DNA from: Pararhodobacter oceanensis
Lineage (GTDB): Bacteria > Pseudomonadota > Alphaproteobacteria > Rhodobacterales > Rhodobacteraceae
Assembly (NCBI RefSeq): GCF_003076755.1
Contig: NZ_QDKM01000005.1
Location: forward strand, 62,001 to 126,000
Direction: 5' to 3'
Length of the DNA stretch: 64,000 nt
Below the pieces are notes generated by a model. That model was given only the letters and a program-made list of their open reading frames with translations. It did no database searches and was not told the origin of the DNA. Below, piece after piece: positions 1 to 64,000 of this stretch; the first letter of the stretch is position 1; each line of letters starts with the position of its first letter. A program made the position numbers and the translations under genes.

Positions 1-1146
1 CCGGTGATCGACGTGACCCCCGAAAGCGGCGCGCGCAACGGCGCGCCCGATATCACCCGGCGGGTGCAGATGATCGAACAGCGGCTGATGTCACGCGAGG
101 CGCTGCTGGATCTGGCGGCGCGGTTGAACCTGTTTGAGGGTCTGCCGATCAGCCCGGTGGAACAGGTCGCCTTGATGCGGCAATCCTTCAGCATCTCGGC
201 GATTGCCGCCGCGCAACAGGGGTTTTCCCGCGATGGCTCGCTGTCGGCGCTGGTCGTGCGCGCCTCGCATGAAGAGGCCGAGACCGCCGCCGCGGTAGCA
301 AATGATCTGGCGGGGGCGCTGCTGCGCGAAAGCATCAGTGACCGGCAAAGCGAGGCCGAACAGGCGTTGCAGTTCTTCCGCGCGGAAGAGGCGCGGCTTG
401 AGGCGCGGATCGCCACGCTGGAGGATCAGATCGCCGAGTTTCGCAGCGAAAACGAGGGGTTCTTGCCCGCCGCAATCACCCAAAGGCGCGAGGAGCGCGG
501 GCGGTTGACCGACACGCTGCTATCCTTGCAACAGCAGATTTCGGCGCGGCGCAATGAGTTGAACGGGCAGGACAGTGGCTCACGCCGCGCGGTGACCCAG
601 CGCCGTGTCGCGCAGCTGACCGAAGAGATCGCGCAGTTGAACCAACAGGCCGAAGTGGTCAACGCGCGGATCAACGAGATCCAAGAGGTGCTGGAAGCGG
701 CACCGGCGATTGAACAGCAGTTGATCGCAATGAATAGGCGGATGGAGCAGTTTCAGGCGCAGCTTACCGGCGCCTCGGAACGGCGTCGCGAGGCAGAGTT
801 GAGCGCGCGGATCGAGGTGGACCAGCAAAGCGAGCGGTTCGAACTGCTGGAGGCGGCTTTGGTGCCGGAATATCCGATCTCGCGCAGCCGCAAGAAGGTG
901 GCGCTGATGGGGCTGGCGGGGGGCGTGATGCTGGGCGTGTTTTTGGCCTATCTGCTGGAATTCCTGCATCCGGTGATGCGCACCGCCGCGCGGGTCGAGC
1001 GCGAGCTGCAATTGCGGCCGGTGATCAGCATTCCCTATACGATGCCCGGCCATGAGCGCCGCCGCCGCCAGATGATCTGGGGGTTCGGCACGGTGCTGCT
1101 GGTCGCCGGTGGTCTGGCCACCGCTTGGGCGTTGGGGCTGTTCTGA
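1..1146 (+). CDS. Wzz/GumC-like polysaccharide chain-length determinant (5' partial)
   Basis: The frame is already open at base 1, so the start lies outside the window; 381 or more residues are visible. The protein has a long coiled-coil-rich middle (about residues 90-290, many Glu, Gln and Arg), then a Pro-containing segment (PEYPISRSRKK), a hydrophobic helix at about 299-318 and a second hydrophobic stretch at the extreme C-terminus. That is the end of a Wzz/GumC inner-membrane co-polymerase, which sets the chain length of exported polysaccharide. No tyrosine-kinase domain follows the membrane helix. The family call is sound; the particular polysaccharide is unknown. GT2, GT26 and Wzy-like genes further right may belong to the same pathway. 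Confidence 0.8.
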   Translation, partial: PVIDVTPESGARNGAPDITRRVQMIEQRLMSREALLDLAARLNLFEGLPISPVEQVALMRQSFSISAIAAAQQGFSRDGSLSALVVRASHEEAETAAAVANDLAGALLRESISDRQSEAEQALQFFRAEEARLEARIATLEDQIAEFRSENEGFLPAAITQRREERGRLTDTLLSLQQQISARRNELNGQDSGSRRAVTQRRVAQLTEEIAQLNQQAEVVNARINEIQEVLEAAPAIEQQLIAMNRRMEQFQAQLTGASERRREAELSARIEVDQQSERFELLEAALVPEYPISRSRKKVALMGLAGGVMLGVFLAYLLEFLHPVMRTAARVERELQLRPVISIPYTMPGHERRRRQMIWGFGTVLLVAGGLATAWALGLF

Positions 1147-1192
1147 CCCTTCCGTTTTGCGCCTATTTGCGCCATAGAGCGGGAAAAGGGCG

Positions 1193-1720
1193 ATGATCAT
1201 GCAGCAAGATATTCCCGCTTGGGTCGAGGGCGAATTGGCGCCCATGGACAAACTGCGCGTGCATCAATTGGGGCTGCGCCATCCGGCGGTCTCGGTGTTT
1301 GTGGTCGCGGGCGGGCGGCTGTTGATCCAGCGCCGCGCTTTGGGCAAATACCACACGCCGGGGCTCTGGGCGAACTCCTGCTGCACGCATCCCCTGTGGG
1401 GCGAGACGCCTCTGGATTGCGCCCAGCGGCGGCTGGCTGAAGAATTGGGCATCCACGGGTTGAGCCTGACGCATCGCGGGCAGGTGGAATACCGCGCCGA
1501 TGTCGGCGGCGGGCTGATCGAACATGAGCTGGTGGATCTTTATCTGGCCGACCTTGCCGCGCCGCCGGAGATCACCCTGAACCCCGCCGAGGTGATGGAC
1601 ACCGCATGGATCGACCCCGCGACGCTGCGTATTGCGCTGGCCGAGCGTGGCGAGGAATTCACCCCATGGCTGCGGATCTACCTGCGCGATCATGCCGAGC
1701 AGGTGTTGCCCGGGTTTTGA
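1193..1720 (+). CDS. idi: Isopentenyl-diphosphate delta-isomerase, type I (Nudix fold)
   Basis: This 175-residue protein interconverts isopentenyl and dimethylallyl diphosphate, the step that balances isoprenoid precursors. The family hallmark GLWANSCCTHP holds the catalytic Cys and a metal-binding His. It is followed by a Nudix-like region (RRLAEELGI) and EHELVDLY with the second catalytic acidic residue. Length matches bacterial type I enzymes. An AAGGG just upstream supports the ATG at 1193; ATG at 1199 is an alternative. The gene stands alone between a polysaccharide gene and a convergent operon. It could feed undecaprenyl, quinone or carotenoid synthesis; the sequence does not say which. 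Confidence 0.93.
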   Translation: MIMQQDIPAWVEGELAPMDKLRVHQLGLRHPAVSVFVVAGGRLLIQRRALGKYHTPGLWANSCCTHPLWGETPLDCAQRRLAEELGIHGLSLTHRGQVEYRADVGGGLIEHELVDLYLADLAAPPEITLNPAEVMDTAWIDPATLRIALAERGEEFTPWLRIYLRDHAEQVLPGF

Positions 1721-1798
1721 TCCTTTGGCGTGTTGATGCGCCGGGATTTTGAGAATTTTTGGCAAGATGAAGCCGGGGGTTTCGCTTGATGCGCGATG

Positions 1799-1862
1799 AT
1801 GGAGGGGGCGCTGCCCCCGCGGCTGCGCCGCCCCCCGGGATATTTTTGGACAGATGAGGGGT
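1799..1862 (+). repeat. Intergenic two-hairpin repeat element, copy 1
   Basis: Two tandem perfect hairpins (GGGGGC at 1804-1809 with GCCCCC at 1813-1818; GCGGC at 1819-1823 with GCCGC at 1827-1831) are followed by GGGATATTTTTGGACAGATG ending in AGGG. The same architecture occurs inverted at 45940-46010. Both copies sit between convergent gene ends, so a bidirectional terminator or REP-like role is inferred. A degenerate copy of the T-rich tail only lies at about 1749-1770 (GAATTTTTGGCAAGATGAAG). Confidence 0.6.
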
Positions 1863-2692
1863 CAGGGCGCGACGAGCAGCAGTTCGGCGGTGATGCAGAT
1901 CGGGTTTTGGCCCGGCGTCAGGCGGCCCTTGTGGGTGCTGCCTTTGAGGGTGACGATTTCGGCGTCGATTTGCGCGCTGCCATCCGAGAGCGTGCCGCTG
2001 GTGAGCAGGATTTCGGTGGCGTAGCTGTCGATGGGCGGCTGGCCGGTGAGGCGCGGGTGGATCAGCGAGCCGAGACCGTAAACGCGGGCCTCGGTGAGAC
2101 CGGCGCATTCGGCAGCGCTGGCGAGGGCCGCGCAGAGGTCCTGATTAGGGCGCAGGGTGACGAGCGCGGCGTTTTCGGCAGGGTGAGAGACGGTTTTCAC
2201 CGGCTGGAACAGGGGGAAATGCGTCTCTGTGTCGGGCGTGACCTCAAGACGCGCGCCTTTGAGACCCCAGCCGCGGGCGCGGATTGGATGGGCGAGGTGG
2301 CTCTCATTGGGCAGGATATGGCCGAAGCTTGGGCCGCTCCAATCCGGGGCGGTGAAGCTGCCGTGGCCGTGGAGCCAAGGCGCGCCGTCTTTGCACCCGA
2401 CGTGCAAGCCGAGGTGGCGGATTTTCCCCGCGCCCATCTGGTGCGGGCCGGCATACCACGCGGCATGAGCGCCTGTAGGGTCTTCGCCGGGGATCAGGAA
2501 ATCGAGATTGGCCAGCGGCGCATCCTCGATCACCAGCCAGCCGCCGTCGAACTGCGCGAGGGCGGCGGCGACGGATGCTGCCAGCGTATCGGCGAGGGGT
2601 AATGTCACCTCGATGGGCATGGCCTGACAGCGGGCGATTGCCCAGCGCTCGGCGGCGGCGGGGCCGGGGTGGGTGAGCATCGGCAGGCTCAT
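1862..2692 (-). CDS. Tandem PPC/DUF296-domain protein
   Basis: This 276-residue protein appears to hold two copies of the PPC (DUF296) fold. The first, about residues 25-130, has the typical HLGLHVG...GAPWLHGHGSF...GH pattern with His residues of the family's metal site. The second, about 165-276, keeps the fold pattern (LASAAECAGLTEARVYGLGSL) but lacks the His cluster. PPC domains occur in plant AT-hook proteins and in many bacterial proteins of unknown function. Its start overlaps the acyl-CoA ligase stop by 4 bases, so it is translationally coupled to a thiolase/ligase operon and may act on or sense an acyl-CoA pathway product; that is inference. The domain call is fairly sure, the function unknown. 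Confidence 0.65.
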   Translation of the reverse strand: MSLPMLTHPGPAAAERWAIARCQAMPIEVTLPLADTLAASVAAALAQFDGGWLVIEDAPLANLDFLIPGEDPTGAHAAWYAGPHQMGAGKIRHLGLHVGCKDGAPWLHGHGSFTAPDWSGPSFGHILPNESHLAHPIRARGWGLKGARLEVTPDTETHFPLFQPVKTVSHPAENAALVTLRPNQDLCAALASAAECAGLTEARVYGLGSLIHPRLTGQPPIDSYATEILLTSGTLSDGSAQIDAEIVTLKGSTHKGRLTPGQNPICITAELLLVAP

Positions 2693-4302
2693 GCAGGCGG
2701 GAGTTGATCGCGGGCGATCAGGCGGTCGCGGATCAGGTTTTTGGTGATTTTGCCGTAGCCGGATTTCGGCAGATCCTCCCAGAACACCACATGCTGCGGC
2801 AGTTTATAGCGCGCCATCCTCGGGCCGAGCCACTCGAGCAACTCGGCCTCGGTCAGGGGCGCTGAACAGGTGCAAACCGCCATGCCGACCTCGCCCCATT
2901 TGCGGTTTTCGACGCCGAGGACAGCGACCTCGGAGACCGCGGGATGGAGGAGGATTTTTTCCTCAATCTCGCGCGGGTAGATGTTCGAGCCGCCGGAAAT
3001 ATACATATCCGAGGCGCGGCCGGTGAGATAGACGAAGCCCTCATCGTCCATATGGCCGAGGTCGCCGGTCAGGAACCAGCCGTCGCGAAAGCCGCTGGCA
3101 TTGGCGGCGTCATTGTTGAAATAGCCGGCGAAAACCGCGGGGCCGGTGACGCAGATTTCGCCGGTTTCCAAGGGCGCGCATTCGCCGCCATCGGGGTGCT
3201 GGATCTGCACCTGCATGCCGGTGCGGGCAAAGCCGCAGGTGCCGATCCGCATGTCGTCGCCAGAGGAATGATGGGCGGGGGGCAGCACGGTGATATTGCC
3301 GGTGACCTCGCCCAGCCCGAAATATTGCACCAGTTTCGGCCCGAGTTTTTCCAGCGCGGTGATCTGGTCGGCGCGGTACATCGGCGCTCCCGCGTAGATC
3401 ACATAGCGCAGGCTGGAATGGTCGTGCGCATCAACCGCGGGGTGCTCGGTGAGGAGTTTCACAATCGTCGGCACGGTGAACATATTGGTCACGCGGTGGC
3501 GCTCAACGAGGGACCAGATCTCGGCGGGATCAAAGGTTTTGCCGGCGGGGAGGATCGTGGGCACGGCATGGGCGACCTGCGCAAGCTGGTGGATACCGGC
3601 GCCGTGGCTGAGCGGGGCGACGACCAAAGAGGCGTCGGCGCTGCCCCAATCGGCGCCGCTGGCGGGCATGAGATCGCACAGATGGTTTGTGATCACAAAG
3701 CCCATCTGCCCGTGGGTCAACACCGCGGCCTTGGGGCGACCGGTGGTGCCGGAGGTGAAGAAAAACCAGCAGGGATCATCGCGCAGCACATCCACTGCGG
3801 GGCGTGATTGGCCGATATGGGGGGCGATGAGGGCGTCGTAATCGGGGGCGAAATCCGCGTCGTAATCGGGGGCGCCGATGGCGATGGTGAAGTCGAGATG
3901 GGGGGCGCAGGCTTTGGCGTGGGCGGCGAATTCGGCGCCAACCAGCAACCCGCGCGCCTGTGAGGATTGCGCGAGATAGGCGACATCCTCGGGCGTCTGG
4001 CGGAAATTGGCCGGCACCCAGATGCAACCGGCGCGCCAGCAGCCGAACATCGCCTCGAACATCTGGTTGTTATTGGCGGATTGGACGAGGATACGGTCGC
4101 CCTTTTGCACCTTGTAGCGGGTGATCAGGAGTTCGGCGAAAGCGGCGGCGCGGGCCTCGATCTGCGCCCAAGTCCAGACCGATTCGCCCCAGATAAAGCC
4201 CTCGGCATCGGGGTGGCGCCGCGCGACCTCGGTCAGGAGATGCGACAGGTTCATCACGCGGGTGGAGACCGGCACAATGCCCTGCGAGAGGTCGATCCTC
4301 AC
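2689..4302 (-). CDS. AMP-dependent acyl-CoA synthetase/ligase
   Basis: This 537-residue protein activates a carboxylic acid to the acyl-adenylate and then to the CoA thioester. Visible signatures are the P-loop-like FFTSGTTGRPKAAVLTHG (about 185-202), YFGLGEVTGN (A5), GDLGHMDDEGFVYLTGR with its ribose-binding Asp (A7/A8), ISGGSNIYPREIEE, and a C-terminal SGYGKITKN with the catalytic Lys. The start overlaps the thiolase stop by 4 bases (ATGA) and the stop overlaps the PPC gene by 4 bases, so the three form one transcription unit. The substrate cannot be read from sequence; with a thiolase beside it, breakdown of a fatty, aromatic or sterol-like acid is plausible. An 18-bp direct repeat gives a duplicated APDYDA segment. 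Confidence 0.88.
   Translation of the reverse strand: MRIDLSQGIVPVSTRVMNLSHLLTEVARRHPDAEGFIWGESVWTWAQIEARAAAFAELLITRYKVQKGDRILVQSANNNQMFEAMFGCWRAGCIWVPANFRQTPEDVAYLAQSSQARGLLVGAEFAAHAKACAPHLDFTIAIGAPDYDADFAPDYDALIAPHIGQSRPAVDVLRDDPCWFFFTSGTTGRPKAAVLTHGQMGFVITNHLCDLMPASGADWGSADASLVVAPLSHGAGIHQLAQVAHAVPTILPAGKTFDPAEIWSLVERHRVTNMFTVPTIVKLLTEHPAVDAHDHSSLRYVIYAGAPMYRADQITALEKLGPKLVQYFGLGEVTGNITVLPPAHHSSGDDMRIGTCGFARTGMQVQIQHPDGGECAPLETGEICVTGPAVFAGYFNNDAANASGFRDGWFLTGDLGHMDDEGFVYLTGRASDMYISGGSNIYPREIEEKILLHPAVSEVAVLGVENRKWGEVGMAVCTCSAPLTEAELLEWLGPRMARYKLPQHVVFWEDLPKSGYGKITKNLIRDRLIARDQLPPA
3833..3874. repeat. 24-nt in-frame duplication in the acyl-CoA ligase gene
   Basis: GCGTCGTAATCGGGGGCG occurs at 3833-3850 and again at 3857-3874, a period of 24 bases. 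In the minus-strand gene it encodes APDYDADFAPDYDA. Being a multiple of three, it keeps the frame. Confidence 0.85.
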
Positions 4303-5468
4303 TTCACGCGCTCCAGAATCGAGCAGTAATTCGCCACCGCCGCGCCGCCCATGTTGAACACGCCGCCCAGTCGTGCGCCGCTGATCTGCATGTCGCCCGC
4401 CTCACCGGCGAGCTGCATCGCGGCCATCACGTGTTGCGAGACGCCGGTGGCGCCGATCGGGTGGCCCTTGGATTTCAAGCCGCCCGAGGGGTTCACCGGC
4501 AATCTGCCATCTTTGGTGGTGACGCCGTCGCGGATCACGCGGTGGCCTTGGCCGCGCTCGGCCAGACCCATGGCCTCATATTCGATCATTTCGGCGACGG
4601 TGAAACAATCGTGGGTTTCGACAAAGCTGAGATCGTCGATGGCGAGACCGGCGCCGTCCAAGGCACCGGCCCAGGCTTTGCGCGCGCCGGTGAAATCGAG
4701 GATATCGCGGCGCGAGAGGGGCAGGAAATCATTCGCCTGAACGCGCGCACGGAAGGCAATCGCGCGGTTGAGCGTGGCGGCGGTTTCCGCGTCGGCGAGG
4801 ACCAGAATCGCCGCCCCGTCCGAGACCAGCGAGCAATCGGTGCGCCGCAGCGGCCCCGCAACATGGGGGTTTTTGTCCGACGGCGTGTTGCAAAACTCGA
4901 AGCCGAAATCCTTGCGCATATGGGCATAAGGGTTGGCCATGCCATTGGCATGGTTCTTGGCGGCGATCATTGCCAGCGCGTCGGATTGATCGCCGTATTT
5001 CTGGAAATAGCTGCCCGCGATCTTGCCAAACAGTCCGGCGAAACCGGCGGGGACATCGGCTTCTTCGGCGACATAGGAGGCGCCGAGGAGGATGTCGCCG
5101 ACCTCTGCGGTGGGTGTGGCGCTCATTTTCTCGGCGCCGACCACCAAGGCGATGCGCCCGCGACCTGATTCGATGAAATCCATCGCGCCATAGAGTGCGG
5201 CGGAACCGGTGGCGCAGGCGTTTTCATAGCGGATCGCGGGGGTGTGGCGCAGGCGCTCATCGGCCAGCGCGACCAAGGCCGCCTGAAAATCCTGCCGCGA
5301 GAAGCCGTTGTTGAAAACACCGACAAAAATGCCGTCGACATCCTCGGCACCGATGCCTGCGTGTTCAAGCGCGGGGGCGAGCACCTCGGCGATCAGATGT
5401 TCGGTGTCGGGCTGGTCGGATTTGCCGAATTTGGAGTGGCTCCAACCGACGATCTGGGCGTTTGTCAT
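4299..5468 (-). CDS. SCP-x/SCP2-type thiolase (acetyl-CoA acetyltransferase family)
   Basis: The 389-residue protein carries the nucleophilic Cys in ENACATGSAAL, the motif VETHDCFTVAEMIEYEAMGL typical of SCP-x-type thiolases, and GHPIGATGVSQ near the C-terminus with the catalytic His. It ends in a GG-rich loop (FNMGGAAVANY) rather than the CxG of classical thiolases. The family cleaves 3-ketoacyl-CoA or catalyses related Claisen chemistry. The ATG at 5468 was chosen because AAAGGA lies at a good distance upstream; the frame stays open 13 codons further with no ribosome site. It is the first gene of the thiolase-ligase-PPC operon and is divergent from a GT2 gene across about 150 bp. The physiological substrate is unknown. 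Confidence 0.85.
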   Translation of the reverse strand: MTNAQIVGWSHSKFGKSDQPDTEHLIAEVLAPALEHAGIGAEDVDGIFVGVFNNGFSRQDFQAALVALADERLRHTPAIRYENACATGSAALYGAMDFIESGRGRIALVVGAEKMSATPTAEVGDILLGASYVAEEADVPAGFAGLFGKIAGSYFQKYGDQSDALAMIAAKNHANGMANPYAHMRKDFGFEFCNTPSDKNPHVAGPLRRTDCSLVSDGAAILVLADAETAATLNRAIAFRARVQANDFLPLSRRDILDFTGARKAWAGALDGAGLAIDDLSFVETHDCFTVAEMIEYEAMGLAERGQGHRVIRDGVTTKDGRLPVNPSGGLKSKGHPIGATGVSQHVMAAMQLAGEAGDMQISGARLGGVFNMGGAAVANYCSILERVK

Positions 5469-5619
5469 GGCGAAATCCTTTGTGTTTTGCGCGAGAATGC
5501 AACACATTTATCTGCTAATAACCAGAGGATGCGCGCATTTTCCTTGCGCGCCGGACCAGAGCCGCGCCTGCCGTGGCTGCCAGAATGTGCCGGATACGCC
5601 GGATCAAAGAGTTCACCGA

Positions 5620-6585
5620 ATGCCGAAATCCGCGCAGACATTGACGATTGACGCCGTGGCCATCGGCCGCAACGAGGGCGCGCGGTTGCAGGCCTGTCTG
5701 GCCTCGCTGACGGGCGAGGTGCGGCGGGTGGTCTATGTCGATAGCGGCTCGAGTGATGGCAGTGTCGAGGCGGCGCTTGCGATGGGCGCGCAGGTGGTGG
5801 CGCTGGATATGAGCCTGCCGTTTACTGCCGCGCGGGCGCGCAATGCGGGGCTGGCGGCGCTGGCGGATGACCCGCCGGATTTCGTGCAATTCATCGACGG
5901 TGATTGCGCGCTGCGCGAGGGCTGGATCGCGCGCGGGCGGCAGTTTTTGCATGACAATCTGGGCGCGGCGGTGGTTTGCGGGCGGCGGCGTGAGCGGTTC
6001 CCCGAGGCGAGCCTCTATAACGCGATGATCGATGCGGAATGGGACACGCCGGTGGGCAAGGCGACGGCTTGCGGCGGCGATGCCCTGATGCGCTATCAGG
6101 CGGTGAGTTCGGTGAAAGGGTTCCGCGAGGATCTGATTGCGGGGGAGGAGCCGGAATTGTGTCTGCGGCTGCGCTCGCATGGGTGGAGCATCTGGCGGAT
6201 TGATGCGGAAATGACATGGCATGACGCCGAAATGATGCGGTTTGGCCAATGGTGGCGACGGGCCGAGCGGGCGGGGCATGCCTTTGCCGAGGGGGCGGCG
6301 CGGTTTTCGACGACGCGTAGCCCGCATTGGACGCGCGAGGTGCGGCGGATCTGGATCTGGGGGCTGGCGCTGCCGCTGATTGCGCTGGTCGGGTCGCTGC
6401 TGCATCCGGCGGCGCTGCTGCTGTTGCTGGCCTATCCGCTGCAGGTGCTACGCCTGCAGGGGGCGATGGGCTGGCGCGGGGCGTTTTTCAACACGCTGGG
6501 GAAATTCCCCGAGGCGATGGGCGCGCTGCGGTTTTATGCGCGGCGGATCGGACGCGGTGAGGCGCGGTTGATCGAATATAAGTGA
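5620..6585 (+). CDS. Glycosyltransferase family 2, membrane-anchored
   Basis: This 321-residue protein starts at an ATG giving MPKSAQTLTID; the frame is open upstream but lacks GT2 sequence there. The N-terminal GT-A domain shows VAIGRNEGARL, YVDSGSSDGS, the DxD metal motif in FIDGDC (Asp93 and Asp95), and a GEEPELCLRLRSHGW acceptor-side motif. Two hydrophobic stretches near residues 240-275 anchor it in the inner membrane. It should transfer a nucleotide-sugar residue to a lipid-linked or polysaccharide acceptor. It lies tail to tail with a WecG-type transferase, consistent with a polysaccharide locus. Donor and acceptor cannot be inferred. Confidence 0.85.
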   Translation: MPKSAQTLTIDAVAIGRNEGARLQACLASLTGEVRRVVYVDSGSSDGSVEAALAMGAQVVALDMSLPFTAARARNAGLAALADDPPDFVQFIDGDCALREGWIARGRQFLHDNLGAAVVCGRRRERFPEASLYNAMIDAEWDTPVGKATACGGDALMRYQAVSSVKGFREDLIAGEEPELCLRLRSHGWSIWRIDAEMTWHDAEMMRFGQWWRRAERAGHAFAEGAARFSTTRSPHWTREVRRIWIWGLALPLIALVGSLLHPAALLLLLAYPLQVLRLQGAMGWRGAFFNTLGKFPEAMGALRFYARRIGRGEARLIEYK

Positions 6586-6586
6586 G

Positions 6587-7336
6587 TTAACGTTGCTGCA
6601 TAGCGCGCAGGGCCTCCGACGGCAGAATTAACGCGCATTCGGCATAGCGTTTGGCCAGACGGCGGGGATTGCTGAGCATGCGCCAGAGCCACTCCATCGC
6701 GATGCGGCGCACCCATTTTGGCGCACGTTTCTGGCGACCGGCGAGGAAATCAAGGCTGGCACCGATCGAGGCGAAGCCGATCTGCGGGGTGAGGTCGCGG
6801 CCCAGCGCGGCGAAGGCTTCTTGCTTGGGGGCGCCGAGCGCGATGAACACCAGCCGCGCGCCGGACGCCTCGATCTCATGCAAGATAGCGCGGGCCGCAT
6901 CGCCGCCGGGGTCAAAGCCCATCGGCGGGGCGATGGTGGCGGCGACCTCTAGGCCCGGGATGCGGGATTTGAGTGCTGCGGCGGCGGCTTTGAGCGCGGG
7001 ATCGGTGGAGCCCATCAGCGCCACGGGCACATTGTTGGCAGCGGCGAGTTCAGCCAGAGGCAGCACCAGATCGGAGCCGGGGACCAGAGACACGGGTTTG
7101 CGCGCGAGTCTGGAAAGCCAGACCACCGGATTGCCATCGGCGCAGACCAGATCCTGCGCGGCGTAGGCACGGCGAAACCCTGCATCGCGACGCAGTTTCA
7201 CCAGATGATCGAGGTTGATCGTGGCCAGCGCATAGCCCGTGCGCGCCCGCATCCGCCTGCCGACCTCGGCCAGCAGCGTCGCGCGATCCGGCATATTCAC
7301 GGTGATCTGATCCGGTGGAAATGAAAACTTCATCAA
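6587..7336 (-). CDS. WecG/TagA/CpsF-family glycosyltransferase (GT26)
   Basis: The 249-residue protein matches the GT26 family in length and motifs: ATINLDHLVKLRRD near the N-terminus, the conserved CADGNPVVW region with the catalytic Asp, GSTDPALKAAA, IALGAPKQE and GFASIGASLDFLAGRQKRAPKW. GT26 enzymes add an N-acetylmannosaminuronate-type or related sugar to an undecaprenyl-linked acceptor, as in enterobacterial common antigen, teichoic acid or capsule synthesis. ATG at 7333 is an equally possible start. It is convergent with the GT2 gene (1-bp gap) and divergent from the Wzy-like gene across 192 bp, in which I could not define a promoter with confidence. Confidence 0.88.
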   Translation of the reverse strand: MMKFSFPPDQITVNMPDRATLLAEVGRRMRARTGYALATINLDHLVKLRRDAGFRRAYAAQDLVCADGNPVVWLSRLARKPVSLVPGSDLVLPLAELAAANNVPVALMGSTDPALKAAAAALKSRIPGLEVAATIAPPMGFDPGGDAARAILHEIEASGARLVFIALGAPKQEAFAALGRDLTPQIGFASIGASLDFLAGRQKRAPKWVRRIAMEWLWRMLSNPRRLAKRYAECALILPSEALRAMQQR

Positions 7337-7528
7337 ATTCTCTTACTCTGAACGCATTTGACGCCAAGAATAGCCCCCAGTGTCAGGGCAGACTTTGCCG
7401 GTGAACTTTGTTATAACTTGGGCCATGGTCAATCAAAACTCCGGCAGAGGGGGCGTTGATCTGCGAGGTAGAGGGCAAAACGGCATGGAAATCCAGCTTG
7501 GGCCGGTGCCGCGGATCGGGGCGCGCGT

Positions 7529-9043
7529 ATGATCCAGATCGGCAATTCATTTGCCCTGCTGGCGCTGCTCGGCTGGCCGCTGGTGGCGGTGATGCTGTTC
7601 AAGCGCCTGCCGCTGGAACGGGCGTTGATCTGGTCGATCCTTGCCGCCTATATGTTCCTGCCGCAGGTCAGCGAGATCAATCTGCCGGCGATCCCTGCCT
7701 TTGATAAGGTGACGATCCCCAATCTGATGGCTTTTGCGCTGTGTCTCGGGATCTGGGGCAAGCGGCCCGATATTGTCCCGCAAAGCATCGCCGGACGTAT
7801 CCTGTTGGTGATGTTCATTGTCAGCCCTGCGATCACCGTTTTGACCAACCTCGAGCCGGTGGAATTTGGCGTTGACCAGTTCGGCTCGCTGCGGCTGGTT
7901 GATCCGAATGCGCTGGAGCGTTGGGGGCTGCCGGGGCTGCGGGTTTACGATTCGCTGTCGGCGCTGGCGCAGCAGGTGTTCCTGATGCTGCCGTTCTTTC
8001 TGGCGCGGGCGGTGCTGCGCTCTGAGGCGGCGATCCGCGAGATCCTACTGGCGCTGGTCATCGCGGGGGCGATCTATGCGCTGCCGATGCTCTGGGAAGT
8101 GCGGTTTAGCCCGCAGCTACACACGCAGGTTTACGGGTTCTTCCAGCACTCTTTTGCGCAGGCGATGCGGGACGGCGGGTTCCGGCCCTTCGTGTTCATG
8201 CCACATGGGCTTTGGGTGGCGTTTTTTGCCTTTATGTGCGCCATGGCCGCCGCCGCTTGGGTCCGCGACTCCAAGGTCCGTGACCGCGGCAAACGGCTGA
8301 TGATACTGGGCCTGATGGCGCTCTTGGTGGTGATCTGCAAATCCTTGGGCGCGCTGGTGTTCACGCTGGCTTTCGTGCCGATGGTGCTGCTGTTCAAACC
8401 GCGGGTGAATGTCACCATCGCGGCGGGTCTGGCGGTGCTGGTGCTGGCCTATCCGCTGCTGCGCGGCTCGGGCGTTGTGCCGACCCAGCAGATGGTCGCC
8501 AGCCTCGCGCCGCATAACGCCGAGCGCGCGCAATCCTTGGAATACCGCTTTGACAACGAGGATGACATTCTGGCCCATGTCGAGGCGAAACCGCTGTTCG
8601 GCTGGGGCGGTTGGGGGCGGTTCATGGTCTATGATCCGCGCACCGGCGAGTCGCAAACCGTGGTTGACGGGCAATGGATCATCACCATCGGGCATTACGG
8701 CTGGCTGGGGTTTATCGCGCTGTTTGGCCTGCTGGCGATGCCACTGCTCGGGCTCTGGTGGCAGGCGCGCAAACCGCAGGCGCCGCCGATCCCCGTGGCG
8801 GTCAGCACATTGGCGCTGATCCTTGCGGTGAATATGGTCGATCTGCTGCCCAATGCGACGCTGATCCCGTTCACATGGCTGATGGCGGGGGCGCTGTTGG
8901 GCTATGTCGAGGACCTGCGCCACGCCAATAAAGCCGCCCGCGCCGCCAATCTGCGTAAGGCCCATGCCGGTGTGGTGCTGGGGGTGCCGACCTTGGTGCC
9001 GCCGGAACCGGAGGCGCCAAAGGCGAGGCGCTCGGTGTTGTGA
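7529..9043 (+). CDS. Wzy/O-antigen-ligase-like polytopic membrane protein
   Basis: This 504-residue protein has about ten hydrophobic segments and a large polar loop near residues 320-375 (RFDNEDDILAHVEAKPLFGWGGWGRF). The position and the GWG-rich character of that loop resemble the periplasmic loop of O-antigen ligases and Wzy polymerases. It ends in a soluble, Ala- and Pro-rich tail. Its likely role is polymerisation or ligation of undecaprenyl-linked oligosaccharide in the inner membrane. It lies just upstream of the PKS gene (98-bp gap), so polysaccharide and secondary-metabolite genes adjoin. Wzy-type proteins share little sequence, so the class rests on topology and context. Confidence 0.7.
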   Translation: MIQIGNSFALLALLGWPLVAVMLFKRLPLERALIWSILAAYMFLPQVSEINLPAIPAFDKVTIPNLMAFALCLGIWGKRPDIVPQSIAGRILLVMFIVSPAITVLTNLEPVEFGVDQFGSLRLVDPNALERWGLPGLRVYDSLSALAQQVFLMLPFFLARAVLRSEAAIREILLALVIAGAIYALPMLWEVRFSPQLHTQVYGFFQHSFAQAMRDGGFRPFVFMPHGLWVAFFAFMCAMAAAAWVRDSKVRDRGKRLMILGLMALLVVICKSLGALVFTLAFVPMVLLFKPRVNVTIAAGLAVLVLAYPLLRGSGVVPTQQMVASLAPHNAERAQSLEYRFDNEDDILAHVEAKPLFGWGGWGRFMVYDPRTGESQTVVDGQWIITIGHYGWLGFIALFGLLAMPLLGLWWQARKPQAPPIPVAVSTLALILAVNMVDLLPNATLIPFTWLMAGALLGYVEDLRHANKAARAANLRKAHAGVVLGVPTLVPPEPEAPKARRSVL

Positions 9044-9141
9044 TCACAGACTTGCCGCCAGTGCCACCTTTCGGCCCGATTTGCGGGCAATTCTCGCCGT
9101 ATAAATGTGATGATCTTCCCGCGTAAACGCTCAGTTCAGGT

Positions 9142-12100
9142 ATGCCGATGTCCGCCACTCCCCCGCCCGAAACGTCCGAGACCGATATCGCGATTGTCGG
9201 CATGGCCGCGCAATTGCCCGGCGCCGCATCGATTGACGAATACTGGCACAATCTGCGCCACGGGCTGCGCGCGATCCGGCGCCTGTCCGAGGAAGAACTG
9301 CTGGCGGCGGGTGAAGATCCGGCGTTGATGCGGCAGGGCAATTATGTCCCTTTTGCCGCGCATTTGGAGGGGTTCGCCGAGTTTGACGCCGAGTTCTTCG
9401 GGTTTTCACCGAAAGAGGCCGCAATCCTCGACCCGCAGCACCGTAAATTCCTTGAGGTCGCATGGCAGGCGCTGGAAAACGCCGGCACCGTTCCCGCGCG
9501 GTTTGACGGCAATATCGGCGTCTATGCGGGCTGCGGCATGGGCAGCTATTTCTATTTCAACCTGTGCAGTAACCGCGATCTGGTGCGCGATGTCGGCATG
9601 TTCCTGTTGCGCCATACCGGCAATGACAAGGATTTCCTCGCCACCCGCGTTAGCCATATTTTCGATCTGCGCGGCCCCTCGGTGAATGTGCAGACGGCGT
9701 GCTCGACTTCGCTGGTGGCGCTGCATTACGCGGTGCAGGCGCTGCTCAGCGGCGAATGCGATCTGGCGCTGGCCGGCGGGGTGACCATCGAGCTGCCACA
9801 GGGGCGCGGGTATCTCTACCGCGAGAATGAGGTGCTCAGCCCCGATGGCGAGTGTCACGCGTTCGACCACCGCGCGCAGGGCACGGTGTTTGGCTCGGGC
9901 GCGGGCTGTGTGGCGCTGAAACGGCTGGAGGATGCCGAGCGCGACGGCGATCATATCTGGGCGGTGGTCAAAGGCTCGGCGATCAACAATGACGGCGCGC
10001 AAAAGGCGGGGTATCTGGCGCCCTCGGTCGAGGGGCAGGCGGGGTGCATCGCCGAAGCGCAGGCGATGGCCGACACGCCCGCCGCGACGATTGATTACAT
10101 CGAGTGCCATGGCACCGGCACCTATCTGGGCGATCCGATCGAGGTTGAGGCGCTGACTGAGGCGTATCGGCAGACAACGCAGGCCACGGGGATCACCCGC
10201 ATCGGCTCGGTCAAGACCAACATCGGGCATCTGGACACGGCGGCGGGCGTGGCCAGTCTGGTGAAAGTGGCGCTGTCGCTGCATCACCGCGAGTTGCCGC
10301 CCTCGCTGGGCTATGAGGCGCCGAATCCGACGATTGATTTTGACGCATCGCCATTTGTGGTGAATGACCGGTTAACCCCGTGGCAGGAGGGTGCGCATCC
10401 GCGGCGCGCGGGGGTCAACTCATTGGGGGTCGGCGGCACCAATGCCCATGCGGTGTTGCAGGAGGCGCCCGCGCGGGCGGCATCGGACGAAAGCGATTGG
10501 CCGTTTCAATTACTGACCCTGTCGGCGCGCTCAAAAACCACATTGGACGCGCAATCTGGCAATCTGGCGGAGTATCTGCGCGGTTGTGATCACAATCTGG
10601 CCGATGTCGCATGGACCCTGCAAGAGGGGCGGCATGCCTTTGACAAACGCCGTGTGGTGGTGGCCGAGAGCGCCGAAGAGGCCGCCGAATTGCTGAAGGC
10701 GGACAACCCGCTGCGGGTGTTCACCCATTCTGCGCTCGACAACCCCGATGTGGTGTTTCTCTTCCCCGGTGGCGGTGCGCAATATGCCGGTATGGCCCGC
10801 GATCTTTACGAGACCGAGCCGGTGTTTGCCGAATGGATGGACCGCGGGCTGGAAATCCTGCAGCCCAAGCTCGACTACGACATCCGCGCGCTCTGGCTGC
10901 CCGAGGCGGGAGATGAGGCCACCGCCGATGCGGCGCTGAAAAAACCCTCGGTGCAATTGCCGCTGATCATGATCACCGAATACGCGCTGGCGCAGATGTT
11001 TATCGCTTGGGGCGTGCGGCCCGCGGCGCTGCTGGGTCATTCGATGGGTGAGAATACCGCCGCCTGTCTGGCCGGTGTGATCACATTCGAGGATTGCATC
11101 GGATTGGTGCATTTGCGCGGCACATTGTTTGACACGGTGCCCTCGGGCGGGATGCTGTCGGTGCCGTTGTCACTGGCGGCACTGCGGCCTTATCTGGGCG
11201 ATCTGGACGTGGCCAGCGTTAATGCGCCGGAACTGACGGCGGTCTCCGGCCCCGATGCGGCGCTTGAGGCGCTGGCCGAAAAACTGCGCGCCGACGGGAT
11301 CGAAAGCCAGCGCATTGCCATCGATATTGCCGCGCATTCACGTATGTTAGAGCCTATTTTAGCCCGTTTTCGCGCCTATCTGGCGTCGATCCCGCTGAGC
11401 GCACCGCGCATTCCGGTGATCTCGAATACCACCGGCCAGCCGCTGAGTGATGCGCAGGCGACAAGCCCCGAGTATTGGACGGCGCATCTGCGCGGCACGG
11501 TGATGTTTGCCGATTGCGTGACCCATCTGGCGCAAGAGAAGAACCGCATCTGGCTGGAAGTCGGGCCGGGCAAGGCGCTGTCATCCTTAGTGCGGATGCA
11601 CGGCGATGTGCCACCGCAACAGGTGCTGGCGGCGCTGCGCCACCCCGAGGAAGATATCGCCGATGACCTCTATCATATGGGGCTGTTGGGGCGGATCTGG
11701 GCCTTGGGCGGCACATTCGATTGGGCGCAGATTTGGGGCGAAGCGCGGCGGGTGAAGCTGCCGCTGCCGACATATCCCTTTGATCGGCGCGAGTATTTCA
11801 TCGCACCGGCGCAGGCGCGGGATGATGTGATCACGAAAGAACCGGCGCGGATCGAAGCTGTCGCCGATATGGGCACGCGGCTGACCTTTGTGCCGCGGTC
11901 TGCCGAACTGGCGTTTGACGTCGAGACGGAGTTGGACGGTGCCGAGCCGCAGGTTTGGCTCGTGTTCACCGATCAAGAGGGGATCAGCGCGCCCCTGATC
12001 GCCCGTCTGCGCGCCGCCAAACACCGCGTGATCGAGGTGCAGGCGGGCGACACCTTCCGCCGCCGCACTGACAGTCTCTATTCGCTGCCTACGGAACGCG

Positions 12101-15100
12101 GGCGCGAAGGATATGACCAGTTAATTCAAGACCTTGTGCAGCGCGGCACGATCCCCACCCGCATCGCGCATTTCTGGCTGGCGGGGGGCGAAGAACGGTT
12201 TCGCGCGGGCTCGAATGCGTTTCAGGCGCATATCGAGCGCGGGTTTTACGCGCTGATGTTCCTTGGCCAGGCGATTGCCGGTGAGGGGCTCTCCGCGCCG
12301 CTGCATATCACTGTGATCACATCCGGCGCGGCGCAGGTGCGCGATGAAGCGCTGCGCTGGCCGGAAAAGGCGATGATTGCCGGACCGGCGCGGGTGATCC
12401 CGCGCGAGGCGCCGGAAATCACCGTCGCGACGCTGGATATCGAGCCGCGCAGTCGCAAGCGTGGCGGGCATGGGGATCTGATCCTGCCGCTGTTGGAGGA
12501 ATTGCTGGCGGAACCGGCGAATACCGTGGCCGCATTGCGTGGCGGCAAGCGGTATGAGCAGCGGTTGCGCCCGCAGGTGCTTGAGGTAGCGCCGCAATTG
12601 CCACAGGGGGCGGCTTGGGTGATCACCGGTGGCTTTGGTGGCATCGGTTTGAGCGTGGCGGAGGCGTTGATTGGGGCCTCGGGGGCGAAGATCGCGCTGA
12701 TTTCGCGCACAAAGCTGCCCGACCGCGCGGAATGGCCCGGCATTAAGGACAATCCCGCCGATCCGGTCGCGCGGCGGATTCTGGCGGTGGAGCGGCTGGA
12801 AGCGCTTGGCGCCGAGGTGATGATCGCCGCGGCAGATGTGTGCAATATCAACGAGATGCGCGGCGCTCTTGACGCGGTGCGCGCAAGGTTTGGTGGGGTC
12901 CACGGGGTGGTGCATGCGGCGGGGGTGATCGACGACGCGCCGCTTTTGGCGAAAACCGTGGGCAGCGTCGAAAGCGTGTTCGCGCCCAAGGTGCACGGGC
13001 TCAGGGTGCTTGACGCGCTGCTGCCCGATGGCGCGGTGGAACAGATCGTGGTCTTTGCCTCGACCTCGACGCTGACCGCTCCGGCGGGGCAGGTCGATTA
13101 TGTGGCGGCGAATGAATATCTCAACGCCTGGGCGCGGGCGCGGGCGGGCGGAAAAACCCGTGTCTTGGCGCTGAATTGGGGCATCTGGGCCGAGGTGGGC
13201 ATGGCCGCCGAGGCGATGGCCAGCCGCTTGGGCAACGGGCCAAAATTGCCCGAAACACCAGTGTTAGAGCCGCTTTTGGACGCGGCGGGCTTTGATGCGC
13301 AGATGAATAGGCAGTTCTCGGCGACATATTCCACCGATATGTGGCTGCTGGATGAACACCGCACCAAGGACGGGCGCGCGCTGATGCCCGGCACCGGCAT
13401 GTTGGAGATCGCTTTGCAGGCGCTGCAGGCGCAGGGCGAGGTGGCACCGTTTGAAATTGAGGATCTGACCTTCTTTCGCCCGCTGGATGTAGCGGTGCCG
13501 CGCGAGATCAGGGTGACGCTGGAGCGATCAGATGCGGGCTATGAGTTTGCGCTGCGCTCGGATGTGACGTTGAACGGGCGCGCGGGCTATGCGTTGAACG
13601 CGCAGGCGCAGATTGACATGCGTGAGATGGAGCCGCCCGCGCCGCTGAATATCGCAGCGATTTCAGCGCGTTGTGCGCGGGATATTGCCGAGGATGTGCA
13701 AGGCATGGCCACCGGACAGGAGGCGCATCTGGCGTTCGGGCCGCGCTGGCGGGTGTTGCAACGGCGCGCTTATGGCGCGGGCGAGGGGCTTGCGCATCTG
13801 GCTCTGCCGCAGGCGTTTCACGGCGATCTGGAGGCCGGCTATATCCTGCATCCGGCGCTGATGGATATCGCCACCGGCTGGGCGATGGGGTTGATCGACG
13901 GTTATACGGGCGAGAGCCTTTGGGTGCCGGTGTCCTACGGGCGCGTGCGGGTGTTTTCCGCCTTGCCCGCGCGGATCGTCAGCCATGTGCGGATTGCCGA
14001 AGCCGAGCCGGGATTTGCGACATTTGATATTACGCTGGCCGCGCCCGATGGGCGGGTTTGCGCGGAGATCGAGCGGTTTACCATCAAGCGGATGGCGGGC
14101 GGACTGGGGACTCCGGCGCCTTTGCTGCCCTCGGAAGTACAGTTTGACGCGGTGGAGGGTGCCGACCGTGCGCTGAGCCCCGCCGAGGAGCGTCTGGCGC
14201 GCAATCTGGCGCAGGGGATCACCCCGCGCGAGGGTGGCGAGGCGTTTTTGCGGGCGCTTGGGGTGGAGCAGTCGCAAGTGGTGATTTCGTCTCTAACGCT
14301 GCCAGAGTTGATCGCCGAGGCGGGGCAGGTGATGCAGGAGGCGGGCGAGGGCGGGCAGAAGTTCGAGCGCCCTGATCTCGATGGTGCCTATGTCGCGCCG
14401 CGCAATGATGTGGAGCGTATGCTGGTCGGCATCTGGGAGGATTTGCTGGGCGTTGAGGGGATCGGGGTTGAGGATAGTTTCTTTGATCTCGGTGGCCATT
14501 CCCTGATCGCGGTGCGGCTGTTTGCGCGGGTGAAAAAGACCTGGGCGGTGGATTTCCCGATCTCGGTGTTGTTCGAGGCGCCGACAGTGGAGAAGATCGC
14601 CGCGCGGGTGGCGCAGGTGGCGGGGATCAGTGAGACCGGCGATGCGCCTGCGGCTGTGGCTCCGGTGCGGCGGTTTGAATATCTGGTGCCGATGCATGAG
14701 GGCGAGGGCGGGGTGAAAACGCCGTTCTTCCTTGTTGCAGGGATGTTCGGCAATGTGCTGAACCTGCGACAACTGGCGCAGCTTCTGGGCGCGGACCGGC
14801 CGTTTTACGGATTGCAGGCGCGCGGGCTGATGGGCGATGCGGCGCCGCATAACCGCCTGCAGGAGGCGGCGCGCGACTATCTGGTGGAACTGCGGCAGGT
14901 GCAGCCCAAAGGGCCCTATCTGCTGGGCGGGTTTTCGGGCGGCGGGCTGACCGCGCTGGAAATGGCGCATCAACTGCGGGCTGAGGGCGAGGAGGTGCAG
15001 CTTTTGGCCCTGCTCGATACGCCGCTGCCGCTGCGTCCCACGTTAAGCCGCGTGGATAAGGCGATGATTAAACTACAGGAATTTCGCCGCAAGGGGCCCG

Positions 15101-15492
15101 GGTATCTGGCGGAATGGCTGCAGGCGCGGCGCGATTGGCAAGAGGAATTGGCGCGGATTGCGCAGGATTCCTCGGGCGAATGCGCCAGCGGGTTCCAGAA
15201 CCGCGCGATTGAGGCGGCGTTTCGCGAGGCGCTGCCGCATGTTGAACTGCGCCCCTATGAGGGCCGCGTGGCGCTGTTCCGCCCGCCGCTGGATCGTCAT
15301 TGGCGGGTGACGGGCGGGCATTGGGTCAGCCGCGAAAAAGAATATGTCTATGAGGACAACCAGTGGTCGGCGTGGATGCCTGCGCTTTCGGTGCATGAGG
15401 TGCCGGGCGATCACGATTCCATGGTGCTGGAACCCAATGTGCGGGTGATGGCATCGACCCTGCGAGATTTAATTGCCGAGGCCGAGATATGA
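9142..15492 (+). CDS. Type I polyketide synthase, KS-AT-KR-DH-ACP-TE
   Basis: This 2116-residue single-module PKS has every catalytic residue I looked for. KS has Cys187 (QTACSTSL), His323 (ECHGTGT) and His363 (TNIGHLD). AT has Ser634 (GHSMGE) and His732. A structural KR half is followed by KR with TGGFGGIG at 1162-1169 and Tyr1320/Asn1324. DH has His1406 and Asp1575 (HPALMD). ACP has Ser1787 (GGHSL). TE has Ser1932 (GFSGG) and His2091. KR precedes DH, unlike the usual DH-(ER)-KR order, and there is no ER. The chain is therefore expected to be extended once, reduced, dehydrated to an enoyl thioester and released by the TE. The AT motif (IAAH) is not diagnostic for malonyl versus methylmalonyl. 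ATG at 9148 is an alternative start. The stop overlaps the next gene by 4 bases. Confidence 0.93.
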   Translation: MPMSATPPPETSETDIAIVGMAAQLPGAASIDEYWHNLRHGLRAIRRLSEEELLAAGEDPALMRQGNYVPFAAHLEGFAEFDAEFFGFSPKEAAILDPQHRKFLEVAWQALENAGTVPARFDGNIGVYAGCGMGSYFYFNLCSNRDLVRDVGMFLLRHTGNDKDFLATRVSHIFDLRGPSVNVQTACSTSLVALHYAVQALLSGECDLALAGGVTIELPQGRGYLYRENEVLSPDGECHAFDHRAQGTVFGSGAGCVALKRLEDAERDGDHIWAVVKGSAINNDGAQKAGYLAPSVEGQAGCIAEAQAMADTPAATIDYIECHGTGTYLGDPIEVEALTEAYRQTTQATGITRIGSVKTNIGHLDTAAGVASLVKVALSLHHRELPPSLGYEAPNPTIDFDASPFVVNDRLTPWQEGAHPRRAGVNSLGVGGTNAHAVLQEAPARAASDESDWPFQLLTLSARSKTTLDAQSGNLAEYLRGCDHNLADVAWTLQEGRHAFDKRRVVVAESAEEAAELLKADNPLRVFTHSALDNPDVVFLFPGGGAQYAGMARDLYETEPVFAEWMDRGLEILQPKLDYDIRALWLPEAGDEATADAALKKPSVQLPLIMITEYALAQMFIAWGVRPAALLGHSMGENTAACLAGVITFEDCIGLVHLRGTLFDTVPSGGMLSVPLSLAALRPYLGDLDVASVNAPELTAVSGPDAALEALAEKLRADGIESQRIAIDIAAHSRMLEPILARFRAYLASIPLSAPRIPVISNTTGQPLSDAQATSPEYWTAHLRGTVMFADCVTHLAQEKNRIWLEVGPGKALSSLVRMHGDVPPQQVLAALRHPEEDIADDLYHMGLLGRIWALGGTFDWAQIWGEARRVKLPLPTYPFDRREYFIAPAQARDDVITKEPARIEAVADMGTRLTFVPRSAELAFDVETELDGAEPQVWLVFTDQEGISAPLIARLRAAKHRVIEVQAGDTFRRRTDSLYSLPTERGREGYDQLIQDLVQRGTIPTRIAHFWLAGGEERFRAGSNAFQAHIERGFYALMFLGQAIAGEGLSAPLHITVITSGAAQVRDEALRWPEKAMIAGPARVIPREAPEITVATLDIEPRSRKRGGHGDLILPLLEELLAEPANTVAALRGGKRYEQRLRPQVLEVAPQLPQGAAWVITGGFGGIGLSVAEALIGASGAKIALISRTKLPDRAEWPGIKDNPADPVARRILAVERLEALGAEVMIAAADVCNINEMRGALDAVRARFGGVHGVVHAAGVIDDAPLLAKTVGSVESVFAPKVHGLRVLDALLPDGAVEQIVVFASTSTLTAPAGQVDYVAANEYLNAWARARAGGKTRVLALNWGIWAEVGMAAEAMASRLGNGPKLPETPVLEPLLDAAGFDAQMNRQFSATYSTDMWLLDEHRTKDGRALMPGTGMLEIALQALQAQGEVAPFEIEDLTFFRPLDVAVPREIRVTLERSDAGYEFALRSDVTLNGRAGYALNAQAQIDMREMEPPAPLNIAAISARCARDIAEDVQGMATGQEAHLAFGPRWRVLQRRAYGAGEGLAHLALPQAFHGDLEAGYILHPALMDIATGWAMGLIDGYTGESLWVPVSYGRVRVFSALPARIVSHVRIAEAEPGFATFDITLAAPDGRVCAEIERFTIKRMAGGLGTPAPLLPSEVQFDAVEGADRALSPAEERLARNLAQGITPREGGEAFLRALGVEQSQVVISSLTLPELIAEAGQVMQEAGEGGQKFERPDLDGAYVAPRNDVERMLVGIWEDLLGVEGIGVEDSFFDLGGHSLIAVRLFARVKKTWAVDFPISVLFEAPTVEKIAARVAQVAGISETGDAPAAVAPVRRFEYLVPMHEGEGGVKTPFFLVAGMFGNVLNLRQLAQLLGADRPFYGLQARGLMGDAAPHNRLQEAARDYLVELRQVQPKGPYLLGGFSGGGLTALEMAHQLRAEGEEVQLLALLDTPLPLRPTLSRVDKAMIKLQEFRRKGPGYLAEWLQARRDWQEELARIAQDSSGECASGFQNRAIEAAFREALPHVELRPYEGRVALFRPPLDRHWRVTGGHWVSREKEYVYEDNQWSAWMPALSVHEVPGDHDSMVLEPNVRVMASTLRDLIAEAEI

Positions 15493-16433
15493 GCCGAGTT
15501 CTTTGCGTCATACTCAACTGGCGCACGCCCGAGATGACCCTGCGCGCGGCGCGCTCTGCGCTGGCGGCGATGGAGGGGATCGAGGGCGCGATCACCATTG
15601 TCGATAACGACAGCGGCGATGGCTCGTTTGAGACAATGCGCGCGGCAGCGGCGGAGTGGCCACGGGTGCAGGTGCTGCAATCGGGGCGCAATGGCGGGTT
15701 TGGTGCGGGCAATAACTTTGGCATTCGCGCCGGATTGCCCGACGGATCGCAGCCCGATTTTATCTATGTGCTCAACTCCGATGCGTTTCCGGCAGAGGAT
15801 GCGATTAAGCAATTGCTGGGTCACTTGATCGCCCATCCCGAGGTGGGGTTTGCTGGCAGTTATATCCACGGCGAGGATGGGGGGCCGCACACCACGGCGT
15901 TCCGCTTTCCCTCGATTGCCTCGGAGTTTGAGGGGGCGGCAAAGACCGGACCGATCTCGCGACTGTTGAAACACGCGATTGTTGCGCCGGCGCTGCCCGA
16001 GGAAACGACGCGGGTGGGCTGGATGGCCGGTGCCAGCGTGTTGATGCGACGCGAGGTGCTTGATGAGATCGGGCTGTTTGATGAGCGGTTTTTCCTCTAT
16101 TTTGAGGAAACCGACCTGTGTTTGCGCGCCACGCGGGCCGGTTGGGCGATGGATTACGTGGTGGAAAGCCGCGTGATGCATATCGGCTCGGTCAGCACAG
16201 GGATGCGCGATTGGGCGCGGGTGCCGGACTATTGGTTCGCCTCAAGACGGTATTATTTTGAGAAAAACCACGGGCGGATTTATGCCGGCATGGCGACCCT
16301 CGCGCATCTGGCGGGGCTGGGGATTTATGGCCTTCGCGTGATTTTGCAGCGCAAGAAACCCCATACACCGCCATATTTTGCCCGCGATCTTATGCGACAC
16401 AGCTGGCGATCGCGTATGTCCCAGGAGAGTTAG
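15489..16433 (+). CDS. Rhamnosyltransferase-like family 2 glycosyltransferase
   Basis: The 314-residue protein opens with VILNWRTPEMT, then NDSGDGS, a VLNSDAF metal-site motif, and the signature GASVLMRREVLDEIGLFDE...YFEETDLCLRATRAGW seen in WbbL-type rhamnosyltransferases. It lies inside the biosynthetic operon: its ATG overlaps the PKS stop (ATGA), and the NRPS begins one base after its stop. This suggests that the PKS/NRPS product is glycosylated, or that the product is attached to a glycan, but an unrelated polysaccharide role cannot be excluded. The sugar donor is not predictable. A weakly hydrophobic stretch near residues 255-280 may touch the membrane. Confidence 0.85.
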   Translation: MSRVLCVILNWRTPEMTLRAARSALAAMEGIEGAITIVDNDSGDGSFETMRAAAAEWPRVQVLQSGRNGGFGAGNNFGIRAGLPDGSQPDFIYVLNSDAFPAEDAIKQLLGHLIAHPEVGFAGSYIHGEDGGPHTTAFRFPSIASEFEGAAKTGPISRLLKHAIVAPALPEETTRVGWMAGASVLMRREVLDEIGLFDERFFLYFEETDLCLRATRAGWAMDYVVESRVMHIGSVSTGMRDWARVPDYWFASRRYYFEKNHGRIYAGMATLAHLAGLGIYGLRVILQRKKPHTPPYFARDLMRHSWRSRMSQES

Positions 16434-16434
16434 T

Positions 16435-19400
16435 ATGACCTCGTTTTCGTGTGTAATGATCGGCAATCAATCCTTGGTGGTTGAATGCGCCAAGCTGGTT
16501 TTGGCGCGCGGCCACCGGATCGCGGCGATCGCCAGCGACAACGCCGATGTTCTGGCCTGGGCCGAGGGCGAGGGGCTGCCGGTCGTGGCGCCGGATTCGG
16601 ATTTGGACGCGCGGATTACCGGCGGGTTTGACTGGCTGTTGTCGATTGCCAACCTGAGGGTGCTGCCCGATGCGCTGCTGGCGCGGGCCGCCAAGGGTGC
16701 GGTGAATTTCCACGATGGGCCACTGCCGCGCTACGCCGGTTTGAACGCGCCGATCTGGGCGCGGCTCAAGGGCGAGGTGCAGCACGGGATCACCTGGCAT
16801 ATGATCGACGGCGGGGTCGATGAGGGGGATATCCTTGCGCAGGTGGCGTTCGATATCACCGAAGAGGACACGGCGTTTTCGCTGAATGCGCGCTGTTTTG
16901 GCGCGGCGATCGAGAGTTTTCCGCGGGTTTTGGACGCGCTGGAGCAAGGCGCGCCCGAGCGGCAGGCGCAGGATCTGACGCAGAGGACGGTCTGCGGGCG
17001 CAATGACCGGCCCGCAGCGGCGGCGCGGCTGGATTTCGCGCAGCCGGTGGCAGAACTGGTGCGGCTGGTGCGGGCGCTCGATCACGGTGGGTATTGGAAC
17101 CCGCTGGCCTTGCCGAAAATCGAAACATCCGCGGGGGTTTTTGCGGTGACCTCTGCCGAACCGGTGGCGGGCACCGGCGTGGCGGGCACGGTTTTGGACT
17201 GTGGTGAAGCGTTAACCGTCGCTTGCGCGGATGGTGCCGTGCGGTTGAGCGGGTTGACCACGTTGGACGGCGTGGCGGTCGCGGCGCAGGATATCGCGCA
17301 GGAAGGTGAGGTGTTGCCCGCCCCAAATGCGGCGCTATTGGATGAGGTGATCGCCCGTGTGACGCCGGGCGAGGCGCGTTGGCGCCGTGTGTTAACCGGA
17401 TTTGCCGCAGCCGAGGCGCCGAGCGCGCGCGGCGCGGCGGAAGGCATCGCAACGCGCGAGATTGCAGGCCTGTCGGCGCATCAGGCGGCGGCGATTATCG
17501 CCAGCTATGCGCCGGGCGGTTGGGCCTATGCCGCGGCGGAGACGCAGGATTTGTTCGCAGCGGCGCCCAGATATCTAAGCGATTGGTTGCCGATGGTGCT
17601 GGAGGGCGAAACGCTGGCGGCGCTGGAAGAGGGCATTGCAGCGACGCAGCGGAGGGCGGAGAGATCGCCCAGTTTCGCGCGCGATCTGATTGGCCGTGAT
17701 CCGGCGCTTGATCCGCTGGAAACGCCTGCGTTCGGCCTGTCGGAGAGCCATGCGCGGATTGACGGCACGGCGCTTTGTGTGGTGGCGGGGCCGGAGGGGG
17801 TGAGCCTCTCGGCGGATCTTGGTAAATGCGACGCGGCGCTGCTGGAAATCTATGCCGCGCGGTTGGAATTATTGGCGCAGGCGGATCGTGAAGCACCGGT
17901 TGCGGAACTGGAGCGGATCAGCGCGCCCGAGCGGGAGATCCTTGCGACGCTGAACGCCACCGAGCGGGCGTTTGACAACCGCACGATCTCGCGCTTGTTC
18001 GAAGCGCAGGTGGCGAAAACCCCCGATGCGACCGCGCTGGTGTTTGAAGGCCAGAGCCTGAGCTATGCGGCGCTGAATGCGCGCGCCAACCGTGTCGCGC
18101 ATGTGCTGCAGGAGATGGGGATCACGCCAGATACGCCGGTGGCGCTGTGTTCGAAACGCGCGCCGGATTTGCTGATCGGGGCGCTGGGGATTTTGAAAGC
18201 CGGTGGTGCCTATGTGCCGATGGACCCCAGCTATCCGGCGGACCGGCTGCGGCATTTTCTGCGCGACAGCGGCGCGCCGGTGATTGTCACGCAATCGGGG
18301 CTGATTGACGCGCTGCCTGAACATAGCGCCGAACTCTTGGTGCTGGATACCGACACGCGGCTGGCGGCGGCCCCGGAGGCGAACCCCGAGAGCGGTGCCA
18401 CGCCCGAAAACCTTGCCTATCTGATCTATACCTCGGGTTCGACCGGTCTGCCGAAGGGCGTGATGGTCGAACACCGCAATGTGGCGAATTTCTTTGCCGG
18501 GATGGACGAGCGCATCGCCCATGAGGCGGGCGGTGTCTGGCTGGCGGTGACTTCGCTGTCCTTTGATATCTCGGTGCTCGAGCTGTTCTGGACCCTGTCG
18601 CGCGGTTTTAAACTGGTTCTGACCTCGGACGAAAGCCGCATGGAAGTCTCGGGCGGCGCCCTGCCAATCACCGAAAAGCGTATGGATTTCAGCCTGTTCT
18701 ACTGGGGCAATGACGATGGCGCGGGGCCGAAGAAATACGAGTTGCTGCTGGAAGGCGCGAAGTTTGCCGATAGTCACGGGTTTCGCGCGGTTTGGACGCC
18801 CGAGCGGCATTTCCATGCCTTCGGCGGGCCGTTCCCCAACCCCTCGGTGACCGGCGCGGCGGTGGCGGCGGTGACGCAGAATATCGACGTGCGCTCGGGC
18901 TCTTGCGTGGCGCCGCTGCATCATCCGCTGCGCATCGCCGAGGAATGGGCGGTGATCGACAATCTGACCAACGGGCGCGCGGGGCTGGGCATTGCCTCGG
19001 GCTGGCATCCGGTGGATTTTGTGCTGCGGCCGGAGAATTCGGTGCCAAATAACAAGGCGGCGATGTTCGACACCATTGAGAAACTGCGCAAGCTATGGCG
19101 CGGCGACGAGGTGGCGTTTGACCATAATGGCGAGACGCGGGTGGTGACCTCATTGCCGCGTCCGGTGTCCAAGGAATTGCCGCTCTGGCTGACCATTGCC
19201 GGCAACCCCGACACCTGGCGCGAGGCAGGCGAGATTGGCGCGAATGTGCTGACGCATCTGCTTGGCCAGTCGATTGACGAGGTGGCGGGGAAGATCAAGA
19301 TTTACCATGAGGCGCTGAGCAAGGCGGGGCATGACCCCAAGGATTTCACAGTCACGCTGATGCTGCACACCTATGTTGCGCGCAGCCGTGAGTTGGCGCG

Positions 19401-20967
19401 TGAAACCGCGCGCGAACCGATGAAAAACTACCTTCTGGCGGCGGCGGGACTGGTCAAACAATACGCTTGGGCGTTTCCGGCGTTCAAGAAACCGGCGGGC
19501 GCCAAAAATCCGATGGATATCGACCTGAGTGCGCTCAGTCAGGATGAGGTCGACGGGATCCTCGAGTTTGCCTTTAACCGGTATTTCGAGGAGTCGGGGC
19601 TGTTTGGCACGGTCGAGGATTGCCTGCGCCGCACCGAGCAACTCAAGGCGATTGGTGTGGATGAGATCGGCTGTCTGATCGATTACGGCATCCCGACGGC
19701 GCAGGTGCTCGAGAGCCTCTATCCGCTGGCCGAGGTGCTGCGCCGCGCAAATGCGCCGGTGGAACTGGCGGCGGATGATGTGTCGTTGGCCGCGCAAATC
19801 CAGCGCCACGGCGTGACGCATCTGCAATGCACGCCCTCGATGGCGCGGATGCTGGTTGAGGATGAGCGCGCGCGCGCGGCCCTGACGCAGGTGCCGCATT
19901 TGCTGGTCGGTGGTGAGGCTTTGCCGGGTGCGCTGGCGGCGGAGCTGGCGCAGATCAGCGGGCAGGAGGTGGTTAACCTTTATGGGCCGACGGAGACCAC
20001 CATCTGGTCAACCAGCGAGACGACTTCGGGCGGTGACGGGGTGGTCGGGATCGGCGCGCCGATTGCCAATACCACGCTGCATATCCTCGATGAGGCACGG
20101 CGCGAGGTGCCGCTGGGGGCCATCGGCGAGTTGTGGATCGGTGGCGCGGGGGTGACGCGCGGTTATTGGCAGCGCGATGATCTGTCGGCGGATAGGTTTG
20201 TGGCCAATCCCTTTGGCGCGGGGCGGATTTACGGCACCGGCGATCTGGTGCGGCTTTGTGCTGATGGCACGGTGGATTTTCTGGGCCGTGCGGATCATCA
20301 GGTGAAGCTGCGCGGGCATCGGATCGAGCTGGGCGAGATCGAAAGCGCGCTGGATGCACAGCCGGGGGTGACCCAGAGCGTGGTGATCGCGCGCGAGGAT
20401 GTGCCCGGCGATATGCGGCTGGTCGGCTATGTGGTGGGCACGGCGGATGCGGCTGCATTGCGCGCGGCTTTGGCGGTGCGGTTGCCCGGGCATCTGGTGC
20501 CGGCGCATATCGTCAAGCTGGAGGCTTTGCCGCTGACGCCGAACAAAAAGATCGACCGCAAGGCGCTGCCGAAACCCGGGGTGCTGCGGCCCGCGGTGAT
20601 CGAGGCGCCGGTGGCGGCGAATGGCAGCGACACGCAGGAGAAGCTGGCGACGATCTGGCGCGGGGTGCTGGGCGTGGCGGAGGTGAAACCGGCGGATAAT
20701 TTCTTCATGCTGGGCGGGCATTCGCTGCTGGCGGTGCAGGCGCATCGTGAAATCCGCGAGGCGCTGGCGTTGCCCGGATTGTCGATCACCGATGTGTTCC
20801 GCTTTCCGGTGCTCTCGGCGCTGGCAGGGCATATTGACGGCAAGTTGAAGCCGCACCCTGCGGCGGGGGCTCCGGCAGTGGCGGAGGCGGGCGCCGCGAA
20901 GAGCCGCGCCGATGCGATGTCTCGGCGCCGCGCGATGCGGGCCGAACGGTTGAGCCGCTCGGGGTGA
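16435..20967 (+). CDS. Hybrid NRPS: formyltransferase - partial C - A with inserted luciferase-like monooxygenase - PCP
   Basis: This protein has 1510 residues; the start was set by AGGAGAG at 16423 and the ATG at 16435. About 1-300: formyltransferase fold with NFHDGPLPRY (Asn91, His93) and GGVDEGDI (catalytic-type Asp129). About 310-520: resembles only the C-terminal half of a condensation domain; no HHxxxDG occurs anywhere. Adenylation: A3 YTSGSTGLPKG at about 665, A4 FDIS at 710. Then a luciferase-like flavin monooxygenase (about 745-1105; begins RMDFSLFYWG, includes ASGWHPVDF), after which the A domain resumes with YGPTETT (1183), YGTGDLVR and NKKIDRK (Lys1372). PCP Ser is 1430 (GGHSL). 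The specificity positions read D711 I712 L715 Q1131 L1157 G1159 L1182 I1190 W1191 K1372, recalled as the glycine code. The monooxygenase resembles the MupA/Atu3671-type domain known from NRPS/PKS enzymes. The product is unknown. Confidence 0.9.
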   Translation: MTSFSCVMIGNQSLVVECAKLVLARGHRIAAIASDNADVLAWAEGEGLPVVAPDSDLDARITGGFDWLLSIANLRVLPDALLARAAKGAVNFHDGPLPRYAGLNAPIWARLKGEVQHGITWHMIDGGVDEGDILAQVAFDITEEDTAFSLNARCFGAAIESFPRVLDALEQGAPERQAQDLTQRTVCGRNDRPAAAARLDFAQPVAELVRLVRALDHGGYWNPLALPKIETSAGVFAVTSAEPVAGTGVAGTVLDCGEALTVACADGAVRLSGLTTLDGVAVAAQDIAQEGEVLPAPNAALLDEVIARVTPGEARWRRVLTGFAAAEAPSARGAAEGIATREIAGLSAHQAAAIIASYAPGGWAYAAAETQDLFAAAPRYLSDWLPMVLEGETLAALEEGIAATQRRAERSPSFARDLIGRDPALDPLETPAFGLSESHARIDGTALCVVAGPEGVSLSADLGKCDAALLEIYAARLELLAQADREAPVAELERISAPEREILATLNATERAFDNRTISRLFEAQVAKTPDATALVFEGQSLSYAALNARANRVAHVLQEMGITPDTPVALCSKRAPDLLIGALGILKAGGAYVPMDPSYPADRLRHFLRDSGAPVIVTQSGLIDALPEHSAELLVLDTDTRLAAAPEANPESGATPENLAYLIYTSGSTGLPKGVMVEHRNVANFFAGMDERIAHEAGGVWLAVTSLSFDISVLELFWTLSRGFKLVLTSDESRMEVSGGALPITEKRMDFSLFYWGNDDGAGPKKYELLLEGAKFADSHGFRAVWTPERHFHAFGGPFPNPSVTGAAVAAVTQNIDVRSGSCVAPLHHPLRIAEEWAVIDNLTNGRAGLGIASGWHPVDFVLRPENSVPNNKAAMFDTIEKLRKLWRGDEVAFDHNGETRVVTSLPRPVSKELPLWLTIAGNPDTWREAGEIGANVLTHLLGQSIDEVAGKIKIYHEALSKAGHDPKDFTVTLMLHTYVARSRELARETAREPMKNYLLAAAGLVKQYAWAFPAFKKPAGAKNPMDIDLSALSQDEVDGILEFAFNRYFEESGLFGTVEDCLRRTEQLKAIGVDEIGCLIDYGIPTAQVLESLYPLAEVLRRANAPVELAADDVSLAAQIQRHGVTHLQCTPSMARMLVEDERARAALTQVPHLLVGGEALPGALAAELAQISGQEVVNLYGPTETTIWSTSETTSGGDGVVGIGAPIANTTLHILDEARREVPLGAIGELWIGGAGVTRGYWQRDDLSADRFVANPFGAGRIYGTGDLVRLCADGTVDFLGRADHQVKLRGHRIELGEIESALDAQPGVTQSVVIAREDVPGDMRLVGYVVGTADAAALRAALAVRLPGHLVPAHIVKLEALPLTPNKKIDRKALPKPGVLRPAVIEAPVAANGSDTQEKLATIWRGVLGVAEVKPADNFFMLGGHSLLAVQAHREIREALALPGLSITDVFRFPVLSALAGHIDGKLKPHPAAGAPAVAEAGAAKSRADAMSRRRAMRAERLSRSG

Positions 20968-21605
20968 GCGGCGCGGCGCTGTCCGCGCTAATGGCGCAAG
21001 TTTTCCCGCCCGCAGTGGCGCGCGGGATCTGCGCGGTGGCGCGTGCGGATGTGGCGCGATTGTTTCACGTGGAACATTCTGCGGTCAAAAGCGCGGTGCC
21101 GGCGCGGCAGCGGGAATTCGCGGCGGGGCGGATCGCGGCGCGGGCAGCGATGGGGCGCGATTTGCCGGTGGTGATGGCAGAGGATCGCGCGCCGGTCTGG
21201 CCCGAGGGCATGGCCGGTTCGATCACTCATGCGGGCGGTTGGGCGCTAGCCGTGGCGGGCACGGCGGAGAGGTTGATCGGCATTGATCTGGAGGTTGACG
21301 CGGCGCTACCGGCAGAGGTCTGGGAGACCGTGTTGACCAATAGCGAGCGCGCTGCGCTGCGCGATATGCCCGATGTGGGGCGATGGGCGCGGGTGATTTT
21401 TAGCGCCAAGGAATGCGCCTATAAGGTGCAGTATCCGCGTTCAAATCAGGTGTTCGGGTTTGAGGTGTTCGAGGTGACGCTAGAACCCGATAGCGGCGTG
21501 TTTACCGCGGTTTTTCAACGGGATATCGCGCCGTTTGCGGCGGGCGATTGCCTGCGCGGGCGGTATTCAATCGGCGGCGGGTTTATCCTGACCGGCATCG
21601 CCTAG
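20964..21605 (+). CDS. 4'-phosphopantetheinyl transferase (Sfp/EntD type)
   Basis: This 213-residue protein has the family motifs GSITHAGG, IGIDLE (metal-binding Asp and Glu) and FSAKECAYK. It transfers phosphopantetheine from CoA to the Ser of carrier domains, here very probably Ser1787 of the PKS and Ser1430 of the NRPS. The GTG start at 20964 overlaps the NRPS stop by 4 bases, so it is the last gene of the operon and likely its dedicated activator. A parS site (21061-21076) lies inside the gene and encodes LFHVEH, an insertion-like stretch not expected for the family. The 3' end overlaps the convergent flavoprotein gene by 39 bases. Confidence 0.9.
   Translation: MSGAALSALMAQVFPPAVARGICAVARADVARLFHVEHSAVKSAVPARQREFAAGRIAARAAMGRDLPVVMAEDRAPVWPEGMAGSITHAGGWALAVAGTAERLIGIDLEVDAALPAEVWETVLTNSERAALRDMPDVGRWARVIFSAKECAYKVQYPRSNQVFGFEVFEVTLEPDSGVFTAVFQRDIAPFAAGDCLRGRYSIGGGFILTGIA
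21061..21076. promoter_or_regulatory. parS site (ParB-binding centromere), copy 1
   Basis: TGTTTCACGTGGAACA; its reverse complement is TGTTCCACGTGAAACA, the classical Bacillus parS consensus. It differs at one position from the perfect palindrome seen three more times in the window. It lies within the phosphopantetheinyl transferase gene, about 10 kb from parA/parB. Confidence 0.85.
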
Positions 21606-22781
21606 CCAGCGGGCGGCGGCGTTTCCGGCCCAGCGTCCGGTGGCGAGGCAGGCGGTGAGCAGGTAGCCGCCGGTCGGCGCCTCCCAATCGAGCATTTCGC
21701 CAGCGGCGAAGACGCCGGGCATGGCTTTGAGCATCAGGGTGTCGTCGAGCGCGGTTCTGGGGATGCCGCCTGCGGTGGAGATCGCTTCATCCATCGGGCA
21801 GGGGGAGGTGATCGGAATTGGCAGATTTTTCAGTAGTTTGGCACGCGCCGCGGCATCAACGGGGAAGGGGCGGGCGCATTCGAGCACCAAGGCGAGCCGC
21901 GCGCCGGAGAGCCTCGCGGCTTTTTTCAGCGTGTTAACCGTGCTTTCGCCCTTGGGGCGCTGCGCGAGGCGTTTGGTGAGCGCCTCAAGGGTCAGATCGG
22001 GGAAAAGATCGAGTGTCAGGGGCGCGCCATCACGCAGGGCGCGGCTAACCGCGTAAATGCCGCCGCCCTCAAGCCCGCGTTTTGTGATCACGGCTTCGCC
22101 GCGTTGCTGCTGCGCGCCTGCGATCAGGGTGATGGATTTGAGCGGCGCGCCGAAATGCGGGGTCATATGGGCGGACCAATCGACCAGAAACCCCATATTT
22201 GCCGGTTGAAACGGGGTTAATGACACGTCACGCGCGGCGAGCATCTGCGCCCAAGCGCCATCCGAGCCCAGCCGCGCCCAGCTGGCGCCGCCCATGGCGA
22301 GGATGGTGACTTTGGGGCGCAGGATATGCGCGCCCTCGGGGGTGTCAAAGTGAAAACCGTCACCGATGCCGGTGAGCCGCCAGCGGGTGCGCAGGTCCAA
22401 CCCGCGGCTGCGCAGATCACTGAGCAAATGACGCAAAAGCGGCGAGGCTTTCATGGATTTGGGGAAGACGCGGCCCGAGGAACCGGTGAAAATCTCTTGG
22501 CCGTGGGCTTGCGCCCAGAGTTTGACCTGATCCGGCCCGAACTCGCGCAGCATCGGGGCCAGCCAAGGCTCTGCCTCGCCGTATTGGGCAAGAAAGGCCT
22601 CAAAAGCCTCGTCTTTGGTGATATTGAGACCGGATTTTCCCGCCATCAGCAGTTTGCGCGCGGGGGAGGGTTTGGCCTCGGTGATCACGACCGGCAGACC
22701 GCTGCGCAGGAGTTGCTCGGCGGCCATCAGACCGGCAGGACCGGCGCCGATGACCAGCGCGACGGGCGCGTCAGCCGTCAT
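21567..22781 (-). CDS. FAD-dependent oxidoreductase, HI0933/PP_4765-like flavoprotein
   Basis: The 404-residue protein opens with the dinucleotide-binding motif VIGAGPAGLMAAEQ and an acidic strand end (VVITEAKPSPARKLLMAGKSGLN). The KSGLN motif is typical of HI0933-like (YhiN/BaiN) proteins. A second FAD contact (MLKAMPGVFAAGEMLDW, then TGGYLLTACLATGRWAG) closes the protein. Family members are soluble flavoproteins of uncertain substrate; some reduce enoyl compounds. The ATG at 22781 was chosen because family similarity begins there; the frame is open 61 codons upstream, but that stretch lies inside dnaQ. The gene overlaps the dnaQ stop by 11 bases and the convergent transferase gene by 39 bases. 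Confidence 0.85.
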   Translation of the reverse strand: MTADAPVALVIGAGPAGLMAAEQLLRSGLPVVITEAKPSPARKLLMAGKSGLNITKDEAFEAFLAQYGEAEPWLAPMLREFGPDQVKLWAQAHGQEIFTGSSGRVFPKSMKASPLLRHLLSDLRSRGLDLRTRWRLTGIGDGFHFDTPEGAHILRPKVTILAMGGASWARLGSDGAWAQMLAARDVSLTPFQPANMGFLVDWSAHMTPHFGAPLKSITLIAGAQQQRGEAVITKRGLEGGGIYAVSRALRDGAPLTLDLFPDLTLEALTKRLAQRPKGESTVNTLKKAARLSGARLALVLECARPFPVDAAARAKLLKNLPIPITSPCPMDEAISTAGGIPRTALDDTLMLKAMPGVFAAGEMLDWEAPTGGYLLTACLATGRWAGNAAARWLGDAGQDKPAAD

Positions 22782-23466
22782 AGCGTCGCCAGATCGCCGA
22801 ATCGCCGAGTTTTTCGACAAAAGCGGCATGGGCAGCGCGTTCTTCCTCGGTGATCCGCGCGGCCAAGGGCGTGGGGCGCGGACGCGGGCGCCATGCGGTG
22901 CTGGCGTCTTGATTACCGCCGCTGTCGGTGTGCACGGACAGGGCGAAATCCGGCTGCCGCCCACCGATCAATTCAAGATAGACTTCGGCGAGGATCTCAC
23001 TGTCCAGCAGCGCGCCGTGGAGATCGCGGTTGAAACCGGTAATCTCAAACCGGCGGCAGAGCGCGTCCAGCGTGGCGGGCGAACCGGGGAAACGGCGCCG
23101 CGCCATCATCAGCGTGTCGATCACATTGTCGGTGGGGAGTTCGGGCAGATTGGCCCATTTGAGTTCGGCGTTCAGAAACCGCATATCAAAGGCGGCGTTG
23201 TGGATGACCAGCGTCGCGCCTTTGACGTAATCGAGAAATTCCTGCGCGATCTGGGCGAATTTGGGCTGTTTGGCGAGGAATTCATCGCCGAGTCCGTGGA
23301 CCTCAAAGGCCTCGACCGGCATGCCGCGTTCGGGGTTGATATATTGGTGATAGGTGTTGCCGGTCGGCATGTGATTATAGAGTTCCACCGCGCCGATCTC
23401 GACTAGACGGTGGCCGTCATTGGGATCAAGGCCGGTGGTTTCGGTATCGAGAACGATTTCACGCAT
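22771..23466 (-). CDS. dnaQ: DNA polymerase III epsilon subunit (3'-5' proofreading exonuclease)
   Basis: The 231-residue protein has the DEDDh exonuclease motifs: DTETTG at residues 7-12 (Exo I), HNAAFD (Exo II) and HGALLDSEILAEVY (Exo III with its His). It removes misincorporated nucleotides as part of the replicative polymerase core. Length and the extended C-terminal tail (which in known epsilon subunits binds the alpha subunit) fit. It overlaps coaE by 8 bases and sits in the maf-aroE-coaE-dnaQ series next to the Caulobacter origin in known genomes, which supports the origin assignment here. Confidence 0.94.
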   Translation of the reverse strand: MREIVLDTETTGLDPNDGHRLVEIGAVELYNHMPTGNTYHQYINPERGMPVEAFEVHGLGDEFLAKQPKFAQIAQEFLDYVKGATLVIHNAAFDMRFLNAELKWANLPELPTDNVIDTLMMARRRFPGSPATLDALCRRFEITGFNRDLHGALLDSEILAEVYLELIGGRQPDFALSVHTDSGGNQDASTAWRPRPRPTPLAARITEEERAAHAAFVEKLGDSAIWRRYDG

Positions 23467-24055
23467 CGCTGTTCGGTCCTGTCAATTTGTCAATCAGATC
23501 AAGCACATCGGCGCGGGTTTGATCATGGCTCAGGGTTTCAATGACATAGGTCGCGCGGGCGCGTTTCTCGGCATCGGGCATCTGTTTGGCAAGGATGGTT
23601 TGGAAATGCGCCTCTGTCATGCCGGGGCGGGCGAGGACGCGGGATTTTTGCACATCTTGCGGGGCGGAGACGACAAGGGTGGCGTCAACAGCGCGGTCGC
23701 CGCCGCCCTCGAACAGAAGCGGGATGTCGAGGAGGATAAGCGGCGCGCCTGCGTGTTGTTGCAGGAATTCCTCGCGGGACCTGGCGACGAGGGGATGCAC
23801 GATGCGCTCGATTTGCTTGAGCGCAGAGGCGTCCGCGGCGATCCAGTCGCGGAGGGCGGCGCGGTCGATGGCGCCGTTTTTCTGCGCCGGCGGGTGCAGC
23901 GCTGCCATTGGCGCAACCGCCGCGCCGCCTTGCGCGTAGAGGTCATGCACGGCGGCATCGGCATCCCAGACCGGCACGCCAGCGTCGCGAAACATCTGCG
24001 CGGTGGTGGATTTGCCCATACCGATGGAACCGGTGAGACCGAGGATAACGCTCAT
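23459..24055 (-). CDS. coaE: Dephospho-CoA kinase
   Basis: This 198-residue P-loop kinase catalyses the last step of CoA synthesis, phosphorylation of the 3'-hydroxyl of dephospho-CoA. The N-terminus holds LTGSIGMGKST (Walker A), then WDADAAVHDLY and a lid region rich in Arg. It overlaps aroE by 4 bases and dnaQ by 8 bases, implying one coupled transcript. Confidence 0.94.
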   Translation of the reverse strand: MSVILGLTGSIGMGKSTTAQMFRDAGVPVWDADAAVHDLYAQGGAAVAPMAALHPPAQKNGAIDRAALRDWIAADASALKQIERIVHPLVARSREEFLQQHAGAPLILLDIPLLFEGGGDRAVDATLVVSAPQDVQKSRVLARPGMTEAHFQTILAKQMPDAEKRARATYVIETLSHDQTRADVLDLIDKLTGPNSDA

Positions 24056-24891
24056 GATGCGAGCACCGCTCGGCGCAGGGTCTCGTCAACCTCGGGTTTA
24101 TGGACAAACCAGCGCTCGAAACCGGCGGCGGCTTGATAGAGCAGCATGCCGAGGCCGTCGACGCAGGGGTTGCCGCGCGCGCGGGCCTGGGCCAGCAGCG
24201 GGGTCTCTAAGGGGGCGTAGACCAGATCATTGACCACGGCCGTTGCGGGCAGATCACTGAGATCGAGCTCCAGCGCGGGGTGGCCCTGCATGCCCAAAGA
24301 GGTGGCGTTAACCAGCGTGTCGCAATCGGCGAGGGCGGTGCTGCGCTCATCCCACGCGACGGCGCGGATCGCGGGGCCAAATTCGGCGGCGAGATCGAGG
24401 GCGCGTTGGGGCGAGCGGTTGCTCAGGCGGATATCCGTGGCGCCCAGATCCAGGAGCGCGGCGAGCACCGCGCGACTAGCACCACCGGCACCGATCACGG
24501 CGACGGTTTTGGGCTGCCAATCGGGCTGCTGGCTGAGGATATTCTGGGTGAACCCATAAGCATCGGTGTTGTCAGCCTCGATCCCGTTTTCGGTGAAACT
24601 TAGCGTATTGGCCGCACCGATGCGTTTGGCCAGCGGTGTGGCGTGATCGGCGAGGGCAAGCGCCGCCTCTTTATGCGGAATTGTCACATTGGCGCCCGCG
24701 AACCCCATGCGCGGCAGCATATGCAGGGCTTCGGCGAAGTCCTGTGGTGCGATTTTCAGCGGAATATAATGGCCATTGATGCCGTAGCGGGCGAGCCAAT
24801 GCCCGTGCAGGCGGGGCGAGCGGCTATGGGCGATGGGATCGCCGATCACGGCGGCAAGAGGCATGGCATTTGGGGGTAAAGGGGCGCTCAT
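24052..24891 (-). CDS. aroE: Shikimate dehydrogenase
   Basis: The 279-residue protein reduces 3-dehydroshikimate to shikimate with NADPH in aromatic amino-acid synthesis. It shows the substrate site GDPIAHSRSPRLH, NVTIPHKEAAL with the catalytic Lys, DNTDAYGF, the nucleotide-binding GAGGASRAVL, NRSPQRA and VDGLGMLLYQA. The ATG at 24891 overlaps the maf stop by 4 bases and gives the normal family length; the open frame continues upstream through maf without aroE similarity. Confidence 0.94.
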   Translation of the reverse strand: MSAPLPPNAMPLAAVIGDPIAHSRSPRLHGHWLARYGINGHYIPLKIAPQDFAEALHMLPRMGFAGANVTIPHKEAALALADHATPLAKRIGAANTLSFTENGIEADNTDAYGFTQNILSQQPDWQPKTVAVIGAGGASRAVLAALLDLGATDIRLSNRSPQRALDLAAEFGPAIRAVAWDERSTALADCDTLVNATSLGMQGHPALELDLSDLPATAVVNDLVYAPLETPLLAQARARGNPCVDGLGMLLYQAAAGFERWFVHKPEVDETLRRAVLAS

Positions 24892-25484
24892 CCTGGGATA
24901 TCCTTGCGTCTGGTGAGGATTGTCAGGAGCTCTAGCAGGGGGAGGCCCTGAATGGCAAAGATATCGCCCTCGATTTTGGAGAACAGGCGGATGCCCGCGC
25001 CCTCGATCTGGTAGCAGCCGACGCAGTGGCGGATCTCCTCCCAATTCTGGGCGACATAGTCTTTGACGAAAGCCTCCGAGAAATCGCGCATGGTCAGGCG
25101 CGGGGTGGCGACATGGCGCCAGACGGGTTGGCCTTGGGCATAGAGCACGGCGGCGGTGTGGAGCCGGTGGGTCTTGCCGCGCAGGGCTTGGAGTTGCGCC
25201 ATCGCATCCGCAGGATTTTGCGGTTTGGCGAAGATCTGCCCCTCGCATTCCAGAAGTTGATCACAGCCCAGCACCAGCGCCTCGGGCTGCTTATTGGCGA
25301 TCTTGGCGGCTTTATGCTCGGCCAGCGCGTCGGCGATATCGCGGGGCGTGGCGCCCTCGGCCTCAAGCGAGAGGCGAATCATCTCTTCGTCGATTCGGGC
25401 GATTTTCACGTCAAAATCGATGCCGGCGTTGCGCAGGAGCGTGGCGCGGATCGAAGAGCCGGACGCAAGGGTGAGGATAGACAT
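24888..25484 (-). CDS. maf: Maf-family nucleotide pyrophosphatase
   Basis: The 198-residue protein matches Maf/YceF enzymes, which hydrolyse non-canonical or methylated nucleoside triphosphates and so limit their incorporation into nucleic acids. It begins LASGSSIRATLLRNAG, with the conserved Ser and Arg, and has VLGCDQLLE, a conserved Lys-rich helix, and GCYQIEGAG near the C-terminus. The ATG at 25484 lies on an exact DnaA-box sequence (25484-25492). It is the first gene of the leftward series from the putative origin. Confidence 0.9.
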   Translation of the reverse strand: MSILTLASGSSIRATLLRNAGIDFDVKIARIDEEMIRLSLEAEGATPRDIADALAEHKAAKIANKQPEALVLGCDQLLECEGQIFAKPQNPADAMAQLQALRGKTHRLHTAAVLYAQGQPVWRHVATPRLTMRDFSEAFVKDYVAQNWEEIRHCVGCYQIEGAGIRLFSKIEGDIFAIQGLPLLELLTILTRRKDIPG

Positions 25485-25492
25485 GTGGATAA
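25484..25492 (-). promoter_or_regulatory. DnaA box, exact consensus
   Basis: TGTGGATAA, the reverse complement of TTATCCACA. It overlaps the first bases of the maf coding start on the minus strand. Confidence 0.6.
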
Positions 25493-25586
25493 CCCTGTGC
25501 GGCAGTGCGGTGCAAATTCGGGGATAAGCGGGGCGGGCGATCAGAACGCGATACTGACCACAGGATGTCAAGGGTGCGAGACACGG

Positions 25587-25595
25587 TTATCCACA
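25587..25595 (+). promoter_or_regulatory. DnaA box, exact consensus, within a perfect inverted repeat
   Basis: TTATCCACA; it is embedded in the 15-base palindrome TATCCAC-A-GTGGATA (25588-25602). Confidence 0.65.
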
Positions 25596-25618
25596 GTGGA
25601 TAGGTGAAAACCACTGCC

Positions 25619-25627
25619 TGTGGATAG
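25619..25627 (-). promoter_or_regulatory. DnaA box-like site, one mismatch
   Basis: TGTGGATAG reads CTATCCACA on the minus strand, one base from TTATCCACA. Confidence 0.45.
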
Positions 25628-25849
25628 TTCCGGGCGGCTGGGGATGTAAGGTGAAGAAAGCGCGGCAATTCCTTGTTAAACAACTGCGAATCGCGGTTTG
25701 TCGGCTGGATTGGACCTGTGTGTAACTCAGGGGATCAATGAATAATTACACTTATCCCTAGGCCCTACTTCATCATCATCTCATTTATCTTTCTTTCTTA
25801 TTAATAGAAGCAGGCGGAGAGCTGGCGCCCGGAGGACCGAGGGCACTGA

Positions 25850-25878
25850 TTGACTCGACCGGTGGATCAGCTTAGAGA
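25850..25878 (+). promoter_or_regulatory. Possible sigma-70-type promoter for rho
   Basis: TTGACT (25850-25855), a 17-base spacer and TAGAGA (25873-25878) lie about 85 bases before the rho ATG. The -35 is good, the -10 weak. The remaining leader is G+C-rich and could fold. Tentative. Confidence 0.28.
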
Positions 25879-25961
25879 ACCTTCTGAGCGGAGCCGTCCG
25901 GCCACCGTATTTCCCGTTGTGACAATTGACAGATGCTTACTGGTGTCTTGGAGGGCTTCTC

Positions 25962-27233
25962 ATGTGTGAGAACCGTGTGAATCTAGCTGATCTCAAAGCG
26001 AGAACGCCTGCGGCATTGCTGGCGATGGCTGAAGAGCTGGAAATCGATAACGCGCCGTCGATGCGTAAGGGCGAGATGATGTTCTCGATCCTCAAGGAAC
26101 GCGCTGAAGACGGTTGGGAAATCGGCGGCGACGGGGTTCTGGAGGTTTTGCAGGACGGATTCGGGTTTTTGCGCTCGACTGAGGCGAATTACCTCTCTGG
26201 CCCTGATGATATCTATGTCACCCCCGATATGATCCGGCAGTATTCGCTGCGCACGGGCGATACCATCGAGGGGGTGATCCAGGCGCCCGGCGAGAACGAG
26301 AAGTATTTCGCGCTGACCAAGGTGACCTCGATCAATTTCACCGATCCCGAGAGCGCGCGCCATAAGGTGCATTTCGACAACCTGACGCCGCTGTACCCCG
26401 ACCAGCGGCTGAATATGGAAATCGAGGATCCGACGATCAAGGATCGGTCCTCGCGGATTATCGATATCGTGGTGCCTCTGGGTAAGGGGCAGCGGGCGCT
26501 GATCGTGGCGCCGCCGCGCACCGGTAAGACGGTGTTGATGCAGAATATCGCGCATTCGATCGAGCGTAATCACCCGGAATGCTATCTGATTGTGCTGTTG
26601 ATTGACGAGCGGCCCGAAGAGGTGACCGATATGCAGCGCTCGGTGAGCGGCGAGGTGGTGTCCTCGACCTTTGACGAGCCGGCGACGCGACATGTGGCGG
26701 TGGCCGAGATGGTGATCGAGAAGGCCAAGCGGCTGGTCGAGCATAAGCGCGATGTGGTGATTTTGCTGGATTCGATCACCCGTCTGGGGCGCGCGTTTAA
26801 CACGGTTGTGCCCTCAAGCGGCAAGGTCTTGACCGGTGGTGTTGATGCGAATGCGCTGCAGCGGCCGAAGCGGTTCTTTGGTGCCGCGCGGAATATCGAA
26901 GAGGGTGGCTCGCTAACGATTATCGCGACCGCGCTGATCGACACCGGCAGCCGCATGGATGAGGTGATCTTTGAGGAGTTCAAAGGCACCGGCAACAGCG
27001 AGATCGTGCTGGATCGCAAAATTGCCGATAAGCGCGTGTTCCCGGCGATGGATATCCTGAAATCGGGCACGCGGAAGGAAGAGCTGCTGGTGGATAAGGC
27101 CAATCTGCAGAAAACCTTCCTGCTGCGGCGGATTTTGAACCCGATGGGCACCACCGATGCGATCGAATTCCTGATCTCGAAACTCAAACAGACCAAAACG
27201 AATGGCGAATTCTTCGACTCGATGAACACCTAA
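25962..27233 (+). CDS. rho: Transcription termination factor Rho
   Basis: The 423-residue protein is the hexameric RNA-dependent ATPase that ends transcription at rut-type sites. An N-terminal [20 protein letters not shown] helix bundle precedes the RNA-binding cold-shock-like domain (GFGFLRS). The ATPase core has Walker [25 protein letters not shown], and the Q/R-loop region with [11 protein letters not shown] and [21 protein letters not shown]. The ATG at 25962 was preferred because GGAGGG (25950-25955) lies 6 bases upstream; a TTG 12 codons earlier keeps the frame but has no ribosome site. It heads the rightward series rho-mnmE-mnmG-rsmG-parA-parB. Confidence 0.96.
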
Positions 27234-27250
27234 GACGTGAAGGCACTGCC

Positions 27251-28531
27251 ATGGATACGATTGTTGCGCTGGCCACGGCGCAGGGGCGCGCTGGCGTTGC
27301 GGTAATTCGCGTCTCCGGCCCGCTGGCCTGGACCGTATGCAAGGCTCTGGCGGGGATCGTGCCGGAGCCGAGAGTGGCGCGGCTGTCGGTGTTGCGCGAT
27401 GCGCAGGGGGAGCGGATCGATCATGGTCTGGTGCTGGTTTTCGAGGAAGGCCGCAGCTTTACCGGCGAGAAAATCGTTGAATTTCAAGTGCATGGAAGTC
27501 AGGCGGTGGTGGCGGCGATGCTGCGTGCCTGTCTTTCGGTTGACGGTGTGCGGGCGGCAGAACCCGGGGAATACACCAAACGCGCGTTTCTGAACGGGCA
27601 GATGGATCTGACCGAAGTCGAGGCTTTGGCGGATCTGATTGATGCCGAAACCGAGGGCCAGCGGCGGCAGGCGATGCAGGTGTTGGATGGCTCAGCCGGG
27701 CGGCTTGTGGATGCCTGGCGCGAGGATTTGCTGCAGTCTTTGGCGATTTTGGAAGCGGCGATGGATTTCTCGGATGAAGAATTGCCCGATGATCTGACGC
27801 CGTTGGTGGTGGCGCCACTGGACCGGGTGTTGGGCAGTCTCTCGCAGCAATTATCGGGGCGTGCGGCCGCGGAATCGGTGCGCGACGGGTTCGAAGTGGC
27901 GATTATCGGGCGGGTCAACGCAGGGAAATCGACGCTGCTGAACGCTTTGGCCGGACGCGATGCGGCGATCACCTCGGAGCGGGCGGGCACCACGCGCGAT
28001 GTGATCGAGGTGCGGATGGATATCGGTGGGCTCTCGGTGACGTTGATTGATACCGCGGGGCTGCGCGAGACCGAGGATGAGATCGAGCGCATGGGCATTG
28101 ATCGCGGGCAAGCGCGGGCGGCGCAGGCGGATTTGCGGGTATTCCTGAAAGCGGATCCTGAAGATGCGCCGGTTGGGGTGTCGGAGGGGGACATTGTTGT
28201 CTTGTCAAAGGCGGATCTTTGGGGTGAAGAGGGGGTGTCCGGCGTCACTGGCGAAGGTGTGGCCGCTCTGATCTCGCGGATTGAGGCGATATTGCGCGAG
28301 AAGACCAAAGGGTCTTCGGTGTTTATGCGTGAGCGGCATTTTGATAAGCTGGCGCGAGCGGTCGACTCGTTGACGCGCGCGAAAGCGGAATTGCTGTCAC
28401 CGGCCAGCGCTTGGGAGATCGCCAGCGAAGACCTGCGCGCGGCGTTGCGAAGCCTTGACGGAATCGTCGGGCGGGTAGATATCGAGGATGTTCTCGGGCG
28501 GATTTTCTCGTCGTTTTGCATTGGTAAATAG
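27251..28531 (+). CDS. mnmE: tRNA modification GTPase MnmE
   Basis: The 426-residue protein works with MnmG to install the 5-carboxymethylaminomethyl group on U34 of certain tRNAs. The N-terminal tetrahydrofolate-binding domain (IVALATAQGRAGVAVIR; GEYTKRAFLNGQMDLTEVEAL) precedes a helical domain interrupted by the G domain. That domain has G1 GRVNAGKST, G3 DTAGL and G4 SKAD. The C-terminal CIGK supplies the catalytic Cys. It is somewhat shorter than the enterobacterial protein (about 450 residues), as is usual in alphaproteobacteria. Only 17 bases separate it from rho, and a parS site follows its stop. Confidence 0.95.
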   Translation: MDTIVALATAQGRAGVAVIRVSGPLAWTVCKALAGIVPEPRVARLSVLRDAQGERIDHGLVLVFEEGRSFTGEKIVEFQVHGSQAVVAAMLRACLSVDGVRAAEPGEYTKRAFLNGQMDLTEVEALADLIDAETEGQRRQAMQVLDGSAGRLVDAWREDLLQSLAILEAAMDFSDEELPDDLTPLVVAPLDRVLGSLSQQLSGRAAAESVRDGFEVAIIGRVNAGKSTLLNALAGRDAAITSERAGTTRDVIEVRMDIGGLSVTLIDTAGLRETEDEIERMGIDRGQARAAQADLRVFLKADPEDAPVGVSEGDIVVLSKADLWGEEGVSGVTGEGVAALISRIEAILREKTKGSSVFMRERHFDKLARAVDSLTRAKAELLSPASAWEIASEDLRAALRSLDGIVGRVDIEDVLGRIFSSFCIGK

Positions 28532-28535
28532 GGAT

Positions 28536-28551
28536 TGTTTCACGTGAAACA
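28536..28551. promoter_or_regulatory. parS site, copy 2, over the mnmG start
   Basis: TGTTTCACGTGAAACA, a perfect 16-base palindrome. It spans the mnmE/mnmG junction and contains the likely GTG start codon of mnmG (28544). Confidence 0.92.
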
Positions 28552-30415
28552 CTTCGAAGTGATTGTCGTAGGCGGTGGCCATGCGGGTGTCGAGGCGGCG
28601 CTGGCGGCAGCGCGGAGTGGTGTGCAAACGGCGCTGATCACCTTTCGGAAGGCAGATCTAGGGGTCTTGTCGTGCAATCCTGCTATTGGTGGGATCGGCA
28701 AAGGTCATCTGGTGCGCGAGATTGATGCGCTTGGCGGGGTGATGGGGCTGGCCGGGGATTACGCGGGTATCCAGTTTCGCCTGTTGAACCAATCGCGCGG
28801 CGCTGCGGTTCAGGGGCCGCGTGCGCAGGTGGATCGGCGGCGTTATGCTGATTTCATTGGTCCCTATGTTGCGCGCCAAGAGAACCTGACCGTGATCGAG
28901 GGCGAAGTCATTGACCTGCTGCTTGATGGCGGGGCTCTGCGCGGCGTGGTGATGGCGGATGAGACCGAGATCAGTAGCCGTGCGGTGATCCTAACCACCG
29001 GCACATTCCTTGGTGGCGAAATTCATATCGGAAGCGAGCGGATTGCTGCGGGGCGGAAGGGTGACAAAGCCTCGGTCAAATTGGCGGCGCGTCTGCGGGA
29101 TCTTGGTTTGCGCATGGGGCGCTTGAAAACCGGCACGCCTGCGCGCTTGAAGGGCACGAGTATTGATTGGGACCGGATCGGTCGGCAGTTGGGTGATGAG
29201 CAACCGGTGATGCTGTCGTTTATGAATAGGCAGCCGGTGGCGGAACAGATCGCTTGTGGGGTGACGAACACCACCATTGAGACCCATGAGATCATTCAGC
29301 AAAACCTGCATTTATCGGCCATGCGGTCGGGCAATATTTCGGGTGTTGGCCCGCGTTATTGCCCGTCGATTGAAGATAAGATTACCCGTTTTTCCGAGAA
29401 AGACTCGCATAATATCTTTCTGGAACCGGAGGGATTGGGCATCGATACCGTCTATCCGAACGGGATTTCGACGTCGCTGCCGGTGGATGTGCAGGATGCC
29501 TTCTTGCGCAGCATTCCCGGATTGGAGGCGGTGGAGATTTATCAGTATGGTTACGCGATTGAGTATGACTATATCGATCCCCGCGAGCTGGGCGAGACAT
29601 TAGATCTCAAGAAAATCAATGGCTTATATCTTGCAGGGCAGATCAATGGCACAACGGGCTATGAGGAAGCTGCCGCGCAGGGGCTCGTTGCGGGGCTGAA
29701 TGCTGCGCGGTTCTCTCAAGAGAAATCGCCGGTGAATTTCGTGCGAGATAGCAGCTATATCGGTGTGATGATTGATGACCTGACGACCAAAGGGGTGACC
29801 GAGCCCTACCGCATGTTTACCTCTCGCGCCGAGCATAGGCTGATTTTGCGCGCGGATAATGCCGATGCGCGGCTCACCCCTTTGGCGCTGGATTTGGGGC
29901 TGCTTGATGAAACCCGCGCTGCATTCACCAAAGCGAAACTGGAACGTTTGGCGCAGCTGGAGGCTTGCTTGCGGCAGCGCGTTGTTAGCGGTGATGAGTT
30001 GACATCATTGGGTCTAACGCACCTGAAATCCGGCGCGAAACGCAATCTTTTCGAGGTTTTGGGGTTGGCAGATTTGGACCTTGAGCGCTTCTATGTGGTT
30101 TTTCATGATGAGTTCAGTTTGTCAGAGTGGGAAGTTGCACAATTGCAGAAGGATGCGTTCTACCGGCCCTATGTTGAGCGGCATTTGAAGGAAGTGGAGC
30201 GGTTGAAGGACGAGGGAAGTAAGAGAATTCCGGCTGAATTTGACTATTCCAGGCTTCCATCCTTGTCGAACGAACAGCGCGAGAAACTGCAACGGATCCA
30301 GCCCCGGACCATTGATCACGCGCGGCGCATTGAGGGGATGACCCCCGCCGCGACATTGCTAATTTTGGCGGGTGTTAAGCAATTTGGCCGGACGCGCAAT
30401 GCAGCAGCGCAATGA
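28544..30415 (+). CDS. mnmG: tRNA uridine 5-carboxymethylaminomethyl modification enzyme MnmG (GidA)
   Basis: This FAD- and NADH-dependent partner of MnmE has 623 residues from the GTG at 28544, or 626 from a TTG at 28535. The GTG is preferred because AGGGA at 28530-28534 lies 9 bases before it but directly abuts the TTG. It has the FAD-binding [41 protein letters not shown], the catalytic-region [29 protein letters not shown] and [17 protein letters not shown]. The first codons are parS sequence, so the N-terminus (MKH or MFHVKH) is shaped by the centromere site. The stop overlaps rsmG by 17 bases. Confidence 0.95.
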
Positions 30416-31040
30416 CTTGGAGGCAAGCGTCGGGGCGAATGTTTCACGTGAAACATTGGACGCATTGGTTGATTATTCCGAGAACCTGATAAAATGGTCG
30501 GGGAAGATCAATCTGATTGCGCCCTCGACCATGGCCGAGCTTTGGACGCGGCATATTTGCGACTCCGCGCAAGTATTGCGGCTAGCACCAGATGGGCCGG
30601 TACAATGGGCAGATTTGGGTTCTGGCGGAGGTTTGCCTGGAATTGTGGTGGCAATTCTGCTGAAGGACGCCAGCCCCGGGGCGCGAACGCAGTTGATCGA
30701 ATCGGATAAGCGTAAAGCGGCCTTCTTGAAGTTGATGATTGACCGGCACGCGTTGAACGCGAATGTGGTGGTGGAACGGATCGAGAAAGCACCAAGCGCG
30801 AAAGCGGACATAGTGACCGCGCGGGCATTGGCGCCGCTTGACCTGTTATTAACCTATGTCGCGCAACATATGCAGCCAATGGGCACCGCATTGTTGTTTA
30901 AAGGCAGAAACTTCCAAGCAGAGCTTGATCAGGCGAGTTTAGCGTGGCAATTCAATGTAGAGGTTGAAACCAGCCGAGTTGATCCGGAATCTCGCGTCTT
31001 GCGACTCTCGAGGCTTAGGAAAAGGGAGATTGCTGGATGA
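30399..31040 (+). CDS. rsmG: 16S rRNA (guanine-N7)-methyltransferase RsmG (GidB)
   Basis: The 213-residue AdoMet enzyme methylates G527 of 16S rRNA. Motif I is [14 protein letters not shown], followed by [12 protein letters not shown] and VTARALAPL. The start was placed at the ATG overlapping the mnmG end (30399); a GTG at 30372 is further upstream. A perfect parS lies inside the gene and encodes NVSRETL, a stretch normally present in family members near this position. The stop overlaps the parA ATG by 4 bases. G+C content here is visibly lower than in the left part of the window. Confidence 0.93.
30440..30455. promoter_or_regulatory. parS site, copy 3, inside rsmG
   Basis: TGTTTCACGTGAAACA, a perfect palindrome, about 600 bases upstream of parA. 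It lies wholly within the rsmG reading frame. Confidence 0.92.
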
Positions 31041-31834
31041 AAATTGTCGCCATCGCGAACCAAAAAGGGGGGGTGGCCAAGACCACCACGGCGATCAACC
31101 TTGCGGCAAGCCTCGCTGAAGCCGGGCATCGGGTTCTGGTCATCGATATGGATCCGCAGGGAAATGCGTCGACCGGTTTCGGCATCGGTCTCGATCAAAG
31201 GCAGTTAACGGTCTACGATTTGCTGCTCGGGGATGTGAGCGCTGAGGCGGCGGTTGTCGAAACCGAGACCGAACGCGTCTGGCTCATTCCCGCGACGACG
31301 GAATTATCCTCCTCGGATGTGCAGCTATTCAACGTCAACAAGCGCAGCTTTCTGCTCAAGGACTCACTGGCTGCCACCGGTCTAAAGGCCCAGCGATTCG
31401 ATTTTGTTCTGATCGATTGCCCGCCATCGCTGAATTTGCTGACAGTGAATGCTCTGGTTGCCGCGGATTCCGTTCTGATCCCTCTGCAAAGCGAGTTCTT
31501 CGCCCTGGAAGGCCTGTCGCAACTCATGCTGACCATTCGCGAGATCCGCCAAACAGCGAATCCCGCGCTTAGGGTTGAGGGGATTTTGCTGACCATGCAC
31601 GACCAGCGCAACAATCTGGCGCAGCAGGTCGAGAGTGATGCGCGCGACACGCTCGGGGATCTGGTCTATCAGACGGTTATCCCGCGCAATGTTCGTTTGA
31701 GCGAGGCGCCATCCTACGCAATGCCGGCAATTTCCTACGACTCTACGTCCAAAGGGGCGATGGCCTATAGGGCCTTTGCGCAGGAATTCTTGAGGAATAA
31801 CAATAATTTGCAGAAGGTCGAAGCAGATGGCTGA
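31037..31834 (+). CDS. parA: Chromosome partitioning ATPase ParA (Soj)
   Basis: The 265-residue protein has the deviant Walker A motif KGGVAKTTTAINLA at the N-terminus, VIDMDPQGNAST, and IDCPPSLNLLTVNAL (Walker B). It lacks the N-terminal HTH of plasmid type Ia ParA, so it is the chromosomal type. ParA forms ATP-bound dimers on the nucleoid that pull ParB-parS complexes. The start overlaps rsmG by 4 bases and the stop overlaps parB by 8 bases. Together with four nearby parS sites this is a complete segregation locus. Confidence 0.95.
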   Translation: MKIVAIANQKGGVAKTTTAINLAASLAEAGHRVLVIDMDPQGNASTGFGIGLDQRQLTVYDLLLGDVSAEAAVVETETERVWLIPATTELSSSDVQLFNVNKRSFLLKDSLAATGLKAQRFDFVLIDCPPSLNLLTVNALVAADSVLIPLQSEFFALEGLSQLMLTIREIRQTANPALRVEGILLTMHDQRNNLAQQVESDARDTLGDLVYQTVIPRNVRLSEAPSYAMPAISYDSTSKGAMAYRAFAQEFLRNNNNLQKVEADG

Positions 31835-32738
31835 ACGCAGGAATGAACGTCGCGGATTGGGGCGCGGATTGTCCGCCTTGATGGCAGATGTGGGGATTGA
31901 CACGCCGAATGCGAGTGAAACCAGTGGCACGACGCCGTCTCGCGCCAACCTTGAGATGATTGCGATCGAGAACATCGTCTCGAACCCGAACCAGCCTCGC
32001 CGCACATTTGAGCCTGAGGCGCTCGAGGAATTGTCCGCGTCGATCCGCGAGAAGGGCATTCTGCAGCCGCTGGTGGTGCGTCAGTCGCCTGAAAACTCTC
32101 AAATTTACGAGATTGTTGCCGGCGAACGGCGCTGGCGGGCGTCGCAACTGGCGCAACTGAGCACAGTTCCCGCGATTATTCGCAGCTTCAGCGACCAAGA
32201 GATGCTGGAAGTTGCGATTATCGAGAATATCCAGCGCGAAGAACTCAATGCGATTGAAGAGGCTGCAAGCTACCGGCAGCTGATTGATCGTTTCGGCCAT
32301 ACCCAAGAAAAGGTTGCGGAAGCACTTGGAAAGAGCCGCAGTCATATCGCTAACCTATTGAGATTGCTCAACCTTCCTGATGGCGTCAAGGATATGGTCG
32401 TTGCCGGAAAAATCTCGGCGGGTCATGCCCGTGCGTTGATTACCGCCGAGGATCCTCAGGCTTTGGCGGCACGGGTCTATGCCAAGGGCTTGTCGGTTCG
32501 CGACACCGAGGCATTGGCCAAGAAGGTCTCAACACCTGAGCAGGATCCGGCGAAGAAACGCGCGGATGCGCGGCAGCGTGATGCGGATACCCGCGCATTG
32601 GAAGATGATCTTTCGGCAAATCTGGGCATGGCGGTGATCATTGACCATCGCGCAGGAGGCGAGGGTAAACTGACCATTCGCTATAATTCGCTCGATCAGC
32701 TCGATCAATTGTGCCAATTGCTTTCGCAGATCAGATAA
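31827..32738 (+). CDS. parB: Chromosome partitioning protein ParB (Spo0J)
   Basis: The 303-residue protein starts with RGLGRGLSALMAD, the ParA-stimulating Arg-rich N-terminus. It continues with the CTP-binding ParB domain (PNQPRR...; GILQPLVVR; GERRWRASQLAQL), a helix-turn-helix (TQEKVAEALGKSRSHIANLLRLL) that reads parS, and a C-terminal dimerisation region. Its target TGTTTCACGTGAAACA occurs four times in this window. The stop directly abuts the convergent hemW stop with no spacer. Confidence 0.95.
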   Translation: MAERRNERRGLGRGLSALMADVGIDTPNASETSGTTPSRANLEMIAIENIVSNPNQPRRTFEPEALEELSASIREKGILQPLVVRQSPENSQIYEIVAGERRWRASQLAQLSTVPAIIRSFSDQEMLEVAIIENIQREELNAIEEAASYRQLIDRFGHTQEKVAEALGKSRSHIANLLRLLNLPDGVKDMVVAGKISAGHARALITAEDPQALAARVYAKGLSVRDTEALAKKVSTPEQDPAKKRADARQRDADTRALEDDLSANLGMAVIIDHRAGGEGKLTIRYNSLDQLDQLCQLLSQIR

Positions 32739-33905
32739 TCAATCGCTGAGCAAGGCGCGCAGAACTGAATTCAGCAGGGGTCTGCCGCTGTCCGTGGTGC
32801 CAAATTGACTGCCATCAACCCAGATAAAACCCTGCTCTTGCAGCGCAGTCATCGCGTTTTCATTGATCTCAGCGCCGCTTAGTCTGCGCCAGCGATCCAG
32901 ATTGGAGCCTTCGCTCAGGCGCAGGCTCATCATCAGGTATTCTGACCCCATTTCTGCCGGCGTTAAGGCGGTTTTACTGTCGTGATTCGCGCTGCCGTCA
33001 CGCACGGATTGCAGCCATCGCGTCGGTGCGCGCTCGGCCTCGGTTGCCCAGCGTTGGCCATGTAAAGTTATGCGCCCATGCGCGCCGGGGCCGACACCGA
33101 CATAATCACCATAGCGCCAATAGACCTGATTATGCAGGGATTCCTCACCGGTTTTGGCATGATTAGAGACTTCATAGGCGGGTAGGCCGGCGGCCACACA
33201 AAGCTCTTGCGTTGCTTGATAAAGATCAGCGCCGATATCATCAGTGGGCAGGCCAGGTAGCTTTCCTATCCGGTAACGATCGCCAAAGGCGGTGCCGTCT
33301 TCGATGGTCAACTGATAAAGCGACATATGGCTCGGTTGCAGGGCGAGGGCTTCGGTCAACTCGGCGCGCCAATGGGCTTCGTCCTGGAACTGACGCGCAT
33401 AGATCAGGTCGAAACTGGCGCGGTCAAAGGCGGTGGTGGCGACGTCCCAGGCTTGATAGATCTCGGAAACGCTGTGTAACCGGCCCAAACGGCGCAAATC
33501 TGCATCATTGAGCGCCTGAAACCCCAATGACACGCGGTTGACGCCTGCGCTGGCGAAATCCTTGAACTTGCCAAGCTCCACCGATGAGGGGTTGGCCTCT
33601 AAGGCAATCTCGATGGAATTCGCGAAACCCCAGCCACGGCGGGCGGCGGATATCACCGCGTCAACCGTCTCGGGTGGCATCAAAGACGGGGTGCCGCCGC
33701 CAAAAAAGATCGATGTCAGCGTGCGCCCCGGTGTCATTGCGGCATAGCGGGTGATTTCCGCAACCAATGCATCGCGCCAAGCGACCTGGTCTACGTGCCG
33801 CACAACATGGCTGTTAAAGTCGCAATAGGGGCATTTCGCCGCGCAAAATGGCCAATGCACATAGAGGCCGAAGCCTCCATTCTGCCAATCTTCGCGCTCT
33901 TGCAT
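32739..33905 (-). CDS. hemW: Radical SAM heme chaperone HemW / oxygen-independent coproporphyrinogen oxidase-like
   Basis: The 388-residue protein has the radical-SAM motif in HWPFCAAKCPYCDF (CxxxCxxC) close to the N-terminus, FFGGGTPSLMPP, a glycine-rich SAM site (GVNRVSLGFQALND) and the C-terminal HemW region. HemW-type proteins bind heme for insertion; true HemN coproporphyrinogen dehydrogenases are longer, so HemW is preferred. The start is uncertain: ATG at 33905 avoids overlap, while a GTG at 33929 would add MFHVKQFA read from the parS site and overlap the rdgB stop by 13 bases. Confidence 0.88.
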   Translation of the reverse strand: MQEREDWQNGGFGLYVHWPFCAAKCPYCDFNSHVVRHVDQVAWRDALVAEITRYAAMTPGRTLTSIFFGGGTPSLMPPETVDAVISAARRGWGFANSIEIALEANPSSVELGKFKDFASAGVNRVSLGFQALNDADLRRLGRLHSVSEIYQAWDVATTAFDRASFDLIYARQFQDEAHWRAELTEALALQPSHMSLYQLTIEDGTAFGDRYRIGKLPGLPTDDIGADLYQATQELCVAAGLPAYEVSNHAKTGEESLHNQVYWRYGDYVGVGPGAHGRITLHGQRWATEAERAPTRWLQSVRDGSANHDSKTALTPAEMGSEYLMMSLRLSEGSNLDRWRRLSGAEINENAMTALQEQGFIWVDGSQFGTTDSGRPLLNSVLRALLSD

Positions 33906-33912
33906 GGCGAAT

Positions 33913-33928
33913 TGTTTCACGTGAAACA
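33913..33928. promoter_or_regulatory. parS site, copy 4, at the rdgB/hemW junction
   Basis: TGTTTCACGTGAAACA, a perfect palindrome. The rdgB stop codon (TGA on the minus strand, 33917-33919) lies inside it, and it immediately precedes the hemW start. Confidence 0.92.
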
Positions 33929-34528
33929 CTCGGCAAGCAATTTTTGCAGGGCGCGACCGCGGTGGCTGACCGCATTTTTCGCCTGATGGGACATCTCGGC
34001 AAAAGTGAGAGTATGGCCTTCGGGAATAAACATCGGATCATACCCGTGCCCATGCGCGCCGCGGGTTGGCCAGACCAACTCCCCGTCAATCCGCCCCTCA
34101 AACACCTCATCATGCCCGTCCGGCCAAGCCAGAACCAGGACCGACACAAAGGTTGCGCGCCAAGGCTGCGGCGCAGCGGCATCAATCAAAGCCTTATGCG
34201 CACGCCCCATCGCCAGATCAAAGTCGCGACCCTCGGGCGTTTCCGCCCAATCTGCGGTATAGACCCCCGGTGCACCGCCCAAAGCCTCGATGCAAAGGCC
34301 GGAATCATCCGCCAAAGCCACCAGTCCGGTCGCAGAGGCCGCCGCATGAGCCTTGATCCGCGCATTCCCGACGAAAGTATCCTCGGTTTCGACCGGCTCC
34401 GGCAGGTTGTGATCCTTTGCCGAAACCACCGTCACCCCGCGCGGCGCCAGCAACTCACGCATCTCTTCCAGTTTGCCCGCATTATGCGTGGCAAACAGCA
34501 GTTGATCGGCGGTCAGGGCGCGGGTCAC
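33917..34528 (-). CDS. rdgB: XTP/dITP diphosphatase (non-canonical purine NTP pyrophosphatase)
   Basis: The 203-residue protein of the HAM1/RdgB family removes ITP, dITP and XTP from the pool. It has the N-terminal [53 protein letters not shown], and near the C-terminus [21 protein letters not shown] followed by [10 protein letters not shown]. It overlaps rph by 4 bases. The last residues (ECFT) are encoded by the parS site. Confidence 0.94.
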
Positions 34529-35235
34529 AGCGCCGCCTTTTGCGCCGCGACCAACTCGGTGATTCCCGCTTCGGCCAGATCCAGCATCGTGTTCATCTCG
34601 GCGCGCCCAAAAACGCTGCCTTCGCCCGACATCTGCACTTCAATCATCCGCAGATCGCCCAGCATCACAAAATTCCCGTCGACGCCGGCCGAGCTGTCTT
34701 CAGCATAGTCCAGATCCAGCACCGGCTGACCGGCGTAAATCCCGCAAGAGACCGCGGCAACATGGTCAATGATCGGATCGGAGGAGATCACCCCTGCCTT
34801 CAACAGCGTATTCACCGCCATCCGCAGCGCCACCCAACCGCCGGTGATCGCCGCGCAGCGGGTGCCGCCATCGGCCTGGATCACATCGCAATCGACGGTG
34901 ATCTGGCGTTCGCCAAGCGCCGAGCGGTCGATACCCGCGCGCAGAGAGCGACCTATAAGCCGTTGAATTTCAACAGTTCTGCCGCCTTGCTTGCCCTGCG
35001 AAGCCTCACGCCGGTTGCGCGTATTGGTGGCCCGCGGCAGCATCCCGTATTCCGCTGTCACCCAGCCCAGACCAGTGTTGCGCAGGAACGGCGGAATGCG
35101 CTCTTCGACCGAGGCGGAGCAGAGCACATGGGTGTCGCCGACTTTAATCAAACACGAGCCTTCCGCATGTTTCATCACACCGGTTTCGATTGAAACGCTG
35201 CGTTTTTGATCTAACTTCCGTCCAGAGGGGCGCAT
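34525..35235 (-). CDS. rph: Ribonuclease PH
   Basis: This 236-residue phosphorolytic 3'-5' exoribonuclease trims tRNA precursors. It shows [34 protein letters not shown], the phosphate-site [31 protein letters not shown] and [18 protein letters not shown]. The ATG at 35235 gives the standard N-terminus and has AAGGAA upstream; a start 10 codons earlier is possible. It is coupled to rdgB and divergent from hrcA. Confidence 0.95.
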
Positions 35236-35264
35236 CTCGGTTTCCTTTTCCATGTTGGCTTCCA

Positions 35265-35292
35265 ATTACACGCCCCTTCAGCGATCATGCAA
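35265..35292 (-). promoter_or_regulatory. Possible promoter for rph-rdgB
   Basis: Read on the minus strand: TTGCAT (35287-35292), 16 bases, TGTAAT (35265-35270). The -10 differs at one position from TATAAT, the -35 is moderate. If used, it would favour the rph start at 35235 over 35265. Confidence 0.3.
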
Positions 35293-35319
35293 CCGGATCC
35301 ACTCTGAAACCCACGCCAA

Positions 35320-36393
35320 ATGACACATCAGCCGCAAAACACCCTGTTTCCAGACCTCAACGACCGCACGCGCGAAGTCTTTCGCCGCGTCGTCGAATCC
35401 TATCTGCAAACCGGTGCGCCGGTGGGGTCGCGGACCCTGACGCGGGACTTCAGCGAGAACCTCTCGGCGGCGACAATCCGCAATGTGATGCAGGATCTTG
35501 AATATCTCGGCTTGCTGGAAAGCCCGCATGTCTCGGCGGGCAGGGTGCCCACGCAGAACGGGCTGCGGTTGTTTGTCGATGCGCTGCTTGAGGTCGATCC
35601 GGTCACCGCCACCGACCGCGAGAAGCTCGAAGCCTCGCGGATGAACAACGAACGTGATCTCGGCTCGATGCTCGATAATGTCGGCCATGCGCTGTCGTCG
35701 ATCACCAAGGGCGCCAGCCTTGTGTTGACCCCTAAACATGAGGCGCCGATCCGCCATATCGAATTCGTGCCGATCGCCGCCGACCGCGCGCTGGTGGTGC
35801 TGGTCTTTGCTGACGGCCAGGTGGAAAACCGCGTGTTCCGCCCGCCGCCAGGTCTGTTGCCCTCGGCGCTGCGCGAGGCGGTGAATTTTATCAACGCTTT
35901 CGCCTCCGGCCTGACGATGAGCGATCTGCGCACACGTCTGCGCAAGGAAATCAGCGTGCGCCGGCAAGAGATCGACACCATCGCCGGTGATATGATCGAA
36001 CGCGGCATGGCGATCTGGGAGGATGAGGGCGGCCATAACGAGCGCCTGATCGTGCGCGGACGCGGAAATCTGCTGGATCAGACCGATTCCGACAGTCTGT
36101 TGAAGATCCGCGAGCTGTTTGATGATCTTGAGCGCAAGCGGGATATCGCCGAAGTTCTGGAACTGACCGAGCGTGGCGACGGTGTGCGCATATTCATTGG
36201 CGCCGAGAACAAGCTTTTTTCACTAACGGGTAGCACTTTGGTCGTTTCTCCCTATATGAACGCCGACAGCAAGATTATCGGTGCTGTGGGCGTGATCGGG
36301 CCGACGAGGCTAAATTACGGTCGCATTGTGCCGATAGTTGATTATACCGCGCAGTTGGTCGGCCGCATGCTGACCGAACTGGGGTCCGAGTGA
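35320..36393 (+). CDS. hrcA: Heat-inducible transcription repressor HrcA
   Basis: The 357-residue repressor has an N-terminal winged helix (LNDRTREVFRRVVESYLQTGAPVGSRTL), NLSAATIRNVMQDLEYLGLLESPHVSAGRVPT, then the GAF-like dimerisation core. It ends in GAVGVIGPTRLNYGRIVPIVDYTA, the family signature. HrcA binds CIRCE inverted repeats before groESL/dnaK operons and is activated by GroEL. I find no CIRCE element (TTAGCACTC-N9-GAGTGCTAA) upstream of hrcA itself, so its target is probably elsewhere. The gene is followed 12 bases later by grpE. Confidence 0.95.
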   Translation: MTHQPQNTLFPDLNDRTREVFRRVVESYLQTGAPVGSRTLTRDFSENLSAATIRNVMQDLEYLGLLESPHVSAGRVPTQNGLRLFVDALLEVDPVTATDREKLEASRMNNERDLGSMLDNVGHALSSITKGASLVLTPKHEAPIRHIEFVPIAADRALVVLVFADGQVENRVFRPPPGLLPSALREAVNFINAFASGLTMSDLRTRLRKEISVRRQEIDTIAGDMIERGMAIWEDEGGHNERLIVRGRGNLLDQTDSDSLLKIRELFDDLERKRDIAEVLELTERGDGVRIFIGAENKLFSLTGSTLVVSPYMNADSKIIGAVGVIGPTRLNYGRIVPIVDYTAQLVGRMLTELGSE

Positions 36394-36405
36394 ACAGAGG
36401 AAGAC

Positions 36406-36996
36406 ATGGCAAAGCCACAAGAAGATATCGTAGACACACAGGCAGATGACGCATTGTCAGAGGACGCGCTGGCCGATGAGGCGGTGCAGGCTGAGCAGGC
36501 CGAGATGGACCCGCTCGCCGTTCTGGCCGAGGTTCAGGCCGAGTTCGAGGAAGAGCGCACGCAGATGCGTGACCGCCTGATGCGGGCGCTGGCCGATCTG
36601 GAAAACAGCCGCAAACGCGGTGAAAAGGATCGCCGCGAGGCTGCGCTTTACGGCGGCACCAAGCTGGCCCGCGATCTGCTGCCGGTCTATGACAACCTGA
36701 ACCGTGCGCTGGAACTGGTTGATGAGGATACCAAATCCCGCAGCAAAGGGCTGGTTGAGGGGCTGGAGCTGACGCTGCGCGAATTGGTCAATATTTTCGC
36801 CCGCCACGGCATTGAAAAACTCGCGCCAGAGATCGGCGAAGAGTTTGATCCGCATCTGCATGAGGCGATGTTCGAAGCGCCGGTGCCGGACACCAAAGCC
36901 GGTCAGATCATCCAGGTTCTCAACGTCGGCTTCCGCCTGCATGAGCAACTGTTGCGCCCCGCGCAGGTCGGTGTCTCCTCGACCCCCGCGGGCTAA
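36406..36996 (+). CDS. grpE: Nucleotide exchange factor GrpE
   Basis: The 196-residue DnaK co-chaperone has an acidic, low-complexity N-terminus, a long coiled coil (about 45-100; RDRLMRALADLENSRKRGEKDRREA), and a C-terminal beta domain with FDPHLHEAMFEAPVPD and GFRLHEQLLRPAQVGVS. It dissociates ADP from DnaK. It shares a transcript with hrcA and is followed by a strong hairpin terminator. Confidence 0.95.
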   Translation: MAKPQEDIVDTQADDALSEDALADEAVQAEQAEMDPLAVLAEVQAEFEEERTQMRDRLMRALADLENSRKRGEKDRREAALYGGTKLARDLLPVYDNLNRALELVDEDTKSRSKGLVEGLELTLRELVNIFARHGIEKLAPEIGEEFDPHLHEAMFEAPVPDTKAGQIIQVLNVGFRLHEQLLRPAQVGVSSTPAG

Positions 36997-37040
36997 ATAC
37001 AGGCCGGGTCTTGGCGTATAAGCTGTTGAAACTAAATATA

Positions 37041-37073
37041 AAGGCGAGCTGGTAGCAACCGGCTCGCCTTTTT
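37041..37073. terminator. Bidirectional Rho-independent terminator between grpE and mutS
   Basis: A 13-base stem with one mismatch (37041-37053 against 37058-37070; AAGGCGAGC / GCTCGCCTT) and a 4-base loop AGCA is followed by TTTTT on the plus strand. On the minus strand the tail is A+T-rich (TTTATATTTA). It serves grpE and probably also the convergent mutS. Confidence 0.88.
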
Positions 37074-37095
37074 CATTGCCCCGGATGTCCGTGCC

Positions 37096-39747
37096 TTACT
37101 CGGGCAGCAACTCGCGCAATTCATAGAGCAGCGCCAAAGCCTCACGCGGCGACAAAGCGTCGGGGTGGATATCCGCCAGCCGGTCCTCGACCGCCGAGGA
37201 TTTCGCCACCGGAGCAGGGCGCGGCGGCGTGGGCTGCATGGCAAAAAGCGGCAGATCGTCGATCAGGGTTTTCGCCCCGCGCTGCCCCTGATCGCCGCGT
37301 TCCAGCATATCGAGAACCTCGCGCGCGCGTCCGATCACCGCCTCGGGCAGCCCCGCCAGACGCGCCACCTGCACCCCATACGACCGGTCCGCAGCGCCCT
37401 TGGTGACCTCATGCATGAACACCACATCGCCCTCCCATTCGCGCACGGCGACGGTGGCATTATCGACCCCGTCCAGCCTGTCGGCCATGGCGGTCATCTC
37501 GTGGTAGTGGGTGGCAAAAAGCGCGCGGCTTTGGTTAACGCCGTGCAGATGTTCCAGCACCGCCCAGGCAATCGACAGCCCGTCATAGGTGGCAGTTCCG
37601 CGGCCGATTTCATCAAGGATTACAAACGCCCGCGACCCGGCCTGATTGAGAATCGCCGCGGTTTCGACCATCTCGACCATGAAGGTCGAGCGTCCGCGCG
37701 CCAGATCATCCGAGGCACCGACGCGGCTGAACACCTGATCGACCAGCCCGATGGTGGCGGCTTTCGCCGGCACGTAGCCGCCCGCCTGCGCGAGAATTGC
37801 AATTAATGCGTTCTGCCGCAGAAAGGTTGATTTACCCGCCATATTCGGCCCGGTGACCAGCCAGATCGCGGCCCCGTCTGCGGCAGGCTCTAGCCCCAGC
37901 GAATTGGCCACAAACGGCTGTCCGGCTTTCTGCAGTGCCGCTTCGACCACCGGATGGCGCCCGCCATCAACGTTGAAATCGCGGCTGTCATTCACCACCG
38001 GGCGGCACCAGTTGTTATGCCGCGCCAGTTCGGCGAAACCGGCGGCGACGTCGATCTCCGACAGCGCCCGCGCGGTGACCTGTATCTCCCCCGCAGCAGC
38101 CAGCAGCGCGGCGCGCATCTCCTCGAAAATCCGACGCTCGATATCCAGCGCACGGCCACCGGCGTTGAGGATACTGGTCTCCAACTCGGTCAGTTCCGGC
38201 GTGGTGAAACGCACCTGATTGGCGGTCGTCTGCCGATGTTTGAACTTTTCATTGAGCGGGGCGGAAAGCATCTTGTCGGCATGGGTGGCGGTGGTCTCGA
38301 CGAAATAGCCCAAGACATTGTTATGTTTGATCTTTAGCGCCTGAATGCCGGTCTCTTTGGCGTAATCGGCCTGCATCCGTGCAATCACCGCGCGGCCCTC
38401 GTCGCGCAGCTCACGCGCGGCATCGAGATCGGCGTCAACACCCGCCGCGACAAAGCCGCCATCGCGCGCCAGCAAGGGTGGATCGGCGACCAGCGTGGCC
38501 TCGAGATAGGCGGCCAGATCCTCATGGCCGACCAGCGCCATGGCCGAGGTTTCCAGCAGGGGCGGCACCGCCGCGCTGCCGAGGATTTCCGCGATCGCTC
38601 CGGCCTCGCCGAGACCCGCGCGCAGCATTGCCAGATCGCGCGGCCCGCCACGGTCCAGCGCCAGCCGTGACAGCGCGCGGTCGATATCGGGCACGGATTT
38701 CAGCGCCGCGCGCAGATCGCCGCGCAGCCGGTCGCTGTCGACCAGCGCGGTGACCGCGGCCAGCCGCGCCTCGATCTCGCCCAGATCACAAGACGGGCTG
38801 GAAATCCGCCGCTCCAACAGTCGCGCGCCGCCCGGGGTGACGCTCTGGTCCACCGTCGCCAGCAAGGAGCCCGCGCGGCCACCCGCCAGCGCTTGGGTCA
38901 GTTCCAGATTGCGCCGTGTCGCCGCGTCGATCTGCATTGCTGCCTTGGCATTCTCGCGCACCGGCGGGGTCAGAAGCGGCATCTGCCCCTTTTGCGTCAT
39001 ATCCAGATAATCGACCAAAGCCCCCAGCGCCGAGAGTTCCGCGCGTTCAAAGCTGCCGAACCCGTCCAGCGTGGCGGTGTTGAACAGCGCGCAGAGCCGC
39101 TTGTTGCCATTGGTGGAATCAAACGCCGCGCGCCCGCGTTCGGCCAGCGCAAATCCCATTTCATCGGCCAATTCGCGCAGCCCCGCGGCCACATCCTCGG
39201 TGACCACCAACTCCCGCGCCCCCAGCCGCGCCAGTTCCGGCGCCAGCCGCACCCGCGGGCAAGGCATCACCCGCAATTCACCGGTCGAGATATCCGCCCA
39301 AGCCAGCGCCGAGGCGCCGCGGATATCGGCCCATGCGGTCAGATAGTTGTGACGGCGCGGCTCCAACAGCGAATCCTCGGTCAATGTCCCCGGCGTGACC
39401 AGCCGCACAACATCGCGTTTGACCACCGATTTCGACCCGCGTTTCTTCGCTTCGGCGGGGTCTTCCATCTGTTCGGCAATCGCCACCCGAAAGCCTTTGC
39501 GGATCAGGCTGAGCAGATAGCCTTCGGCGGAATGCACCGGCACGCCGCACATCGGGATCGGCGCGCCGTCATAGGTGCCGCGTTTGGTCAGGGCGATGTC
39601 CAAAGCGGCGGCGGCGGCGACCGCGTCGTCGAAAAACATCTCGTAGAAATCGCCCATGCGGTAGAATAGCAGCGCATCCGCATGCCGGGCTTTGATGTCG
39701 AGAAATTGCGCCATCATCGGCGTCACATTGGGCTGCGCGTCGCTCAC
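37096..39747 (-). CDS. mutS: DNA mismatch repair protein MutS
   Basis: The 883-residue ATPase recognises mismatches. The N-terminal clamp contains the mismatch-reading Phe-x-Glu in GDFYEMFFDDA. The connector, lever and clamp domains follow. The ATPase has Walker A GPNMAGKSTFLRQ, VGASDDLARGRSTFMVEM and DEIGRGTATYDGLSIAW (Walker B), then ATHYHEMT. Length fits bacterial MutS. It is monocistronic, convergent with grpE across the hairpin terminator and divergent from maeB across about 120 bp. Confidence 0.97.
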   Translation of the reverse strand: MSDAQPNVTPMMAQFLDIKARHADALLFYRMGDFYEMFFDDAVAAAAALDIALTKRGTYDGAPIPMCGVPVHSAEGYLLSLIRKGFRVAIAEQMEDPAEAKKRGSKSVVKRDVVRLVTPGTLTEDSLLEPRRHNYLTAWADIRGASALAWADISTGELRVMPCPRVRLAPELARLGARELVVTEDVAAGLRELADEMGFALAERGRAAFDSTNGNKRLCALFNTATLDGFGSFERAELSALGALVDYLDMTQKGQMPLLTPPVRENAKAAMQIDAATRRNLELTQALAGGRAGSLLATVDQSVTPGGARLLERRISSPSCDLGEIEARLAAVTALVDSDRLRGDLRAALKSVPDIDRALSRLALDRGGPRDLAMLRAGLGEAGAIAEILGSAAVPPLLETSAMALVGHEDLAAYLEATLVADPPLLARDGGFVAAGVDADLDAARELRDEGRAVIARMQADYAKETGIQALKIKHNNVLGYFVETTATHADKMLSAPLNEKFKHRQTTANQVRFTTPELTELETSILNAGGRALDIERRIFEEMRAALLAAAGEIQVTARALSEIDVAAGFAELARHNNWCRPVVNDSRDFNVDGGRHPVVEAALQKAGQPFVANSLGLEPAADGAAIWLVTGPNMAGKSTFLRQNALIAILAQAGGYVPAKAATIGLVDQVFSRVGASDDLARGRSTFMVEMVETAAILNQAGSRAFVILDEIGRGTATYDGLSIAWAVLEHLHGVNQSRALFATHYHEMTAMADRLDGVDNATVAVREWEGDVVFMHEVTKGAADRSYGVQVARLAGLPEAVIGRAREVLDMLERGDQGQRGAKTLIDDLPLFAMQPTPPRPAPVAKSSAVEDRLADIHPDALSPREALALLYELRELLPE

Positions 39748-39866
39748 TTCACTCTCCGTATTCAGCGCCGCACCCTACAAAACCCGCAGGCCCGCCGAAA
39801 GGGGTTTGCTTGGTGTTGTTTGGCCGCAGGCCGCGCGGTAAAGGTAAGGCATCACAAGGAGATCCC

Positions 39867-42137
39867 ATGTCCCGCAAATACCGCATCACCGACGAAGAAG
39901 CGCTGGCCTATCACTTCGAGCCGACGCCGGGCAAATATGAAATCGTGGCCTCGACACCGATGGCCACGCAGCGCGATCTGTCGCTGGCCTATTCGCCGGG
40001 TGTTGCGGTGCCGGTGCAGGCGATCGCGGACAACCCCGAGCTGGCCTATGACTATACGGTCAAGGGCAATATGGTCGCGGTGATCTCGAATGGCACCTCG
40101 ATTCTGGGCATGGGCAATCTGGGCGCTCTGGCCTCGAAACCGGTGATGGAGGGCAAGGCGGTTCTGTTCAAACGCTTTGCCGACGTCAACGCGATTGATA
40201 TCGAGCTGGACACGCTGGACGCCGATGAAATCATCAAAGCAGTGCATCTGATGTCGCCGACCTTTGGCGGGATCAACCTTGAGGATATCAAAGCGCCCGA
40301 GTGTTTCATCATCGAGCAGCGGCTGAAAGAGATTTGCGATATTCCGGTGTTCCATGATGACCAGCATGGCACGGCGGTGATCTGCGCGGCGGGGCTGATC
40401 AACGCGCTGGAGATCAGCGGTAAAAAGATCGAAGACGTGCGGATTGTGCTTAACGGGGCAGGGGCGGCAGGGATCGCCTGTCTGGAACTGGTCAAGTCGA
40501 TGGGCGCGCAGCAGAACAATTGCATCATGTGCGACACCAAGGGTGTGATCTATCAGGGCCGCACCGAAGGCATGAACCAGTGGAAGTCGGCCCATGCCGC
40601 CGAGACCGATCTGCGCACCCTAGAGGAGGCGATGGACGGCGCCGATGTGTTCCTCGGCGTCTCGGCCAAAGGCGCGGTGACGGCGGAAATGGTCGCCTCG
40701 ATGGCGGATAATCCGGTGATTTTCGCGATGGCCAACCCCGACCCCGAGATCACCCCCGAAGAGGCCCATGCGGTGCGCGCCGATGCGATTGTCGCCACCG
40801 GCCGCTCGGATTACCCGAACCAAGTCAACAATGTGCTGGGCTTTCCCTATCTGTTTCGCGGCGCGCTCGATATCCACGCCCGCGCGATCAATGACGAGAT
40901 GAAGATCGCCTGCGCCCATGCTTTGGCGGCGCTGGCACGCGAGGACGTGCCCGACGAGGTGGCGATGGCTTACGGGCGCAAGCTTAGCTTTGGTCGCGAT
41001 TACATCATTCCGACGCCCTTTGACCCGCGCTTGATCTATACGATCCCGCCCGCGGTGGCGAAGGCCGGGATGGACACCGGCGTGGCGCGGCGCCCGATCA
41101 TTGATCTGGATGCTTATCAGCATTCGCTGAAGGCGCGGATGGATCCGACCGCCTCGATCCAGCAGAGTCTCTATGCCCGTGCCCGTCAGGCGCAATCGCG
41201 GATGATCTTTACCGAGGGTGATGACGAGCGGGTGCTGCGCGCCGCCGTCGCCTACCAGCGCGCCGGTCTGGGCAAATCGCTGGTCGTCGGGCAAGAGGAT
41301 GACGTGAAGCGTCGCCTCGAGACCGCCGGTCTTGGCGATGCGATGCGCGAGTTGCAGGTCGTCAACGCCGCCAATACCCGTCATCTCGATACCTACCGCG
41401 CGTTTCTCTATAAACGCCTGCAGCGCAAGGGGATGGACCAGCGCGATGTGCACCGGCTGGTGACCCGCGACCGCAATATCTTTGCCGCGCTGATGCTGCA
41501 GCACGGGCATGGCGACGGGCTGGTGACGGGTGCCACGCGCAAATCGGCGCTGGTGATGGATATGATCAACCATGTGTTTGACGCGCGCGCGCAGGATGGT
41601 GCGGTCGGGGTCTCGGCGCTGCTCTATAAGGGCAAGGTGATGATCATTGCCGATACATTGGTGCATGAATGGCCCGATGAAGAGGATCTGGCCGATATCG
41701 CGACGCGCGCCGCCGAGGTTGCGCGTTCGATCGGGCTGGTGCCACGGGTGGCTTTCGTCAGCTTCTCGACCTTCGGTTATCCGGTGTCCGAGCGTGCCGA
41801 CAAGATGCACCGCGCCCCCGAAGTGCTGACCCGCCGCGGGGTGGATTTCGAGTTTGAAGGCGAGATGACCGTCGATGTGGCGCTCAACCCGACCGTCGCC
41901 GCCGCCTATCCGTTCTCGCGGCTCACCGGTCCGGCGAATGTGCTGGTGGTGCCAGCGCGGCATTCGGCCTCGATTTCGGTCAAGCTGATGCAAGAGATGG
42001 CCGGTGCCACGGTGATCGGCCCGATCCTTGCCGGTGTGCCGAAACCGATTCAGATCCTCTCGACCGGCGCCACGGTGAACGACATCCTCAATATGTCGGT
42101 GATGGCCGCCAGCCGGATCGGTGCGAATACAAAATGA
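39867..42137 (+). CDS. maeB: NADP-dependent malic enzyme with phosphotransacetylase-like domain (MaeB)
   Basis: The 756-residue protein has two parts. Residues about 1-430 are the malic enzyme: YSPGVAVPV with the catalytic Tyr, FHDDQHGTAV with metal ligands, and the nucleotide-binding GAGAAGIACLEL. Residues about 430-756 resemble phosphate acetyltransferase (TEGDDERVLRAA; GLVTGATRKSALVMDMI; PANVLVVPARHSASIS). The first part decarboxylates malate to pyruvate; the PTA-like part is known as an acetyl-CoA-sensing regulatory module in such enzymes. The ATG at 39867 is supported by AAGGA 6 bases upstream. It overlaps the following kinase by 4 bases. Confidence 0.94.
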   Translation: MSRKYRITDEEALAYHFEPTPGKYEIVASTPMATQRDLSLAYSPGVAVPVQAIADNPELAYDYTVKGNMVAVISNGTSILGMGNLGALASKPVMEGKAVLFKRFADVNAIDIELDTLDADEIIKAVHLMSPTFGGINLEDIKAPECFIIEQRLKEICDIPVFHDDQHGTAVICAAGLINALEISGKKIEDVRIVLNGAGAAGIACLELVKSMGAQQNNCIMCDTKGVIYQGRTEGMNQWKSAHAAETDLRTLEEAMDGADVFLGVSAKGAVTAEMVASMADNPVIFAMANPDPEITPEEAHAVRADAIVATGRSDYPNQVNNVLGFPYLFRGALDIHARAINDEMKIACAHALAALAREDVPDEVAMAYGRKLSFGRDYIIPTPFDPRLIYTIPPAVAKAGMDTGVARRPIIDLDAYQHSLKARMDPTASIQQSLYARARQAQSRMIFTEGDDERVLRAAVAYQRAGLGKSLVVGQEDDVKRRLETAGLGDAMRELQVVNAANTRHLDTYRAFLYKRLQRKGMDQRDVHRLVTRDRNIFAALMLQHGHGDGLVTGATRKSALVMDMINHVFDARAQDGAVGVSALLYKGKVMIIADTLVHEWPDEEDLADIATRAAEVARSIGLVPRVAFVSFSTFGYPVSERADKMHRAPEVLTRRGVDFEFEGEMTVDVALNPTVAAAYPFSRLTGPANVLVVPARHSASISVKLMQEMAGATVIGPILAGVPKPIQILSTGATVNDILNMSVMAASRIGANTK

Positions 42138-43009
42138 CGGTCTATTGTCTGGGCTCGATCAATATCGACAATTTCTACCGCTTGCAGGCGCTGCCGAAAG
42201 CCGGTGAAACGCTGGCCGCGACGGGGTTTTCGCGCGGGCTGGGCGGCAAGGGGATCAACCAGTCGATCGCCGCCCTGCGCGCCGGTGCCGAAGTGGTGCA
42301 TATCGGCGCCATTGGCCGCGATGACGCCTGGATCGAGGGCGAGTTGACCCGCCACGGTGTTGCCATGGGTGCGGTCTCGCGCGTTGAGGTGGCGACCGGT
42401 CATGCGATTGTGGCGATTGACGATGCCGGCGAGAACCAGATCATCATCCATTCGGGCGCCAATAACGCGCAATCTTCCGAGATGATCCGCTTCACCCTCT
42501 CGGGCGCCAAAGCCGGTGATATCCTGTTGTTGCAAAACGAGACCTCGCATCAGGTCGAGGCGGCAAAACTGGCCCATGCGGCGGGGATGCAGGTGTTTTA
42601 TTCCGCCGCGCCCTTTGCCTTGGAGCCTTTGCGCGCGGTGCTGCCCTATGTGACGCATCTGTTGCTCAATGAGGGCGAGGGCGCGGAACTGGTCGCCGCC
42701 ACGGGCGTGGCGCTGGAACAGCAGCCGGTGCAGGCGGTGATCATGACCCGCGGCGCGCAGGGTGCGGATTGGATCGAGCAGGGCAAGGCGCCGCAGCACA
42801 CACCGCCAATCAAGGTGCAGCCGGTCGATACCACCGGCGCCGGTGATTGCTTTGCCGGGTCGCTGGCCGCGGCGCTGGATACCGGCGCTGACCCCGCCGC
42901 GGCAATGCGCTATGCCGCTGCCGCCGCCGCGCTACAGGTGACCCGCGCGGGCACCGCCGATGCCATGCCCAGCCGTGCGGATGTGAAAAATTTTATGGAT
43001 AATTCCTGA
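42134..43009 (+). CDS. PfkB-family sugar kinase, ribokinase-like
   Basis: The 291-residue kinase has the N-terminal GSINIDNFYRLQALPKAGETL, GGKGINQSIAALRAGAEV and the C-terminal DTTGAGDCFAGSLAAAL with the catalytic Asp238. These match ribokinase closely, but PfkB kinases with other sugar or nucleoside substrates look alike. It is translationally coupled to maeB (4-base overlap), an unusual partner for ribokinase; no sugar transporter or ribose operon is near. The substrate stays open. Confidence 0.85.
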   Translation: MTVYCLGSINIDNFYRLQALPKAGETLAATGFSRGLGGKGINQSIAALRAGAEVVHIGAIGRDDAWIEGELTRHGVAMGAVSRVEVATGHAIVAIDDAGENQIIIHSGANNAQSSEMIRFTLSGAKAGDILLLQNETSHQVEAAKLAHAAGMQVFYSAAPFALEPLRAVLPYVTHLLLNEGEGAELVAATGVALEQQPVQAVIMTRGAQGADWIEQGKAPQHTPPIKVQPVDTTGAGDCFAGSLAAALDTGADPAAAMRYAAAAAALQVTRAGTADAMPSRADVKNFMDNS

Positions 43010-43112
43010 AGCGCCGCAGGAAATCACCCCCGCCTTGCCATTATTGGGTCGCAATTAAGGGTTCTTTTAGAAATGACGGCCAGACTGGCTGAAATGACCG
43101 AAAGGGACCGCC

Positions 43113-43271
43113 ATGAACACCCGCGCCGAAACCGCCGCCTCGATGATCGACAGCACGCTGATCGACTCCGCCGACCGCGACAGCATCCGCTTGCCCGCAG
43201 GCGCAGGTCTGGCGCTGGCCGCCTTGATTGGCTCTGTGACATGGATCGGGATTTTTGCCCTGTTGATGTAA
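43113..43271 (+). CDS. Small single-span membrane protein, 52 residues
   Basis: ATG at 43113 to TAA at 43269-43271, preceded by AAAGGGA (43101-43107) at a plausible distance. The protein starts MNTRAETAASMIDSTLIDSA, has a short charged stretch (DRDSIRLPAG) and ends in one hydrophobic helix of about 22 residues (residues 31-52). This predicts a C-terminally anchored inner-membrane protein with a cytoplasmic head. It has no family I recognise. It stands alone between the PfkB kinase and the convergent argG. Base composition and codon use resemble its neighbours. Confidence 0.62.
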   Translation: MNTRAETAASMIDSTLIDSADRDSIRLPAGAGLALAALIGSVTWIGIFALLM

Positions 43272-43327
43272 GGGCCGCCTAACCAAGGCAAGGGCAGGGC
43301 GCGTGGGGCGCCCCGCCAGAGACAAGT

Positions 43328-44560
43328 TTACTTTTTGCCCGCAACCCGCGCGTTGCGCGTGGCCAGCAGCTTCAAACGCAGCGCGTTCAAGTGGATGAAC
43401 CCTGCCGCGTCCTTTTGATCATAGGCACCGGCGTCATCCTCGAAGGTGACATGCGCCTCGCTATACAGCGAATGCTCCGACCAGCGCGCCACCGTCCGCA
43501 CCGACCCTTTATACAGCTTGATCCGCACCGTGCCGGTGACATGCTCTTGCGATTTGTCGATCAGCGCCTGCAGCATCTCGCGCTCGGGCGAGAACCAGAA
43601 GCCGTTATAGATCAGCTCGGCATAGCGCGGCATGATCGAATCTTTCAGATGACCGGCGCCTGCATCCAGCGTGATCTGCTCGATCCCGCGATGCGCTTCC
43701 AGCAGCAATGTGCCGCCCGGCGTCTCATAGACCCCGCGAGATTTCATCCCGACAAAGCGGTTTTCCACCAGATCCAGACGCCCGATCCCGTGTTTGCCGC
43801 CCAATTCATTGAGCTTGGTCAGGATCGTCGCCGGGCTCATCCGCTCGCCGTTGATCGCCACCGCATCGCCGCGCTCGAATTCGACTTCGACCATCTCGGG
43901 CGTTTCCGGCGCATCCTCGGGCGAAACGGTGCGCTGATAAACATAATCGGGCGCTTCATCGGCCGGATCTTCGAGAACCTTACCCTCGCTTGAGGTGTGC
44001 AATAGATTCGCATCCACCGAGAAGGGCGCCTCGCCGCGCTTGTCCTTGGCAATCGGAATCTGGTGTTTCTCGGCAAATTCCAACAGTTTCGTGCGGCTCG
44101 ACAGGTCCCATTCACGCCAGGGCGCAATCACCTGAATTGCCGGATCCAGCGCATAGGCGGCCAGTTCAAAGCGCACCTGATCATTGCCCTTGCCGGTGGC
44201 ACCATGGGCAATCGCATCGGCGCCATGCTCTTGCGCGATCTGCACCAGATGCTTGGAAATCAGCGGCCGCGCGATCGAGGTGCCCAGCAGATAGAGCCCC
44301 TCATAGAGCGCATTGGCGCGGAACATCGGGAACACATAATCGCGCACGAATTCCTCGCGGGCGTCCAGAATATGGATGTTCTCGGGCTTGATGCCCATCA
44401 TTTCGGCCTTGCGACGGGCTGGTTCCAGCTCTTCGCCTTGGCCCAGATCGGCGGTATAGGTGATCACCTCACAGCCATATTCGGTCTGCAGCCATTTCAG
44501 AATGATCGAGGTATCGAGGCCGCCGGAATAGGCCAGCACAACTTTTTTGGGGGCGGACAT
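43328..44560 (-). CDS. argG: Argininosuccinate synthase
   Basis: The 410-residue enzyme joins citrulline and aspartate using ATP in arginine synthesis. The N-terminal PP-loop [10 protein letters not shown] is followed by [38 protein letters not shown] and APWREWD. The ATG at 44560 gives the normal [14 protein letters not shown] start with GGGAG upstream; an ATG five codons earlier is possible. It is the only arginine gene here, convergent with the small membrane protein. Confidence 0.96.
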
Positions 44561-44717
44561 GTGGAAAACTCCCATGAAAATAATCGCGTTTTGGCTAACC
44601 CCTTTACCGCTTGGGCGCAACACCTGCTGAACATCGGCGGGCATCTGCCTGCCTGGCAGCGGCTCATTGACAAGGCCGCGCCGCGCCCGCTTAGATTGAG
44701 CCAAATAACAGGAGGCG

Positions 44718-45503
44718 ATGGTGCAGGGCATCCAGATTTTCACCCATGCGGTGGGCATGGTGACACGGAATTTCAACGCCGTGCTGCGTATCGCCGGTAT
44801 ATTGCTGCTGGTGCAACTGGTCTTGGTGTTCAGCCTTGGCGAGGCCTATTTCGCCCGCGGCATGGCCAGCGGTGAGGTGGTGGGCGAGATGATGGACGGG
44901 GCGCAGAGCTCCGGCCTGTTGCTGACCGCCAGTCTGGTGCAATTCATTTTCGCGTTGTGGATCGCGGTCGCTTGGCATCGCTATATCCTGCTGCAGCAAG
45001 AGCCTGCGGGCTATATTCCGGCGTGGAACGGCGCCGAGATCATCGGCTATTTCAAAGCCGGTCTGATCCTTGTCCTGATCCTGATCGCGGTGATGATTCC
45101 GGTGATGATGATCGGCGGCATGCTGTTGCTGCCCTTGGCGACCAATGGCCAGGCCTCGCTGCTGGCCGGTCTCCTTGGCGCGCTGCTGCTCTACGTCCCC
45201 GCCGCCTATATCGCCTACCGCCTCTCGCCGATCCTGCCCGCCGCGGCGATTGGCGAGGCGATGACGCTCAAAGACGCATGGTATCAAACCAGCCCCAGCG
45301 GCGCCGCTTTTGTCGTGCTGACGGTGATCTCGGTGCTGGCCGGTTGGCTGGTCAATATGCCCGCCTCGCTGATCGCCCCCGTTGCTTTGCCGATCGCGCT
45401 GGTCTGGGCGGCGGTGGCGCAATGGCTGGCCATTGTCGTCGGCGCGAGTATCCTGACCACGATTTATGGCCATTACGTGCAAAAGCGAGACCTCAATGCC
45501 TGA
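44718..45503 (+). CDS. Polytopic membrane protein of unknown function
   Basis: This 261-residue protein has about six hydrophobic segments (roughly 22-42, 65-85, 110-135, 145-165, 190-215 and 225-250) and few polar motifs. The conserved-looking piece [13 protein letters not shown] and the C-terminal [13 protein letters not shown] recall YciC/DUF975-like or glycerophosphodiesterase-associated membrane domains, but I cannot assign a family. The stop overlaps the thioesterase start by 8 bases, so they are co-translated. Confidence 0.7.
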
Positions 45504-45939
45504 CAATAGACCCGAACTTCTGCGCCCCGAACTTCTGCGCGGTGTGGTGCACCCGTGGCATCATGATATCTTCGGTCATATGAATGTGCGCCATTATGCG
45601 CCGTTCTTTGATGACGCGTCGTTTTTCCTCTATGCGGCGATGGATATCTCGATCAACTGGCTGATCGAGGAATTCGGCATCCATATCGTCTCGGCCAAGG
45701 CAGAAACCAATTTTATCAAAGAGTTGGTCGCCGGTGACGGGTTCATCATCGACGGCGCGGTCAGCCGGATCGGCCGCCGCAGCGTGACCTTTCACCAGCG
45801 CATGACCCATGTCGAGACCGGCGCGCTGCATGCGACTTACAACCTGACCGAAGTCTTCTTCGACCCCAAAACCCGCAAATCCGCACCAATGCCCGACGAG
45901 GTTCGCGCCCGTCTTTCAAAGCATTTGTTAGCGGAATAA
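45496..45939 (+). CDS. Acyl-CoA thioesterase, 4HBT hot-dog family
   Basis: The 147-residue single hot-dog domain shows HPWHHDIFGHMNVRHYAPFFDDA, which aligns with the active-site D-x-x-GH-x-N-x-x-Y pattern of 4-hydroxybenzoyl-CoA-type thioesterases, then SAKAETNFIKELVAGDGF and ITFHQRM-like strands. It hydrolyses an acyl-CoA of unknown identity. The ATG at 45496 overlaps the membrane protein gene by 8 bases. The N-terminus holds a perfect 15-bp tandem repeat giving PELLRPELLRG. Confidence 0.82.
   Translation: MPDNRPELLRPELLRGVVHPWHHDIFGHMNVRHYAPFFDDASFFLYAAMDISINWLIEEFGIHIVSAKAETNFIKELVAGDGFIIDGAVSRIGRRSVTFHQRMTHVETGALHATYNLTEVFFDPKTRKSAPMPDEVRARLSKHLLAE
45511..45540. repeat. Perfect 15-bp tandem duplication at the thioesterase N-terminus
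   Basis: CCCGAACTTCTGCGC occurs twice in direct succession (45511-45525 and 45526-45540), duplicating PELLR in frame. Confidence 0.95.
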
Positions 45940-46010
45940 CCGCCCCCTCATCTGTCCAAAAATATCCTGGGGGTGAGGCCCGCAGGGCCGAGGGGGCAAA
46001 GCCCCCTCAG
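45940..46010 (-). repeat. Intergenic two-hairpin repeat element, copy 2 (inverted)
   Basis: Read on the minus strand: hairpin GAGGGGGC-TTT-GCCCCCTC (45990-46008), hairpin GGCCC-TGC-GGGCC (45977-45989), then AGGATATTTTTGGACAGATG ending in AGGGG. Layout and tail match copy 1 at 1799-1862. It lies between the convergent ends of the thioesterase gene and hslU. On the hslU side the hairpins are followed by the T-rich ATATTTTTGG, fitting a terminator. Confidence 0.65.
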
Positions 46011-46016
46011 CCACAT

Positions 46017-47311
<1,295 letters not shown>

Positions 47312-47315
<4 letters not shown>

Positions 47316-47869
47316 TTGCGGATGCTCTCCACGGTCAGGTTTCCATTGGTGTAGACGCAGATCGAGGCGGCGATGGCCATCGCTTTGCGGGCGATCTCTT
47401 CGGCGGACATCTCGGTTTCCATCAATCCCCGCGCCGCGGCTTCGGCGAAATTCCCGCCCGAGCCGATGGCGGCGACGTCATATTCCGGCTCCAGCACATC
47501 GCCCGCGCCGGTGATCACCAAGAGGTCGTCGCCGTCGGTGACAATCAGCATCGCCTCGAGGTTGCGGAGGTATTTGTCCATGCGCCAGTCTTTCGCCAGT
47601 TCGACACAGGCGCGGGTGAGCTGGTCGGGCGCGGCCTCGAGCTTTTTCTCCAGCCGCTCCAGCAGGGTGAAGGCATCGGCGGTCGATCCGGCGAAACCGG
47701 CGACCACTTCGCGGCCGCTGGCGCCGATCCGGCGCACCTTGCGCGCCGAGCCTTTGATCACCGTCTGCCCGAGGCTCACCTGCCCGTCACCGGCCACCAC
47801 CACTTCACCGCCGCGCCGCACCGCAAGTATGGTTGTGCCGTGCCAACCGGGGAATGTCTGCTCCGCCAT
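47312..47869 (-). CDS. hslV: ATP-dependent protease peptidase subunit HslV (ClpQ)
   Basis: The 185-residue threonine protease begins with a short propeptide ending WHG, followed by [20 protein letters not shown]. Thr12 becomes the catalytic N-terminal Thr after processing. [17 protein letters not shown] and [16 protein letters not shown] complete the proteasome-beta-like fold. It forms the two-ring core of the heat-shock protease HslVU. A heat-shock-type promoter lies 27 bases upstream. Confidence 0.97.
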
Positions 47870-47895
47870 ATCAATCCTCTTTCAATTCCTGATCC

Positions 47896-47925
47896 TATAT
47901 GGCGGTGCAGGGGCGGTATCACAAG
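47896..47925 (-). promoter_or_regulatory. RpoH (sigma-32)-type promoter of hslVU
   Basis: On the minus strand CTTGTG (47920-47925), an 18-base spacer and CATATA (47896-47901), close to the alphaproteobacterial heat-shock pattern CTTG / CYTAT or CCATAT. Position and the heat-shock nature of hslVU support it. Confidence 0.5.
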
Positions 47926-47969
47926 AACCCCCTCTGGCGGGGGCCGGAATGCGGCGCTAGTCTGCCGCC

Positions 47970-48434
47970 ATGAACACCGTCCACGCTCCCATATTCCTGC
48001 CCGATCCCGAGGCCACCTCCGCCCTTGCGCAGGCGCTGGCGCCGCTGTTGCGCGCCGGTGATTGCCTGTTGCTCGAGGGTCAGATCGGCGCCGGCAAAAC
48101 CCATTTCGCCCGCGCCTTGATTCAAGAGTTCACCGCCGAGGATGTGCCCTCGCCGACCTTCACCTTGGTGCAGACTTACGACGCGCCGGAGTTCGAGATC
48201 TGGCACGCCGATCTCTACCGGCTCAGCCATCCCGACGAGGCGATTGAGCTGGGTCTGATCGAGGCTTTCGAGACTGCGCTTTGCCTGATTGAATGGCCCG
48301 AGAAGCTGGGCGATGATGCGCCAAAACAGGCTCTAACCCTGCAGTTAGTGCCTGAATCCGAGGGGCGCAGGGTGGAGTTCCTCAGCCCCGCGCCGCAATG
48401 GCAGCAAAGATTGAAAGCGCTTGATGATGTTTGA
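47970..48434 (+). CDS. tsaE: tRNA threonylcarbamoyladenosine biosynthesis protein TsaE
   Basis: The 154-residue P-loop ATPase assists t6A synthesis at tRNA position 37. Walker A is EGQIGAGKTHFARALI, followed by the switch region PSPTFTLVQTY, HADLYRL and CLIEWPEKLG. Length and motif order are standard. Its 3' end overlaps addB by about 10 bases. It leads the tsaE-addB-addA-trxA series, in which no further gap exceeds 55 bases. Confidence 0.95.
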   Translation: MNTVHAPIFLPDPEATSALAQALAPLLRAGDCLLLEGQIGAGKTHFARALIQEFTAEDVPSPTFTLVQTYDAPEFEIWHADLYRLSHPDEAIELGLIEAFETALCLIEWPEKLGDDAPKQALTLQLVPESEGRRVEFLSPAPQWQQRLKALDDV

Positions 48435-51351
48435 AGCCACGACAACCCCGCGCGTTTTCGGCTTGCCCTGCGGCGTCGATTTTCCCGCCGCTTTGGCGCG
48501 TGGGATTCGCGCGCGGATGCAGGGCGAACCGCCCGAGGCGATGGCGCGCGTTGAGGTCATCGTCAACACCGCGCGGGTGCAGGTGCGGCTGCGCGAGGCA
48601 CTGGTGCGTCAGGGTGCGGGGTTCCTGCCGCAGATCCGGCTGATCAGCGATCTCGACCCCGCCACCACGCCGACGCATCCCCTGCGCACCCGTCTGGCGC
48701 TGGCGCAGGCGGTGCGCGCGCTGCTCAAACGCGAGCCGGACCTTGGCCCCGCGAGTTCGGCGTTTTCGCTGGCTGACGGACTCTATGGTCTGCTCGATGA
48801 AATGCAGGGTGAGGGCGTCGATCTGGACGTGCTCGAGGCGTTGGATGTCAGCAATCATTCCGAGCATTGGACGCGCTCACTGCGGTTCATTCGGGTGATT
48901 GCGGATCATTTCGGGCCGGTCTCGGGCGGGCAGGGGCGGTTGCGCGCGGCGATTGCGCAACTGACCGCCGATTGGCAGGTCGCGCCGCCCGATCACCCGA
49001 TTATTGTCGCGGGCTCCACCGGCTCGCGTGGCCCTTCGGCGCTGTTGATGCAGGCGGTCGCGCATCTGCCGCAGGGTGCGCTGGTGCTGCCGGGGTTTGA
49101 CGCCGATCTGCCGCGCGCGGTCTGGCAAAGTTTCGACAATCCTCTGCACAGCGAGGATCATCCGCAGTTCCGCTTTGCCCGCTTGATGGAGACGCTGGGG
49201 ATCGCGGCCAGTGAAGTGCGGGGTTGGACCGAGGTGGATGCGCCCGATGCGCAGCGCAACCGGATCGTCTCACTGGCGCTGCGCCCTGCGCCGGTCACCG
49301 ATCAATGGCTGCGCGATGGGCCGGAGTTGGGCGATCTGCGCCCGCCGACCGAGGCACTGACCTTGATCGAGGCGGGCTCACCACGGCAAGAGGGGCTGGC
49401 GATTGCGCTGGTGTTGCGGCAGGCGGCGGTTGACGGGAAATCCGCGGCGTTGATCACGCCGGACCGGACCTTGGCGCGGCGGGTGACGGCGGCGCTGGAC
49501 CGTTGGCAAGTGATCCCCGATGACAGTGCCGGTCGCCCGCTGGGCCTCTCGGCGCCGGGGCGGTTTATGCGGCTCAGCGCGGGGATGTTTGGCCGCGCGG
49601 TCACCGCCGAGGCGCTGATCACGCTGTTGAAACACCCGATCAGCCATAGCGCCGTTGAGCGCGGCCCGCATCTGCGTCACCTGCGCGAGCTGGAAATACA
49701 TCTGCGCCGCCGCGCCCATGCCTTTCCAACCGCGCAATCGCTGGATGATTTTGCCGCACGCAAACCCGAGCGCGAGGCTTGGGCGGAGTGGGTGAAAACG
49801 TCACTAACATTGGCAAATGGCGATGAAGAGCGCGATCTGGGCGACTGGATCACCGCGCATCAGGCGCTCGCCCAGCATCTGGCGGCGGGCGCGGGTGGCG
49901 CGGGCAGCGGCGAGTTGTGGCTGAAACCTGCAGGCGAGGCGGCGCTTTCGGTGTTCACCGAGCTGGCCACGGAATCCGCCTATGGCGGCGAGATGCGGTT
50001 TAGCGAGTATTCTGCCTTGTTAGACACTGTTTTGGCCGGAAAAGAGGTGCGCGAAAGCGTCGAGTCGCGCCCCGATATCATGATCTGGGGCACCTTGGAG
50101 GCGCGGGCACAGAGCGCCGATATCGTGGTTCTGGGCGGGCTGGTCGATGGCACATGGCCCGCCGCGCCCAGCCCGGACCCGTGGTTCAACCGGCAGATGC
50201 GGCTGGATGCGGGGCTGTTGCTGCCCGAGCGGCAGATCGGCCTTTCGGCGCATGACTTCCAGATCGCCATCGGCGCGCCCGAGGTGGTGCTCTCGCGCGC
50301 CAAACGCGATGCCGAGGCGGAAACCGTGCCCTCGCGCTGGCTTAACCGGTTGACCAACCTGATCCTCGGACTGTCGGCGCAGCATGGCGAGGCGGCGCTG
50401 GCAGGGATGGTCGCAAGGGGCAATCACTGGCTAGAACTGGCCGACCGTTACGACGCGGATCAATCCGGGGTGCCGCTGCATTGCGCCACGCGCAACCCGC
50501 GGCCTGCGCCCGCACCGCCATTATCGGCGCGCCCGCGTGAATTGCCGGTGACGCGGATCGAGACGCTGTCGCGCGATCCATATGCGATTTACGCCGAGCA
50601 TGTGCTGCGGCTCAAACCGATGGATCCGCTGGCGCCTGAGCCCGACGCGCGGCTGCGCGGCACCGTCTTGCACCGCGTGCCCGAGGAATATGTGCGCCGC
50701 TTTCCACCCGGCACCAAAGGCGATGTCGAGGCGTTTATGGCAATTGCAGAGACGGTTTTGGCCGAGGAATGCCCCTGGCAAGCGACCCGTCTGCATTGGC
50801 TGGCGCGGTTGCGGCGCACGGCGCAGGGGTTTGTGACATGGAACGAAGAGCTCGACGCCGAGCCCCGCGTCACCGAGAAAAAAGCGCGGCTGCATATTCC
50901 GTTGCCCGCCTTTGATCTGATCGGCAAGCCCGACCGGATCGACATCGGCGCCGATGGGCGGGCGCGGGTTTACGATTATAAAACCGGCGCGCTGCCCTCG
51001 AAAGCGCAGCAAAGCCGCTTCTCGAAACAGTTGATCCTGCTGGCGCTGATGATTGAAGACGGCGCCTTCGAGGATATCGGGCCGGTGCCGGTGGGGGAGG
51101 CGCGCTATATCGGGTTGGGCAAGGAATTTGCCGAATCCGAGGCCGATGTGACGCCGGAAAACCAGAGCGCCACGCGTGAGGATCTGATCAAACTGCTGGC
51201 GCATTATCTGGACCCCGAGCAGGGGTTCACGGTGATGCGCGCGGTCGAGAACGAAGCGCGGATCGGCGATTTTCATGCGCTGGCGCGGCGCGGCGAATGG
51301 CAACCGACCGATCCGAGCGAGACGATTAAAGTGGGTGACCCCGATGGATGA
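48424..51351 (+). CDS. addB: Double-strand break repair protein AddB
   Basis: The 975-residue protein is the alphaproteobacterial AddB, partner of AddA in end resection. The N-terminal half is a degenerate helicase fold (ATP loop remnant AGSTGSRGPSALLM). The C-terminal RecB-type nuclease domain has GKPDRIDIG...VYDYKTGALPS with the catalytic Asp and Lys of the PD-(D/E)xK family. No complete iron-sulfur Cys set was recognised. ATG at 48427 is an alternative start. The stop overlaps addA by 8 bases. Confidence 0.93.
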   Translation: MMFEATTTPRVFGLPCGVDFPAALARGIRARMQGEPPEAMARVEVIVNTARVQVRLREALVRQGAGFLPQIRLISDLDPATTPTHPLRTRLALAQAVRALLKREPDLGPASSAFSLADGLYGLLDEMQGEGVDLDVLEALDVSNHSEHWTRSLRFIRVIADHFGPVSGGQGRLRAAIAQLTADWQVAPPDHPIIVAGSTGSRGPSALLMQAVAHLPQGALVLPGFDADLPRAVWQSFDNPLHSEDHPQFRFARLMETLGIAASEVRGWTEVDAPDAQRNRIVSLALRPAPVTDQWLRDGPELGDLRPPTEALTLIEAGSPRQEGLAIALVLRQAAVDGKSAALITPDRTLARRVTAALDRWQVIPDDSAGRPLGLSAPGRFMRLSAGMFGRAVTAEALITLLKHPISHSAVERGPHLRHLRELEIHLRRRAHAFPTAQSLDDFAARKPEREAWAEWVKTSLTLANGDEERDLGDWITAHQALAQHLAAGAGGAGSGELWLKPAGEAALSVFTELATESAYGGEMRFSEYSALLDTVLAGKEVRESVESRPDIMIWGTLEARAQSADIVVLGGLVDGTWPAAPSPDPWFNRQMRLDAGLLLPERQIGLSAHDFQIAIGAPEVVLSRAKRDAEAETVPSRWLNRLTNLILGLSAQHGEAALAGMVARGNHWLELADRYDADQSGVPLHCATRNPRPAPAPPLSARPRELPVTRIETLSRDPYAIYAEHVLRLKPMDPLAPEPDARLRGTVLHRVPEEYVRRFPPGTKGDVEAFMAIAETVLAEECPWQATRLHWLARLRRTAQGFVTWNEELDAEPRVTEKKARLHIPLPAFDLIGKPDRIDIGADGRARVYDYKTGALPSKAQQSRFSKQLILLALMIEDGAFEDIGPVPVGEARYIGLGKEFAESEADVTPENQSATREDLIKLLAHYLDPEQGFTVMRAVENEARIGDFHALARRGEWQPTDPSETIKVGDPDG

Positions 51352-54300
51352 CGCAACGCTCCGGCAGATTTCAGCGGCGGACCCGGGCGCCTCGACGTGG
51401 CTGTCGGCGAATGCGGGCTCGGGTAAGACCAAAGTGCTGACCGACCGTGTGGCGCGGCTGTTGCTGCATGGCACGCCGCCGCAGCGGATTCTCTGCCTGA
51501 CCTATACCAAAGCCGCCGCCAGCGAGATGCAGAACCGGCTGTTCCGGCGGCTGGGGCAATGGGCGATGCTGCCTGACGCGGACCTGAAGGCGGCGCTACG
51601 CGATCTGGGTGAACATGGCGAGGCCGACCCCGATCTGCTGCTGCGTGCGCGGCGGCTGTTTGCCCGCGCGATCGAGACGCCGGGCGGGCTGAAAATCCAG
51701 ACCATTCACGCGTTTTGCTCGTCCTTGTTGCGGCGGTTTCCGTTGGAGGCGGCGGTCTCGCCGGATTTCGCCGAGGTTGAGGAGCGCAGCCTGCAACAGC
51801 TGCGTGTGGAACTGCTAGATCGCTTTGCGCAGGGGCCGGAGGCGGTGACACTTTCGGCGTTATTGACCCGTCTCACCGAAGACGCCTTTGTGCGGATTTT
51901 GCAGGATTTGGGCAGGCATAGAGACGCTTTTGATCTAGAGACCCCCGATTTTCACGCGCTCTTTGACCTGCCGCAGGGCTATGACGAGACGCGGCTTCTG
52001 GCCGAGGCGTTTGACGGTGGCGAGGCGGACCTCTTCGCGCGGATCATCCCGCAGTTGCAGCGCGGTGGCGCCAATGATGTGAAACTGGCCACGGCGCTGG
52101 CCGAGATCACCGAGTTTGACCTCGGGGCAATCACCGCACTGGCCGGAAAGCTGCTGTTTGGTCCGACGGCGAAAACGCCCTTTGTTGCCAAGACCGGAAA
52201 ATTGATCGGCAAAGCGGGGATGGCGCATGTCGGCGAGGGGGACGCACTGGCGCTTGACGATCTGGCGGCGCGGATTGAGGAAGCGCGGCCCAAGCGGCAG
52301 GCGCTGGAGACGATCCGCGGGGCCGACGTCCTGCATGAATTCGCCCATCTCTGGCTGCCCGCCTTTGACCGCGCCAAGACCGCGCGCGGCTGGCTGGATT
52401 TTGACGATCTGATCCGGCTGACGCGGCGCCTTCTGGGCGTGTCCTCGGTGGCGCAATGGGTGCTGTTCAAACTTGACGGCGGCATTGACCATATTCTGGT
52501 CGATGAGGCGCAGGACACCAGCCCCGAGCAATGGCGGGTGATTGACCTGTTGACGCAGGAATTTGCCGCCGGTCATGGCGCGCGCGAGGATCTGCGGACG
52601 ATTTTCGTGGTCGGGGATCACAAACAGTCGATTTACTCGTTTCAGGGCGCCGATCTGCGCGGCTATGAGCGCACACATGCGGCGTTTAGCCAGCGGTTGG
52701 CGGATGCGGGGCAGGTGTTGGTGGCCTCGAACCTCAAGCATTCCTTCCGGTCCTCGGCGGCGATCCTGAACTTGGTCGATCAGTGTTTTGCCAGCGCTCT
52801 GGGCGAGAACGGGCTCGGTGGGGCGGCGGATCATCTGGCGTTTCATGACCGTAAACCGGGGCGCGTGGATCTGTGGCCAGCGGTGCCCAAGGCCGAGAAA
52901 CGCGAGGATATGCCGTGGTATGATCCCCTCGACCGGCCCTCGGAATCGCATGAGGATATCGTGCTGGCGCAGGCGATTGCCGGTGAAATCCGCGCGATCA
53001 TCGACCGCGGTGAGCAGATTGACGAGGGCGGGAAGCTGCGGCCGATCCATGAGGGGGATTTCCTGATCCTCGTGCGGCGTCGCAAGCTGTTGTTCGATGC
53101 GCTGATCCGGTCCTGCAAGGCAGAGGGGCTGGAGATCGCCGGTGCCGACCGGCTGGTGCTGGATGAGGAACTGGCGGTCAAGGACCTGATTGCGCTGCTG
53201 AAATTCCTCGCGCTGCCCGAGGATGATCTGTCACTGGCGACAGTGTTGCGTTCGCCGCTATTTGGCTGGAGCGAGTACCAGTTGTTTCGCTTGGCGCATG
53301 GGCGCGGCGAGGCCTATCTGTGGCAGGTGATGCGCCACGCGCCCGAGGCCGAAGAGGCGCGCCGCGTGCTGGATGATCTGCGCGGACAGGTGGATTTCCT
53401 GCGCCCCTATGAGTTGATCGAACGGGTGCTGACGCGGCATGACGGGCGGCGGCGGATTAGGGCGCGGTTCGGCGATGAGGTGAGCGAGGCGCTGGAGGCT
53501 TTCGTTGATCTGGCGCTGAGTTATGAACAGGGGCACATCCCTTCGCTTGACGGGTTTCTGGGTTGGCTCGAGGCCAGCGATGCCGAGGTCAAACGCCAGT
53601 CTGAATCGGCGGGGCGGCGGGTGCGGGTGATGACCGTGCATGGCGCGAAAGGGCTGGAAGCGCCGATTGTGATCCTGCCCGATACCGCGCTGCGGCGCTC
53701 GCCCAATGCCTCGGGGGTCACCGCCATCGACGGGGTGCCGATCCTGCACGCCAATAAAGCGGATGCCACACAGGCGCAGTTGGAGGCCGAGGCCGAAGCA
53801 GTGTCGCTGCGCGAGGCCGAGAATGACCGGCTGTTGTATGTGGCTCTAACACGTGCGGAAAACTGGTTAATCATTGCCGGAGCCGGCAAGACCGAGGCGC
53901 CGGAAAGCTGGTATCAACGGGTGGCGCAGGGGGTGGCGGCGATGGGGCCGGTCTCGGTGTCGACGCCCTTTGGCGATGGCGCGCGGATCACCCATGGCGA
54001 CTGGCCGCAACCGGTGGGCCATGCGACGCGGTTGGCCGCGCCGGTGATCGCGCCGCTGAACTTGCCCGCCGTGCCCCATGCGCCTTTGGGGGTCGAGGTG
54101 ATCTCGCCGACCGCGCTGGGCGGGGCCAAGGCGCTGGCGGGCGAGGGCGATGACACGCCCGCGGCGCTGGCACGGGGCAATCTGATCCACGCGCTGCTGG
54201 AGGTTCTGCCGCAGCTGCCCGAGACGCAACGGGTGGCGCGGGCGCAGATGCTGATGGGGGGCGCGGACCCCGAGTTAGTCGATGCGCAAGCCTGTCTGGA

Positions 54301-54682
54301 GGAGGTTCTGACGGTGCTTAGCACGCCGGAGCTGGCCGAAGTTTTCGCCGGTGAGGCTTTGGTCGAGGTGGCGCTGAGCGGCACATGGGAGGGGCGCGCG
54401 ATCTGGGGGATGATCGACCGGCTGATCGTGACCCAAGACCGCGTGCTGGCGATTGATTATAAATCCAACCGTATGGTGCCCGCGCAACCCAAGGACACGC
54501 CCGAGGGTCTGCTGCGCCAGATGGGCGCCTATGCCCATATGTTGCGCGCGATCTACCCCGAGCGGCGCATCGAGATGGCGGTGCTCTGGACCGCGACGGC
54601 GGCATTGATGCCGCTTGACGCAGATGTGATCGCGGGCGCTTTGGCGCGGGCCGCCCTTGACCCGACACCGGTGCCTTCTTAG
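51344..54682 (+). CDS. addA: Double-strand break repair helicase-nuclease AddA
   Basis: The 1112-residue UvrD-type helicase has Walker A SANAGSGKTKVL, CLTYTKAAASEM (Ia), HILVDEAQDTSPEQW (II), VVGDHKQSIYSFQGAD (III), VMTVHGAKGLEAPIVIL (V) and LLYVALTRAENWLII (VI). A C-terminal nuclease contains MIDRLIV and AIDYKSNR. With AddB it resects double-strand ends for RecA. The ATG at 51344 gives the usual N-terminus; the open frame upstream lies within addB. Confidence 0.95.
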   Translation: MDDATLRQISAADPGASTWLSANAGSGKTKVLTDRVARLLLHGTPPQRILCLTYTKAAASEMQNRLFRRLGQWAMLPDADLKAALRDLGEHGEADPDLLLRARRLFARAIETPGGLKIQTIHAFCSSLLRRFPLEAAVSPDFAEVEERSLQQLRVELLDRFAQGPEAVTLSALLTRLTEDAFVRILQDLGRHRDAFDLETPDFHALFDLPQGYDETRLLAEAFDGGEADLFARIIPQLQRGGANDVKLATALAEITEFDLGAITALAGKLLFGPTAKTPFVAKTGKLIGKAGMAHVGEGDALALDDLAARIEEARPKRQALETIRGADVLHEFAHLWLPAFDRAKTARGWLDFDDLIRLTRRLLGVSSVAQWVLFKLDGGIDHILVDEAQDTSPEQWRVIDLLTQEFAAGHGAREDLRTIFVVGDHKQSIYSFQGADLRGYERTHAAFSQRLADAGQVLVASNLKHSFRSSAAILNLVDQCFASALGENGLGGAADHLAFHDRKPGRVDLWPAVPKAEKREDMPWYDPLDRPSESHEDIVLAQAIAGEIRAIIDRGEQIDEGGKLRPIHEGDFLILVRRRKLLFDALIRSCKAEGLEIAGADRLVLDEELAVKDLIALLKFLALPEDDLSLATVLRSPLFGWSEYQLFRLAHGRGEAYLWQVMRHAPEAEEARRVLDDLRGQVDFLRPYELIERVLTRHDGRRRIRARFGDEVSEALEAFVDLALSYEQGHIPSLDGFLGWLEASDAEVKRQSESAGRRVRVMTVHGAKGLEAPIVILPDTALRRSPNASGVTAIDGVPILHANKADATQAQLEAEAEAVSLREAENDRLLYVALTRAENWLIIAGAGKTEAPESWYQRVAQGVAAMGPVSVSTPFGDGARITHGDWPQPVGHATRLAAPVIAPLNLPAVPHAPLGVEVISPTALGGAKALAGEGDDTPAALARGNLIHALLEVLPQLPETQRVARAQMLMGGADPELVDAQACLEEVLTVLSTPELAEVFAGEALVEVALSGTWEGRAIWGMIDRLIVTQDRVLAIDYKSNRMVPAQPKDTPEGLLRQMGAYAHMLRAIYPERRIEMAVLWTATAALMPLDADVIAGALARAALDPTPVPS

Positions 54683-54733
54683 GTAGGTCTGAGATGAAAA
54701 CTGGCGAAACCGCCATCCGATCAGGAGAAAGCC

Positions 54734-55054
54734 ATGTCCACCGTAGCTGTGACCGATGCGACGTTCGACGCCGAAGTCCGCGACAGCGACCTGCCGGTCG
54801 TTATTGATTTCTGGGCCGAATGGTGTGGCCCCTGTAAGCAGATCGGCCCGGCGCTCGAAGAGCTGGCGGTGGAATATGCCGGTCGGGTGAAGATCACCAA
54901 GGTCAATGTCGATGAGAACCCGCAGGTCACCGCAGCGATGGGGATCCGCGGCATTCCGGCGCTGTTCATGGTTAAAGAAGGCAAGATCATTGCCAATAAA
55001 GTTGGCGCGGCCCCGAAAGCGGCGCTGGCCAGCTGGATCGACGAGTCGCTGTAA
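54734..55054 (+). CDS. trxA: Thioredoxin
   Basis: The 106-residue protein has the active site [10 protein letters not shown] and the cis-Pro loop [12 protein letters not shown]. It reduces protein disulfides in the cytoplasm. AGGAGA lies just upstream of the ATG. It follows addA by 51 bases and is convergent with the PAS protein gene 15 bases away. Confidence 0.97.
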
Positions 55055-55069
55055 GGCGCTCGCCTGATT

Positions 55070-56686
55070 TCAGGCACTCGCGCGCAGTTTAGCTGCGTCT
55101 GACACCGTCTCCGGCGCAAGCCTGGAGGCGGTTTTTCGTAGGTGCTCGCCGGTGAATACCAGCATCAGCGCACCGCTCGACATCCGCCGCGCCTCGATTT
55201 GCAGGGGCTCGCCATCGGGCAATTGCATCTCGCCGGTGATCGGCAGCGCATCCGCTGCAGGGCGCCGCGCCAATGCGCCGATCCGCTGCCAAAGCTGTGT
55301 ATCGGTGCCCGCGGCGCTCCAGATTTTCAGCGCCTCGGGCAGGGTGACGGCGGTCAGCAGGTCCTCGTCTGCCGCGGGCCAAAGCAGCGAGAACACGCGG
55401 TTGGTCAGCACCAGATGGCCGTTCGGCGCAAACACCGCGATCGCCGCGTCGATCTGGTTGAGCACCGCCTGACTGGTCTCCATTTCGGCGCGCACATGGC
55501 GGGTGATACGGGTTTCCGAGGTGATATCCTCGATCAGAAACGCCAGCGCGCCATCAGGGTGCGGATTGGCACTGACGCGAAAGGTCTGGCCGTCGGGCAG
55601 GGTCCAAGTCTCATCAAATTCGGCCTGCGGTGAATAGCTTTCGATATCGAGCAGGCGCCGCGACCATGCGTGGTAATCGCGCGGCTCGGGCAGCACCCGC
55701 TTGTCGCGCATCCGGTTCAAAAACCCCTCAAGCCCAGGACGAGACAGGAGAAATTCCACCTCGAGCCCGGTCAGATCAATCAGCGCGGGATTGAAGATTT
55801 GCAGCCGCCGCGTGCGGTCGAATACCGCCAGTCCGGTCGGCAATGTGGCGAAGGTCTTGGTTAATGTCTGCACGAATTCCTGTTTCACCCGCTCGGCCCT
55901 TTGCGCCTCATCGGCGGGCACGGCAAAGCCCAAACGTCCGGCAGGGTCGCTGGTCCGGTTGACATCGAACCATAAATTGCGGCCCTGCGTGGCGGGATCG
56001 ACCAGGGCGAGGCGCTGCGGGTCGCCGATCTCGCCCTGCGGGAAGAGATTGGGCAGCGGCCATGTGGAAATCTCGGTCTGCGCGGCGAGGCGGAGCAGAT
56101 AGGCGCTATTCGCCCAGATCACCTGCCCGTCGCTATTCTCGCGCCAGAGCATGAAGGGCGCGCTGTCGATCAAGCCGCGCAGCAGCGCCAGTTCCGCCTG
56201 CAACGCGCGGTAGCTGAGCCGGTCGAGCGCGATCATCCCGCCCTCGGCCTGCGTATCGATCAATCGCAGCCGCAGGGTGTCGCCGCGCCGCTCAACCTCG
56301 AGTTCCAGCGCCGAGGATGGGCCGGGCGTGGTGTCGGGCGTGGTATCGGGCAACAGTTTGACGCGGTGATCGGCGGCGACCTGCGCAAGTTTACTGCCCA
56401 GATCGGGGAAATCCGCGTCGAGATGGGTGAGCAGCCGCTGCCAATCGCTCTGCACCCGACCGCCGCTGGCCGCGGATAACACGGTTAACAAAGCGGCGCC
56501 GGCGTCATTGGTGTCGATCAGCTCTTCGCCGGCAAAGAGAAAGGCGGCATCCCCGCCGCCAAGGGCGGGCGCGCGGCGGCTGCGGCGGTTTTTGCGGGGC
56601 AGGGCGGCGGTGATCAGCAAGACCGCTGCGACAGTGAGCGCCGAGGTTCCCGTGAGCACCAATGCCAGCAGAAGCGTTGATAACAT
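55070..56686 (-). CDS. Membrane-anchored PAS-domain protein without kinase domain
   Basis: The 538-residue protein has one N-terminal membrane helix (MLSTLLLALVLTGTSALTVA) and at least three PAS-like units: about 170-260, 280-390 (VFDRTRRLQIFNPALIDLTGL; FLIEDITSETR) and 400-500 (IAVFAPNGHLVLTNRVFSLLW). It stops where a histidine kinase phosphoacceptor domain would be expected. The inter-PAS linkers (EMETSQAVLNQIDAAI) look like kinase-associated PAS_7 modules. ATG at 56686 has AAGGTGG upstream; a start 10 codons earlier is possible. It lies on the same strand as regB, 87 bases downstream past a hairpin, so it could be a RegB-associated sensor or a relic of a larger kinase. Confidence 0.7.
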   Translation of the reverse strand: MLSTLLLALVLTGTSALTVAAVLLITAALPRKNRRSRRAPALGGGDAAFLFAGEELIDTNDAGAALLTVLSAASGGRVQSDWQRLLTHLDADFPDLGSKLAQVAADHRVKLLPDTTPDTTPGPSSALELEVERRGDTLRLRLIDTQAEGGMIALDRLSYRALQAELALLRGLIDSAPFMLWRENSDGQVIWANSAYLLRLAAQTEISTWPLPNLFPQGEIGDPQRLALVDPATQGRNLWFDVNRTSDPAGRLGFAVPADEAQRAERVKQEFVQTLTKTFATLPTGLAVFDRTRRLQIFNPALIDLTGLEVEFLLSRPGLEGFLNRMRDKRVLPEPRDYHAWSRRLLDIESYSPQAEFDETWTLPDGQTFRVSANPHPDGALAFLIEDITSETRITRHVRAEMETSQAVLNQIDAAIAVFAPNGHLVLTNRVFSLLWPAADEDLLTAVTLPEALKIWSAAGTDTQLWQRIGALARRPAADALPITGEMQLPDGEPLQIEARRMSSGALMLVFTGEHLRKTASRLAPETVSDAAKLRASA

Positions 56687-56735
56687 TTTGACCACCTTTT
56701 GCCGCAGAAAAAACACATTTGGCTTAGGTGACCCT

Positions 56736-56756
56736 GCGCCTTATTGGTTAAGGCGC
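56736..56756. terminator. Hairpin between regB and the PAS gene
   Basis: GCGCCTTA (56736-56743) pairs with TAAGGCGC (56749-56756) across a 5-base loop. There is no T-run directly after it on the minus strand, so it may attenuate rather than fully terminate. Confidence 0.4.
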
Positions 56757-56773
56757 GGTTAAGGATAAGTTGG

Positions 56774-58150
56774 CTAGCCGGTGGGAAAGCGCAGGTTCTC
56801 GCCCAGAGCACTGCGCGGATCGGCTTCGATAGCGCTGCGTGGCCAAGTCACCTGCGCCGTCGCGCCGAGTTTCTCGCCGGTATAGCCGCGCGGTGGTTGC
56901 GTGCCGGTATCATTGGCGAAAAACACCTCGGCGCCGGTGCGTTCGAGCAGGGTTTTGGCGATGAACAGGCCCAGCCCCATCCCCTCGTATTCCGGCCGCC
57001 GGTCGCTGCGGCGGTCGCGCAGATAGGGCTCGCCGATGCGTTTGAGCAGGTTCGCCGGATAGCCGGGCCCGTCGTCGATAATCCGCAGCCTGATCTGGCT
57101 GTCGGTCCAATCGGCCTCGACCCAGACGCGGCTATCGGCGAAATCCACCGCGTTCTGGATCAGGTTGCGCAGCCCGTGGATGATCTCGGGGCGGCGCAGG
57201 ATTTGCGGCATCGATTCAGGGTAATCGGGGTTCAGGGGATCGAAGGTAAATGCAATGCCACGTTCGATATGGGGGGCGGCGGCATCCGAGATGATCACCT
57301 CTAAGGGCGCGTGGCGGACATGCATATCGTCTTTGCCCGCCTGTCCCATCGAGCGCAGGATCGTGCGGCAGCGGTCGGCCTGTTCGCGGATCAACTGTGC
57401 ATCCTCGACCAGTTCCGGCGTATCACCGAGGGCGTCGATCAGCTCGGCCGAGACCAGTTTGATCGTCGCCAGCGGCGTGCCCAATTCATGCGCCGCGGCG
57501 GCGACCACCCCGCCCAGATCGGTCAGGGTTTGCTCGCGCGCCAAGGCCAGACGCATGGCCAAAAGCGCCTCGGCCAATTTGTGTTTCTCGGCGGCGATCG
57601 AGCGCGAATAGAGGCTGGTAAAGGCAATGCCGACAACCAGCGCCAGCCAGAAGCCAAAGCGGAACAGATCGGGCAGTTCCAGAATGCTGCCATCGCGCAG
57701 GCGCAGGGGCTCGAAGGACACCGCCAGCAGGGAGGCCAGCACAAAGGTCAACACGCCCAAGATCACCGTGCTGCGCAATTGCAGCGCTGTCGCCGAGATC
57801 GTCACCGGCGCGACCAGCATCAGCGCAAAGGGATTGTTCAAGCCACCGGTGAGGAACAGCAACAGCGACAATTGCGCCGCGTCAAAGGCCAGCGTCAGCA
57901 GGGTTTCGCTGTCGGAGAGGCGCTTGATCCGCGGATAGACAAAGCGGCTGAGCAGGTTGGTCAGCGCCGAAGCCCCCACCACGGCCAAGCAAAACACCAG
58001 CGAAAACTGCAGCTCCAACCCGTAATAGGCGACCAATAGCGCGGTGATCTGCCCCGCTACGGCCAGCCAGCGCACACGGGTCAGGGTTTCAAGGCGCACC
58101 CAATGACCCTGCGTTTCGCGGTTCATCAGACCCTGTTTTTCAATCGTCAT
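56774..58150 (-). CDS. regB: Redox-sensing histidine kinase RegB (PrrB)
   Basis: The 458-residue kinase (470 if the ATG at 58186 is used) has six N-terminal membrane helices and the quinone-sensing motif GGLNNPF. The H-box is AAAHELGTPLATI; exactly 40 residues after its His lies the redox Cys in DRCRTIL, the spacing of His225 and Cys265 in Rhodobacter capsulatus RegB. The ATPase motifs NLIQNAVDFA, DDGPGY and MGLGLFIAKTLLERTG follow. RegB phosphorylates RegA when the quinone pool is reduced. It is divergent from senC/regA, the known layout of the reg/prr locus. The exact start is uncertain; ATG at 58126 is also possible. Confidence 0.93.
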   Translation of the reverse strand: MTIEKQGLMNRETQGHWVRLETLTRVRWLAVAGQITALLVAYYGLELQFSLVFCLAVVGASALTNLLSRFVYPRIKRLSDSETLLTLAFDAAQLSLLLFLTGGLNNPFALMLVAPVTISATALQLRSTVILGVLTFVLASLLAVSFEPLRLRDGSILELPDLFRFGFWLALVVGIAFTSLYSRSIAAEKHKLAEALLAMRLALAREQTLTDLGGVVAAAAHELGTPLATIKLVSAELIDALGDTPELVEDAQLIREQADRCRTILRSMGQAGKDDMHVRHAPLEVIISDAAAPHIERGIAFTFDPLNPDYPESMPQILRRPEIIHGLRNLIQNAVDFADSRVWVEADWTDSQIRLRIIDDGPGYPANLLKRIGEPYLRDRRSDRRPEYEGMGLGLFIAKTLLERTGAEVFFANDTGTQPPRGYTGEKLGATAQVTWPRSAIEADPRSALGENLRFPTG

Positions 58151-58248
58151 AAAGCGGCCTGTTGTCGCGGTAAGGGGTTTGACCATTGTTAAGCAGCCGG
58201 TGCTGGGGCATCAAGCACAACAGTGGACCGGACATGCGAGGGGAAAAG

Positions 58249-58869
58249 ATGATTCGAGCATATTCCATTGGTGCAGCGTCATTCCTCGCTGTGGTGTTGG
58301 GCGTGATGGGCTATCTGATGTATGGCGGCAATAGCGACGATCCGTTCGCCCCCTGCCGCACCACCGCCATGCAGGGCGGGCTGGATGCCATCGGCGGGCC
58401 GTTTGAACTGATCAACGCCCAAGGCGAGACGGTCACCGACGCGGATGTGATCACCCAGCCGTCGATGGTCTATTTCGGATATACCTTCTGCCCCGATGTT
58501 TGTCCGCTGGATATGGCGCGCAATGCTTTGGCGACCGAGATTTTGGAAGACGAAGGCCATATCGTGCAGCCGGTGTTCATCACCATCGACCCGCGCCGCG
58601 ACACGCCCGAGGTTGTCGGTGAATTCGCCAGTATTTTCCATGACCGCGCAGTCGGGCTGACCGGCAGCGATGAACAGGTCCGCGCTGCCTCGCGCGCCTA
58701 CCGCACCTTCTATTCGGCGCATCAATCGGATGATGATTTCTATCTCGTCGATCATTCGACCTTTACCTATCTGGTGATGCCCGGCCATGGCACCGTCGAG
58801 GTTCTGCGGCAGGATCTGACCGCCGAGCAGGTCGCGCAAACCGCGCAATGTTTCATTGAGCGTGCGTAA
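58249..58869 (+). CDS. senC: SCO1/SenC/PrrC-family copper protein
   Basis: The 206-residue protein has an N-terminal signal anchor (AYSIGAASFLAVVLGVMGYLMY) and a periplasmic thioredoxin-like domain with the copper-binding FCPDVCP (CxxxC). A distal His (VDHSTFTYLV) completes the site. It helps assemble the Cu-A/Cu-B centres of cytochrome c oxidase and, in Rhodobacter, links oxidase activity to RegB/PrrB. GAGGGG supports the ATG at 58249; ATG at 58234 is an alternative. It lies between divergent regB and regA, 81 bases before regA. Confidence 0.93.
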   Translation: MIRAYSIGAASFLAVVLGVMGYLMYGGNSDDPFAPCRTTAMQGGLDAIGGPFELINAQGETVTDADVITQPSMVYFGYTFCPDVCPLDMARNALATEILEDEGHIVQPVFITIDPRRDTPEVVGEFASIFHDRAVGLTGSDEQVRAASRAYRTFYSAHQSDDDFYLVDHSTFTYLVMPGHGTVEVLRQDLTAEQVAQTAQCFIERA

Positions 58870-58950
58870 TTAATTGCGCTTTTCACCGCGCCGGGATTTG
58901 ACCTCGGCGGGTGCAATGCCTAGATCAAGTGCAAACAAAAGGGACTCGGC

Positions 58951-59508
58951 ATGGCTGACGATGTTGCACTCGATTTGGGCCAGGATCCGTCGCTGCTTCT
59001 GGTGGATGACGATGAGGTTTTTCTCAAGCGTTTAGGCCGCGCGATGGAGCGGCGCGGCTTTGCCGTCGAGATGGCCAATTCGGTGGCTGCGGGCCGCGCT
59101 CTGGCGACCGCGAGGCCGCCCGCCTATGCGGTGATCGACCTGCGGCTTGAGGATGGCAACGGGCTGGATGTGGTCGAAGTGCTGCGCGCGAAACGTCCCG
59201 ATGCACGGATCGTGGTGCTGACCGGTTACGGTGCGATTGCCACCGCCGTGGCGGCGGTGAAAATTGGTGCTACCGACTATCTGTCGAAACCAGCCGACGC
59301 CGAAGAGGTGGTCAACGCGCTGTTGCAACGCGGCGATGCGGTGCTGCCCGAGCCGCCGGACAACCCGATGTCCGCCGACCGCGTGCGTTGGGAGCATATC
59401 CAGCGTGTCTATGAGCAATGCGACCGCAATGTCAGCGAGACCGCGCGGCGGTTGTCGATGCACCGGCGGACCCTGCAGCGGATTCTGGCCAAGCGTAGCC
59501 CGCGGTAA
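58951..59508 (+). CDS. regA: Redox response regulator RegA (PrrA/ActR)
   Basis: The 185-residue protein has a receiver domain with LLVDDDEVF acidic pocket, phosphorylated Asp63 (AVIDLRLEDG), Thr/Ser in VVLTGYG and Lys in YLSKPAD. A short Pro-rich linker (LPEPPDNP) and a Fis-type helix-turn-helix (NVSETARRLSMHRRTLQRIL) follow. Asp63 and overall length equal those of Rhodobacter RegA. It globally controls photosynthesis, respiration, nitrogen and carbon fixation genes under low oxygen. The cluster with regB and senC makes the assignment secure. Confidence 0.96.
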   Translation: MADDVALDLGQDPSLLLVDDDEVFLKRLGRAMERRGFAVEMANSVAAGRALATARPPAYAVIDLRLEDGNGLDVVEVLRAKRPDARIVVLTGYGAIATAVAAVKIGATDYLSKPADAEEVVNALLQRGDAVLPEPPDNPMSADRVRWEHIQRVYEQCDRNVSETARRLSMHRRTLQRILAKRSPR

Positions 59509-59541
59509 GCCTTTGATCTGACGGGTCTATTTGCGACCGTG

Positions 59542-60003
59542 CTATTTGCGGCTAGGGGTCGGCTCGTCAGGCTGTTCCAGCTCGGAGCGTAGATCGCGCA
59601 AGAGCGGCAGCACGGTGCGGATACGCGCGGTGCCCAGTTTCTCGGCCAGCCCTGAAATCACCGGCGATATCGCGCGGATCGCGTCTTCGCGGGCGCGCAG
59701 ACCGGCGGGGCTGATGGTGACGAATTTGCGCCGCGCGTCATCCCAATCCGGCCTGATATGCACATGCCCCGCAACCTCGAGTTTGCGCAAAGTGTTGGTC
59801 ATCGCCCCGCGGGTCACATGGAACGCCTTGGCCAGTTGCGCGGGCGTGCGGTCTTCGGTGGTGCGCGCCAGATGGTTGAGCACCGAAAACTGCGACAGCT
59901 CCAACCCCTTGGGCAGATGTTTGACCACCCGCGCGCGGGCCAGTTGATCGGCCATGAAGAGTTCGGCAAACAGCGAGACCGCCAGATCGTCAGAGGTTTT
60001 CAT
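59542..60003 (-). CDS. MarR-family transcriptional regulator
   Basis: The 153-residue protein has a winged-helix domain (LSQFSVLNHLARTTEDRTPAQLAKAFHVTRGAMTNTLRKLEVAGHVHIRPDWDDARRKFVTISPAG) between N- and C-terminal dimerisation helices, as in MarR. The wing DDARRKFV is characteristic. The ligand and targets are unknown; the adjacent nitrilase-family gene, which it overlaps by 14 bases, may be co-regulated. ATG at 60003 was chosen because family similarity begins there. Confidence 0.88.
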   Translation of the reverse strand: MKTSDDLAVSLFAELFMADQLARARVVKHLPKGLELSQFSVLNHLARTTEDRTPAQLAKAFHVTRGAMTNTLRKLEVAGHVHIRPDWDDARRKFVTISPAGLRAREDAIRAISPVISGLAEKLGTARIRTVLPLLRDLRSELEQPDEPTPSRK

Positions 60004-60844
60004 AATCAACCCTGTGCAGATCATAAGCGCGGTCATGGGTCAGCGCGGGGATGCGTTGGCGGGCATCTGTGACCGCATCAAGGTCAAGATCGGCATAGAT
60101 CACGGAGGGCTCACGGCCTGCATCCGCCAGCACCTCGCCCCAAGGTGCCACCGCCAGCGCATGGCCCCAGGTCTCGCGGCTGCGGCCGGTGCTATGCGGA
60201 TGGGTGCCGGTCTGGGCGGGCGCCAGAACATAACAGCCGGTCTCGATGGCGCGGGCGCGCAACAGGGTCTCCCAATGTGCGGCACCGGTGACGGGGCTGA
60301 AGGCCGAGGGCACGGTGATGATCTGGGCGCCGGCCTGCGCCAGATCGCGGTAGAGCGCGGCAAAGCGCAGGTCATAACAGACGGTCATGCCGATGGCGCC
60401 GATGGGGGTTTGCGCCAGCACCGCGCGCGCACCCGGACGGATTGCGGCGGATTCGCGGTAGGTCTCGGATTCGGAGACCTGCACATCGAACATATGGATC
60501 TTGTCATAGCGCGCGGCGATCTGCCCCTCGGGGGTGATCAATAGCGAGCGATTGGCGAAACGGCCCTCGGGATCATCGGTTTTCACCACGACCGAGCCCG
60601 CGAGCAGCCAGATACCGGCGCGCGCGGCCTCTTCGCGCATCATCGCCAGCACCGGATCATTCGCCTCATCCCGTAGAACCTCATGCTGGTGTTTGCGGCT
60701 GGTCGAGACGCAATTGGTCACCTCGGGCGTCAGCACAATGCCAGCGCCACCCGCCACCGCCTGCCGGATCGCCGCGCGCACCGGCGCGACATTCTCGGCA
60801 GGTACATCACCGACAGAAAGCTGGAGGAGACCCGCGCGGATCAA
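59990..60844 (-). CDS. Carbon-nitrogen hydrolase (Nit1/Nit2-like amidase)
   Basis: The 284-residue protein of the nitrilase superfamily has the Glu-Lys-Cys triad: Glu in VLTPEVTN (about residue 41), Lys in RYDKIHMFDV, and Cys in GMTVCYDLRFAALYR. AHWETLLRARAIE supplies the second conserved Glu. The sequence is closest to Nit1/Nit2-type deaminated-glutathione or omega-amidases; the exact substrate is not proven. It starts 3 bases after grxC ends and overlaps the MarR gene, so grxC-nit-marR form one unit. Confidence 0.88.
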   Translation of the reverse strand: MIRAGLLQLSVGDVPAENVAPVRAAIRQAVAGGAGIVLTPEVTNCVSTSRKHQHEVLRDEANDPVLAMMREEAARAGIWLLAGSVVVKTDDPEGRFANRSLLITPEGQIAARYDKIHMFDVQVSESETYRESAAIRPGARAVLAQTPIGAIGMTVCYDLRFAALYRDLAQAGAQIITVPSAFSPVTGAAHWETLLRARAIETGCYVLAPAQTGTHPHSTGRSRETWGHALAVAPWGEVLADAGREPSVIYADLDLDAVTDARQRIPALTHDRAYDLHRVDYENL

Positions 60845-60847
60845 CGC

Positions 60848-61108
60848 TCAGGCGCCATTGAGCAGCGGATCGAGCCCGCCGCGCCGGTCAAGCGCGTGCA
60901 ACTCGTCGCTGCCGCCAATATGCGCGCCATCGATGAAAATCTGCGGCACCGTGCGTTTGCCCTTGGCGCGCTGGATCATCTCGGCTTTGCGGTCGGGGTT
61001 TTTCATCACGTCGATCTCGGTGAACGAGGCGCCTTTTTGGGTCAGCAGCCGCTTGGCGGCGTGGCAGAAGCCGCAAAACGGCGAGGAGTAAATTTCGATC
61101 TTGGCCAT
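60848..61108 (-). CDS. grxC: Glutaredoxin 3
   Basis: The 86-residue protein has the active site SSPFCGFCHAAKRLL (CGFC rather than the common CPYC) and the TVPQIFIDG cis-Pro and GGSDELHAL glutathione-binding motifs. It reduces disulfides using glutathione. ATG at 61108 has AAGGA 7 bases upstream; GTG at 61114 would add two residues. Pairing with a Nit-type amidase that may repair deaminated glutathione is a sensible context. Confidence 0.93.
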   Translation of the reverse strand: MAKIEIYSSPFCGFCHAAKRLLTQKGASFTEIDVMKNPDRKAEMIQRAKGKRTVPQIFIDGAHIGGSDELHALDRRGGLDPLLNGA

Positions 61109-61216
61109 ATGCACATCCTTTTGCCTTGCCTCAAAGATGTAGTGACCCGCGCTTCACTTGTGAACCGCAATCATCGGGTTTCACCGGCTATACCGGGGAT
61201 ATCGCGGGGCAAATCC

Positions 61217-62017
61217 CTATATCTGGCGTTTTGCCCGTGCCATAACGGCCACATCTACGTGATCGGCACCGGCGGCAAAGCAGGCCTCGGCGGCGGCGGC
61301 GAGCGTCGCGCCCGAGGTCATCACGTCGTCGACCAGCAGGATATGGCGCCCGGTGATGCGCGCGGCGTGCCGTGGATGGGCGGCAATCGCGCCCTGCATA
61401 TTCTCGAAACGCCCTTCGCGTGTGCGGCCATCCTGCGAGCTGGTGCGGCGGATACGGCGCAACAGATCGGGGCAGGCGGGGCGCGCGACCTCCTGCGCCA
61501 GTGCTCTGGCCAGCAGCGCGGATTGGTTAAACCGGCGCTGAAACAGCCGCGTGGGGTGCAAAGGCACCGGCGCGATCAGCGTGTCGGGCCGGATCAGCCC
61601 CGCGCAACGCCGCGCCAGCCAGCGCGCGGCAGGGGCGGCGATATCATGGCGGTCGCCGTGTTTGAGCGCCAACACCAGCCGCCGCGCGCTGTCGCTATAG
61701 ACCAGCGCGGCGCGGCCATGGCTCCACGGGCGGGCGATGCGCAGGCAGTCGTCGCAGTGCACCGGCGCATCCTCAAGCGGGCCGGGCAGGGGCGTGCCGC
61801 AGTGATCACAGGCGAGCCCGTCGATAAAGGGGGTGTTGGTCCAGCAGGCGGCGCAGAGAAGACCGGCGCGGCGCACCGGCGTGCTGCAGGCCAGACAATG
61901 CGGCGGGTAGAGCGTGTTGAGCAGGTGGCGCAGGGCGATGGCAGGCAGGGTCTCGGGCAGGGGGTCTGCATGGGGTTTCGGGCTGGTGTCGGCATGGGAT
62001 TCGGGGTGCGTATCCAC
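61217..62017 (-). CDS. comF: ComF-family phosphoribosyltransferase-like protein
   Basis: The 266-residue protein has an N-terminal zinc-finger region with paired Cys (CLACSTPV; CAAC; CDHCGTPL; CDDC) and a C-terminal phosphoribosyltransferase fold with the PRPP loop ILLVDDVMTSGATL. It also has the ComF signature APVPLHPTRLFQRRFNQSALLA. ComF homologues are needed for DNA uptake in competent bacteria; here the role is inferred from family only. The start is uncertain: GTG at 62017 avoids overlap with the divergent methyltransferase, while ATG codons at 62080-62086 would overlap it. Confidence 0.85.
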   Translation of the reverse strand: MDTHPESHADTSPKPHADPLPETLPAIALRHLLNTLYPPHCLACSTPVRRAGLLCAACWTNTPFIDGLACDHCGTPLPGPLEDAPVHCDDCLRIARPWSHGRAALVYSDSARRLVLALKHGDRHDIAAPAARWLARRCAGLIRPDTLIAPVPLHPTRLFQRRFNQSALLARALAQEVARPACPDLLRRIRRTSSQDGRTREGRFENMQGAIAAHPRHAARITGRHILLVDDVMTSGATLAAAAEACFAAGADHVDVAVMARAKRQI

Positions 62018-62075
62018 GGGGCTGCGGCAAGTGCTCCTCTTGACTTCACCGCTGCGGGCGCCAAACACAGACCTC

Positions 62076-62936
62076 ATGAGCATATCCACTCCCCCGACCC
62101 TGACCGACCGCGCCGCGCTGGAGCGGTTTCGCGCCCGCGCCTGCAAAAACCCTGCGTTCTTTCTGCAAGAGGACGCGGCGGATGAGGTTCAGGAGAGACT
62201 CAACGAGGTTAACAGAACCTTTACAAAGCCCGCTGTGGTGACAGGTTTTCCGCAAATCTGGCAGGATCGGCTGCAAGACGCGCGGATTGTGGCGGATGCG
62301 CCGGTGCTTGATCTGCAGGTTGGCGCGCATGATCTGGTGATCCACGCGCTGGCGCTGCATTGGGCGGATGACCCGATCGGGCAGATTATCCAATGCCGCC
62401 GCGCGCTCACGCCCGACGGGCTGTTCATCGGGGTGATGTTTGGCGGCCAAAGCCTGCATGAGCTGCGCGCGGTGCTGGCGCAGGCCGAGGCGGATGTGAC
62501 CGGCGGGCTGTCGCCGCGCGTCGTGCCGATGGCGGAAATCCGTGATCTGGGGGCGCTGTTGCAACGCGCCGAACTGGCGCTGCCGGTGGCAGACGGGTTC
62601 ACCCGGCAGATCCTCTACCGCGATTTTCAGCATCTGGTGCGCGATCTGCGCGGTATGGGTGAAAGCAACGCTTTGGCCAGCCGCCACCGCGCGCCGATGC
62701 GCCGCGATGTGCTGGCGCGGGCCGAGGCGCTATACCGTGAGATGTTCGCCGATGACGAGGGGCGACTGATCGCCAGTGTCGAGACGATCTTCCTCACCGG
62801 TTGGGCGCCCGCCGAGAGCCAGCAGAAGCCGCTGCGCCCCGGAAGCGCCGCCGCGCGGCTGGCGGATGCGCTGGGCGCCACCGAAACACCGCTGGAACCG
62901 GCGCCGATTGCCGCACCCAAGCCCACCAAGGATTGA
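62076..62936 (+). CDS. Degenerate type 11 methyltransferase (BioC/NDUFAF5-like)
   Basis: The 286-residue protein resembles the methyltransferase family of NDUFAF5/BioC in its second half: HDLVIHALALHWADDPIGQI, LTPDGLFIGVMFGGQSLHELRAVL and GGLSPRVVPMAEIRDLGALLQRAEL. The region where the glycine-rich AdoMet motif I (VLDLGCGTG) should lie is shortened and has no GxGxG, so cofactor binding is doubtful. A Pro- and Ala-rich tail ends the protein. The family methylates or hydroxylates other targets; this member may be a non-catalytic relic or an assembly factor. Confidence 0.72.
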   Translation: MSISTPPTLTDRAALERFRARACKNPAFFLQEDAADEVQERLNEVNRTFTKPAVVTGFPQIWQDRLQDARIVADAPVLDLQVGAHDLVIHALALHWADDPIGQIIQCRRALTPDGLFIGVMFGGQSLHELRAVLAQAEADVTGGLSPRVVPMAEIRDLGALLQRAELALPVADGFTRQILYRDFQHLVRDLRGMGESNALASRHRAPMRRDVLARAEALYREMFADDEGRLIASVETIFLTGWAPAESQQKPLRPGSAAARLADALGATETPLEPAPIAAPKPTKD

Positions 62937-63008
62937 CCCCGCGCGCAACCCCGCTAACTCAGGGCGGATGCCACCCCCTGCGATCCAGGAAGCCCATGAA
63001 GGATGCCC

Positions 63009-64000
63009 ATGTCTGACGCCTCGAACAGCTTGACCGACCACCCCGGCGCGGGACGCCTGCAGCATGCGCCAGCCGATCATCCGCCGGTGAAACGCGCGAA
63101 AATCGGCGTGTTGATCGCCAATCTGGGCACGCCGGACAATTACGACTATTGGTCGATGCGCCGCTATCTGAACGAGTTTCTCTCGGACAAGCGGGTGATC
63201 GATTATGCGGCGTGGAAATGGCAGCCGCTGCTGCAATTGATTATCCTGAGCAAACGCCCGTTTACCTCGGGCGCGAATTACAAATTGATCTGGAATCACG
63301 ATAAGGGCGAAAGCCCCCTGATGACGATCACCAAGGACCAGACCGAGGCCCTGCGCGCGCGGATGCAGACGCAATATGGCGGCGAGGTGCAGGTCGAATT
63401 CTGCATGCGCTACGGCAATCCGGCGACCAAAAAGGTCGTCCGGCAGATGGTCGCGGATGGCTGCGAGAAGATCCTGTTTTTCCCGCTCTATCCGCAATAC
63501 GCCGGTGCCACCAGCGCCACCGCCAACGACCAGTTCTTCCGCGCCCTGATGGAGGAGAAATACCAGCCTGCCGCGCGCACCGTGCCCGCCTATTTCGACC
63601 ATCCGCAATATGTCGAGGCGCTGGCGCAGTCGATCGAGCGGGTCTGGCCGACGATCGAACAGGAGCCCGAGGTGCTGGTCGCCTCATATCACGGGATGCC
63701 GAAGCGCTATCTGCTTGAGGGCGATCCCTATCACTGCCAGTGCCAGAAATCGACGCGGCTGTTGTCGGAGCGGTTGGGCTGGGAGAAGGGCAAGATCCAC
63801 ACCACCTTCCAGTCGGTATTCGGCAGCGAGGAATGGCTGCGGCCCTATACGGTGGAACATGTCGCGGAGCTGGCAAAATCGGGCATCAAGCGGATCGCCG
63901 TGGTGGCACCGGCTTTTGCGGCGGATTGCATCGAGACGCTGGAAGAGATCGAGGGCGAGATTCGCGAGGCGTTTGAAGAAAACGGCGGCGAGAGCTTTAC
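63009..64000 (+). CDS. hemH: Ferrochelatase (3' partial)
   Basis: 330 codons are visible before the window ends. The enzyme inserts ferrous iron into protoporphyrin IX, the last step of heme synthesis. It shows GVLIANLGTPD, FLSDKRVIDY, MRYGNP, the family signature FFPLYPQYAGATSAT, the catalytic His in LVASYHGMP, and AAFAADCIETLEEI with a conserved Glu. The visible cysteines (EFCMRYG; HCQCQKS; DCIETL) may ligate an iron-sulfur cluster as in other alphaproteobacterial ferrochelatases; that is inference. AAGGA at 62999 supports the ATG. A six-codon reading frame (62996-63016) overlaps the start. Confidence 0.95.
   Translation, partial: MSDASNSLTDHPGAGRLQHAPADHPPVKRAKIGVLIANLGTPDNYDYWSMRRYLNEFLSDKRVIDYAAWKWQPLLQLIILSKRPFTSGANYKLIWNHDKGESPLMTITKDQTEALRARMQTQYGGEVQVEFCMRYGNPATKKVVRQMVADGCEKILFFPLYPQYAGATSATANDQFFRALMEEKYQPAARTVPAYFDHPQYVEALAQSIERVWPTIEQEPEVLVASYHGMPKRYLLEGDPYHCQCQKSTRLLSERLGWEKGKIHTTFQSVFGSEEWLRPYTVEHVAELAKSGIKRIAVVAPAFAADCIETLEEIEGEIREAFEENGGESF

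Follow-up and report, generated by a model that had tools for sequence, protein, structure and literature searches.

A PKS-NRPS operon with a predicted formylating, glycine-oxidising starter module lies in exopolysaccharide loci of Rhodobacterales

A cluster conserved among roseobacters, encoding a PKS, a glycosyl transferase, an NRPS and a PPTase, has been described with its product unidentified (PMC5014874, citing Martens et al. 2007), and an unknown hybrid NRPS-like/T1PKS type was reported for 18 species in the 37 genomes studied (PMC10584327). The operon of Pararhodobacter oceanensis analysed here, within a window that comprises the whole 64,000-nucleotide stretch, has the same four gene types, encoded together, as the orphan cluster outlined in PMC5014874, and its gene sizes fit those in the R. 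domitiana table of PMC10584327, a comparison made by size alone. Moreover, a contig of the PMC5014874 strain, Leisingera sp. JC1 (locus L048), encodes an NRPS relative of 57% identity over residues 20-1516 and the PPTase, its PKS being cut by the contig end. The sequence-only reading had known of no characterised product for this layout. In the titles and opening abstract lines returned by a literature search, indeed, no product was named for the cluster, nor any link to exopolysaccharide, but the cluster type itself had already been described (PMC5014874, citing Martens et al. 2007). Relative to the available portions of these descriptions, the operon is thus known, and what is new is the formylated, glycine-oxidising starter logic and the linkage to polysaccharide genes; the domain chemistry, the glycine code and this linkage are what we add to the roseobacter account.

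An ORF check agreed with the content, order, strand and coordinates first proposed for the four-gene operon:

9142..15492, forward strand, type I PKS of 2116 aa (ORF and Pfam/NCBIfam domains)
15489..16433, forward strand, GT2 glycosyltransferase (PF13641/PF00535)
16435..20967, forward strand, NRPS with the layout F-A(monooxygenase)-PCP, 1510 aa from its ATG (ORF and Pfam/NCBIfam domains)
20964..21605, forward strand, Sfp-type 4'-phosphopantetheinyl transferase, PPTase (PF17837/PF01648)

The genes are as tightly packed as had been claimed: the PKS and GT2 genes share 4 bases (15489-15492), as do the NRPS and PPTase genes (20964-20967), and a single base, with no overlap, separates the GT2 stop (gene end 16433) from the NRPS ATG at 16435, which is probably the start in place of the TTG at 16378 in the ORF list. 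A family scan identified the fourth gene product as an Sfp-type PPTase, as expected. The second had been called a rhamnosyltransferase-like GT2; Pfam supports GT2, but the rhamnosyl label is weak (TIGR01556 scores 45 bits, the cut-off being 200). A sequence search of the PDB with this protein gave nothing at E 0.001, and it is no more than a candidate for glycosylating the product. No other close relative of the NRPS is encoded in the genome, the next best match scoring 68 bits.

In linear gramicidin synthesis, the LgrA initiation module has the layout F-A-PCP with formylation as the opening step, starts with valine and contains no monooxygenase. The NRPS of the window resembles LgrA in its N-terminal F domain with N, H and D, followed by A and PCP with no C domain, and differs in its inserted monooxygenase and in an F domain that matches ArnA/FMT over both subdomains. 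Its parts are:

16435..17301, forward strand, formyltransferase (F) domain with C-terminal subdomain (N91, H93, D129)
17350..17949, forward strand, linker (mean identity 29%, against 44-75% in the other domains)
17998..18639, forward strand, adenylation domain, N part, up to A4 (PF00501; A3 and A4 motifs)
18688..19737, forward strand, luciferase-like monooxygenase inserted between A4 and A5 (TIGR04020)
19756..20550, forward strand, adenylation domain, C part, A5-A10, completing the code DILQLGLIWK with the N part
20638..20835, forward strand, peptidyl carrier domain, PCP (PF00550; S1430 in 87/87)
20836..20964, forward strand, C-terminal tail with a basic MxxRRxMR-type motif, a candidate docking element (tail alignment)

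Matches to Formyl_trans_N, Formyl_trans_C, AMP-binding split by Bac_luciferase, and PP-binding bear out the domain order read earlier; in the numbering of the 1510-aa protein, A4 lies at 710, the inserted monooxygenase at about 752-1101 and A5 at 1181. The absence of a complete condensation domain was also confirmed, Pfam reporting Condensation in only 1 of 26 homologous N-terminal regions (E 0.29) and not in the window protein. On the same count we rejected the linker as a condensation-domain remnant; it gave no consistent family match across the homologous N-terminal regions. In a fold search of the N-terminal region, the structure matches were taken up by the F domain, and residues beyond 295 were barely probed. 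Judged from its sequence, F-A(monooxygenase)-PCP without a condensation domain is an unusual starter module.

We aligned 87 NRPS sequences, from the window and 86 of 87 loci (80 from a genome scan, 6 plasmid records and L093), with L100 dropped for its split between F and A. The code D-I-L-Q-[LMF]-G-[LM]-[IV]-W-K was found in 87/87 sequences, in agreement with the predicted glycine start unit, and the N, H and D of the F domain and the carrier serine are equally invariant (87/87). The A domain is thus predicted from sequence to load glycine on the PCP, and the F domain, from its fold and conserved residues, to N-formylate it there. An alternative is that F formylates an amino sugar and not PCP-bound glycine, PKS-NRPS and F being two separate polysaccharide decorations. 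F with its C-terminal subdomain does match the fold of ArnA and sugar N-formyltransferases, and its sequence E-values are about 1e-17 for FMT/ArnA against 2e-8 for LgrA; however, F, A and PCP share one reading frame in 86/87 loci, L100 having two overlapping ORFs, and such an arrangement in one frame is that of the LgrA initiation module. We consider the amino-sugar alternative very unlikely.

The inserted monooxygenase belongs to the MupA/Atu3671 luciferase-like family TIGR04020 (470.2 bits against a cut-off of 244.45), and its closest solved structure by sequence is PuwE (6ket, E 4.6e-104). The glycine code and the insertion between A4 and A5 are shared with the modules that end myxothiazol and melithiazol synthesis (MtaG and MelG). 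In these, a glycine A domain carries the monooxygenase between A4 and A5, the glycine is hydroxylated and the peptide on it leaves as an amide (PMC10204066), whereas here a formyltransferase comes first and a PKS next. Unlike them, the window's module has no upstream condensation domain and no release at the NRPS, the TE residing on the PKS. SolF of solanimycin synthesis also combines a glycine module with a flavin monooxygenase, and alpha-hydroxyglycine persists in solanimycin B, but its insertion lies between A8 and A9 of an internal elongation module (PMC10204066). Unlike the inserted domain, the PuwE monooxygenase of puwainaphycin synthesis, proposed to help in making a 3-amino-2-hydroxy acyl chain (PMC4219810), has a fatty acyl chain as its substrate and is part of a hybrid PKS-NRPS protein. 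By analogy with the myxothiazol, melithiazol and solanimycin modules, the monooxygenase would hydroxylate the alpha carbon of glycine, yielding N-formyl-alpha-hydroxyglycyl-PCP; this intermediate could remain as it is or break down into glyoxylyl-PCP and formamide.

Pfam/NCBIfam resolved the PKS as KS-AT-(KR prefix)-KR-DH-ACP-TE, in accordance with the single module KS-AT-KR-DH-ACP-TE read earlier:

9181-10314, forward strand, KS domain (C187/H323/H363)
10753-11592, forward strand, AT domain (S634)
12613-13194, forward strand, KR domain (S1309/Y1320)
13270-14094, forward strand, DH domain (H1406/D1575)
14422-14610, forward strand, PKS ACP (S1787)
14728-15489, forward strand, TE domain (S1932/H2091)

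The PKS alignment comprised 76 rows, the window and 75 of 87 loci, 12 loci being left out as incomplete. The active-site residues of KS, AT, KR, DH, ACP and TE are invariant in 76/76 sequences and so, with the formyltransferase and carrier residues kept in the 87 NRPS sequences, the assembly line appears intact, as had been assumed. The AT carries the motifs GHSMG and AAHS (AAHSR in 72/76), which match neither textbook specificity pattern clearly. The earlier reading had placed the NRPS before the PKS in working order. This order is supported because the NRPS gene directly precedes the PKS gene in 5/5 distant genomes examined, namely G400 and four from the same order as G458. The tail motif MxxRRxMR was found as a strict pattern in 59/70 ORF tails and, by eye, as variants in the remaining 11. 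We predict that the acyl group would pass in trans to the KS and be extended once with a malonyl-type unit, and that KR reduction and DH dehydration would give a C4 enoyl unit.

The species-genome scan matched 354 stretches, 338 of which encode relatives, and the best 80 were kept. These 80 loci bear Rhodobacterales genus or family names, except L061 ('Nocardioides marinus') and L033 ('Proteobacteria bacterium'), and an ORF test found an NRPS relative in 79/80 of them, with a mean identity of 58%. Where 9 kb or more of upstream sequence was present, the PKS lies directly upstream of the NRPS in 69/69 loci, and where 1.5 kb or more was present downstream, the PPTase directly follows it in 75/76; the arrangement is no product of chance. 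A homolog of the operon GT2 is present in 69/69 loci with flank, directly before the NRPS in 55 under a strict position rule. In an even sample of Rhodobacterales, 50/121 genomes carry the NRPS, one copy each, compared to 7/385 in a class sample, five of these seven being from the window's own family. In 17 plasmid records, a single region matched 80% or more of the NRPS. Many marine and soil bacteria share the conserved two-enzyme assembly line, which usually lies amid genes for making a surface sugar polymer.

The genes upstream of the operon point to a polysaccharide locus:

4..1146, forward strand, 3' part of a Wzz/XrtA-type chain-length determinant-like gene that begins before the window (TIGR03007, 79.6 bits, below cut-off)
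5308..6585, forward strand, GT2 glycosyltransferase upstream of the operon (PF00535; family in 36/81 clustered sequences), its true start probably later than the TTG, the match beginning well inside the ORF
6587..7336, reverse strand, WecG/TagA/CpsF glycosyltransferase (PF03808; TIGR00696 over cut-off)
7529..9043, forward strand, Wzy/O-antigen ligase-like membrane protein (PF04932, 28.8 bits, below the cut-off of 31.7)

Just upstream of the window, the same genome encodes a Wzx flippase, a kinase-like protein and glycosyltransferases (on stretch L092), and a 709-aa relative of one recurring neighbour family. Flippase, polymerase-like, chain-length and glycosyltransferase genes hence occur together, the Wzy and chain-length matches being below curated cut-offs. 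Clustering of the ORFs around the operon in the best 80 loci and the window (81) returned as recurring neighbours a flippase, a Wzz/XrtA-type chain-length protein, a BY-kinase-like ATPase, Wzy-like and WecG-type proteins and several GT2/GT4 enzymes, and no small-molecule exporter among the annotated families. In 6 of the 64 loci flanked by 8 kb or more on each side, none of four polysaccharide markers was found. One recurring family, encoded just after the PPTase in 38/81 loci, has a predicted SGNH hydrolase fold and a hydrophobic helix at its N terminus (pLDDT 91.6); its model gave ten PDB matches (E up to 0.001), including DUF4886, GDSL, CE2/CE3, PatB and the acyltransferase SsfX3. The SGNH superfamily includes polysaccharide O-acyl transferases and esterases. 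In the window's own locus, we identified no acyltransferase dedicated to the TE product.

Relatives of Wzx, of the chain-length protein and of Wzy were found in 63, 64 and 70 genomes of the 121-genome sample, respectively. Within 30 kb of the NRPS, the 50 genomes that carry it have Wzx in 39, the chain-length gene in 44, Wzy in 42 and at least one of the three in 49; in the exception, G076, the NRPS lies on a 40-kb contig with WecG- and kinase-like matches, XrtD being 22 kb away. Wzy relatives occur in 50/50 genomes with the NRPS versus 20/71 without (Fisher 6e-18 with kinship ignored, 4.6e-8 at genus level), tests that overstate independence, the sampled genomes being related. All of the 42 best-scoring Wzx genomes and of the 41 best-scoring chain-length genomes carry the NRPS, which suggests that one particular locus is gained and lost as a whole. 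Six of the eight other NRPS-bearing genomes, outside the best Wzx group, have XrtD 9-32 kb from the NRPS, and these XrtD-neighboured copies are a second kind of polysaccharide locus. XrtD is also near in R. conchae; an exosortase link was rejected, XrtD scoring over cut-off in 10/50 genomes with the NRPS versus 33/71 without, so that it does not belong to the system, and the P. oceanensis genome has no XrtD gene. We conclude that the Rhodobacterales operon belongs to an exopolysaccharide locus, a point that the sequence-only reading had missed.

Relatives also occur on Hyphomicrobiales plasmids and in other alphaproteobacteria. On Aminobacter and Shinella plasmids, annotated flippase, export, O-antigen ligase or glycosyltransferase genes lie beside the PKS, NRPS and PPTase genes, the PKS being divergent; tblastn showed that polysaccharide genes likewise flank the assembly line on a Neorhizobium plasmid, and that a flippase and a WecG relative lie near it in Rhizobium BG6. 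The operon GT2 is outside the core on Hyphomicrobiales plasmids: three of four (L097, L099, L102) have no relative of it in the examined stretch, and L098 has one about 12 kb from the NRPS. These absences bear on a further explanation, by which the operon makes the headgroup of a lipid or glycolipid, or a polysaccharide anchor or primer, the operon GT2 or the TE attaching the acyl unit to a lipid carrier. The polysaccharide context and the position of the GT2 directly before the NRPS in most Rhodobacterales loci would suit it, as would the lack of an initiating transferase on the window's contig: tblastn found no initiating sugar transferase in L091, L092 or the window, contig C5 has no Bac_transf or Glycos_transf_4 match, and the genome's genes of these families lie on other contigs only. 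A C4 unit, however, is a poor membrane anchor, and together with the missing GT2 relatives this makes a lipid carrier quite unlikely.

Other carriers raise the question of a free, diffusible metabolite, such as formylamino- or oxo-crotonic acid or a glycoside, with the polysaccharide genes mere neighbours in a surface-lifestyle region. In the four genomes from the G458 order, which carry the NRPS-PKS pair, the polysaccharide queries matched nothing over about 15-16 kb on each side of the NRPS, and in 10/10 sequences examined from this order Phe takes the place of the F-domain His; the module can therefore exist without a polysaccharide locus. G400 has epimerase, DegT, UDP-glucose dehydrogenase and GT4 genes within about 15 kb of the NRPS, and no flippase match. 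TolC adjoins the Aminobacter PKS and type I secretion genes lie near the Shinella copy, possibly small-molecule or protein export genes near these two plasmid copies. Such clusters have moreover been published as secondary metabolism (PMC5014874, PMC10584327), and the TE could simply hydrolyse its product. Against this, the polysaccharide linkage is tight and repeated over different locus types and replicons, and the annotated recurring neighbours are of polysaccharide type, with no small-molecule exporter among them. We regard a free metabolite as doubtful.

Taken together, these results lead us to propose that the operon provides an assembly line of two proteins, with a PPTase dedicated to it, making one small acyl unit for exopolysaccharide, a reading to which we give an even chance. 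To release the unit, the TE would either transfer it to a sugar or a lipid-linked repeat unit or hydrolyse it off, with activation as a later step. The Wzx, Wzz-like, Wzy-like and glycosyltransferase genes nearby, whose association with the operon is observed, would make and export the polysaccharide to which the unit may be attached. In its most specific form, which we think improbable as a whole, formylated and oxidatively unmasked glycine (glyoxylyl or N-formyl-alpha-hydroxyglycyl) would be extended once to a reactive C4 unit, e.g. 4-oxocrotonyl, and joined by a covalent bond to an exopolysaccharide that the cell exports; a large share of Rhodobacterales would then have a surface polymer capable of cross-linking.

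The product may thus be a chemical decoration of a surface sugar polymer, and not a free antibiotic. If the exopolysaccharide is decorated, small-molecule extracts would be the wrong place to search for it. If the proposal is true, modular PKS-NRPS enzymes would become a source of polysaccharide substituents, and the glycine-oxidising module would gain a new use, as a generator of starter units.

In the window, the polysaccharide locus around the operon is broken by genes on the opposite strand:

1862-5507, minus strand: AMP-binding ligase, thiolase-like protein and weakly PCC-domain-like protein

These genes found few matches among the loci of relatives, the flanks of which often stop short of this stretch. 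Upstream of the window, in the same genome, lies a further protein:

L092:5071-7200: 709-aa protein, without Pfam match

It shares 45% identity across 546 residues with an 839-aa family member, which carries an SGNH-like part at its start. In many relatives (38 of 81 clustered sequences), a predicted SGNH-fold protein, represented by L042:17495-18439, adjoins the phosphopantetheinyl transferase on its 3' side. This family has no Pfam match, and tblastn detected no relative of it in the window.

On a Paracoccus marcusii plasmid (L100:16013-20604), two overlapping annotated genes encode the formyltransferase (F) domain and the A-monooxygenase-PCP part, reflecting either a natural fission or a frameshift; a further NRPS gene lies at the edge of this region. 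The record titled Nocardioides marinus (L061) holds a typical Rhodobacterales-type locus, with 57% identity, and is possibly mislabelled.

Finally, all ten F-domain sequences examined from the order of G458, outside the Rhodobacterales (L111-L120), carry Phe in place of the His at the catalytic position, reading NFFDG as opposed to NFHDG, with the other motif residues unchanged. This substitution suggests that these F domains may constitute a non-formylating branch.
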